NCBI GenBank assembly: GCA_004524535.1
Contig: SDNY01000025.1
Span: forward strand, 1-37,342
Direction of reading: 5' to 3'
DNA from: Promethearchaeota archaeon
Lineage (GTDB): Archaea > Asgardarchaeota > Lokiarchaeia > Sigyniarchaeales > SOKP01
DNA length: 37,342 nt
Position numbers and translations under genes: made by a program. Numbering within the stretch: the stretch's first letter is position 1; the number at the start of each line of letters is the position of its first letter. This document shows positions 1 through 37,342 of this stretch, one piece after another. Below the pieces are notes generated by a model, which saw only the letters and a program-made list of their open reading frames with translations, was not told the DNA's origin and made no database searches.

Positions 1-1386
<1,386 letters not shown>

Positions 1387-1506
1387 AATAATTATTGTAT
1401 TGATATGTCGCAAAGAATTATTAATAACTTAAATTCGGAATTTTTTTTTTTCTGAGATTCTTGATTAAACTTTCTTCGGTTATAATTGTTTAGATTATAA
1501 CTACAT

Positions 1507-1516
1507 TTTTTATATC
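1507..1516 (-). promoter_or_regulatory. Probable TATA box of the 16S rRNA promoter
   Basis: On the minus strand the sequence GATATAAAAA lies about 125 nt upstream of the mature 16S 5' end, within an otherwise non-coding leader. It fits an archaeal TATA element, and would place transcription start near 1480-1485. The leader between also contains a 12-nt A tract on the minus strand. This is assigned by position and motif only. Confidence 0.45.
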
Positions 1517-1548
1517 GCATCAATGATATTACTCTTCATTTAACGGAA

Positions 1549-1578
1549 TTTACCGTAATCCGAGTTTACGCCGGTAAA
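1549..1578. repeat. Inverted repeat in the divergent 16S/roadblock intergenic region
   Basis: TTTACCG (1549-1555) and CGGTAAA (1572-1578) form perfect 7-bp arms around a 16-nt spacer. It lies just upstream of the 16S TATA box, on the far side from the rRNA, so it could be an upstream activator site for the rRNA promoter or belong to the divergent gene at 1731. The rest of the 1385-1730 gap is AT-rich with no other recognisable gene. Confidence 0.4.
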
Positions 1579-1730
1579 GATGCGAATACCGTATTATAAT
1601 ATGTTGTTTCTTCATTATAAATTTTTTTATTTTTCTTGAAGGAACAAGTTAAGCTTCTAAATTTTCGGAGTTTAAAAATCTAATTTCTAATCTTAAAAAT
1701 AAGTATTTTAAAATAATTAGAAGATATGAA

Positions 1731-2732
1731 ATGCACTTACAAGAAAAAATTAAAATTCATTTGGATCAGATAAAGCAGATTAAAGGAGTTGAAAATGCAG
1801 TTTTAACTCAAAGAGATGGAAATCCAATTCAATCAAGTGGAGTCTGGTTTTCTAAAGATGAAATTTTCAATGTTTGCTCTGCTGCAAGTGCAATTTTTAA
1901 TGTAGGAATACATCTGCATCCTAAAGATTTGAAATATATTTTGATTGAAGGAAAGAAGGCAAAAATCTTAATCGCGCCATTAAATTCTCCATTACACAGC
2001 TCATTAAATAAGATTTTAGAAAAACAAATGATTCTAAATAGTAATCACGAGTTTTTTGTAGCAATTACAGCTCAGCCTAATGTTAATTTAGGAGGAATTT
2101 TCTTACAAACGAATGAATGTTTAAAAAAAATTAAAACCTCTCTTATTACCTCTGGAGAATCATTTAAACCGCCATTAATTCAATTTGACAATCAAAAAAT
2201 TCAAAACATAATCAATGGATTCGATATTAAGGAAAATGAGGAATTTAACTTAAAAATATCATCGTTTTCATTAAGTTTTTCAGAAAATATTTCGATAGAA
2301 TTAAGAAAAGTGTTAAATGACTTTTCTTTAACAATTCCAGATTTAAAATATGCATTCATAAGTATAGACGGAGGGTTCGTTGCTTCTAAAATATTAAAAA
2401 ATTCTAGAGTAAATAACGATGAGTTAGACAATATTTCCGCAATGAGCTATTCAGTTTTTCAAACAGCAAATAGATGTTCTTGGTTATTAAAAAAAATGCA
2501 TACAGAAAATATTTTAATTGATTGTGATAATTCTTTTCAATTTATAAATGGATTAGGAAAGTCGATATTTAGTTCAGAAATTGGTAAGGCAAGGCAAAAA
2601 TTAGGATTATTAAGATTGCTTCTTCCCCAATTCTCAAAAAAAATTAATAATCTCATAAAAAAAGCATCAGAAATTCAAGAATATAGAACTTTTGATGTTA
2701 AAAAATTATTAGGAGATTTAGTTATTAAATAA
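1731..2732 (+). CDS. Double roadblock/LC7-like domain protein (MglB-like partner)
   Basis: A 333-aa soluble protein. Residues ~5-110 have the roadblock/LC7 pattern (helix, then GVENAVLTQRDGNPIQSSG, then a helix with small residues and strands ending in KILIAPL). Residues ~185-300 look like a second divergent copy (LKYAFISIDGGFVASKIL). Roadblock proteins of the MglB family dimerise and act as GTPase partners; two domains in one chain may mimic that dimer. The gene is followed after 25 nt by an MglA-like GTPase on the same strand, so the two probably form an operon and a functional pair. Start is the ATG at 1731. The domain call is by sequence pattern and context, not by search. Confidence 0.72.
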   Translation: MHLQEKIKIHLDQIKQIKGVENAVLTQRDGNPIQSSGVWFSKDEIFNVCSAASAIFNVGIHLHPKDLKYILIEGKKAKILIAPLNSPLHSSLNKILEKQMILNSNHEFFVAITAQPNVNLGGIFLQTNECLKKIKTSLITSGESFKPPLIQFDNQKIQNIINGFDIKENEEFNLKISSFSLSFSENISIELRKVLNDFSLTIPDLKYAFISIDGGFVASKILKNSRVNNDELDNISAMSYSVFQTANRCSWLLKKMHTENILIDCDNSFQFINGLGKSIFSSEIGKARQKLGLLRLLLPQFSKKINNLIKKASEIQEYRTFDVKKLLGDLVIK

Positions 2733-2757
2733 GATATAATAATGGTTTGAATGAGCA

Positions 2758-3351
2758 ATGATTTTTGATTACGAAGATAAAATAATACAAATTAAAATCG
2801 TATATTATGGTCCTGCTATGTCAGGAAAAACAACTTCTTTGAAATATCTTTTTTCTTACTTAGGGAAAGAAGAAAAATTAGAATCGATAGAGAGCACAGT
2901 TGGACGAACACTATTTTTTGATTTTGGTGTTTTACAAATTAAAGGAGCCGAATGGAGTTTAAAATTCTTACTTTATACAGCAACCGGGCAGGATTTTTAT
3001 GCAGGGACTAGACCTGCTACTTTAAATGGAGTAGATGGAATTATTTTTGTAGCTGATGCTCAAACTGAATATTTAGAACAAAATCTGAGATCTTGGGGCG
3101 AATTAAAGGTTTTATTCGGAATTGATATTTATAATCTTCCAATTATTATATCTTTAAATAAATATGATCTAGAAAACGGGAAAAAGCTAAAAAAAGAAGA
3201 ATTTATCCAGTACATTGATTTTGAAAAATTTAAATATCTTTCATTTAATAAAACGATTGCTCTTAAAGGAAAAGGAGTTTTAGATTCATTTCAACAAATT
3301 ATAGGTTTTATTTTTCCACAATTAACTATAACCTTAAATCCAGAAATCTAA
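2758..3351 (+). CDS. MglA-like small Ras-superfamily GTPase
   Basis: A 197-aa small GTPase. P-loop GPAMSGKT at residues 18-25, a TLFFDF motif at 51-56 as in MglA, switch II region TATGQ at 74-78 (MglA proteins have TVPGQ here), FVADAQ near 98-103, and the guanine-specificity motif NKYD at 134-137. Bacterial MglA controls polarity and motility with its roadblock partner MglB; Asgard genomes hold many such GTPases. The gene lies 25 nt behind a double-roadblock protein, which is the expected partner. No lipidation cysteine is visible at the C terminus, so stable membrane anchoring is not indicated. Its cellular role cannot be read from sequence. Confidence 0.85.
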   Translation: MIFDYEDKIIQIKIVYYGPAMSGKTTSLKYLFSYLGKEEKLESIESTVGRTLFFDFGVLQIKGAEWSLKFLLYTATGQDFYAGTRPATLNGVDGIIFVADAQTEYLEQNLRSWGELKVLFGIDIYNLPIIISLNKYDLENGKKLKKEEFIQYIDFEKFKYLSFNKTIALKGKGVLDSFQQIIGFIFPQLTITLNPEI

Positions 3352-3383
3352 TAAAGAAGATTATTAATCAAAAAAGTTCAAGG

Positions 3384-3560
3384 CTATAGTTTTTCATACA
3401 TATTTTTAGATATCCGCTTAATATAACCTTCTAAATAAAATTGTTTTAATATATTTCTTGCTTTACGAACATCAGAAGCATTAATTTCTAGAATACTCAT
3501 TAATTGAAATATTGAAAATTGTTTTGGCAATTTATCTTTAATATTGCTGTATAGTCCCAT
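3384..3560 (-). CDS. 58-aa winged-helix-like small protein
   Basis: This minus-strand frame of 58 codons begins at ATG 3560 and ends with TAG at 3384. The product starts MGLYSNIKDKLPKQFSIFQL and ends in GYIKRISKNMYEKL. The pattern helix, then 'MSILEINASDVRKARNIL', then an aromatic helix end and GYI-R strand looks like a minimal winged helix-turn-helix. An AT-rich stretch with a TATA-like ttataacat lies about 45 nt upstream. The gene is convergent with the GTPase gene. Function unknown; a DNA-binding role is inferred from fold pattern only. The 240 nt between it and the next gene (3561-3802) show nothing else convincing. Confidence 0.5.
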   Translation of the reverse strand: MGLYSNIKDKLPKQFSIFQLMSILEINASDVRKARNILKQFYLEGYIKRISKNMYEKL

Positions 3561-3802
3561 GGTTATTACACTTTTCTTTTTACTTTAAAAATTATGTTAT
3601 AATAGAAGTTTTTAAAATTTTTAAAATGTGTGAATTATAAATGAAAAAAGGTTTTTATAATTCTCAAAGTAACTATAAGTTTTCATTCCCATTTAAAATA
3701 GGTCATCCTTGTCTAGTTTCAATCATTGAAATTTTCACAACCTTAGGAAATTCCTATTGAAAATAATTTTGGATAAATTAAAAAGAATCGCATGATTTTA
3801 AA

Positions 3803-5416
3803 TTAAATATTTTTATTTTTCATTATACGATTTAAACCCTTCACTAAGGCTAAAACAGAGCTCATTACAATATCTTCATGGGCAGCACTTGAATTCACTA
3901 TATAATTGCTTTCTAAATCTATTAATTCAATTGTAACTTGGCCTAAAGATTCAGTTCCCCCTGTTACAGCATCAATATTGTAATTTAAAAGTTTTATTTT
4001 ACTCATTGGTTCAAAACATTTAACAATTGCTTTAACTGATGCGTCTACAGGCCCCACTCCAATCGATGAGGCAATTCTTTCTATAAATGTTCCATTATTA
4101 CGGATTTTTAAACGAACAGTAGATGTAGGGGTGACTGAGCCTGTTAAAACAGTTAATTCTTCAAGTATAACATATTGTTCTTCTTTTGGGAGCTCTCCCA
4201 TAACATCCTTTACTATCGCTAAAAAATCTTCTTCTGTAACTTCGTGACCTTTATCACCAAAATTTTTAACATGATTCATGATTTCATTAAATTGAGTATC
4301 TTTAGTTACTATTCCCATACCTTCTAATTTTGCTCTTAGCGCGTGACCTCCAGTATGTTTCCCGAGTTTAATAGATTGTCGCAAAATATCTTCAACATCA
4401 TCTGATCGCTGAATTCCTATTAATTCTGGAGTTATTGGTTCATAAGCACGCGCATTTTTAATCATTGCATGTGCATGAATACCCGATTCATGAGAAAAGG
4501 CATTTTTCCCAATTAAAGGTTGCAACCTTCCAATGCGTATCTTTCCGCCACAATAACTTTCAACCAATTTAGCAGTTGTAAAGATCTTTCTTGTATTTAT
4601 ATTCATCGGGATTTGATATAAAGCGTAAAATGACATTGCAGTTTCTTCAAATGAAGCATTTCCAGCACGTTCACCCAAACCCATTATTGTAGTTTGAGCT
4701 TCTGAAGCTCCATTTTCAAAACCTACAATCGTATTTGCCACAGCCAAACCAAAGTCATTATGGCAATGTACCGCAATGCGAACATTTTTGGGTAATGCTT
4801 CATAAATTTTACGAATGATATAACCAAATGCTGTTGGAGTAATAGTTCCAACTGTATCGGGAATATTTACTCGGGTAGCTCCATTTTCAACTGCTATTTG
4901 ATTCGCTCTAATTAAAAAATCTAAATCAGAACGAGTAGCATCTTCGGCTGAAAATAAAATTTTTGAATAATGTTCTTTTGCATATGTAATCATTTTTGAT
5001 ATTTGATTTAGCACATCATCTCGAGTCATTTGAAGTTTTGATTTCATATGCAGATCTGATGTCGCAATAAACACATGTATACTATCCATATCAGCTTCAA
5101 TAACCTTGTCTATATCTACTTTTGTCATCCGAGCTAACCCAATTACTTCCATATCTAAGCCCAATTTGGCGATATCACGGCAAGCTTTAAAATCTCCTTG
5201 AGATACAATGGGAAACCCGGCTTCAATTACATCAATACCTAATTCACTTAAAGCTTGTGCTATAGATAGCTTTTCTTCATGTGTAAAACTAATGCCTGGC
5301 GTTTGTTCTCCATCGCGAAGGGTCGTATCAAAAAAATAAACTTTTTCGGGTAAGTTTAACGATCCTCGAATTTTATCCATCATCGCTGAAACATGTACCT
5401 TATTTTTTTCAATCAT
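3803..5416 (-). CDS. leuA: 2-isopropylmalate synthase family protein (LeuA/CimA type)
   Basis: A 537-aa enzyme of the DRE-TIM metallolyase family. The N-terminal TIM barrel carries the signature FFDTTLRDGEQTPG (from residue 28), the metal-binding HCHNDFG, and HESGIHAH, followed from about residue 400 by the LeuA C-terminal allosteric/dimer domain. It condenses acetyl-CoA with a 2-oxo acid: 2-oxoisovalerate for leucine synthesis or pyruvate for the citramalate route to isoleucine. The sequence alone does not separate LeuA from CimA. The length is normal for the family. It stands alone, with no leuB/C/D genes in the window. A perfect 9-bp inverted repeat 50 nt upstream may regulate it. Start ATG at 5416. 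Confidence 0.9.
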   Translation of the reverse strand: MIEKNKVHVSAMMDKIRGSLNLPEKVYFFDTTLRDGEQTPGISFTHEEKLSIAQALSELGIDVIEAGFPIVSQGDFKACRDIAKLGLDMEVIGLARMTKVDIDKVIEADMDSIHVFIATSDLHMKSKLQMTRDDVLNQISKMITYAKEHYSKILFSAEDATRSDLDFLIRANQIAVENGATRVNIPDTVGTITPTAFGYIIRKIYEALPKNVRIAVHCHNDFGLAVANTIVGFENGASEAQTTIMGLGERAGNASFEETAMSFYALYQIPMNINTRKIFTTAKLVESYCGGKIRIGRLQPLIGKNAFSHESGIHAHAMIKNARAYEPITPELIGIQRSDDVEDILRQSIKLGKHTGGHALRAKLEGMGIVTKDTQFNEIMNHVKNFGDKGHEVTEEDFLAIVKDVMGELPKEEQYVILEELTVLTGSVTPTSTVRLKIRNNGTFIERIASSIGVGPVDASVKAIVKCFEPMSKIKLLNYNIDAVTGGTESLGQVTIELIDLESNYIVNSSAAHEDIVMSSVLALVKGLNRIMKNKNI

Positions 5417-5466
5417 TTTTACATAACCTATTTTATTTTATTTAATATTTTACACCTCTCTTGTTC

Positions 5467-5494
5467 ATAAGAATCCAATAATTTCGATTCTTAT
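5467..5494. promoter_or_regulatory. Perfect inverted repeat upstream of the leuA-type gene (possible operator)
   Basis: ATAAGAATC (5467-5475) and GATTCTTAT (5486-5494) are perfect 9-bp arms separated by 10 nt, about 50 nt upstream of the start codon of the synthase gene. The half-sites are 19 bp apart centre to centre, near two helical turns, as expected for a dimeric regulator. A TATA-like TGTAAAATATTAAAT on the minus strand lies between it and the start codon. The rest of the 5417-5737 gap holds no gene that I can see. Confidence 0.45.
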
Positions 5495-5737
5495 TAAACG
5501 ATAGAGGGTTTATTGTAACAATAAGAGAAGATCTAATAATTTTAACAATAATCTAAAAGGAGATAATTGCCTCAAAAGGTTCTTAACTTTAAGAGTTTTG
5601 TTGTATTGAAGCATCTTCATTTTAAAAGTTCCCTAAAGAATTGTTAATTATATTCAAAATATATATTCTAATATTAAAGATTTTCTATTAAGGTTCTATT
5701 TATGAAAAATCGAATAAATAAAAAAGAACAAAATTTT

Positions 5738-6427
5738 CTATAGATCCGGGGTCTCTTTTGAGATTTTTAAAAAATTATCTCCAACTGGTGCCTTTCCATT
5801 TCCATATATTTGGTATAACCCTGTTCTTCTCGCACATTCTGAAAAACTGCGGTATATATCTTTTCGTAAATCGAATAGTGCACAGGTTTTATATATAATT
5901 GGATTCCATATATAATATTTATCGTCAGGTTCAAACCAAAGTTTTTCATCTTTTAGAATTTGCTTAAAATCCTCCTCTCCAATAACTTCTGTAAGATCCT
6001 GTTTATTTAGCATAAGAATAAGGGGAATTTCTTTGATTAATTTATCTGCTGTGACACTTTTTAATTCCTTTAATGCTTCAATGTTATCTTCAAAAAAATG
6101 AGTTTGTGAATCAACCACAAAAATAACACCATCTGTTCCTTTAAATATCTTTTTTCTTAAAGGAGAAAATCTGCTTTGACCAGCAACGGTATAAACATGA
6201 TAAAATACTTTTCTTTGTTTTGTTGATTGAAATATACCCCGATCAAAATATAATGTTGAGCCACTAGCCATTGCAATTTTTGTTAAATTTCCTGTAGGTT
6301 CAATATCTTTTTTTTGTTCTTTTGTTAATCTATAAAGTGTATCAACTACTGTTGTTTTTCCGCCACCCCCCATTCCCCAATAGAGAATTTTTATATACAC
6401 TTTATGATCAGCTGTAAATCGAACCAT
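5738..6427 (-). CDS. Second MglA-like small GTPase with glycine-rich P-loop
   Basis: A 229-aa GTPase. P-loop GMGGGGKT at residues 18-25, TLYFDRG near 58-64, switch II VAGQ at 81-84, VIFVVDSQTHF near 101-111, and NKQD at 141-144. These features follow the MglA/Asgard small-GTPase pattern and match the gene at 2758 in layout, but the sequences are clearly diverged. A C-terminal extension of about 40 residues after the G domain (IYRSFSECARRTGLYQIYG and beyond) is not seen in the other GTPase. It is monocistronic, has no roadblock gene next to it, and starts at ATG 6427. Role unknown. Confidence 0.83.
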   Translation of the reverse strand: MVRFTADHKVYIKILYWGMGGGGKTTVVDTLYRLTKEQKKDIEPTGNLTKIAMASGSTLYFDRGIFQSTKQRKVFYHVYTVAGQSRFSPLRKKIFKGTDGVIFVVDSQTHFFEDNIEALKELKSVTADKLIKEIPLILMLNKQDLTEVIGEEDFKQILKDEKLWFEPDDKYYIWNPIIYKTCALFDLRKDIYRSFSECARRTGLYQIYGNGKAPVGDNFLKISKETPDL

Positions 6428-6640
6428 TAAAAAACCTACCCTAGATCTAAAATTGTTTGGGAAATAAAATTGTTTCTTTCAATAATATTCTTAAAAATTA
6501 TGAAATTTTTTGAAAAATCCTTTAATGTTTTTTATATAATATTATAATTAAGTATTTAATAGTCGTTTTTGATATTTTAACTTTTTCTTCAAATAGAATC
6601 TTTAAAATAAATAAGAAGTTTTTTTTTTCAAAAAAGATCA

Positions 6641-6865
6641 TTAAAATTCTACAAAGAATTCTCCAATTCTGATCTTATAATTGCACCAAATAATTAAATT
6701 ATTATAAGATTCGCCATTAAGTCCTTCTCTAAGTATTAAATTAATAATATCAGAATACATGATTCTCCTTTTTCCTTTTATAATTCTATTTAATTTATCT
6801 AAGATTTCTTTTAATATTGTTGAATTTTTTTCTGGAATATTCTTAATTTTTTGATTACACGACAT
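6641..6865 (-). CDS. Hypothetical small protein, 74 aa
   Basis: A short, basic, mostly helical product starting MSCNQKIKNIPEKNSTILKE. Residues ~17-35 form an amphipathic helix and a tract KGKRR follows. Two cysteines (C3 and one in IIWCNYK) do not form a metal site. I do not recognise the family. It is divergent from the TFB gene with about 250 nt between, long enough for two promoters. It may be real because it has an ATG, host-like composition and no competing frame, but short AT-rich frames can arise by chance. Confidence 0.45.
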   Translation of the reverse strand: MSCNQKIKNIPEKNSTILKEILDKLNRIIKGKRRIMYSDIINLILREGLNGESYNNLIIWCNYKIRIGEFFVEF

Positions 6866-7088
6866 TTTGTTTCGGTTATAAAATACTTTTCTTTTTATAC
6901 TATTTAAATTCGTTTTTGTATATCTAAGGGCATAAATTATGTTTAATTTAAATGTTATAAATTACTCTTTTTTTTTTATTTTTAATTAACTCCCCCTCTT
7001 TCTCTAAAGGTGTTTATTTCATTTCATAGAATTTATCTTATAATCAAATAGACAATTGTTCTTAAAAATCAAAATAAAATACTCTTGA

Positions 7089-7107
7089 AATTATATATTT
7101 AAATTTA
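7089..7107 (+). promoter_or_regulatory. TATA-like promoter element of the TFB gene
   Basis: The stretch aattatatatttaaattta ends about 10 nt before the first possible start codon of the TFB gene. If it is the TATA box, transcription would begin at or very near the start codon, giving a leaderless mRNA, which is common in archaea. Assigned by motif and position only. Confidence 0.4.
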
Positions 7108-7117
7108 AAATATTTTG

Positions 7118-8143
7118 GTGTTTTTCATAGAACAAAAAAAAACTTATTTTCAAAATTATGAATTATGCCCTGAATGTGGAGGAAATTTAATTCTATCTAG
7201 TTATGAAAGAATCTGTAAAGATTGTGGGTTGGTAATTGATGAAATTTTTGGAGATACTTCGTATATTTTTAATGATAAAAGTCTGAAATCAAATTTAAAT
7301 AAACAATATGTGGCCCTAGGAAAACGAACCGATTTCATAGGAGGATTAGGTACATTTATAGATTATGAAAATTCAAAATATTTAAAAGATAAATCTGGAA
7401 AGCTTTTGCCTCCAAATGAACAAAAATTATTTAGGAGACTAAAAAAGAATTATGCGCAATTCATAAGAATTAAAAATCACGAAACTGAATATCGAATATT
7501 CAATATTTTAAATAAAATATCTATTTATTTAAATCTAAATAAAAATATTCGTAATACAGCTGCTTATTATTACAAAAAAATTTTAAAATATGAGGAGAAG
7601 GTAATTAACAATATATCATTAATCGGATTTTGTATTTTTTATGCTGCAAGAAAAGAATGTCATAATGCACCATTTACAATTAACGAAATTTCTGATGCCT
7701 TTCAAAGTTTTGGTCATAGGGTTAACCCTAGGCTTATTTTAAGGGATGGGATTAGATATAAAAGACATTTATCAATAGAATCTGCGCCTCACAGAAGTGA
7801 AGATTATCTCATAAGATTAATAGATAATGTTGTTAAACACGACGATTTAGAAACAAGATTAATAAAAAAGGAAAGCTTTTGGTCAAAAAAAGAATTCCAA
7901 ATTAAAATTACAATAAAATGTCGTGAGATATTAAAATATTTGACTTTAAAACATCGAGGAGGAAGAAATCCATTTATTTTAACAGGAGCAATTATTTATC
8001 TAGCAGATAAATTATTAGCTAAACAATATAACCAAAAAGCTATTTTAACTCAAAAAATGATATCAGAAGCAACTAAAATTGCTGAATATTCAATAAGAGA
8101 TCATTATGTTAACTTATTAAAACCATTATTCATGAAAAATTAA
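7118..8143 (+). CDS. tfb: Transcription initiation factor TFB
   Basis: A 341-aa TFB (the archaeal TFIIB). The N-terminal zinc ribbon has CPEC and CKDC pairs (residues 17-20 and 33-36), followed by a B-finger/linker with the typical SLKSN-N region, and two cyclin folds (about 115-220 and 225-340; IGFCIFYAARKE in the first and LTGAIIYLADKLL in the second). TFB binds TBP-TATA DNA and recruits RNA polymerase. No ATG is possible before the zinc ribbon, so translation begins at TTG 7115 or GTG 7118; GTG is preferred here. A TATA-like element just upstream suggests a leaderless transcript. It is a single gene with no obvious operon partner. Confidence 0.93.
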   Translation: MFFIEQKKTYFQNYELCPECGGNLILSSYERICKDCGLVIDEIFGDTSYIFNDKSLKSNLNKQYVALGKRTDFIGGLGTFIDYENSKYLKDKSGKLLPPNEQKLFRRLKKNYAQFIRIKNHETEYRIFNILNKISIYLNLNKNIRNTAAYYYKKILKYEEKVINNISLIGFCIFYAARKECHNAPFTINEISDAFQSFGHRVNPRLILRDGIRYKRHLSIESAPHRSEDYLIRLIDNVVKHDDLETRLIKKESFWSKKEFQIKITIKCREILKYLTLKHRGGRNPFILTGAIIYLADKLLAKQYNQKAILTQKMISEATKIAEYSIRDHYVNLLKPLFMKN

Positions 8144-8375
8144 ATCCAAAAAAGATTGAGTTCAAGGTAAAGATTAAAATCAAATAAGCACTTTCCTATA
8201 TGAAGAAAAAATAGAGTTTAAGAATTTTTCTAATAAAAAATGATTTTCTATATATATAAAATCTTAAATAAAAAGTAAAGTAAAAAAAAAAATATAATCA
8301 TTGAAATGTTGATTTTTCAAATATATTAAATAATGGCAGTTATTATAATTAATATTTCAATAATAAAATTCTATG

Positions 8376-8479
8376 CTTCTGTAGTGTAGTGCGGTCAAAC
8401 TTCTCCTTAAATTAAGAATAAGGATCACGCATGCGAGGCTCTCACCCTCGCGACCCGGGTTCAAATCCCGGCAGAAGCA
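8376..8479 (+). tRNA. tRNA-Glu (CTC) with an intron of about 29 nt in the D arm
   Basis: The acceptor arms GCTTCTG and CAGAAGC pair perfectly, with discriminator A at 8479 and no encoded CCA. The T arm is CCGGG-TTCAAAT-CCCGG, and the anticodon arm CGAGG-CTCTCAC-CCTCG gives anticodon CTC. The D arm (GTGTAG...GGTCAA) matches archaeal tRNA-Glu, but the C-A-T completing the D stem appears only after an insertion of about 29 nt carrying a TCCTTA/TAAGGA hairpin. Removing it gives 75 nt, the usual size. This fits a non-canonical archaeal intron near position 22/23. I could not draw a canonical bulge-helix-bulge motif with certainty. The 3' end overlaps the neighbouring minus-strand gene. Confidence 0.88.
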
Positions 8480-8880
8480 TTATCATCTATTTTATTCAAT
8501 AAATCATATATTTTTGTTAAAATCTTTACGTAACGTTCAATTAAATCTATTTGTGTCTCAATTTTTAATTTTTGAGAAATGTAATCGATCTTTTCTTCAA
8601 TAATCTTTTTTAAAGATTTAAATTTAATATCAGAATTTATTTTAGTTTTTATAAGTTTTTCGTTGTTAATGATTCTTTTTTCTAATGACATATTGGATAT
8701 TTGTTGATTGTTATCATCTTTTTTAACTAAAACCCTTTTATTACAAATTGGACAAAGAATCTCATTATCTTTATTGCGAAAAAGAGGATTGTTACATATT
8801 GGGCATGCTAAATTTAACATCGTATGGCCAGATCGAAGAAGTTCCGCCATTTTTTTAGCTTCTTCTTTAATAATAATCAC
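8461..8880 (-). CDS. UPF0148 / autoantigen p27 (SSSCA1)-like zinc ribbon protein
   Basis: A 139-aa protein. Residues 9-50 match the Auto_anti-p27 pattern: KKMAELLRSGHTMLNLACPI, then CPIC and a second CPIC pair (C26/C29 and C43/C46), making a zinc ribbon. The C-terminal 70 residues are helical, probably a coiled coil. The family is shared by archaea and eukaryotes; its molecular role is unclear. The start given is GTG 8880, since family members have about ten residues before MAELL; ATG 8850 is the alternative. The last six codons and the stop (TGA) lie within the convergent tRNA-Glu gene, overlapping it by 19 nt, which is unusual. S17e lies upstream on the same strand. Confidence 0.8.
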   Translation of the reverse strand: MIIIKEEAKKMAELLRSGHTMLNLACPICNNPLFRNKDNEILCPICNKRVLVKKDDNNQQISNMSLEKRIINNEKLIKTKINSDIKFKSLKKIIEEKIDYISQKLKIETQIDLIERYVKILTKIYDLLNKIDDNASAGI

Positions 8881-8933
8881 TATAAATTTATATTATTTAA
8901 TTAAATTAAAGAATATTGGAAATAAAATCAATT

Positions 8934-9137
8934 TTAAGTTGATAATTCTCTATTTTTAATTTTAAGCAAATTTACTATATATCCTGAAATTCTGTTTCTT
9001 AAATGTTTTGAATCAATTTCAAGATATACATCCAATAATTTCTTATTTTTTTCAAAATCGGTAGTAAATACATTTGGATACTTACTTATCAATTCTTTTG
9101 ATACATTTTTGATTAAAACTGTTCTTACCTTTCCCAT
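8934..9137 (-). CDS. rps17e: 30S ribosomal protein S17e
   Basis: A 67-aa protein beginning MGKVRTVLIKNVSKELISKY and ending LRNRISGYIVNLLKIKNREL, the hallmark ends of eS17. It is a small-subunit protein shared by archaea and eukaryotes and absent from bacteria. Length is normal for the archaeal form. It precedes the UPF0148 gene on the minus strand with a gap of about 50 nt, so the two may be cotranscribed. It is divergent from orc1/cdc6. Confidence 0.93.
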   Translation of the reverse strand: MGKVRTVLIKNVSKELISKYPNVFTTDFEKNKKLLDVYLEIDSKHLRNRISGYIVNLLKIKNRELST

Positions 9138-9255
9138 TTTTTTTTTCCAAATTAAAAGATTTTATAAGTAACTATTTTGATATAAATATTCAATAAAATA
9201 AATTTTTTTTGTAAATATTTGAGCTTTTATATTTTTAATCTTTTTTTAGTTAATC

Positions 9256-9270
9256 CTTTCATAATGAAAG
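9256..9270. repeat. Perfect palindrome upstream of orc1/cdc6
   Basis: CTTTCATAATGAAAG has 7-bp perfect arms around one central base and lies about 95 nt before the orc1/cdc6 start, in a 227-nt very AT-rich divergent intergenic region. It could be an operator or part of a replication origin. No recognisable origin-recognition-box repeats were found around it. Confidence 0.4.
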
Positions 9271-9364
9271 AATAAAAAACATTATCATGAAAAATTATTA
9301 CTCCGTATTTTCTTAAAAGCGATAATTTTCTTGTAATTATATAAATTTCTATTGGTTATTTCTT

Positions 9365-10570
9365 ATGAATACTGATTTGTTTGAAGAACTATTAAAGCAG
9401 CCTTCAAATTTCAAAGATGAAAGTACACTTGATATAAATTTTGTTCCAGACAGATTACCACACAGAAGAAAAGAATTGTCTTTACTATCTCAACTTTTTT
9501 TAACACTATTAACAAATCCAAATGTAATTTCAAGAAAAATTTTGATAACTGGGAAAACTGGTATAGGTAAAACTGTTACTGTTAAGTTGTTTGGAATGAT
9601 ATTAAGTGAAGCATCAAAAAAAAGAAATATTTCTCTAAAATATATCCATGTAAATTGTAGAAAAGAACGTACGAGTTATAAAGTATTAATAAAGATTATA
9701 CAATCAATAAATAATAATTTTCCAAAAAGGGGATTTTCTTCACAGGATCTTTTAGAGAGTATAAATAATTATCTTAATATTCAAAATCAACACCTTTTAA
9801 TCGTGCTTGATGAATTAAATTATCTTATAAAAAAAGATAAGGATGTAATTTATTCGTTAACTCGTTTAAACGATGATTCATTTAATGTCCCCCAGAGATT
9901 ATCAATCATTGGAATTGTAAGAGATATTTCTTGTATAAACAATTTAGATGCAAGCACATTAAGTACACTTCAAAGAAATATTATAAATTTTGATGTATAT
10001 ACTAATCAACAAATCTTCGATATTTTAAAATTTAGAGCAGAGCTTAGTTTAAAAAAAAATGTGATATCGGATGAATTAATTAAAATGATATCAAATATAG
10101 TTTTCGTGGAAGGCGATATAAGATATGGTTTAAATTTATTATGGAAGGCTTGCAAAATTGCTGAGAGTAAGGACTTAAAATTGATTACTTCCGAATGTGT
10201 TAGGCTAGCGAATCATGATTTGGTTCCATTTTCAACTTTAGATGTCTTAAAGGACATGCCGGTGCAAAAACTTATATTTTTACTTTCAATTGTAATCCTT
10301 TTAAAAAAAAAAAAAGAACCACAAATATCATTCATGGAGATTTTAAAATCATATCTTGTGTTATGCGAAAATACTGGTATGAATCCTCGCTCTTATTCCC
10401 AACTATGGAACTATCTACAAGAACATAAAAGAGAAAACTTAATAACAATAAATTTAAAGAGTAAAGAGATTAGAGGAAGGAGAGCTTTAGTTGAAATTCA
10501 GGATATACCTTTACCAAAATATGAAGAAATAATCATAGATATTTTGAATTCAAAAGGTATAAATATATGA
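9365..10570 (+). CDS. cdc6: Orc1/Cdc6 family replication initiator
   Basis: A 401-aa AAA+ ATPase. Walker A is GKTGIGKT at residues 63-70, Walker B LLIVLDE at 144-150, with a sensor-like region around IIGIVRD and an arginine-rich segment STLQRN. A C-terminal winged helix spans about 300-395. Archaeal Orc1/Cdc6 proteins bind origins and load MCM. The N-terminal part (residues 1-35) is typical: short, with PHRRKEL at the start of the AAA+ fold. The gene overlaps the next by 4 nt (ATGA type), pointing to an operon with a winged-helix regulator. Chromosomal origins often sit beside such genes; the AT-rich region before it is a candidate. Start ATG 9365. Confidence 0.9.
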   Translation: MNTDLFEELLKQPSNFKDESTLDINFVPDRLPHRRKELSLLSQLFLTLLTNPNVISRKILITGKTGIGKTVTVKLFGMILSEASKKRNISLKYIHVNCRKERTSYKVLIKIIQSINNNFPKRGFSSQDLLESINNYLNIQNQHLLIVLDELNYLIKKDKDVIYSLTRLNDDSFNVPQRLSIIGIVRDISCINNLDASTLSTLQRNIINFDVYTNQQIFDILKFRAELSLKKNVISDELIKMISNIVFVEGDIRYGLNLLWKACKIAESKDLKLITSECVRLANHDLVPFSTLDVLKDMPVQKLIFLLSIVILLKKKKEPQISFMEILKSYLVLCENTGMNPRSYSQLWNYLQEHKRENLITINLKSKEIRGRRALVEIQDIPLPKYEEIIIDILNSKGINI

Positions 10571-10860
10571 TTATTAATGAGAAAAGTAAAAAGTACCTTA
10601 TTGAGGAATTATTAGGTTCCAAGGCAAGATTGAAAATATTAAAAACTCTGGCGCTAAATGAAGAATTAAATATCTCATTAATTATTTCTAAAACGAAATT
10701 AAACCATGCTAATGTTTTAAAACATTTAAATTTTTTAAAATCATTTAATTTAATTCAAGAAAAGAAATTTGGCCGGATTAGAATTTATCGATATAAAAAT
10801 GAAAATATTAAAGCAAGGAGTTTAAAGAATTTCATTGAAATTTGGGAAAGCGATGTTTAA
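10567..10860 (+). CDS. Winged-helix transcriptional regulator (ArsR/MarR-like)
   Basis: A 97-aa protein made of one winged helix: GSKARLKILKTLALNEELNI (residues ~17-36), recognition helix SKTKLNHANVLKHLNFLKSF, then the wing LIQEKKFGRIRIYRYKN. No metal-binding cysteines are seen, so it is not a classic metal sensor. It overlaps the orc1/cdc6 stop by 4 nt and the following peptidase gene by a few nt, so all three are probably one transcript. Possible role: local regulation of the operon or of pilus genes; this is inference. Confidence 0.75.
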   Translation: MIINEKSKKYLIEELLGSKARLKILKTLALNEELNISLIISKTKLNHANVLKHLNFLKSFNLIQEKKFGRIRIYRYKNENIKARSLKNFIEIWESDV

Positions 10861-11533
10861 TTTCATGTTATCAATAATATTTGGTATAGATTTTATATTT
10901 ATTGCGATAATTTTAATTTTTTCTCTATATTTCGATTTAAAATTTAGAAGGATTTCGAATAAACATCTTAAAATTTTTTATTTAATTAGTCTAATTCTAA
11001 ATTTTTTAGAATTTTGGATTTTTTATAAAATCTTTTTATTGTTCATTATTTTGAAATTTCTTATTATTATTTTAACATTTCTAATATCTTTACTATTATT
11101 TTCTCTTAAAATTATAGGAGGTGGTGATGGAAAATTAATTATTTTAATATTTTTAACTCATCCAATTAAATATTTGGAATTCGGTTTAGTACTTTTATTC
11201 TTTTTATTATTTTCACTTCTATTTTTTATATTCTTTTTTTCAAACTTCTTAATCAATCATATCGTGAAAAATTCCTATTCATTCGAGATTCTTTTTAGTT
11301 ATAACATTAAGATTTCTGTTTTTAAAAGATTTTATTTGAAAATGTTCTTTAGATTTTTTAATTTATCAGAAATTATAGATTATCAGGGATATAAGAAATC
11401 AATAAAGTCTCAAACGATATTTTATAATAGTATTAAGAAGAAATTACAATTATTTGCTCAATATCAACCACCTCTCGTTATTATGTGTATATTATCCTAT
11501 TACACAATTTTTTTTCTAAAAATAGGATTTTAA
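10853..11533 (+). CDS. Type IV prepilin (preflagellin) peptidase, A24 family
   Basis: A very hydrophobic protein of 226 aa with about six membrane segments. The two catalytic aspartates of A24 peptidases are visible: D28 in LYFDLKFRRIS, and D92 in GGGDGKL (the GxGD motif). These enzymes cleave the signal peptides of archaellins, pilins and related proteins on the cytoplasmic side of the membrane. The frame could extend to TTG 10835 but ATG 10853, overlapping the previous stop, is the better start. The substrate may be the pilin-like protein encoded at 23861-24238, in a pilus cluster now separated from this gene by the mobile element. Confidence 0.85.
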   Translation: MFNFMLSIIFGIDFIFIAIILIFSLYFDLKFRRISNKHLKIFYLISLILNFLEFWIFYKIFLLFIILKFLIIILTFLISLLLFSLKIIGGGDGKLIILIFLTHPIKYLEFGLVLLFFLLFSLLFFIFFFSNFLINHIVKNSYSFEILFSYNIKISVFKRFYLKMFFRFFNLSEIIDYQGYKKSIKSQTIFYNSIKKKLQLFAQYQPPLVIMCILSYYTIFFLKIGF

Positions 11534-11583
11534 ATAGTTTTTTACAAACTTAAAATTAAAAATATAAAGTAACAAAATTAAAA

Positions 11584-11898
11584 ATGAAAGAGATTATTAC
11601 AAAAGATTCTTTAAACCAATCTATTGAATTGATTTCAGAGTTGAATCTCAACGACGAGGATTATGAAAAAATTTTCGAAAAATTTAAATTAATGTTGAAT
11701 AATTCGGAAATGAAAGAAGCAATTAAAAAATTTTCAGGAGTCAGAGAGATTGAAAAAGAAAATGACTTAAAAACAATTATGAAAACGCTTATAAATAAGA
11801 TAAGATTATCTGACTTAAATCAATTATTAGGAAATATTGTTAAAAACGAGGATCTCATAGATTTTATTCAAGATTTGTTTTTAGAGAAATTAATCTAA
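11584..11898 (+). CDS. Hypothetical helical protein, 104 aa
   Basis: A charged, all-helical product (starts MKEIITKDSLNQSIELISEL). It has repeated short helices with Leu/Ile every three to four residues and no cysteines, membrane segments or known motif. It follows the prepilin peptidase gene by about 50 nt and may be cotranscribed with it, but a TATA-like region between them also allows its own promoter. I do not recognise the family. It is the last host gene before the mobile element. Confidence 0.6.
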   Translation: MKEIITKDSLNQSIELISELNLNDEDYEKIFEKFKLMLNNSEMKEAIKKFSGVREIEKENDLKTIMKTLINKIRLSDLNQLLGNIVKNEDLIDFIQDLFLEKLI

Positions 11899-11910
11899 AT
11901 TCTTATTTTA

Positions 11911-11920
11911 TTTTTTTTTT
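11911..11920 (+). terminator. Poly-T terminator after the orc1-peptidase gene group
   Basis: Ten consecutive T residues lie 12 nt after the stop codon at 11898, within a T-rich stretch. Archaeal intrinsic termination works mainly on U tracts, so this is a reasonable end for the plus-strand transcript. No hairpin precedes it. Confidence 0.4.
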
Positions 11921-12075
11921 ATCTTAAGCTCATTTTTAATCCAAATAAAAGGTTCTATAATATTAAAGATAAAACTTTATTTTCGTAGTTGTATAATGTT
12001 TTAAAAAAATCAAAATATCATTAGTTTAAACTCAAAATTTTTATCCTAGAGAAAATATCTTAAAGATTCTTCTTC

Positions 12076-12085
12076 TTGCCGATAC
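12076..12085 (+). repeat. Left candidate terminal inverted repeat of the element
   Basis: TTGCCGATAC here matches the reverse complement at 20361-20370, both reading inward. Ten GC-moderate bases shared by two AT-rich flanks is more than expected from composition, but the match does not extend further and no target-site duplication is visible. It lies 42 nt beyond the last element gene. Confidence 0.4.
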
Positions 12086-12127
12086 TCGTATTAGAGATAA
12101 TATGCTTCGCTTCTTTATTATAAGCCA

Positions 12128-12523
12128 CTATTCAATTTTTATTACTTTCATGGTAATAATTCCCTTGTATCGACATATATCACAATAATAATTTATTTTT
12201 GTATTATTATCATAGACATTATTTAATAAATATAGATTTTTTATTCTTCCACAATTAGCACATTTCCCTTTTAAATATACTACTTTTTTAGCCAACTGAT
12301 GTAAGGAAATATTCGGTAATTCCTCTTTATCTGACATTCTATTTGTCCTAATTCTGTATTCTTTATCTGGATATGACATTAATTTTTCCCCCGTTTTCAT
12401 AGAAAAAATCATGATATAATTTTTAAAATATTTATAATATGCCTTTTCATATTCCCCCACCATTTTATTCTTTTCTTTTTCATACACATATATCGTAGTC
12501 ATTAAGGTATCTCTCCAATTCAT
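12128..12523 (-). CDS. Element protein with C-terminal zinc ribbon, 131 aa
   Basis: Last gene of the element's second transcription unit. The C-terminal half has two cysteine pairs, CANC and CDIC, separated by about 25 residues with aromatic and hydrophobic spacing (NLYLLNN), forming a probable zinc ribbon. The N-terminal half is rich in Tyr, Lys and Glu with a region YIMIFSMKTGEKLMSYPDKE. No family recognised; a DNA- or protein-binding role is possible. It begins immediately after the stop of the preceding gene (TAA then ATG), so they are translationally coupled. Start ATG 12523, stop TAG. Confidence 0.6.
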   Translation of the reverse strand: MNWRDTLMTTIYVYEKEKNKMVGEYEKAYYKYFKNYIMIFSMKTGEKLMSYPDKEYRIRTNRMSDKEELPNISLHQLAKKVVYLKGKCANCGRIKNLYLLNNVYDNNTKINYYCDICRYKGIITMKVIKIE

Positions 12524-12748
12524 TTAAGGTATTTCTCCCTTCCATAATTCCCATATTTTCTTATTTTCAATATCTACCATCTTATCCAAGATTTTCGATA
12601 TATTATAATAAGCCGTCTTAATATTTTCTCTTTCTTCCACATTCCCCATAATTCCCACTCTGAAACCATAACTCTGATAATCTTTTGTATATTTCCGATG
12701 CACCGATATTTTTATTTCTTTTACACTTACCACTAACGCATCACCCAC
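12524..12748 (-). CDS. Element hypothetical protein, 74 aa
   Basis: A small mixed alpha/beta protein (MGDALVVSVKEIKISVHRKY at the N terminus, then a helix NIKTAYYNISKILDKMVDIE). No motif is recognised. The start is GTG 12748; an ATG at 12750 is out of frame. It lies between the 55-aa gene and the 131-aa gene in the replication operon, and its stop directly abuts the next start. Reality is supported by the tight operon packing rather than by homology. Confidence 0.5.
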   Translation of the reverse strand: MGDALVVSVKEIKISVHRKYTKDYQSYGFRVGIMGNVEERENIKTAYYNISKILDKMVDIENKKIWELWKGEIP

Positions 12749-12761
12749 ATTTCATAAATCT

Positions 12762-12929
12762 TTATTCTAATAAAGCATTCAATTTTTCGATTAAATCCTT
12801 AACTTCATTTTCTTCAAGATACAACATTAATATATCACCATACATATCTTCGAACAGAATTCTAAACAGCTTTCCATTTACACCAACTTTTATCTTTTCT
12901 ATTTCTTCCATTCCAAATTCTATTGGCAT
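12762..12929 (-). CDS. Element small acidic protein, 55 aa
   Basis: A short frame from ATG 12929 to TAA at 12762. The product begins MPIEFGMEEIEKIKVGVNGK and ends with a helix EVKDLIEKLNALLE. Its ATG overlaps the stop of the second Rep gene (TAATG), the coupling typical of this element. No motif is seen; it is acidic, with a predicted strand-strand-helix order. It may be a small regulator or Rep accessory factor, but this is only context. Confidence 0.5.
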   Translation of the reverse strand: MPIEFGMEEIEKIKVGVNGKLFRILFEDMYGDILMLYLEENEVKDLIEKLNALLE

Positions 12930-13753
12930 TAATATATCACCTTATCATACATTCCTTTTTTGATATTTTTTATTTTTCTAAATAATTTTCTATATCCATT
13001 TTCCCCAAACGAATCATAATACTCTATAAAGTTCTGTTTCGTAAGCAATAATTTACTAATACACTGATTATACTTTACCATATCACTTTTTTTAAACATC
13101 GGCTTTACAACAAATTGATAACCACGCCCAAAATTCCACTTTTTTCCGCTACTTTTGATTTTTCCTAATTTAGTTGGTTTTAGTAAATCCTTATTTACAT
13201 AATATATTAAATTTCTTTTATGCTGACTTCCTAGACCTTTTAATTCTCGTGCATACACAATTCCTTTACCCCATTTTCTATACAACAAATAACCCATCAT
13301 TATTTCCACATCAGATTTTTTATAATTCATATAGTGTGTTCGTGCTTTTTTTATCATTTTAATTATATCAACTTTCCCTGCTTCCCAACCCTTTCTAAAC
13401 ATTTTTTTTGCTATATATTCCTTATTAAATTTTTTTTTAAATTCAAATAACAAATGAAAATGTGATCTCTGATTTTTCGTTCCTTCTTCATATTTCCAGA
13501 AATATTTTCTTCCTTTGTTATATATCGTTTTTGTATCTCTTAAAAAACCTTCCAATTCTTTTCCACTTGCACCCCCCTTCCTTAACATTTCATTTAATGA
13601 TTCCGTATTATAAGTCAATACTACATGCCATTCCCATTTAATTCCCGTTACCCCTATTATTTTATCCCGCATATCCTGTAATGATTTGCTTATTTTAGGA
13701 TATACATCCCAAAACCCTTCTTCATTATATACCGAATTTACTAATTTACTCAT
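12929..13753 (-). CDS. rep: HUH rolling-circle Rep protein with intact motif 3
   Basis: A 274-aa HUH endonuclease candidate. Motif 1-like strand WEWHVVLTYN (residues 40-49), motif 2 QRSHFHLLFEF with the H98-F99-H100 metal pair, and motif 3 YYVNK with Y174/Y175 and K178, followed by the KKWNFGRG tract often found after the active tyrosine. Such proteins nick the origin by covalent attachment to tyrosine and start rolling-circle replication. There is no helicase domain. It overlaps the upstream Rep paralogue by 4 nt (ATGA), and shares with it WKYEEG, HFHLLFE and KGIVYARE. Y174 or Y175 would be the nucleophile; which one is not clear. Confidence 0.8.
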   Translation of the reverse strand: MSKLVNSVYNEEGFWDVYPKISKSLQDMRDKIIGVTGIKWEWHVVLTYNTESLNEMLRKGGASGKELEGFLRDTKTIYNKGRKYFWKYEEGTKNQRSHFHLLFEFKKKFNKEYIAKKMFRKGWEAGKVDIIKMIKKARTHYMNYKKSDVEIMMGYLLYRKWGKGIVYARELKGLGSQHKRNLIYYVNKDLLKPTKLGKIKSSGKKWNFGRGYQFVVKPMFKKSDMVKYNQCISKLLLTKQNFIEYYDSFGENGYRKLFRKIKNIKKGMYDKVIY

Positions 13754-14589
13754 ACCTTCAATTTCACTTGTTTCTTTATTCCTTTTTTCATTTCCATTAA
13801 ATCATTTATCGTTCTTGCATACACTATTTCCCCAGAATAGTCTCTTTTTTCTGTAAAGTATTTTATAAAATTCTCTTTGGTGCTCTCCAAACTTTTTTCC
13901 GCTTCTTCCACCGATACATTTCCCAGCCATTCATATTCCGATTTTTTTTTTACCTTCTTAGTTTTAATTCCCCTCGAAAATCCATATTTTCTTTTATTTG
14001 GTTTAAACCCTTCCGTTCCCGTTCTTTTAGCCACATCTTTTTCCACTTGCTCAATTAATTCTTCCATCGATGTAATTTCCCTTGCATATACAATTCCCTT
14101 ATCCCATAATCTATACATTGAATATCCCATAATTATATCGTTATCCGATTTTTCCTTATTCATTTCATACCCCTTTTGCACTCGAATTACCTCTTTCATA
14201 TCATTTACCCCCATGACTTTTTCTAGTTCCTTTTTTTTCTTGTCTACATCCTTTAACTCAAATAATAAATGAAAGTGTGGTCGCTCTGATTTCCTCCCTT
14301 CTTCATACTTCCAAAAATGTTTTTCCTCAGGAAATATCTTTTTTATTTTTGTTAAATACCCCCGTAATATCGTTGAATCTATTCCCTTTTTTTTCTTTTC
14401 CTCATAGACTTCACTATTCAATGATAATACGACATGATAGTTCCAATTTACCCCTTCACAATTATATATTTTATGTCGCATTCTCATCGTAGATTGAGAA
14501 ATGGTTTTCATTCCCTTCGGAACACGAATATTATAGAATTCCGCTTCTATATGCCATAATAAAGTAATTTCTACAACCGCAGAACTCAT
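13750..14589 (-). CDS. HUH Rep paralogue lacking the motif-3 tyrosine
   Basis: A 279-aa paralogue of the downstream Rep. It keeps motif 1 (WNYHVVLSLN), WKYEEG, motif 2 SERPHFHLLFE with H105-F106-H107, GIVYARE and the KRKYGFSRG tract. Where the sister protein has YYVNKD it has EQVEKD, so both tyrosines are replaced (E180, Q181) while the lysine (K184) is kept. It may bind origin DNA and metal without nicking, act as a regulator, or form a heterodimer with the active Rep. Other tyrosines (GYSMYR) exist in both copies, so a shifted nucleophile cannot be excluded. Start ATG 14589 with a GAGGT ribosome binding site. Confidence 0.78.
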   Translation of the reverse strand: MSSAVVEITLLWHIEAEFYNIRVPKGMKTISQSTMRMRHKIYNCEGVNWNYHVVLSLNSEVYEEKKKKGIDSTILRGYLTKIKKIFPEEKHFWKYEEGRKSERPHFHLLFELKDVDKKKKELEKVMGVNDMKEVIRVQKGYEMNKEKSDNDIIMGYSMYRLWDKGIVYAREITSMEELIEQVEKDVAKRTGTEGFKPNKRKYGFSRGIKTKKVKKKSEYEWLGNVSVEEAEKSLESTKENFIKYFTEKRDYSGEIVYARTINDLMEMKKGIKKQVKLKV

Positions 14590-14592
14590 TTT

Positions 14593-14805
14593 TTACCTCT
14601 TCAGAAATTTTTCAATACTATTTAATTTTACTTTATACCCACATTCAATATTATTGCAATAATAAATAATGTTATTTCCCTCTTTTTTAAGCCATACCCT
14701 TCCTTCTCCACATCGTGGGCATACCTTGTCTGTTTCCTTACATAAATATTTTTGCCCAATTATTCCCATAATTATTGTCATAATTATTCCCATAATTTTT
14801 TCCAT
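14593..14805 (-). CDS. Element zinc ribbon protein, 70 aa
   Basis: Two metal-binding pairs are visible, CPRC and a second CNNIEC, about 22 residues apart with aromatic spacing (IYYCNN), making a probable zinc ribbon at residues 28-60. The N-terminal 20 residues are Met/Ile/Gly-rich and come from three 12-nt tandem repeats in the DNA, so they could be a membrane segment or the true start could be further inside. It lies between the Rep genes and the 139-aa gene, only a few nt from each. Function unknown. Confidence 0.6.
   Translation of the reverse strand: MEKIMGIIMTIIMGIIGQKYLCKETDKVCPRCGEGRVWLKKEGNNIIYYCNNIECGYKVKLNSIEKFLKR
14761..14796. repeat. Three tandem 12-bp repeats inside the zinc ribbon gene
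   Basis: Three consecutive units tattcccataat, tattgtcataat and tattcccataat (plus strand). They encode the IMGI/IMTI/IMGI N terminus of the overlapping 70-aa protein. The copy number may vary between strains by slippage. Confidence 0.8.
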
Positions 14806-15225
14806 CTATTCCATCCACTCAAGCAATCTATTCGTCATATCTCTAATTTTTTCCAATACCCCATAATTATCCTCAATTATCTTACTTGCATAATTACCAT
14901 TTATTTTTTCAAGTTCTTTCATATATTCTACCGTCCTCCAAAAATGTGATACTAACTTATCAATTTTTATCTTATCAGCTACTTGTTTTTCGTCATTCAC
15001 ATCACTTTTTATTGATACCGCTTTTTCAGAAGACCCCGCTTCTCCCATTTTTTCCAATAACCAACTTTTCACTTTAATTATTTGCAATCCTTCTTTATCT
15101 TTCGAATCTACATCTCTTACTTGCGATTTTGGAAACCATTGTTCTCTTCCATCTGGTAATCTAAATAGGAACGCTTTACCTGATTCCGCTACTAAATAAC
15201 ACTCAAAATCTTTAAACTCACTCAT
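14806..15225 (-). CDS. Element protein with phage-like N-terminal beta domain, 139 aa
   Basis: Residues 5-55 are beta-rich (YLVAESGKAFLFRLPDGREQ, then WFPKSQV, ending VKSWLLEKMG). A motif of this kind, with W-x-PKSQ, occurs in small phage proteins often located near recombination or single-strand binding genes, but the link is only a resemblance. The C-terminal 60 residues are helical and charged. It is the first gene of the second element unit, preceded by a GAGGT ribosome binding site and an AT-rich region after a strong T tract. Possible replication-associated role by context. Start ATG 15225. Confidence 0.6.
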   Translation of the reverse strand: MSEFKDFECYLVAESGKAFLFRLPDGREQWFPKSQVRDVDSKDKEGLQIIKVKSWLLEKMGEAGSSEKAVSIKSDVNDEKQVADKIKIDKLVSHFWRTVEYMKELEKINGNYASKIIEDNYGVLEKIRDMTNRLLEWME

Positions 15226-15252
15226 ATTTTTTACCTCTTTTTATTTTATTTT

Positions 15253-15277
15253 AATCTATTTTATTTTATTTTATTTC
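15253..15277 (-). promoter_or_regulatory. Probable promoter region of the element replication unit
   Basis: A run of TTTTA units (period 5) lies between the T-tract terminator and the 139-aa gene and reads AAATAAAATAAAATAAAATA on the minus strand. It could contain the TATA box for the second transcription unit; no single box stands out. Confidence 0.35.
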
Positions 15278-15282
15278 ATTAT

Positions 15283-15297
15283 AAAAAAAAAAAAAAA
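15283..15297 (-). terminator. T15 terminator between the two element transcription units
   Basis: On the minus strand fifteen T residues follow 17 nt after the stop of the 137-aa gene, preceded by the short sequence AGC. This is the longest homopolymer in the element and marks the break between the upstream (structural-looking) and downstream (replication) gene sets. Confidence 0.55.
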
Positions 15298-15313
15298 GCT
15301 GTTAATTAATTTT

Positions 15314-15727
15314 TTAAATTTTTCTTGAATATGCTCTTGAAGATGAACTTTTACTTGTTTTACCCGAATACTCTTTTTCTTCGTAATTTCTACATCGCCA
15401 GCAAGCTGGTTTCGGTTTAAACATTGGTTTACCTTTATCATCTTTTTTTCCAAAAGTTTTATCCCTATGAATCCCTGACATCATCTGGAATTTTATATAA
15501 TCTTTCCCATCATCCTCATATTTCGGGCATGGAACTTTTTCAAGATTATACATTCTACTTATTGGTATACAGAATAAAATATCTTTCCCACCTCTTGCTA
15601 CTCTTACCCAGATAGCTTTTCCAGATTTTACCGCTACAACACTTCCTCCAGCAATACTGAGCATAATTGATTTCCCATCCATCGTCTTATTATACGCACA
15701 TTCATAAATATAAGTTTTTAGCTCCAT
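15314..15727 (-). CDS. Element hypothetical protein with basic Ser-rich tail, 137 aa
   Basis: A predicted beta-rich N-terminal part (ILFCIPISRMY, AIWVRVARGG) and a C-terminal tail rich in Lys and Ser (GKTSKSSSSRAYSRKI). Cysteines include CWRC, perhaps with others making a metal site. I do not recognise the family. A GAGGTGA ribosome binding site lies before ATG 15727. Its leader and start region are almost duplicated inside the first gene of the operon. It is the last gene before the T15 tract. A basic tail of this sort could touch nucleic acid, which is inference. Confidence 0.55.
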   Translation of the reverse strand: MELKTYIYECAYNKTMDGKSIMLSIAGGSVVAVKSGKAIWVRVARGGKDILFCIPISRMYNLEKVPCPKYEDDGKDYIKFQMMSGIHRDKTFGKKDDKGKPMFKPKPACWRCRNYEEKEYSGKTSKSSSSRAYSRKI

Positions 15728-15748
15728 TTTTATATCTTCACCTCGATA
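15715..15748 (-). repeat. 34-nt repeat, copy at the 137-aa gene start
   Basis: This stretch holds the ribosome binding site and start codon of the 137-aa gene (minus strand: TATCGAGGTGA, then ATAAAAATGGAGCTAAAAA). It matches 31 of 34 positions with 19742-19775, about 4 kb away in the same operon. Confidence 0.75.
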
Positions 15749-16074
15749 AATTTATCATGATGCTGATATTCTTTCACTTTATTTATGGTATCTTTCACGA
15801 ATTCATTGATTTGGGCTATCGTATCCGCTTCATTTGACTTTGACATTAATTTCTTAAAGGTAATCTCTAATTCTGTTATCAATACCTTTTTCCATTTTTT
15901 TCCCAGTTTCATGACTCCTCTCAGAAATTTCTTGTTTTGACTTGTTATATCGTATCCTAATTTTATCAACAATCTCTTCCATTTTCTCCTATTTGACAAT
16001 ATCCAAATAAAGAAAGTTATTACCGATGTTAAACTAATCGTTACTATCCCACCACCTATTACAATATCAAACAC
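15730..16074 (-). CDS. Element single-pass membrane protein, 114 aa
   Basis: One N-terminal membrane segment (residues ~2-28, IVTISLTSVITFFIWIL), then a strongly basic stretch (RRKWKRLLIK), then a helical domain to the end. The positive charge after the segment predicts the C terminus in the cytoplasm. The start is GTG 16074, given a clear GAGGTGA ribosome binding site six nt upstream. It is one of three adjacent membrane proteins (with the 212-aa and 140-aa genes), so it may be a virion or membrane-associated component. No family recognised. Confidence 0.6.
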   Translation of the reverse strand: MFDIVIGGGIVTISLTSVITFFIWILSNRRKWKRLLIKLGYDITSQNKKFLRGVMKLGKKWKKVLITELEITFKKLMSKSNEADTIAQINEFVKDTINKVKEYQHHDKFIEVKI

Positions 16075-16085
16075 TTTTTATCACC

Positions 16086-16724
16086 TCAGAACCATCCTTT
16101 TTTCTTCTTCTTCGATTTCTTTGGTTTTGGCAGTTTAAATACCGATTTTACTGTTTTTTTCGCTTTCTTAGAAGAGACTTTTGGTAATGCTATTATACTT
16201 TTTCGCTTCATTGTATTTGCAAATAGTTTTGGCACATCTACTGTTTTTTTCTTAGTCGCCTTTGCGACTGCACTTCCGAAGATACTAAATCTTTTACCAA
16301 CATCCCCGCCCATTTTACTCATACTTTTTGTAATCCCTGACAATCCTTTTGGGATACCTTTTGAGCTCAGCTTCAATCCTTCTCCAATAGTTCCAGAGAA
16401 CATTTTACCTATTCCCCCACCAATATCACTAACTCCACCTGTAATCATTTTCCCAAGACCACTAACTCCACCTGTAACCATTTGTCCAAGTTTACTTAAT
16501 CCACCCATTGCTTGTTGTCCAAGTCCACCTACCCCACCGAAGAAGGTTTCTCCTAATTTGCTAAATCCACCGAACAGTTTACCCCGAAGAACATACCATC
16601 CCACTAACACCGCTCCCGTTACACCCCCGCCTATCAATAGATATTTTATCCATTTCCTTCCCGAACTTCTTTGCCCTTTATTTCCTAACATTCCCATCAT
16701 TTGCGGAACAACAGTCATCGCCAT
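16086..16724 (-). CDS. Glycine-repeat membrane protein, 212 aa
   Basis: Layout: one membrane segment at ~27-45 (LLIGGGVTGAVLVGWYVL), five exact 11-residue repeats at 52-106 (each starting GG, e.g. GGVSGLGKMIT), a Gly/Ser-rich linker, and a Lys-rich C terminus ending KPKKSKKKKKGWF. An 11-residue period fits an 11/3 amphipathic helix lying on a membrane. The basic tail may bind nucleic acid or acidic lipid. I know no named family with this layout. It lies among membrane and beta-rich proteins, so a virion membrane or pore role is plausible but unproven. Ribosome binding site GGTGAT before ATG 16724. Confidence 0.65.
   Translation of the reverse strand: MAMTVVPQMMGMLGNKGQRSSGRKWIKYLLIGGGVTGAVLVGWYVLRGKLFGGFSKLGETFFGGVGGLGQQAMGGLSKLGQMVTGGVSGLGKMITGGVSDIGGGIGKMFSGTIGEGLKLSSKGIPKGLSGITKSMSKMGGDVGKRFSIFGSAVAKATKKKTVDVPKLFANTMKRKSIIALPKVSSKKAKKTVKSVFKLPKPKKSKKKKKGWF
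16407..16571 (-). repeat. Five 33-nt coding repeats (11-residue glycine hendecads)
   Basis: Codons 52-106 of the membrane protein at 16086-16724 repeat with a period of exactly 33 nt: GGFSKLGETFF, GGVGGLGQQAM, GGLSKLGQMVT, GGVSGLGKMIT and GGVSDIGGGIG. The period is kept with no insertion, though residues differ. Confidence 0.8.
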
Positions 16725-16734
16725 TTTTTATCAC

Positions 16735-17157
16735 CTAAATCCTTCGTGAACCGCTACCGCTACGAACTTTTTGTAATTTTGGAACACCTGTTTTTACCGC
16801 ATCAAATAGCTTAGCTCCCCACTTCGTCGCTGTCGCAATATTCTGTAAAAAATCACTGATTCTTTTTAGTAGATCATTATCAATCTGTATCCCAAATGTT
16901 TTAAAGATATTGTCGATAAATTGCATGTTATCTCCTACCGTATCTACCGATTCCGCTAAATCCGAGCTGTTATATACTTTTATTTTATCATACAAAGGAG
17001 CTAACTTTACCCCTACATCAGTCCCTTTATCTATGATAATTAACGCCCCTGCACCAATCAATATCCACGGCAATGCTCTCAACACATTATCTATCGAAAA
17101 AAAATCTGCTAAAAAGTTTTTCGCTGAATCTTCGTCAATCTTTTTTATTTCCGACAT
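16735..17157 (-). CDS. Element single-pass membrane protein, 140 aa
   Basis: A single membrane segment near residues 27-43 (ALPWILIGAGALIIIDKG) flanked by an acidic N terminus (MSEIKKIDEDSAKNFLADFF) and a helical C-terminal part ending VPKLQKVRSGSGSRRI. No signal peptide cleavage site is evident. A GGGGGAT ribosome binding site lies before ATG 17157. It sits between the 247-aa beta-rich protein and the glycine-repeat protein, so it may be a membrane component of the particle. Family unknown. Confidence 0.6.
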   Translation of the reverse strand: MSEIKKIDEDSAKNFLADFFSIDNVLRALPWILIGAGALIIIDKGTDVGVKLAPLYDKIKVYNSSDLAESVDTVGDNMQFIDNIFKTFGIQIDNDLLKRISDFLQNIATATKWGAKLFDAVKTGVPKLQKVRSGSGSRRI

Positions 17158-17167
17158 CTAAATCCCC

Positions 17168-17911
17168 CTATTGTGATGGGCTTAATAGTTCTTCCACTTC
17201 TTCGGGCAAGAATCCTTTTCCTATTACTAATCGGGTATCAATTGCAATACTACCTGAAATACTACCCCCATTCGTGCTAGCCGCACAATATCCTAATCCA
17301 TGCGAACCAATATATAAATATAGAATATCTTTTAGCTTTTCCACACTAAATGACGATTTTATCGGAGTAAATATAGGTATTGAATTCTTCTTAGTCGTAG
17401 TTGCAATAACACCTTCAGCATTGCTTACAAGACCATTTTCTGGAGTAGTTTGATATGCTGAATACGGAAACCCTATACAATCTTCATTATTCCAAGATGT
17501 TATCGGCTTTCTACTTATCCAATATTTCAAATGCCCCCCTTTCAATCTTGCTACTGCATCTGCGGGCTCACTCGACAAACTCATTGTTATTAGTGTTTGC
17601 ACTCCATATATTTCCACTTCTTTACATGGATATTCAATCAACATATCCTGTGGAAATATATCCCCCGACTCGAACTGCACATTCTCTGGATTTTGGTCGT
17701 ATTCATGGAAATGTTCCGCTTGACTCCCTGCACCAATTGACCCCGCAATGGTTATAGTCCTTGTTTTTTTCTCACTTAACGCCACAAAGCTCTCTCCATA
17801 TCGCATGACAAACCTTCCACTTTCTCTTAGAATTACTTCTAGAGCATTACTTGTTATACTTTTCACTAACCCAATGTTTACTATTTTATTATCCCCTGTT
17901 ATAAAAGTCAT
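17168..17911 (-). CDS. Beta-rich element protein, candidate structural protein, 247 aa
   Basis: The largest non-Rep protein of the element. It is predicted mostly beta: many short strands (TRTITIAGSIGAG, VQTLITMSL, LYLYIGSHGLGYC, SISGSIAIDTRLVIG) with Gly/Ser-rich turns and no membrane segment or catalytic motif. Such composition is usual for virion proteins, including single jelly-roll capsid proteins, but also for other beta sandwiches; I cannot assign a fold. It is followed by the membrane protein genes, which fits a capsid-plus-membrane block. Start ATG 17911 with an AGGTGA ribosome binding site. Confidence 0.6.
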   Translation of the reverse strand: MTFITGDNKIVNIGLVKSITSNALEVILRESGRFVMRYGESFVALSEKKTRTITIAGSIGAGSQAEHFHEYDQNPENVQFESGDIFPQDMLIEYPCKEVEIYGVQTLITMSLSSEPADAVARLKGGHLKYWISRKPITSWNNEDCIGFPYSAYQTTPENGLVSNAEGVIATTTKKNSIPIFTPIKSSFSVEKLKDILYLYIGSHGLGYCAASTNGGSISGSIAIDTRLVIGKGFLPEEVEELLSPSQ

Positions 17912-17929
17912 ATTTTTTTTTCACCTGCT

Positions 17930-18118
17930 TCATACATCACTTTTAATTTTTAATAATGGTGATAGGTCTTTACGGTCATTCGTGTTAACATTACTAATGC
18001 TCACCCCTACTTGCGATAATCTATTTTGTTGAGCTTCATCCACGATTATTAACACCCCTATTCTTGCACCGACCACAGTTTTATCGCATTCATGAATAAT
18101 ATATAATATTATTTTCAT
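17930..18118 (-). CDS. Element hypothetical protein, 62 aa
   Basis: Starts MKIILYIIHECDKTVVGARI and continues GVLIIVDEAQQNRLSQVGV. It has two predicted strands then a helix, and no motif beyond one cysteine. Its ATG overlaps the stop of the upstream gene (ATGA), the coupling seen elsewhere in this element, which is the main reason to accept so short a frame. Function unknown. Confidence 0.5.
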   Translation of the reverse strand: MKIILYIIHECDKTVVGARIGVLIIVDEAQQNRLSQVGVSISNVNTNDRKDLSPLLKIKSDV

Positions 18119-18303
18119 GGCAATACTCTATTTTCTACTATTTTTTTTACCGATTCATTCTTTTGTCCACATCGAAAAATCGGTCTTAATTTATCAATTC
18201 GCATTTTCCTTTCTTCCAGCCCTACCTTAATAATAGTTCCTTCACAAAAAGGAAAATTATTCCATCTACATCCTATACAGGTTTCATTTATTTTATTTTC
18301 CAT
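18115..18303 (-). CDS. Element Cys-rich small protein, 62 aa
   Basis: Cysteines at C9, C12, C20 and C45 (CIGC, then FPFCEG and FRCGQK) could bind one metal. The central part is basic (GLEERKMRIDKLRPI). A GGAGGGAT ribosome binding site lies before ATG 18303. It ends in an ATGA overlap with the next gene. One of several small Cys-rich proteins in the element. Function unknown. Confidence 0.55.
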   Translation of the reverse strand: MENKINETCIGCRWNNFPFCEGTIIKVGLEERKMRIDKLRPIFRCGQKNESVKKIVENRVLP

Positions 18304-18308
18304 TTTTT

Positions 18309-18845
18309 CTAATCCCTCCTTTTTTTAAATACCACTTGAATCGTATATACTTCTACCGACCGACCCGCATGATTTAATTTAATTTGCATTGCTACAATAT
18401 CACCAATTTCAAAATTTTCTTTTCTTAATATATAAAGATATTTTTGTCCACCTAATTCCCCACACGCTGGAAATTCTATATCCACATTATTTTCTACATT
18501 TTCCATAGTCCCTTGTTCAGAACCATCAGTCTTACATGCACCGACATTTAACTTCATATTAACCACCCCTCCATTTGCATCTATTCGCATGAACGGAATA
18601 ATCATTTTTATATCAAAGTTGTCATCCCACTGCTTATCTATATATACCGAACATGATATATTAGCTCCTACTACATTCATTACAATTCCCGGCACATACA
18701 TAATTGCTCCATTCAGATAACTTAACGATAAATTTGTCGTAGTAAACGGTGAACCCACAAAACTCAATACTTCTCCCTTTTTACATTGTGGTCTTATTTT
18801 CCCTACTTCTTTTTCATATTGGTCTATTTCCCATTGTTCTGTCAT
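18309..18845 (-). CDS. Beta-rich tandem paralogue B, candidate structural protein, 178 aa
   Basis: Paralogue of the adjacent 179-aa protein. Shared features are the N terminus MTEQWE-DQYEK, GSPF, WD-NFD-K-IIP, D-NGG, DGSE, NVEN-V-I-FP, LR-EN, GDIV and a basic end KKR. The predicted fold is a beta sandwich with no membrane segment. Two tandem copies of a small beta protein recall viruses that use two related single jelly-roll capsid proteins, but no homology to them is visible by eye; a spike or receptor-binding role is equally possible. Start ATG 18845, three nt from the previous stop. Confidence 0.65.
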   Translation of the reverse strand: MTEQWEIDQYEKEVGKIRPQCKKGEVLSFVGSPFTTTNLSLSYLNGAIMYVPGIVMNVVGANISCSVYIDKQWDDNFDIKMIIPFMRIDANGGVVNMKLNVGACKTDGSEQGTMENVENNVDIEFPACGELGGQKYLYILRKENFEIGDIVAMQIKLNHAGRSVEVYTIQVVFKKRRD

Positions 18846-18848
18846 CTT

Positions 18849-19388
18849 TTATTCCCTTTTTTTTTTATAAGTTATTTCCCACGCATATATTCTTACATCC
18901 CTATCACTTTGATTTAATACTATGCCTATTGATACAATATCCCCCTGATGAATATTTTCACTCCGTAGTAAATATTGATATTTTCCAAAACAATTATACC
19001 CCACATCTGGAAATGTTATACCCACTTCATTTTCTACATTATACCCATCATATTCTTCGCTCCCATCTGAGCTATAAGCATATACTCTTAATTTAAATTG
19101 CACACCCCCGCCACCATTAGTATCGTATCTAAAATACGGAATAATCACTTTTACATCAAAATTTTCATCCCATTTTGAATCTACATACATACTTATTCCC
19201 ACGACATCATTTATTTCACTCATTCGTATTTGGTCGCTACACATAGTTGCTCGATAATAGAAAGGTGTCAAAACAGCCGTATTAAATGGAGATCCTACAT
19301 CCATTACAACATCCCCTTTTTCAACGCATGTCGGTTTTATCTTTTTACAAGCTTTTTCGTATTGGTCAAGTTCCCATTGCTCAGTCAT
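18849..19388 (-). CDS. Beta-rich tandem paralogue A, candidate structural protein, 179 aa
   Basis: The upstream member of the pair, about 40 percent identical to the downstream copy by eye, including MTEQWELDQYEK at the N terminus and WDENFDVKVIIP in the middle. The frame is open to ATG 19403, but ATG 19388 gives the N terminus shared with its paralogue and overlaps the preceding 46-aa gene (ATGACTGA), so it is preferred. The region between GSPF and the WD motif is the least conserved, as expected for surface loops. Candidate capsid or spike protein; role is inferred from context. Confidence 0.65.
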   Translation of the reverse strand: MTEQWELDQYEKACKKIKPTCVEKGDVVMDVGSPFNTAVLTPFYYRATMCSDQIRMSEINDVVGISMYVDSKWDENFDVKVIIPYFRYDTNGGGGVQFKLRVYAYSSDGSEEYDGYNVENEVGITFPDVGYNCFGKYQYLLRSENIHQGDIVSIGIVLNQSDRDVRIYAWEITYKKKRE

Positions 19389-19521
19389 TACATGCCTCCA
19401 CATTCCGTATTAAAATCCGTATTATCCCAAACACTTTATTCTTATCCAAAATCTCTGCTTCTTTCCATATATACATTACCGTTTTTTCTATTTCATATTT
19501 CATATCGTCATTTAACTCCAT
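19381..19521 (-). CDS. Element small protein, 46 aa
   Basis: A 46-codon frame from ATG 19521 to TGA at 19381. The product starts MELNDDMKYEIEKTVMYIWK and ends IRNVEACND; it is mostly helical. It fills the space between two better supported genes and its stop overlaps the start of the 179-aa gene by 8 nt, so translational coupling is likely. The element's dense packing is the only evidence; there is no motif. Confidence 0.45.
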   Translation of the reverse strand: MELNDDMKYEIEKTVMYIWKEAEILDKNKVFGIIRILIRNVEACND

Positions 19522-19525
19522 AATG

Positions 19526-19714
19526 CTATAGACCCCCCAATTTCTTTCCACAATATGGGCAGAATTTCATTCCTTCCCCCATAAACTTTACTCCATTTTC
19601 TTTCGCCAAATAATCTACAATCAACATATAATCCACTAATTTTTGCCATTCTTTACACTTACACTTTTTCAATGAGAAGCACATCCATTGTTCACTTATC
19701 TCAGTCTTTTCCAT
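19526..19714 (-). CDS. Element zinc ribbon protein, 62 aa
   Basis: Starts MEKTEISEQWMCFSLKKCKC. Cysteines C12, C18 and C20 come early and a FCPYCGKKL motif closes the protein. The pattern suggests a zinc site formed by the C-terminal CPYC with one or two of the N-terminal residues. Its ATG lies 14 nt inside the end of the upstream gene. Function unknown. Confidence 0.55.
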   Translation of the reverse strand: MEKTEISEQWMCFSLKKCKCKEWQKLVDYMLIVDYLAKENGVKFMGEGMKFCPYCGKKLGGL

Positions 19715-19916
19715 GTTCTTCCACCATCCTTTTTAGCTCCATTTTTAGCTCCATTTTTATACGCTCACCTCGATAGACTCTATATACCTGATACTGAATG
19801 CATTTTTTATACTTACAAAAGCAGTAATATTCATTCTTAAATATTGTCTCACATCCTTCAAAATACGGGCATTCCTCCACTCTTACTTGCTGATTCTCTA
19901 TAATATGATTTTCCAT
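19701..19916 (-). CDS. Element Cys-rich small protein, first gene of the main operon, 71 aa
   Basis: Cysteines occur as CPYFEGC, CFCKYKKC and around, probably binding one or two metals. The C terminus KMELKMELKRMVEEHGKD carries a 12-nt tandem duplication and part of a 34-nt repeat found again at 15715-15748. ATG 19916 follows GAGGG; an in-frame GTG at 19925 is the alternative. The promoter must lie in 19926-20080, which is shared with the divergent gene at 20081. Function unknown. Confidence 0.55.
   Translation of the reverse strand: MENHIIENQQVRVEECPYFEGCETIFKNEYYCFCKYKKCIQYQVYRVYRGERIKMELKMELKRMVEEHGKD
19742..19775 (-). repeat. 34-nt repeat, copy inside the first element gene
   Basis: Minus strand reads TATCGAGGTGA, three differing bases, then TATAAAAATGGAGCTAAAAA, matching 31 of 34 positions with 15715-15748. 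Here the sequence is read through as protein (RGERIKMELK) rather than acting as a leader. Confidence 0.75.
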
Positions 19917-19930
19917 TTCCCTCACTTCTT

Positions 19931-19949
19931 AAAATGTAAGTTCTACGAA
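19931..19949 (-). repeat. Inverted 19-nt motif, left copy (candidate origin or operator)
   Basis: On the minus strand this reads TTCGTAGAACTTACATTTT, matching 16 of 19 positions with TTCGTGAAACTTACATTTC at 20276-20294 on the plus strand. The two copies face opposite ways and bracket the 63-aa divergent gene. This copy is directly upstream of the main operon start. Confidence 0.55.
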
Positions 19950-20080
19950 AAACCTAATAGGAAGTATGAAAATAGGAAAAAAAGGAAATATTTAAAAGGA
20001 AAAAATATCACTTTATAAATTGTTGTGTATTGAAATTATCGACATAATTATAAAAAAAAAAAGATCGTGATGTTTTGTAA

Positions 20081-20272
20081 ATGAATGGTTTTGAATATGA
20101 AACTAAAGATAAGGAAGGATGGGAAACTTTTTATATCGTAGAAGAAATGAAAATAAATTACAAACAATGGAATGAAACATTATATTTAGAAGTTAAATAT
20201 ATAGATGCTGATGGAAATCATTCAGAGAAGGAATTCTTTTTTAAAGAAGATATTAAATTAAAAATATATTAA
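20081..20272 (+). CDS. Divergent small element protein, 63 aa
   Basis: The only plus-strand gene of the element. The product (MNGFEYETKDKEGWETFYIV and on) alternates strands with acidic and aromatic residues (TLYLEVKYIDADGNHSEKEF), so it is probably a small beta protein. No helix-turn-helix is obvious. It is divergent from the main operon over 155 nt containing a 19-nt inverted motif, and a perfect hairpin follows its stop without a gap. Such a position is common for early or regulatory genes, but no function can be assigned. Confidence 0.5.
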   Translation: MNGFEYETKDKEGWETFYIVEEMKINYKQWNETLYLEVKYIDADGNHSEKEFFFKEDIKLKIY

Positions 20273-20302
20273 AAGTTCGTGAAACTTACATTTCACGAAC
20301 TT
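20273..20302. repeat. Perfect 12-bp hairpin with 6-nt loop (candidate rolling-circle origin)
   Basis: AAGTTCGTGAAA (20273-20284), loop CTTACA, TTTCACGAACTT (20291-20302). No T tract follows, so it is not a typical terminator. ACTTAC occurs in the loop region and again just after the right arm (GAACTTACCCCC). The core is repeated in inverted form at 19931-19949. HUH Rep proteins commonly nick in or next to such hairpins, which makes this the best origin candidate in the element. Confidence 0.6.
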
Positions 20303-20337
20303 ACCCCCATATCTTCAGAATACCCTAATAATATCCC

Positions 20338-20359
20338 CCAAATCTCAATTTGGATTTTT
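20338..20359 (+). terminator. Hairpin plus T tract (possible terminator)
   Basis: CCAAAT (20338-20343) pairs with ATTTGG (20348-20353) around CTCA, followed by ATTTTTT. This has the form of a factor-independent terminator and could end the transcript of the 63-aa gene. The 20303-20440 stretch has no gene and shares the G-poor plus strand of the element. Confidence 0.45.
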
Positions 20360-20360
20360 T

Positions 20361-20370
20361 GTATCGGCAA
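20361..20370 (-). repeat. Right candidate terminal inverted repeat of the element
   Basis: GTATCGGCAA is the exact reverse complement of TTGCCGATAC at 12076-12085. Composition of the plus strand changes from C-rich, G-poor to plain AT-rich shortly after this point (about 20440), which agrees with an element boundary nearby. Confidence 0.4.
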
Positions 20371-20526
20371 AAAAGACTGCCTAAAAAATCCTACACTCTC
20401 ATATTAATAACCCACACTTATACACTTTATATTATCACAAATAAATACTTGTCAAATTAAGATTACTAATGTTGAGATGTGTGCACAATATAATAATTAG
20501 TAATTATAATTAATTATATATATAAT

Positions 20527-20615
20527 ATTACTAGTAATTTATTTAATTATATTATTTAATTATTTATTTATTATTTAATTACTAGTAATTAATTTAATTA
20601 TATTATTTAATTATT
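20527..20615. repeat. AT-only direct repeats with ATTACTAGTAAT palindromes
   Basis: Two near-identical units of about 38 nt start at 20527 and 20578 (51-nt spacing), each opening with the perfect palindrome ATTACTAGTAAT and continuing with TTAATTATATTATTTAATTA. The surrounding 20480-20700 is almost pure A and T. This could be a DNA unwinding or partition site, a remnant of integration, or simple low-complexity sequence. No gene lies between 20303 and 20793. Confidence 0.6.
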
Positions 20616-20793
20616 AATATTAATTAACAATTATAGATATATTACATATAATAATTGTGAACTTCAATATTACTATTAATTTATTATTGCTATAATTTAT
20701 ATTGAAACCATCTGTAAAGATATAAAATTTTAAATTTAAAAATTTCTATGTTATTAATGAAATTATATAATTCCCTAATGTGAAAAATAAAAA

Positions 20794-21186
20794 ATGGAGA
20801 TTGAAAAGAAGAGAGAGACTTCGTGGAAAATCCAATTAAAAAAAACAGATGAATATATAGAAATAACTTCGGTTGAAATTAGTGGTGAAGTAAGACAAAT
20901 TAAGCTTGGGCTTATAAATAAAGATAAATCTATTAGAGTTGAAATGAGTAAAGAAGATTTTTTCAAATTTCTTTCTCTAATATCTGCATTTAAGGATGTA
21001 GTTATTGGTGAGGAGTCAATATTAGTAGAAAGTGAATTAAATATCGTTGAAGATAAACCAGAAAAAATTCAAGAGTATTCACAAATAGAAGATGATCTCT
21101 ATCAAATAAATTCTAAACCTTCTGAAGAATCTATGGAAAATAACGATACAGAAGAATTAAATCCTGAAGAATGGGATCCTTGGTAA
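20794..21186 (+). CDS. Hypothetical acidic-tail protein, 130 aa
   Basis: First host-like gene after the element. Residues 1-75 are mixed strands and helix (KIQLKKTDEYIEITSVEISG, RVEMSKEDFFKFLSLISAF). Residues 90-130 form a very acidic, probably disordered tail ending EELNPEEWDPW. No known domain; composition matches the host. It is convergent with the V4R-domain gene, 10 nt apart. It could be an adaptor that binds a partner with its tail, but that is speculation. Confidence 0.6.
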   Translation: MEIEKKRETSWKIQLKKTDEYIEITSVEISGEVRQIKLGLINKDKSIRVEMSKEDFFKFLSLISAFKDVVIGEESILVESELNIVEDKPEKIQEYSQIEDDLYQINSKPSEESMENNDTEELNPEEWDPW

Positions 21187-21196
21187 TTAAACCTAT

Positions 21197-21697
21197 TTAA
21201 CTTATTTTACTGATGTTATATTCACAAATTTTTAAATTTGAATTTTCAAGACAACAATTAGGTTCAGATACAGATACTTGATATAATGCGTACTCCCCAA
21301 AACCCGATAATAACCCATTAATGAAATAACAAAAATATTTTGATTTGTTTTCTAATACGGATGAGATATTATGACGAAGTTCTATAACAATTAAATCCTC
21401 TGATATTTTTCTAGGAACAAAAAGCCCCCATCCTAGATTATTTATTAAATTACAAAATTGATTTACTAAATCATTTAAAGTTTTTGGTTTTAAATGTTCT
21501 TCCCAGTTTTGTATTAATGTCCAACCTGCTTTTTTCCCTAGCCATACTAATAAAGATTTTACACCTTCACCATAAATAGACGATAAAATATCAATTAATT
21601 GGGGGGGGAAAAAAACGAAACGATCGTTAAATAATTGAAATATACCATTATTATATTTTAAACCTTTTAATTTTAAGATTCTCATAATTATAATCAT
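21197..21697 (-). CDS. V4R (4-vinyl reductase) domain protein
   Basis: A 166-aa protein. The C-terminal half has the V4R pattern: FINGLLSGFGEYALYQVSVS, followed by E-PNCCLENSNLKICEYNI, with the paired cysteines typical of the domain's small-molecule or metal site. The N-terminal part (VFFPPQLIDILSSIYGEGVK) also fits the family. V4R domains bind small ligands such as hydrocarbons or tetrapyrrole intermediates and often sense or deliver them. The ligand cannot be predicted. Two ATG starts are possible (21697 and 21685). Single gene, convergent with the acidic protein. Confidence 0.7.
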   Translation of the reverse strand: MIIIMRILKLKGLKYNNGIFQLFNDRFVFFPPQLIDILSSIYGEGVKSLLVWLGKKAGWTLIQNWEEHLKPKTLNDLVNQFCNLINNLGWGLFVPRKISEDLIVIELRHNISSVLENKSKYFCYFINGLLSGFGEYALYQVSVSEPNCCLENSNLKICEYNISKIS

Positions 21698-22009
21698 TAA
21701 TTTTTTATTATTTAATCTTTTCTAGATGAGATTATTTCATTTATATTAGGTATATTCATTTAACAAATAATTCTTTAAGAATTTATAAAAATCCGTCCAA
21801 TATATCAATTTGGAAATGAAAATTAAGTATAAGGCTCTATAAATATATCTATTTGATACGAAATATCCGCGGTTAAAATAAAACCAATTTGAAATTGAAA
21901 ATTTTAATATTACTAATGCCTTTATACACTTTATTTTTATAAACTAATAATCAATAAAATTAATCCGAAATTTGAGAACTTTAAATATATGAAAAAAAAG
22001 ATAGATTGA
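21698..22009. other. Intergenic region, no gene recognised
   Basis: About 310 nt of AT-rich sequence between the V4R gene and the small membrane protein. It must hold two divergent promoters; a TATA-like ctttaaatatatg lies about 25 nt before the ATG at 22010. Two loosely similar AATTTGAAAT-type stretches (near 21812 and 21888) are noted but not convincing. Confidence 0.4.
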
Positions 22010-22309
22010 ATGTTTGATTTATATTTCACTTTATTTCAAATCTTATTGATATTAGCGCTTTATATTTTTATTTTTTTCTATTCGGCAATATCTGCTGATA
22101 TGATGACTACATGCATTTGTTTAATGATATTCCTGATCTTTCTTTTACCTTTTTATATTTTATTAGAAAAACTAATACTAATAATCTTTATAAATAACAT
22201 TGGAAACATCCTATTTTTTAAAATATTAATATTTTATTCAATTATCATAGTTATATTTATCGGATTCTTTCTTTTCATACAATTAATTTATTTATTTTTG
22301 TCCGCTTAA
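22010..22309 (+). CDS. Small integral membrane protein, 99 aa
   Basis: Three predicted membrane segments (residues ~5-27, ~33-60 and ~65-97) with almost no soluble part. No motif is recognised. It is convergent with the TadC/FlaJ-like gene, ending 12 nt from it, so it may be linked to the pilus-like system, though on the other strand. A TATA-like element precedes it, and the start is ATG 22010. Short hydrophobic frames in AT-rich DNA can be spurious, so confidence is moderate. Confidence 0.5.
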   Translation: MFDLYFTLFQILLILALYIFIFFYSAISADMMTTCICLMIFLIFLLPFYILLEKLILIIFINNIGNILFFKILIFYSIIIVIFIGFFLFIQLIYLFLSA

Positions 22310-22321
22310 AGCATCTGGCTT

Positions 22322-23848
22322 CTAAAAAAGCATTATAATATTCATGAACGATATAAAGAATGATAATATGTACACTATACTTGAAATTAAATTTATTAAG
22401 ATTTTTTTTTCGAAATTAATAATCTTTAAAAAATAATAACATGTTATCAAGTTGCTAAAAAATAATGTCAAGAATATTACTATAAGATCCAAAATATTAA
22501 TCAATTCAATGTAATCATTATATGAAAAGCTTCCTAACTGATCTATATTCTTAGTTAACATAATAAACAATGGAATCATTCCTCCGATCGATCCGATTAT
22601 TATTGGTAAAAGAAATATAAAAATTAGTACTTTAAATTTTTCACCTTTAATTATTATAGTAAGTTTTCTTTCAAGTCTTCTATGTTTAGAAATAATTTCT
22701 AAGATTTCTATAACTTTATCTGCAGAATAATAAGAATTTTCATCTAACATCCTTTCTATCACATCTATTATTATTATATAACGTAAAGATTTTAATTCAT
22801 CTTTCAATAAATTCAATATTTCACCAAATGAACAAGAAAAATTCAATAGACGAGATATTTGTGGTTCAAATGGTGTATTTAATATTTTGTAGAATTTTTT
22901 ATTTTGTAAATAAGCGTTAGTAAAAGCAATTTCTGGTGAAATATTAGCTTTTAAATTTAGAGCAAAATTTTTTAAAAATATTTGAAATTCATCAAATTTT
23001 CTTTTTTCTTTATTAGAATATTCTTTTAATAAACCAAGGAGTAATATATTAATTCTTATTAATTTTCGGAATAAAAAATTTAACAAAATTAAGAAGAAAG
23101 GAATAAATAAAATAATCAAAATTGTATTAATTTGCTGAAATAAGATTAGAAAACATAATCCTATTGGAAAAAAAAATCCTATAAAGAAAACAATACTAAT
23201 TTTCGATTCTATGTCTCTTAAAACAACTTTAAAATTTCTTTCTGAAGTGTTATCATCTAAATTTTGAAATTCATAATCAGTATTAAAATCATTAATAATC
23301 AAATCTCTTAAATAATGATTAAAGTCTTCAGAAGGAGTTACAATTTTTAATAATTCTTTTTCAGGAGTATATCCTTCATGAATTTTTCTTAAAATAATTT
23401 TGCAGCTTTCGGATACAGGTAAATTATAATTTTTAATTAATTCAATAAAATTTATAGAATAATCAGTATTTATTTTTAAAGTTTTTTTAATTAGAGAGAA
23501 ATTAATTATGATTAAATAAAGTAAAGCATTTAATATCGATTCTTCCTTTTTTATTTTTTTATATAAGTGTGAATTGAATCGATAAGATGCTAATAAGGAA
23601 AGCACCAATGAATAAAAGATAATTATTAGTATACTAAAGGGTGTGAAAAATAACGACAAGATTATTGATATGATGAAAAATAATGAAAAAATTACAAAGC
23701 TAGCTTTATTGATATCATCTTCATCAATATTAAATTTATTTCTATATAAATATCTATACCAATCATTTAATTCTTTAAATTTTATTTTTGGAAATTTATA
23801 ATCATGAAATATTTTGCAAAATCTTAGATATTTTTTTAAATTAGTCAT
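22322..23848 (-). CDS. Type II/IV secretion platform membrane protein (TadC/FlaJ-like)
   Basis: A 508-aa polytopic membrane protein. Membrane segments appear near residues 48-88 (two), 213-258 (two), 405-430, 455-475 and 482-507, with two large cytoplasmic regions between (about 90-210 and 265-400), the layout of T2SSF/FlaJ/TadC proteins. The cytoplasmic domains carry helical regions like FLKNFALNLKANISPEIAF and LLKDELKSLRY typical of the family. It would form the inner-membrane platform on which the adjacent ATPase acts to assemble a pilus-like filament. It lies 12 nt after the pilin-like gene and follows the ATPase gene, all one operon. Confidence 0.85.
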   Translation of the reverse strand: MTNLKKYLRFCKIFHDYKFPKIKFKELNDWYRYLYRNKFNIDEDDINKASFVIFSLFFIISIILSLFFTPFSILIIIFYSLVLSLLASYRFNSHLYKKIKKEESILNALLYLIIINFSLIKKTLKINTDYSINFIELIKNYNLPVSESCKIILRKIHEGYTPEKELLKIVTPSEDFNHYLRDLIINDFNTDYEFQNLDDNTSERNFKVVLRDIESKISIVFFIGFFFPIGLCFLILFQQINTILIILFIPFFLILLNFLFRKLIRINILLLGLLKEYSNKEKRKFDEFQIFLKNFALNLKANISPEIAFTNAYLQNKKFYKILNTPFEPQISRLLNFSCSFGEILNLLKDELKSLRYIIIIDVIERMLDENSYYSADKVIEILEIISKHRRLERKLTIIIKGEKFKVLIFIFLLPIIIGSIGGMIPLFIMLTKNIDQLGSFSYNDYIELINILDLIVIFLTLFFSNLITCYYFLKIINFEKKILINLISSIVYILSFFISFMNIIMLF

Positions 23849-23860
23849 TAGATTTTTTTC

Positions 23861-24238
23861 CTATAAAATCATTATTATTAAATATAAGCTATTAAGGGAG
23901 CTTTTCAATAAAAAAAACTCAATTGGTCCTAGAATTAATTTAAAAGTTTTTTCTTTCGGATTATAGTAAAATCTAGAATAAGTATTTTTAAAGAATATTT
24001 CCAAATATCTTAAGTATTCAACATTTACAAAAGATATTTCTTCGTTTTTTTCGATATTTTCGTTATTTTCATAGAATGTTATGATTATTGAGTCATTATT
24101 ATAATCATCTAAGCCTCTTTTATCATTTTCCTTAAAATCTGTTATTTTTCCAAAAAAAGGAGTTATAAGAATAAAGAAAATAGTTAAAATAAAAATTCCA
24201 AAACCAATAAGTAATGCTTTTTCCAATAAATTTGTCAT
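23861..24238 (-). CDS. Pilin-like single-pass protein, 125 aa
   Basis: A short N terminus (MTNLLEKA) is followed by a hydrophobic helix (LLIGFGIFILTIFFILITPF), then a soluble, mostly beta domain with acidic and Asn-rich segments. This is the layout of archaeal type IV pilins, in which an A24 peptidase cuts just before the hydrophobic helix (here after K7). A cleavage motif is plausible but not certain. The gene lies between the secretion ATPase and the platform protein, with gaps of 12-16 nt. Only one pilin-like gene is seen, so others may be elsewhere. Confidence 0.6.
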   Translation of the reverse strand: MTNLLEKALLIGFGIFILTIFFILITPFFGKITDFKENDKRGLDDYNNDSIIITFYENNENIEKNEEISFVNVEYLRYLEIFFKNTYSRFYYNPKEKTFKLILGPIEFFLLKSSLNSLYLIIMIL

Positions 24239-24254
24239 AAAAACTTTTTATAGT

Positions 24255-26453
24255 TTATGAATTTAAACTTCTATTCTTTTTCCATTCTTTCCAATAATTT
24301 TCCAGAAGGACGATAGAGTTAGTAGAATAAAATGATATCTTATGAAATAAATCAACTAATTTCTCATTGTTGATTTTCTTAATTTTTGAAAGAAATTTAA
24401 AAATATCTTCATAAATGCTTATAATATGGTTAAATTTCTCTATAGTAATATCCTCATAAACTCTTAATTGTTTAATTGTGTTCGTTTCATATAGAGATTT
24501 TAATTTGTCCCATGTCTTCTTATTTGGATTATATTGAAAAATGGTTTGATAGTATTTGCCCTTCTCAAGGTTATTAGAGTTAATTTCAACCACAGAAACA
24601 ACTCTTCTTTTATTACGTTCCTTTTTTAACAAGATAATTAGATCCAAATCATTTAAACAGGAAAAATTTATATTAAAATGATGAAGAAATCGATTTATTA
24701 AAGAATCTATTGTATTGGAGTGAATTGTTTGGAAGCCTCTCAATCCAGCAGCAAGACAATGAAACATTGCTTCTGATTCTTCTTTAGTTAAGATTTCACC
24801 GAGATAGATAATATCTGGAGTCCGATGCAGTAAGGTTTTAATATAATTGCTTTTTGAAAACCTTTTTTTAATAGAATTATCAAGAGAATCTGCTTGATAT
24901 TTTAATTGATGTTTACTAAATTTAGTTTGATTTAATGATTCTTCAACGTTCTCAATATAAATCTTTCTAAATTCTTTTGGAGTCAATAGATCAAAAGCGT
25001 TGATTAAAGTTGTCTTTCCAGTATCTGTTTCTCCTGTTACTGTTACATTAATTCTCCGTAAAATATTAAAAAATAAAAATGCTGCTATTAAAGGAGTTAA
25101 GGTTTTATTTTTTAATAGATCTTGAATTGTAAGGATATTTTTATTTAACTTTCTAATATCTAAAGCAAAATTATCTATATGAACAGGTGCTACATCAACA
25201 GCAAATCTGCAATAAAAATATTTATTTTTCATAACATATTTGATACTTGGATTAATATAATCAAGTCTTTGACTACTATAAAGTCTCAATAATGTTTTTA
25301 ATCGTTCAATTTCTTTTAAAGAAAGGCTAATTTTTGTTTGACATCTTCCATATTTTTGATGATTAATGTAAATATAGGTATTTGGTGAATCTAAGAAAAT
25401 CTCTTCTATATAATCGTCGATTAACAACGGAAATATCTTAGATAGGTTTAATTTTTTTAGAGCTGCGAAAAATCCAATCTTTTTTTGTTCTATTTTAGGT
25501 AAATTAAATTTTGAGTTAATAATTTTTAAAGATTCACGTTTATAGATTTTAATTAAAGTCTCTAAAGGGATTATTTTCTCAAGTTTAAAAATTTCTAAGT
25601 GTTTTAATAAATCATCAATAATGTTTTTAAAATAAATTTTATCTGCTAATGAATTAAATGATAGTTTTACATCATACTCTTTCTCAGATTCGTTAATAAC
25701 ATTGAAGATTGAAATTTGGAAGAGTTTATATTTTCCAATCTCATATACTTCAATCAACTCTTCATTTTTTTTTATAGTGTATTGCTTTAAGGCTTTTTTT
25801 TTTTCAGCTAATGAATAATCCTTTATCAGTAAAAATTCATAAAAATTTGATATTTTTTGTGTTAAAATAGGATTATTCTCAAAATTATTGAACTCTTCTA
25901 TTATTTTTAGATTATTCAAAATTTTTTGTATATCTTCAACTAAACTTCTTATATAATTATAACAATTTCGACAGGTTGAATCGATATTTTTTTTTTTTTT
26001 TATGATAATAGATTTTTTTTGAATTAAGCTATATAACAAAACTGGATTGAAATAACATTTTTCATCTATATTAAAGAAAGATTCATAATCTGGAAAAACT
26101 TTACATTTAAAGTCTTGAAATCCACATTTCTTTTTTTTAAAGGTTTCAATTTTCTGATAAATAGTTTTAATTTTTTTTAATCTCTTGAAATAATCTAAAA
26201 TTAATGTAATGTTTTTGGAATCAATTAAGGTTTTTAAAGAATCTATTGAAATAAAGTTAAATTTTTCATTTATATTGTTATAGAGACTCTCTAAGAAACA
26301 GAATTTGCAATTTATATTGTTTAAAAAATCCTTCTTGATTTCTGAACAATTATTACAATTTATTTTTAGTATTTTCTCACTTTTTCCTTCAAAATTTTCT
26401 CTTATTTGAAAAGCTGTTTTAGACTTTAAATTCATTGACATCCAAATTATCAT
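24255..26453 (-). CDS. Type II/IV secretion system ATPase (FlaI/TadA-like) with Cys-rich N terminus
   Basis: A 732-aa ATPase, longer than FlaI. Walker A GETDTGKT at 474-481, Walker B PDIIYLGEI at 546-554, His box TIHSNT at 576-581, and AAGLRG before it. The N-terminal third has cysteines at 33/36, 49/52, 110, 117, 133 and 161/164, with CxxC pairs suggesting one or two metal sites, not a feature of bacterial GspE. A short helical region precedes the ATPase core. It powers assembly of a pilus- or archaellum-like filament with the following pilin and platform proteins. Walker B ends LGEI where most members have GE-R. Start ATG 26453, with GGAGG only 20 nt further upstream. Confidence 0.85.
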   Translation of the reverse strand: MIIWMSMNLKSKTAFQIRENFEGKSEKILKINCNNCSEIKKDFLNNINCKFCFLESLYNNINEKFNFISIDSLKTLIDSKNITLILDYFKRLKKIKTIYQKIETFKKKKCGFQDFKCKVFPDYESFFNIDEKCYFNPVLLYSLIQKKSIIIKKKKNIDSTCRNCYNYIRSLVEDIQKILNNLKIIEEFNNFENNPILTQKISNFYEFLLIKDYSLAEKKKALKQYTIKKNEELIEVYEIGKYKLFQISIFNVINESEKEYDVKLSFNSLADKIYFKNIIDDLLKHLEIFKLEKIIPLETLIKIYKRESLKIINSKFNLPKIEQKKIGFFAALKKLNLSKIFPLLIDDYIEEIFLDSPNTYIYINHQKYGRCQTKISLSLKEIERLKTLLRLYSSQRLDYINPSIKYVMKNKYFYCRFAVDVAPVHIDNFALDIRKLNKNILTIQDLLKNKTLTPLIAAFLFFNILRRINVTVTGETDTGKTTLINAFDLLTPKEFRKIYIENVEESLNQTKFSKHQLKYQADSLDNSIKKRFSKSNYIKTLLHRTPDIIYLGEILTKEESEAMFHCLAAGLRGFQTIHSNTIDSLINRFLHHFNINFSCLNDLDLIILLKKERNKRRVVSVVEINSNNLEKGKYYQTIFQYNPNKKTWDKLKSLYETNTIKQLRVYEDITIEKFNHIISIYEDIFKFLSKIKKINNEKLVDLFHKISFYSTNSIVLLENYWKEWKKNRSLNS

Positions 26454-26629
26454 TTGAATTTATTAATTTAAATGCCTCCTTTTTATTTTATTAATTTAAA
26501 ATGAAAGATTATATTTTATATTAAAAAATCGTGCTAAAATTTAATCAAATTAATTATTCCACTGTTAAAATTTTCAAAAAATTTAATTAACTTGAAAGAT
26601 TCATATTTTTAAAAAAAGAGTGATAGTTT

Positions 26630-27649
26630 ATGGGTCATCGGAAAAAACATGCTCCAAGACATGGCTCACTAGCATATCTTCCTAGAAAAAGGGCTAAAAA
26701 CATTAAGGGGCGCATTAGAAATTGGTTTGACTATTCAAACGAAATTAATTTTCTCGGATTCGCTGGTTTTAAGGCTGGTATGACCCATATAACTTATATA
26801 GAAGATCAAAAAACAAGTCCTTATCATGGAAAAGAATTAATGAAACCTATTACCCTAATAGAAGTTCCCCCTTTACTCTTAATTGGAGTCAGAATATATA
26901 ACGAAGATGATTACGGTAAATATGTTGTGGGAGAAATATTCACTAAAGAAATTAATGATTATTTACTTCGTAAAATAAACATTCCAAATTTAGATACTTA
27001 TAATTATAACGATATAAAAGAGAAATTAATAAATCAGATAAACCAAACGAGTGAAATTAGAGGTATTTTTCAAACCCAACCTTATAAAACATCTTTACCT
27101 AGAAAAAAACCAGATATAATTGAAATTAAAGTAAATTCAATAAAAAATCCTCTCAAAGAATTCAATTTTACTTTAGATCATCTAGGTAAAGAAATAAGAG
27201 CACGAGATATTTTAACTGAAGGAGAATTAATTGATGTCGTTGCTGTATCAAAAGGAAAAGGATTTCAAGGACCTGTTAAAAGATTTGGGATTAAATTATT
27301 AACCAGAAAAAACAGTAAAATTCAACGGGGCGTAGCATGTATAGGTCCTTGGCATCCTGCTAGAGTTCTATATACTGTACCGCGTCCTGGGCAATTAGGA
27401 TTTCATCAAAGGACTGAATATCATAAAAGAATTATGCAAATTGGTGAAAATGAGGAAGAGATTAATCCAAAGGGGGGTTTAATTAATTATGGAAAAATTA
27501 AAGGAGATTATCTTTTATTATTAGGATCTGTACCTGGAACTAAAAAAAGGCTAATCAGATTGAGAAAAACAATTCGACCATTAAAAGCTTTTATAGTAAA
27601 ATCTCCAGAAATTACTTTTATCAGTCGAGAGAGTCAACAGAGAAAATAA
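26630..27649 (+). CDS. rpl3: 50S ribosomal protein L3
   Basis: A 339-aa archaeal-type L3. Begins MGHRKKHAPRHGSLAYLPRK and has GFKAGMTHI, the long central insertion, KGKGFQGPVKRFGIK, PWHPARVLYTVPRPGQLGFH and YHKRI, all hallmark archaeal/eukaryotic L3 motifs near the peptidyl transferase. The start ATG 26630 has a GAGTGAT ribosome binding site. It is followed after 22 nt by L4, then L23, the conserved order of the S10/L3 cluster. A TATA-like catatttttaaaaa lies about 25 nt upstream. Divergent from the secretion ATPase gene. Confidence 0.97.
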   Translation: MGHRKKHAPRHGSLAYLPRKRAKNIKGRIRNWFDYSNEINFLGFAGFKAGMTHITYIEDQKTSPYHGKELMKPITLIEVPPLLLIGVRIYNEDDYGKYVVGEIFTKEINDYLLRKINIPNLDTYNYNDIKEKLINQINQTSEIRGIFQTQPYKTSLPRKKPDIIEIKVNSIKNPLKEFNFTLDHLGKEIRARDILTEGELIDVVAVSKGKGFQGPVKRFGIKLLTRKNSKIQRGVACIGPWHPARVLYTVPRPGQLGFHQRTEYHKRIMQIGENEEEINPKGGLINYGKIKGDYLLLLGSVPGTKKRLIRLRKTIRPLKAFIVKSPEITFISRESQQRK

Positions 27650-27671
27650 TTAATAATTCTAATGTGATTTT

Positions 27672-28463
27672 ATGGAAAAGATAAATGTTTATGGTTTAGA
27701 TGGTGAAAAAAAAGGATTAATTGATAAGCCTGAAATATTTAATTTCAAACCTAGAAAAGATATCATACAAAAAGCTATTGAGATCCATCAGAGTAAAAAA
27801 AAACAGATTCAAGGGAGAGATAGAAGAGCAGGTCTAAGAAATACTGCTGAAGGTTGGGGAACTGGGCATGGAATGTCAAGAGCACCTAGATTAAAAGGCT
27901 CAGGGTATATGACGGCTAGAAATGTCGGAAGAGTTCCTTTTGCTAAAGGGGGTAGGAGAGCTCATCCAATTAAAAGTGAAAAAAAGATAATTAAAAAGAT
28001 GAATAAAAAAACTTATGAGCTTTCTATAATCTCAGCTATATCTGCTTCTGGAAACGTTTTATGGGTTCAAAAAAGAGGTCACAAAATTCAAAATATTCCT
28101 GAAATTCCATTGGTTGTTGATGATAAAATTCAAACAATCAAAAAAACTGAACAAATTTATTCAATTTTATGTGATTTAGGATTTAATGAGGAATTAATAA
28201 AAAATAAAAAAGGTAAAAAAATTAGAGCTGGTAAAGGTAAAAAAAGAGGTCGAAAATATAAAAGAAAAAAGGGAATTTTAATTGTAATAAAAGATGATTT
28301 TGGAATTGTAAAATCTTCAAGAAATATTCCTGGAACAGAAATTATTAATATTGAAGATTTATCGATTGATAAATTAGCTCCAGGAGGAGTAGCAGGAAGA
28401 TTAATAATTTGGGCTCAATCGGCGTTTAATGAGTTAAAAAATAAATTCGAGGTGTTAATTTAA
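27672..28463 (+). CDS. rpl4: 50S ribosomal protein L4 (L1e family)
   Basis: A 263-aa L4. Family motifs: [44 protein letters not shown], and the C-terminal [18 protein letters not shown]. The [16 protein letters not shown] segment corresponds to the loop reaching the exit tunnel. A short basic insertion ([13 protein letters not shown]) near residues 190-205 is typical of archaeal proteins. The start is ATG 27672 with GTGAT seven nt before it. It is 22 nt after L3 and one nt before the L23 start. Confidence 0.97.
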
Positions 28464-28464
28464 A

Positions 28465-28728
28465 TTGGAGAGATATTATAAAATCATTAAGAGACCATTA
28501 ATTACAGAAAAAACATTTGATCTGATTGAGCGAGAGAATAAATTAGTTTTTATTGTGGATAGATTAGCAAATAAAAACCAAATAAAGCGCGCAATTGAAA
28601 AAATCCATAGAGTAAAAGTTATAAAAGTTAATACATTAATCACCGTTACAGGGGAAAAAAAGGCATTCGTTAAATTACATCCGGACAACTCTGCTCAAGA
28701 TATCTCCATCGATTTGGGCGTTTTTTAA
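28465..28728 (+). CDS. rpl23: 50S ribosomal protein L23
   Basis: An 87-aa L23 with the family motifs [53 protein letters not shown] and [11 protein letters not shown]. It sits at the polypeptide exit site and docks SRP. The start is TTG 28465, as there is no ATG before the conserved IKRPLITEK. In most archaea L2, S19 and L22 follow L23; here the next gene is on the opposite strand and overlaps the L23 3' end by 54 nt. Confidence 0.95.
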
Positions 28729-29838
28729 GATAAAACTTTTCTTAAAAACATCTATTTTTATACTAGAAAAATCATTTAGACTCATTACCTTAACATTTTC
28801 CAACAAATTGATTTTATCTAAATATCGCAACAATATATTATAATCTCTTTCATTTAAAATTAATATGTAAATTAAATATTTTGAACGATATCTCTTCAAT
28901 AATTTTAAAATTAATTCGAAGTCTAAATGGATAGTGGAAAAAAATAACGCTTTTTGCTCAATAAATAATAAGTTTTTATTCAATCTTTTAAATTTTATAT
29001 GTTTTTTTAATAAATTATATTCAAATTGCAAATTAAATTTGGATATATCTTGAAAATCGTATCTCTTTTCATTCCTAAATAATTCCGAGAAATTACTAAA
29101 AAAAAATAATTTATTAGAAATTTTAAATCTCCATAAAACAGAATAAATTTCTCTTAAGTTTATTTTTTGTTTTTCTAATAAATATTGATTAAAAAATTCA
29201 TTTATTTCATTTTCAATTTTAACATTAGATTTATTATTTTTTCTTTTATCAATAAAATAAGCGGTTATAATTAAATTACTACTATTATCCTTATTTAAAT
29301 TAAAAATCAAATGGCCATTTCGATTAAAACTTCTATTTAACTTTAAAAAATTATGAACAAAAGAATTTTTATTTTCAAGATTATTGAGATTAATTTTATA
29401 GAAGTTAAATATATCCTCTTTTATTATTATTGAATCATTCTTTTTCAAGAGAGATGTATCTGTATTAAAATTTCTTATTAATACATCTAAATACTTCTTT
29501 TCTAAGCGTTTATTTCTCAGGAATTGATATGTGCTCTTGCGTTTAATTATTTTTTGGTAAATCAAATTAAAAAGTTTGACGATTCTTTCTTTTCTATAAT
29601 CCTCGAAATTTAATATAAAAAATTTATTATCTTTTTGGCTAATATCTATTTGAATTGAATAATAATTTAGAAATCTTTTATTTAAATATTCATTAAGGAT
29701 TGGGATTAAGGGATAAAAATCTTTAGTTTCAACTATGGAAAAAGCTAAAATCTTTTTATTTCTATTGAAACTTGTATAAAAAATTAAATACTCTTCCACT
29801 ATATACGATAGTATTTTAAACTTACCTTTTCTTGCCAT
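28675..29838 (-). CDS. Hypothetical protein, 387 aa
   Basis: A Lys/Asn/Phe-rich protein with mixed helix and strand, no membrane segment, no cysteine pairs and no recognised motif. The C-terminal part, around [20 protein letters not shown] and VKVMSLNDF, is the only region with a regular alpha/beta rhythm, which might be a Rossmann-like core, but this is weak. Its last 54 nt are antisense to the L23 gene, so its C-terminal residues ([13 protein letters not shown]) come from conserved ribosomal sequence. The length and lack of a competing frame argue that it is real. Start ATG 29838. Confidence 0.65.
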
Positions 29839-29886
29839 ATCATCAGAAATTTAAAATAGAATTATAAAAACATAGATTATTTATTT

Positions 29887-30519
29887 CTAATCATTTCCAT
29901 TTGAAATTTTAATTATTTTAATCTCATACTTAAATATCTTTAGGATCAAATATAATATCATTATTCCAATTATAATTGCTAAAATTATTGGAAAAAATAT
30001 AGAGATGTATCCAACATAAGGGATTACCAAGACAACTATACCCAAAACTTCTGTTTCTGAGATAAATATTACTTCTGAATCGTTATATTTTATAACAAAA
30101 TAATCATAATCATCTGTTTTATTTACAAATTTATAACCCCCGTCTGCTACTAAATTGTTATCTCCTTTAGTTTTGAAATACCATTTATTCCCAATTTTTT
30201 TCTTGTCAATAGCCCTGTGAATAATGGGAACATCTTTTATATTACTCCAAAAAATCGGATCGAAACCTTTTTCGTAGAAATATTCTGGACCCTTTAAAAT
30301 TAAGATATCTCCCTCTTTTTCATCAGCTTTAATATTTTCAGGAGATTTATCTCCACATATAATAAAATCACCAACATTTAATGTCGGAGCCATGGATTGA
30401 GTAGTAATAACATACATCCGATCTCTAATAATGATAAATGGTAATAGAATTAAGACAACTAAAATTGATAATTTGATGTAAAATTTTCTATTATTTCTTG
30501 AGTTTTTAATTCTAGCCAC
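29887..30519 (-). CDS. Signal peptidase I, archaeal/ER type (S26B)
   Basis: A 210-aa membrane protein. An N-terminal membrane segment (~14-31) precedes the catalytic Ser box TTQSMAPTLNVGD (S42), followed by VPIIHRAID with H101, in place of the bacterial lysine, and by TKGDNN with D120; a second membrane segment spans ~170-200. The Ser-His-Asp set marks the archaeal/Sec11 class of signal peptidases, which remove Sec signal peptides outside the membrane. Start is GTG 30519. Length fits archaeal forms with a C-terminal anchor. It lies 48 nt downstream of no cotranscribed gene; the divergent GHMP kinase gene is close. Confidence 0.9.
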   Translation of the reverse strand: MARIKNSRNNRKFYIKLSILVVLILLPFIIIRDRMYVITTQSMAPTLNVGDFIICGDKSPENIKADEKEGDILILKGPEYFYEKGFDPIFWSNIKDVPIIHRAIDKKKIGNKWYFKTKGDNNLVADGGYKFVNKTDDYDYFVIKYNDSEVIFISETEVLGIVVLVIPYVGYISIFFPIILAIIIGIMILYLILKIFKYEIKIIKISNGND

Positions 30520-30579
30520 GATATTTTTTTTAAAAAAAACTTATAAAACCCAAGATTTTTTATTTAAATAAATAAAATA

Positions 30580-31866
30580 TTGCTAAAAGATAGAGTTTTG
30601 CTTAAATCTATAATTAAATTTCTAAGTAGTATAAATTCAGAGATTATTGTTCAAGCGCCTTCAAGAATTAATTTAATAAATCCTTTAGATGCTGTTGAAG
30701 GGGACTTCTGGATGCCCTCTGTAGCTATTAATGGTAGAGAGAATCCTTTATCTGCTTTTTTCTACATAAAAAAAAGGACTAATACGAGTAGAATAAAATT
30801 TTATGAGGTAAGAAAGGATTTAAACAAATACAATTTTAAAATAGAATATGAAGAAGGAATAAATAAAGATTTAAAGGACGTGAAGAGTAAATTTACTGGA
30901 AAGCTAAAATTATTTTATGCTAGTATATACAGATTTTATAAAACTAATTCTGTTTTTTGGGACAAATTTTTAAAGGAAAATCTTGAAATAGGAATACTCA
31001 CAACAATTCCTCAACAAAGTGGTTTGGGTGGTAGTACTGCAATAATTATATCTATACTTTACGGCTTTGCTAAATATTTTAATTTATACAATAATTTTTC
31101 TAACTTAAAGGAGACAGATTTTCCAATTAATAAAGATATAATAGCGGAAATGGCAACTAAAATTGAAGATGAAGATCTTAAAATAACCGCTGGATATTCA
31201 GACCGATACGTAATAAGTAGAGGAGGTTTGTGCTTTTGTTCTTACTATGGAAAATTATTCCATAAAGAACTTTCAATGGAACCATTGGCTATTTACGATA
31301 GAATTGATAATACTTATAATATTTCAAAATTGCCTATAATTATTTGCTTTTCAGGCACTCATCATAAAAGTGGAGATGTTCATTGTAAGTTGAGAAAGAA
31401 ATATTTACAAAACGAGCCAAAAATTCTAAAACTCTATGAAAAACTTTCAGAAATTGCATGGAAATCACGATTCGCTTTAATGAGTCAAAATTGGAAACTT
31501 TTAGGAAAATATTTTGAGGAAAATACAAATATAATGAATCTCGTTATGAGAGAAACTGGATTTGAATATGGCATTGGGGCAGTAAATAACATTTTAATTA
31601 AACTAGTAAAAGATCATCCCGATGTTTATGCTGCTAAATTGACTGGGGCAGGCGGAGGGGGTTCTGTTTTTGCTTTGGTGAATCCTGGTAAAATGGAGGG
31701 TGTTTTAAGCTATTGGAAGAAAAAATTGAATGAAATCGTTAGAAATGAAAATACATTTAAGTCTAAATTCCCATCTTATCCTTTAACCATTAGATCGCAA
31801 CTTAAAAATGCTGAATTTTTTCGAATTGAAATAAATCAAAGTGGTGTCTCTACTCTCAAAATTTAA
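30580..31866 (+). CDS. GHMP family sugar kinase
   Basis: A 428-aa kinase. GHMP motifs: VQAPSRINLINP near 24-35 (substrate side), PQQSGLGGSTAI at 144-155 (ATP-binding loop), and KLTGAGGGGSVFAL near the C terminus. The presence of a GYSDRY motif and the length suggest a sugar-1-kinase such as glucuronokinase or a heptose/galactose kinase, rather than mevalonate kinase, but the substrate cannot be fixed. The start is TTG 30580, as there is no ATG before the first motif; a TATA-like tatttaaataaat precedes it by about 10 nt, consistent with a leaderless transcript. It lies divergent from the signal peptidase gene. Confidence 0.75.
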   Translation: MLKDRVLLKSIIKFLSSINSEIIVQAPSRINLINPLDAVEGDFWMPSVAINGRENPLSAFFYIKKRTNTSRIKFYEVRKDLNKYNFKIEYEEGINKDLKDVKSKFTGKLKLFYASIYRFYKTNSVFWDKFLKENLEIGILTTIPQQSGLGGSTAIIISILYGFAKYFNLYNNFSNLKETDFPINKDIIAEMATKIEDEDLKITAGYSDRYVISRGGLCFCSYYGKLFHKELSMEPLAIYDRIDNTYNISKLPIIICFSGTHHKSGDVHCKLRKKYLQNEPKILKLYEKLSEIAWKSRFALMSQNWKLLGKYFEENTNIMNLVMRETGFEYGIGAVNNILIKLVKDHPDVYAAKLTGAGGGGSVFALVNPGKMEGVLSYWKKKLNEIVRNENTFKSKFPSYPLTIRSQLKNAEFFRIEINQSGVSTLKI

Positions 31867-31934
31867 GATAAATAAAAAAAATTATTATGAATTAAACACT
31901 TTTATAAAAAAAAGAATAAATGGAAGAATAAATA

Positions 31935-32147
31935 TTGAGCAAATTCGAAAGATACAAGAAAAAAGGGGATTCTTATTACGTATACCCCCATAAACATTGT
32001 CAAAAATGTGGGCAAATGATTGATGAATCTTTAACTTACTGCCCCCAATGTTATGCGATAATTCAGGAAAAAAAAAAGAAAAAGAAGTTCCGAAAAAAGA
32101 AAGATACTGACGAGTCTTCAAATGAAAAAGAAATAAAAAAGGACTAG
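31935..32147 (+). CDS. DUF2116-like zinc ribbon protein, 70 aa
   Basis: A zinc ribbon at residues 18-42: HKHCQKCGQMIDESLTYCPQ with CxxC twice (CQKC and CPQC), followed by a highly basic, probably disordered tail (EKKKKKKFRKKKDTDESS). The layout matches archaeal DUF2116 zinc ribbon proteins. The start is TTG 31935; no ATG precedes YVYPHKHC in frame. The 3' end overlaps the convergent LysRS gene by 4 nt. Possibly a nucleic-acid-binding or ribosome-associated protein; no direct evidence. Confidence 0.7.
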   Translation: MSKFERYKKKGDSYYVYPHKHCQKCGQMIDESLTYCPQCYAIIQEKKKKKKFRKKKDTDESSNEKEIKKD

Positions 32148-33856
32148 TTAATATCTAATCGATCTAAGAGCCAATTTTTATCTAATAATGAAAGAAATGG
32201 ACCTAATCGAGGTCCAAACTTTTTTCCAATAATTATCAGATATATTCCTTCAAACATTTTTTTAGGAGATATTTTTAAGTCCTCTTTTGCAATAGTGAAA
32301 ATCTTATTTTGAATTGATTCTGCTTCAATTTCTTGGTTTTCCAAGAGATATTTTCTCAAAAGATTAAAACCTTTTATTTGATCTGGATTCAACTTATTTT
32401 TCAATATATTTTTATCGATATTTTTTAGAATGGTGAATATTGTAACTTTTTGCAACATATTACGCTTTAATCTTTCGTCTTTCTCATTTTCAATTAACAA
32501 TTTAAACTCTTCAATCCAATTTTTTGTACGGTTAAGAATAAATTCGAATTTTTCAATTGTAATAGCCGCCTCAGGATTCTCATATTTCATTACTGATCTT
32601 GCTTTTTCATAAAGTTTTTCAATACTTAAAATATCTTGAATTTGTGAAAGAAAAATTAAGAGTTTTAATGACATTCTTTCAGGTTTTTTAGCAGAAATCC
32701 CATTTATAATAGTTAATGGGTACATATAATCATAAAAATCTTTCTCTTCTTTTGTTTCCCCTCTTTCAAGATTATAATAAATTCTTTCCATTCTATCATA
32801 ATAATCATAATATTGAGGAATTTCTTCAAGCCTCAATGATATATGTTTCATAGGATTAGTTCTTAAAATTAACATTCTATATAATGCAGGATCTGCAATC
32901 TCTAAATATTTTCTAGGTATAAAAACGATACCTTTTGATGTCTTCATATCACGATCACCTAATCTTAACCATTCATATGCAACTTTTACTGGACCTTCAT
33001 ATCCAAAAATCTTTTGACAGAGTTCTAATCCTGTATCATAAGATCCTCCTTTAACGCAATGATCTTTACCAGCAGGTTCACACGCGGTTTTGAAAAGAGC
33101 CCATTTTGCAGGCCAATCAATACGCCAATTCAATTTTAATTTGCCGCTATAAATCGATATTTCATCCTTATGATTACAAGCCGGACATATGTAAGTTACG
33201 TTTTCCTTTACGGCATCATACGTAAGTACTCTATTAGGTTTTATTGAACCATCTTTATTACGGGATTGAATTTTATTGCATTTTTCACAAATTACCATAA
33301 CAGGCATCCAAGTTTTTTGCATTTCGATAAATTCTTTTTTCCTCTCATCATCTAAGGTTGGTAAAATGTATTTTCTCAAGATTTTTTTTATTTTTTTATT
33401 ATTTTCAAGGGAGATTTTTATTTTTTCTTGCATTTCTTTTGTTCTATAAAGCTTGTGTGTCCAAATCACTCTATTTTTTATTCCAAAATCAATGAAAGTA
33501 GAAATTAATTCATTTCCAAAATGATGCCCATAGCTTTCGCAATTGCATTCTTTGAATGGACAAGGAATTAATGAAAAAGGTTTTCCTCGATGTTCTTTTT
33601 GAAATGTTGAATCGATATATTCTGGGAATCTTTTTGCTGCATCAAGATCATCTAGGAATAAAAGAGAGTTAACTTTTTTATTATTCTCCTCAAAAATTCT
33701 TCTTAATGCATCACAAATTATTATTTCTCGTAAAATTCCAATATGAATATGACCTGAAGGAGTTTTACCAGTAGCCAAGGTTATCTCAGATGTATTTTTC
33801 TCTGATAATTTATTTGCAATTTCTTCCAACCAATGAACCGGAAATTTTTTGCTCAA
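32144..33856 (-). CDS. lysS: Lysyl-tRNA synthetase, class I
   Basis: A 570-aa class I LysRS. Signature motifs: TPSGHIHIG (HIGH equivalent, 32-40), MKTSKG (KMSKS equivalent) and two cysteine pairs, CEKC and CPAC, for a zinc finger in the catalytic region. It charges tRNA-Lys; class I enzymes occur in many archaea and a few bacteria. The C-terminal helical domain (alpha-helix cage type) is complete, from about residue 360. The start is TTG 33856, with AGGT about 9 nt upstream. Divergent from ABCE1 with 88 nt between start codons. Confidence 0.95.
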   Translation of the reverse strand: MSKKFPVHWLEEIANKLSEKNTSEITLATGKTPSGHIHIGILREIIICDALRRIFEENNKKVNSLLFLDDLDAAKRFPEYIDSTFQKEHRGKPFSLIPCPFKECNCESYGHHFGNELISTFIDFGIKNRVIWTHKLYRTKEMQEKIKISLENNKKIKKILRKYILPTLDDERKKEFIEMQKTWMPVMVICEKCNKIQSRNKDGSIKPNRVLTYDAVKENVTYICPACNHKDEISIYSGKLKLNWRIDWPAKWALFKTACEPAGKDHCVKGGSYDTGLELCQKIFGYEGPVKVAYEWLRLGDRDMKTSKGIVFIPRKYLEIADPALYRMLILRTNPMKHISLRLEEIPQYYDYYDRMERIYYNLERGETKEEKDFYDYMYPLTIINGISAKKPERMSLKLLIFLSQIQDILSIEKLYEKARSVMKYENPEAAITIEKFEFILNRTKNWIEEFKLLIENEKDERLKRNMLQKVTIFTILKNIDKNILKNKLNPDQIKGFNLLRKYLLENQEIEAESIQNKIFTIAKEDLKISPKKMFEGIYLIIIGKKFGPRLGPFLSLLDKNWLLDRLDIN

Positions 33857-33944
33857 TTCTATTTTACCTTTCCGCCTAAACTTTAGTTTAATTAATAATA
33901 AAAATTATTTATCATTTTTCATTTTATTTTATAGTGAAAAGTTT

Positions 33945-35765
33945 ATGAGAATTGCTGTTGTTAATAAAGACTTATGTAAGCCGGATAAATGTAGCCCCTT
34001 CGGTGAAAAACCTTGCATAAAATACTGTCCAAGAGTAAGAACTGGAGATAAAACTATTGTTTTGAATGAAAAAATAAATAAAATTGAAATAACTGAAAGT
34101 CTGTGTTCAGGGAGTGGAATTTGTGTAAAAAAATGCCCTTTTAATGCTATATCCATTGTAAACTTACCCGATCCCTTAAAAAACGAAATTACATACAGAT
34201 ATGGAAAAGATCAATTTTCACTATTCCGAATGGCGATTCCTAAGAAGGGAAAAGTACTTGGGTTAATAGGTCAAAATGGGATAGGAAAAAGTACGATGCT
34301 AAGAATTTTATCTGGTGATATAGAAATAAATTTTGGACGATTTGGCGATGATATTCCGGATAAGGATGAAATTATAAATTTTTTTAAAGGATCTGAACTT
34401 CAACAATATTTCACAGATATAAAAAACAATAAAGTTAAAATTGTTCATAAACCGCAGAATATCACGGTCATTCCTAATTTTATATCTGGAAGAGTATATG
34501 ACCTTTTAAAGAAAAATGATATTGAAGATAACTTAGATAAGATTTCAGAAAGATTGAATTTAACCGAGATCTTGGACAGAAAGATCTCTGTTTTGTCAGG
34601 TGGTGAATTGCAACGAGTTGCTATAGCTGCTGCGTATTTAAGAGACGGAGATGTATACCTTATAGATGAACCTAGCTCTTATTTAGATGTTAGTGAAAGA
34701 ATTAGTATGGCTAAATTAATTCGATCTTTAACTGATAAAAATAAAACTATTATTGTTGTTGAGCATGATTTAGCAATACTTGATTATTTAAGTGATTATG
34801 TCTCTTTATTTTATGGTATGCCTGGTGTGTATGGGATCATTTCCCACCCACAAGGAGTAAGGGTGGGTATTAATATATATCTCCACGGCTATATTAAAGA
34901 TGAAAACTTACGGATTAGAGAAAATCCTGTTATATTTCATGAACGTCCTCCTCAATCTTCTATGTTTGATACGGGAGATGTTATTTACACATATGAAAAT
35001 TTAGAAAAAACTTTAGGAAATTTTCATTTAAATGTTTCTGGAAGTGAAATTCACGCTGGAGAAATCATAGGTATCCTAGGCCCCAATGGAATAGGTAAAT
35101 CAACATTTATTAATTTAATTGCAAATAAAATTGAAGCAAATCATAATGGAGAAATAGAATCCGATGAGGAAGAAAATAAGCAGTTAAGAGTATCAATTAA
35201 GCCACAATATATTAATTATGAAAGTGATGGGCTAGTAAAAGATATTATAGTTGATGTTAAATTGGCACCTCATCTAAGTCAATCATACAAGAAAAGATTA
35301 GTTAATAATTTAGATCTATCTAATATTGAGGAAAGGTATATTTCTGAATTAAGTGGGGGGGAACTACAACGAATTGCTATTGCCAAATGTTTATCAAAAG
35401 AAGCCGAAATTTATTTACTTGATGAACCATCTGCTTTTTTAGACGTAGAAAGGAGATTACAAGTTGCTCAATTACTAAGAAAATCAATTGAAGAACTAAA
35501 AAAAGCTGCTTTTGTTGTAGAACATGATATTATTACTCAAGATTTTATTGCAGATTCAATTTTGGTATTTGATGGTACACCTGGCTTAGAGGGAAACGCT
35601 TTGCCTCCTCAAAATTTAAGAGATGGATTTAACTTATTTTTAAAAATAATGGGAATCACATTTAGGAGAGATTCTGTAAGCAATAGACCGCGTGTTAATA
35701 AATTAGGAAGTAAAAAGGATGTATATCAAAAAAGAATAAATGAATATTATTATATTCCTAATTAA
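33945..35765 (+). CDS. ABCE1/Rli1 ribosome recycling ATPase with altered Fe-S cysteines
   Basis: A 606-aa ABCE1. The frame is open upstream to 33849 but ATG 33945, before MRIAVVNKDLCKPDKC, is the true start. Two 4Fe-4S ligand sets (C11, C16, C24, C28; then C54, C60, C64) precede two ABC domains: GQNGIGKST, LSGGELQRVAIA, LIDEPSSYLDV and GPNGIGKST, LSGGELQRIAIA, LLDEPSAFLDV, each with VVEHD. ABCE1 splits ribosomes after termination. Two oddities: position 57 is Ser where the family has Cys (CSGSGICVKKCPF), and four extra residues lie between the second and third Cys of the first set (CSPFGEKPC). Confidence 0.95.
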   Translation: MRIAVVNKDLCKPDKCSPFGEKPCIKYCPRVRTGDKTIVLNEKINKIEITESLCSGSGICVKKCPFNAISIVNLPDPLKNEITYRYGKDQFSLFRMAIPKKGKVLGLIGQNGIGKSTMLRILSGDIEINFGRFGDDIPDKDEIINFFKGSELQQYFTDIKNNKVKIVHKPQNITVIPNFISGRVYDLLKKNDIEDNLDKISERLNLTEILDRKISVLSGGELQRVAIAAAYLRDGDVYLIDEPSSYLDVSERISMAKLIRSLTDKNKTIIVVEHDLAILDYLSDYVSLFYGMPGVYGIISHPQGVRVGINIYLHGYIKDENLRIRENPVIFHERPPQSSMFDTGDVIYTYENLEKTLGNFHLNVSGSEIHAGEIIGILGPNGIGKSTFINLIANKIEANHNGEIESDEEENKQLRVSIKPQYINYESDGLVKDIIVDVKLAPHLSQSYKKRLVNNLDLSNIEERYISELSGGELQRIAIAKCLSKEAEIYLLDEPSAFLDVERRLQVAQLLRKSIEELKKAAFVVEHDIITQDFIADSILVFDGTPGLEGNALPPQNLRDGFNLFLKIMGITFRRDSVSNRPRVNKLGSKKDVYQKRINEYYYIPN

Positions 35766-35770
35766 AATTT

Positions 35771-36784
35771 TTAATTGATATATTTTGCTTGACCTGCTGA
35801 GCCTAAAACTACTTTGTTTTTTCTTTTAATCATTTCAATTAATTCCTGACGAGCAGGGCCAAGGTATTGTCGTGGATCAAAATGATTTGGATGTTCAGCA
35901 AGATATTTTCTTACCATCGCAGTTACTACTAGCCTTCCATCTGTATCAATGTTTATTTTACTCACACCGAATTGTGTAGCTTTTCTTAATTGTTCTTCGG
36001 GAATTCCAAATGCTTTTTCTAAGGCTCCTCCATTTTGATTTATCATATCAACATACTTTTTTAATACAGAGGATGATCCATGCAATACTATAGGGAAGTT
36101 CCCAAGACGTTTTCTTACGTCTTCTAGAATATCAAATCTTAATTCAGGAATATCTTCTTCTTTTTCCACTTTAAATTTATATGCTCCATGAGAAGTACCT
36201 ATAGCAATTGCCAGAGATCCAGCACAATTGGAATTCGACCATAACTCTTTTAAACCTGTTCTTGTTACAAAATCTTCAACTTGTTCAGGATCAGTGTAAT
36301 GATGCTCTTCAGATTTAACATGTTCTTCAATTCCGGCAAGAATTCCTAATTCACCTTCCACGCTGACATCTCTCTCTCTCGCATATTCAACTACTTGTGT
36401 TGTAATCTTAATATTTTCTTCATAAGGCAAATGACTCCCATCAAACATGACACTGGAAAATCCACTATCGATACATGATTTGCAAAGGTCAAAAGAATTA
36501 CCATGATCTAAATGTAATGCAATTGGTATATTAAATCCTAATTCTTTTGCCATCTCAACCCCTCCTTGCCCTAAATAACGTAACATAGTTTGATTAGCAT
36601 ATGCTCGTGCTCCCTGAGATATTTGAATAATAACAGGAGATTGGCTTTCTCCACAGCCTATAATTATTGCTTGTAACTGTTCTAAATTATTAATATTGTA
36701 GCCAGGTACAGCAAACTTTCTTTCTAATGCGCTTTCAAACATTTTTCGAGTATTTACTAATCCTAATTCTTTAAATGATATCAT
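35771..36784 (-). CDS. Fructose-bisphosphate aldolase, class II type
   Basis: A 337-aa class II aldolase. Family motifs: the zinc-binding HLDHGN, FDGSHLPYEENI, EGELGILAGIEE, GTSHGAYKF and LHGSSSV, then KINIDTDGR. It cleaves fructose-1,6-bisphosphate (or a related ketose bisphosphate) in glycolysis/gluconeogenesis. The frame extends to TTG 36793, but ATG 36784 is better. Most archaea use class I aldolase or the bifunctional phosphatase; a class II enzyme suggests transfer from bacteria, though it is common among Asgard archaea. It is convergent with ABCE1, 5 nt from it. A TATA-like aaaaaatataaaa lies close upstream. Confidence 0.92.
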   Translation of the reverse strand: MISFKELGLVNTRKMFESALERKFAVPGYNINNLEQLQAIIIGCGESQSPVIIQISQGARAYANQTMLRYLGQGGVEMAKELGFNIPIALHLDHGNSFDLCKSCIDSGFSSVMFDGSHLPYEENIKITTQVVEYARERDVSVEGELGILAGIEEHVKSEEHHYTDPEQVEDFVTRTGLKELWSNSNCAGSLAIAIGTSHGAYKFKVEKEEDIPELRFDILEDVRKRLGNFPIVLHGSSSVLKKYVDMINQNGGALEKAFGIPEEQLRKATQFGVSKINIDTDGRLVVTAMVRKYLAEHPNHFDPRQYLGPARQELIEMIKRKNKVVLGSAGQAKYIN

Positions 36785-37159
36785 TTTTCTCAAAATTTTA
36801 TTTTTTTTTATATTTTTTAAAAGTTATATTTATTATTTAGATTTTTATAGTCTTCAATTTCCATTGCAATTTTTAATATAAATAATTTTTTAATCAATTT
36901 CACAAGAAAATCAAAACGAATAATTATTTAATAAATTTATTTATATAAAATTAAAGATTTTTTTAATGGGGTTTATTTTATAATATTCTAGACTATTTTA
37001 ATTTAACATTATTTTATAAAAATTTTGCAATCGAAGAAAAGGTGTTTTATATATTATTATCAATAAAAAATTAAAGATAATTTTTAATTTACCTTCTTTT
37101 TTTTAAATCTTCAATCACCTTTAAACTTTAATCCGACATTATTCTTTTATTTTCTCAGT
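36785..37159. other. Intergenic region upstream of the aldolase gene
   Basis: About 375 nt of very AT-rich sequence with no gene or repeat that I can support. It must hold the promoter of the minus-strand aldolase gene and the 3' flank of the partial gene beyond 37160. Confidence 0.5.
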
Positions 37160-37342
37160 TCAAATCAATAATTTATACGAGGTTTTATGGAGCATTTGAG
37201 GGGAAAAAGATAATTCGTCTAACACTTCTTTCAAGATCAAGGGACATTCACGAACCGTGAAATAATAGGTAAGCAAGAGACGCCAATATTCTAAATCCCT
37301 CTTACCCCGGAAATCAATAAGTTTTTTAAGCACCGAAAATAT
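37160..37342 (-). CDS. C-terminal fragment of a protein with a cyclin/TFB-like look (window edge)
   Basis: The minus strand is open without a stop from the window edge to TGA at 37160-37162, giving the last 60 residues of a protein (includes FRGKRDLEYWRLLLTYYFTV, then ECPLILKEVLDELSFSPQML and HKTSYKLLI). The local GC content is higher than in the AT-rich gap beside it, which supports coding. The pattern 'P-ILKEVLDEL-FS--ML-K-YK-L' resembles the end of a cyclin repeat in TFB-like proteins, but this is weak. The N terminus is outside the window. Confidence 0.5.
   Translation of the reverse strand: MFSVLKKLIDFRGKRDLEYWRLLLTYYFTVRECPLILKEVLDELSFSPQMLHKTSYKLLI

What the first reader, a model, noticed from the sequence alone, without database searches (positions are those of the whole stretch)
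12076..20370. Undescribed integrated rolling-circle, virus-like element in an Asgard chromosome
Twenty small genes, two HUH Reps, beta-rich paralogues, three membrane proteins and several Cys-rich proteins, tightly packed and in a different strand-composition regime from the host. There is no integrase, packaging ATPase, polymerase or tail gene. Asgard viruses I know (tailed, double-jelly-roll tailless, and spindle-shaped groups) do not match this gene set. A pleomorphic or membrane-containing virus without packaging motor, or a plasmid, are the options.
Basis: partly seen in the sequence, partly recalled or inferred. Interest (0 to 1): 0.85.

Follow-up and report, generated by a model that had tools for sequence, protein, structure and literature searches.

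The report
Small rolling-circle provirus of Lokiarchaea
An 8.3-kb block of about 20 tightly packed foreign genes sits in a Lokiarchaeal chromosome where eight related genomes have nothing; it looks like the integrated genome of a small, tailless, probably membrane-containing virus that copies itself by rolling-circle replication, a kind not found in the papers I could search on viruses of these archaeal relatives of eukaryotes.

Summary
Between about 12,076 and 20,370 lie 19 minus-strand genes plus one plus-strand ORF, 98% coding, with coding-strand GC skew near +0.5 against about +0.15 for host genes. Eight related genomes keep both flanks in synteny with only a short intergenic gap there, so this is an insertion. 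A diverged sister element in Lokiarchaeota Loki_b31 shares g8-g12 in order (g8 is 65% identical), Rep, g18, g13 and g1. Partial or decayed relatives occur in three other places. Rep gene g16 reaches Pfam REP_ORF2-G2P above cutoff; its paralogue g15 lacks the motif-III tyrosine. The conserved protein g8 is the capsid candidate: a low-confidence beta-sandwich model whose fold matches are mostly jelly-roll virus capsids. g4/g5 model as carbohydrate-binding jelly-rolls, and the sister has a phage tail-fibre/collar protein instead, which points to exchangeable receptor-binding proteins. Three single-pass membrane proteins follow g8. No P-loop, integrase or polymerase was found. Best reading: provirus of an undescribed small rolling-circle virus group of Lokiarchaeia, FLiP/corticovirus-like in layout but not a tested member. 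Two corrections: the strand bias follows transcription, not replication, and ssDNA is not shown. Capsid identity and circular form are inferred.

The parts
12076..20370 (.). Whole integrated element (about 8.3 kb); outer limits from empty-site comparison about 11,985 to 20,700
   Evidence: 10-bp inverted TTGCCGATAC at both ends; composition shift; empty site in 8 relatives
12076..12085 (+). Left 10-bp terminal inverted repeat TTGCCGATAC
   Evidence: not found in sister elements
20361..20370 (-). Right 10-bp terminal inverted repeat
20273..20302 (.). 12-6-12 palindrome/hairpin AAGTTCGTGAAA-N6-TTTCACGAACTT; equivalents at the same border of L014 (10567-10596) and L016 (12630-12659); candidate origin/end structure, or a copy of a host-family palindrome
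   Evidence: (z = -7.9); host-wide occurrence
20303..20380 (.). Structured C-rich non-coding stretch (two more small hairpins), candidate rolling-circle origin region (inferred)
   Evidence: 20260-20480, z = -4.9
20081..20272 (+). g20, 63 aa, unknown; element-like coding-strand skew +0.53
19701..19925 (-). g1, 74 aa Cys-rich; partial homologue in L014:10289-10558
19526..19714 (-). g2, 62 aa, zinc-ribbon-like
   Evidence: PF13240 3.6e-4, below cutoff
19381..19551 (-). g3, 56 aa, unknown
18849..19403 (-). g4, 184 aa beta-rich paralogue of g5; candidate receptor-binding/spike protein
18309..18845 (-). g5, 178 aa; N-terminal helix plus jelly-roll similar to carbohydrate-binding modules and phage tailspike domains
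   Evidence: (pLDDT 59, pTM 0.58)
18115..18303 (-). g6, 62 aa, Cys-rich
17930..18118 (-). g7, 62 aa, unknown
17168..17911 (-). g8, 247 aa; most conserved protein, candidate major capsid protein (jelly-roll-like)
   Evidence: 65% identical in L014; strong purifying selection; model and fold matches, low confidence
16735..17157 (-). g9, 140 aa, one TM; homologue in L014 in the same position (38%)
16086..16724 (-). g10, 212 aa, N-terminal TM and very basic tail (net charge +36); candidate membrane protein contacting DNA
15730..16074 (-). g11, 114 aa, N-terminal TM; positional homologue in L014 (28%)
15314..15727 (-). g12, 137 aa, Cys-containing; positional homologues in L014, L015, L016
14806..15225 (-). 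g13, 139 aa; N-terminal domain shared with phage family phrog_8389 and with the C-terminal part of L014:4977-5708
14593..14805 (-). g14, 70 aa zinc-ribbon protein with hydrophobic N-terminus
13750..14589 (-). g15, 279 aa Rep paralogue: HUH motif kept (HFH), motif-III Tyr absent; probably non-nicking partner
12929..13753 (-). g16, 274 aa rolling-circle Rep endonuclease, HUH (HFH) and YVNK motif III
12762..12929 (-). g17, 55 aa, unknown
12524..12748 (-). g18, 74 aa; domain shared with L014 and L015 elements
12128..12523 (-). g19, 131 aa, two CxxC pairs

Best explanation
A provirus of an undescribed group of small (about 8 kb) tailless viruses of Lokiarchaeia. Rep g16 nicks an origin, probably in the hairpin-bearing non-coding stretch by g20, and drives rolling-circle replication; g15 is a related, probably non-nicking partner. 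One long minus-strand operon makes the virion: receptor-binding jelly-roll proteins g4/g5, capsid protein g8, and small membrane proteins g9-g11 (g10 with a strongly basic tail that could bind the genome), giving an icosahedral, probably membrane-containing particle assembled without a packaging ATPase. Integration used no encoded integrase, so it is Rep- or host-mediated. SHOWN: insertion with empty sites; conserved gene block in a second element; Rep family and motifs; TM segments; tail-fibre-type protein in the sister. INFERRED: capsid role of g8, spike role of g4/g5, membrane virion, origin position, integration route, ability to leave the chromosome.
For: Insertion: flanks 9326-11895 and 20791-28460 are collinear in 8 genomes with only about 160-225 bp between them. 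Rep: PF23343 1.1e-6, 4 of 5 homologues match; HUH and YxxK. Sister element L014: g8 65%, g9 38%, and g10, g11, g12 in the same order, plus Rep, g18, g13 and g1 relatives. g8 dN/dS < 0.11. Foldseek for g8: most of the top 50 PDB hits and the named BFVD hits are jelly-roll capsids of picorna-like and CRESS viruses, whereas g5, also a jelly-roll, goes to CBMs and phage tailspikes/tail fibres, an internal contrast. In the sister the spike slot holds a tail-collar protein (phrog_8469 4.3e-8; Synechococcus phage S-SKS1 tail collar fibre 2e-8). All genes intact, coding density 0.98.
Against: g8 model: pLDDT 45.5, pTM 0.47, TM-scores about 0.2; no sequence match to any capsid family. No circular or virion-derived relative in IMG/VR, phage or plasmid collections. 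Structural module in only 2 of 228 Asgard genomes. The sister contig abuts bacterial-like DNA and may be partly chimeric. The two 10-bp terminal repeats are not shared by the other elements.
Confidence: 0.72

Rival explanations
1. An integrated rolling-circle plasmid (or plasmid-derived element) whose membrane and beta-rich proteins serve surface attachment, conjugation or vesicle transfer, not a virion.
For: HUH Rep alone defines the replication module; no sequence-level capsid match; no virion-fraction relative found.
Against: No relaxase, partition, conjugation ATPase or toxin-antitoxin gene was recognised; the sister has a phage tail-fibre/collar protein; g8 fold matches are capsid-enriched; the layout of one strand with conserved structural block then Rep matches small tailless viruses.
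Confidence: 0.17
2. A pleomorphic, enveloped (pleolipovirus-like) virus: membrane proteins g9-g11 form the vesicle and g4/g5 the spikes; g8 is not a shell protein.
For: HUH Rep, small genome, several small membrane proteins, no packaging motor.
Against: No large TM-anchored spike; the most conserved product g8 is a soluble beta-rich protein; no pleolipovirus match in Pfam/PHROGs.
Confidence: 0.06
3. A true member of a known tailless family (Finnlakeviridae/FLiP group, Corticoviridae/Autolykiviridae, or the Lokiarchaeal Skuldviridae) too diverged for sequence detection.
For: Size, single transcription direction, RCR Rep, internal-membrane-type proteins and, as in FLiP, no packaging ATPase.
Against: Profile comparison of g8 to FLiP MCP gives probability 0.2% and of the Rep set to FLiP Rep 0.1%; g8 has 247 aa, short for a double jelly-roll; no ATPase, unlike corticoviruses.
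Confidence: 0.15
4. A host gene island or genomic peculiarity, not mobile.
For: Intact in a chromosome contig; only one copy in this genome.
Against: Eight empty sites, different composition, Rep genes, sister elements at other loci in other genera.
Confidence: 0.02

Closest known systems
Finnlakeviridae (Flavobacterium phage FLiP) and FLiP group of Yutin et al. 2018
   Same: About 9 kb, about 34% GC, 16 genes in one direction, structural block then Rep near the 3' end, internal membrane proteins, rolling-circle Rep, no packaging ATPase (PMC7654751, PMC5894146)
   Different: Archaeal host; no MCP or Rep match by profile comparison; Rep about 275 aa of the PF23343 type versus a 447-aa M13-like Rep; no lytic transglycosylase; found integrated
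Corticoviridae (PM2) and relatives
   Same: About 10 kb tailless membrane virus with rolling-circle Rep, small MCP and several small membrane proteins (own knowledge)
   Different: No packaging ATPase here; no sequence match; fold of g8 unresolved
Skuldviridae / Huginn virus (Odin group) of Asgard archaea
   Same: Small tailless icosahedral viruses of Asgard archaea; Odin group also lacks a packaging ATPase (PMC5894146, PMC9246712)
   Different: They carry double jelly-roll MCPs found by sequence search; Tamarit et al. report no further Asgard DJR MCPs in their search; the original Skuldviridae paper was not readable here; no match to this element
Microviridae/Inoviridae-type Rep (Pfam PF23343 REP_ORF2-G2P)
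   Same: Rep g16 above curated cutoff
   Different: Only the Rep is shared; no microviral or inoviral structural or Zot-like gene
Wyrdviridae / Muninn virus and Verdandiviridae of Asgard archaea
   Same: Same host group
   Different: No His1-like spindle MCP, protein-primed PolB, HK97 capsid, terminase or tail genes detected
Charybdis elements of Poseidoniales (PMC12324425)
   Same: Small archaeal virus-like elements with beta-sandwich hallmark proteins and a variable receptor-binding locus
   Different: 4.6 kb, different hallmark fold, other archaeal phylum; not compared by sequence here

Membership tests
Mobile element integrated in the chromosome | Empty, syntenic site in relatives | tested here: met
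   8 of 8 relatives examined
Mobile element integrated in the chromosome | Defined ends / target duplication | tested here: inconclusive
   10-bp terminal inverted repeat present, no target duplication found, intergenic region too diverged
HUH rolling-circle Rep (PF23343) | Family profile above cutoff | tested here: met
   g16 29.3 bits vs 27.8; g15 below cutoff
HUH rolling-circle Rep (PF23343) | HUH motif and catalytic Tyr (YxxK) | tested here: met
   g16 HFH and YVNK; g15 HFH but QVEK
Finnlakeviridae (FLiP) | FLiP-type double jelly-roll MCP | tested here: not met
   hhalign A1 vs FLiP MCP probability 0.2%; fold of g8 unresolved, so distant relation not excluded
Finnlakeviridae (FLiP) | M13-like Rep homologous to FLiP CDS15 | tested here: not met
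   hhalign probability 0.1%
Finnlakeviridae (FLiP) | Circular ssDNA genome in virion, internal membrane | not testable with these tools
   needs particles
Corticoviridae (PM2) | Packaging ATPase | tested here: not met
   No P-loop or ATPase match
Skuldviridae (Asgard DJR viruses) | DJR MCP homologous to Skuldviridae | not tested
   No reference sequence identified in the held collections; g8 had no match in the phage collection
Caudoviricetes / Verdandiviridae | HK97 MCP, terminase, portal, tail | tested here: not met
   No such family in Pfam/PHROGs/NCBIfam scans
Pleolipoviridae | Large TM-anchored spike protein plus internal membrane protein | tested here: not met
   No protein over 280 aa; TM proteins are 114-212 aa
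Virus in general | Capsid/virion protein | tested here: inconclusive
   g8 capsid-like fold matches from a low-confidence model; tail-collar protein in sister element

The most novel reading that the evidence does not exclude
The first virus group of Asgard archaea with a rolling-circle, possibly single-stranded DNA, genome and a new capsid lineage (g8) in a membrane-containing particle without packaging motor, with receptor-binding proteins exchangeable with tailed phages.
Probability: 0.35. Interest if true: 0.87.

Novelty: new variant of a known kind. Interest (0 to 1): 0.72.

Why it matters
Described Asgard viruses fall into tailed, double jelly-roll and spindle-shaped groups. [quoted passage not shown] It bears directly on whether small rolling-circle (CRESS-like) viruses with jelly-roll capsids circulated in the archaeal ancestors of eukaryotes. 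The element is intact, and a sister copy is available for comparison, so the capsid claim can be tested by ordinary protein expression.

Tried and rejected
Host-gene island: rejected by the empty sites. ssDNA strand asymmetry as the source of GC skew: rejected because skew follows gene orientation in the sister and FLiP itself has a skew of only about 0.1. Xer/dif-type integration at the border palindrome: considered, because arms and 6-bp spacer are constant in three elements; but the same palindrome with a variable N6 occurs at up to 10 intergenic loci in many family genomes and is kept at orthologous positions, so it is not an element-only att site and no second copy borders the insert. CRISPR spacer targeting: the two short own-genome matches are low-complexity AT. 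Relatedness of g8 to FLiP MCP, to g4/g5 or to the 206-aa L016 protein: no support. Relatives in viral contigs, phages and plasmids by Rep, g8, g9 and g5: none. The G045 Rep hit is spurious, overlapping a GNAT-like ORF. Sister MAG G003 (96% identical) could not be used because its contigs end at window 9333 and resume at 27896. The original Skuldviridae paper was not held.
Full report
WHAT IS THERE. The window is contig 76 of a 3.66-Mb, 99% complete archaeal genome. Its relatives are Lokiarchaea: the closest named record holding a homologue is 'Candidatus Lokiarchaeota archaeon Loki_b31'. Between 12,128 and 19,925 all 19 genes read on the minus strand, most gaps are under 20 bp, and coding density is 0.979. 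A small plus-strand ORF (20081-20272) with the same composition follows. GC rises from about 0.20 outside to 0.26-0.38 inside, and coding-strand GC skew is 0.29-0.68 for every element gene against a mean near 0.15 for 14 host genes.

IT IS AN INSERTION. The flanking genes (9326-11895 and 20791-28460) are collinear in eight relatives, one of the same genus and seven of other genera of the family. In all of them the gene left of the insert abuts the gene right of it with a gap of about 160-225 bp. The intergenic DNA is too diverged to give the junction to the base. Its 8-mer core occurs nowhere else in the window, and a match of that kind appeared in 0 of 2000 resampled flank pairs; the criterion was set after seeing it. 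I therefore accept 12,076-20,370 as the likely ends, with 11,985-20,700 as safe outer limits. No target duplication or tRNA site was found.

RELATED ELEMENTS. A sister lies in G052:C18 (L014, about 2.4-10.6 kb). It holds g8 (65%), g9 (38%), g10, g11 and g12 in the same order, then relatives of g18 and g13, a Rep of 375 aa with a zinc-ribbon insert, and g1. A third copy, cut by a contig end, is in G048 (L015, 1-3.1 kb). A compact 2.8-kb relative with Rep, zinc ribbons and a 206-aa beta-rich protein is in G001 (L016, 9.8-12.6 kb). A decayed Rep fragment is in G052:C35. Among 228 Asgard genomes only 2 have g8 or g9 and 5 have the Rep. Nothing was found in IMG/VR, phage or plasmid collections. These tests of presence are sequence-limited: IMG/VR scans need short exact peptide seeds.

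REPLICATION. g16 reaches PF23343 REP_ORF2-G2P above cutoff, and four of five homologues match it. The alignment shows the HUH motif (HFH/HYH) in all five and YxxK in g16, L014 and L015. In g15 the Tyr is replaced (QVEK), so g15 probably cannot nick in the usual way. Both are intact, and their divergence (dN/dS 0.31) suggests a maintained pair. The non-coding stretch around 20,260-20,480 folds far better than shuffled DNA (z = -4.9; its main hairpin -7.9). Structured non-coding ends are also seen in L015 (-5.7) and L016 (-6.1), though L014's right end is only -1.3. I infer that the origin lies there.

VIRION. g8 is the best conserved protein and under strong purifying selection. Its AlphaFold model from two sequences is poor (pLDDT 45.5, pTM 0.47) but mostly beta. 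Its fold matches are mostly jelly-roll capsids of picorna-like and CRESS viruses, with TM-scores only about 0.2; this is suggestive, not proof. The paralogues g4/g5 model better (pLDDT 59, core over 70) as an N-terminal helix plus a jelly-roll close to carbohydrate-binding modules and phage tailspike/tail-fibre domains, TM 0.4-0.5. That g5, also a jelly-roll, does not pull out capsids gives the g8 result some contrast. In the sister element the corresponding place upstream of g8 (on the opposite strand) is taken by proteins of the tail-fibre/collar type (phrog_8469 4.3e-8; cyanophage tail collar fibre 2e-8). A locus that swaps carbohydrate-binding and tail-fibre proteins is what receptor-binding genes of viruses look like. 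g9, g10 and g11 each have one transmembrane segment, as do their L014 counterparts; g10 carries a net charge of +36. No P-loop protein is present.

HOW IT LIKELY WORKS. Rep nicks the origin and rolling-circle synthesis produces the genome; the minus-strand operon produces capsid, membrane and receptor-binding proteins; DNA is taken up by co-assembly, perhaps through basic g10, as proposed for FLiP and Odin-group viruses that lack a packaging ATPase (PMC5894146). Integration must be Rep-mediated or host-mediated. Only the insertion, the Rep, the TM segments, the conserved module and the tail-fibre match are shown; the rest is inference.

COMPARISON. In layout it is closest to FLiP: 9.2 kb, 16 genes in one direction, MCP-centred block, Rep near the end, internal membrane, no ATPase (PMC7654751). 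It is not a tested member: neither MCP nor Rep shows relation in profile comparison. Known Asgard viruses (Huginn/Skuld, Muninn/Wyrd, tailed) carry hallmark genes that are absent here (PMC9246712; PMC10989744). A 2026 survey of archaeal rolling-circle Reps (Rep-Arvir, DUF7845) found a single unverified Asgard homologue of another Rep family (PMC13107129). I found no description of this element in the searched literature; the original Skuldviridae paper and most subscription journals could not be read.

CORRECTION TO THE STRAND-COMPOSITION ARGUMENT. In L014 the plus-strand genes have + strand skew near +0.5 and the minus-strand genes near -0.5, so the purine-rich strand is the coding strand. 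It is a mark of foreign origin, not of a packaged single strand.

VERDICT. A real, intact, mobile, virus-like element of a group not described in what I could search; virus more likely than plasmid; ssDNA and capsid identity open. Interest 0.72.

Noticed in passing
Loci L073-L091 and window 20276-20299: A palindrome TTCGTGAAA-N6-TTTCACGAA with constant arms and variable 6-bp centre occurs (at most 1 mismatch) in 59 of 97 relatives, up to 10 per genome, almost never in the reversed control; mostly intergenic and sometimes kept at orthologous positions. In this 99% complete genome the element's copy is the only one. Could be a regulator operator, structured RNA or recombination site; unexplained.
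   Followed up: partly
L016:9832-12660 (G001:C3): Compact 2.8-kb relative with an HUH Rep, zinc-ribbon proteins and one 206-aa beta-rich protein, bordered by the same palindrome; possibly a minimal Rep-plus-capsid element or a deletion derivative.
   Followed up: partly
L029:930-1870 (G052:C35): Decayed copy (Rep C-terminus and zinc-ribbon gene) next to Ras-like small GTPase genes, showing past insertions in the same genome.
   Followed up: partly
L014:1-2190 (NJBI01000011.1 end): Bacterial-looking sugar transferase, glycosyltransferase and epimerase genes (48% GC) abut the sister element; probably a chimeric assembly end.
   Followed up: no
L014:3314-4441 and L015:1794-2900: Sister Reps carry a zinc-ribbon inserted between the FWKYEEG block and the HUH motif, absent from g15/g16.
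   Followed up: no
window 9365-11898 and 20794-23848: The insert splits a conserved host cluster that includes what looks like an Orc1/Cdc6-type AAA protein, a prepilin-peptidase-like membrane protein and a TadC-like pilus protein (names from reading, not tested).
   Followed up: no
window 1-1500: GC of 0.47-0.54, far above the rest of the window (0.20-0.35); possibly an rRNA gene or other unusual sequence at the contig end.
   Followed up: no
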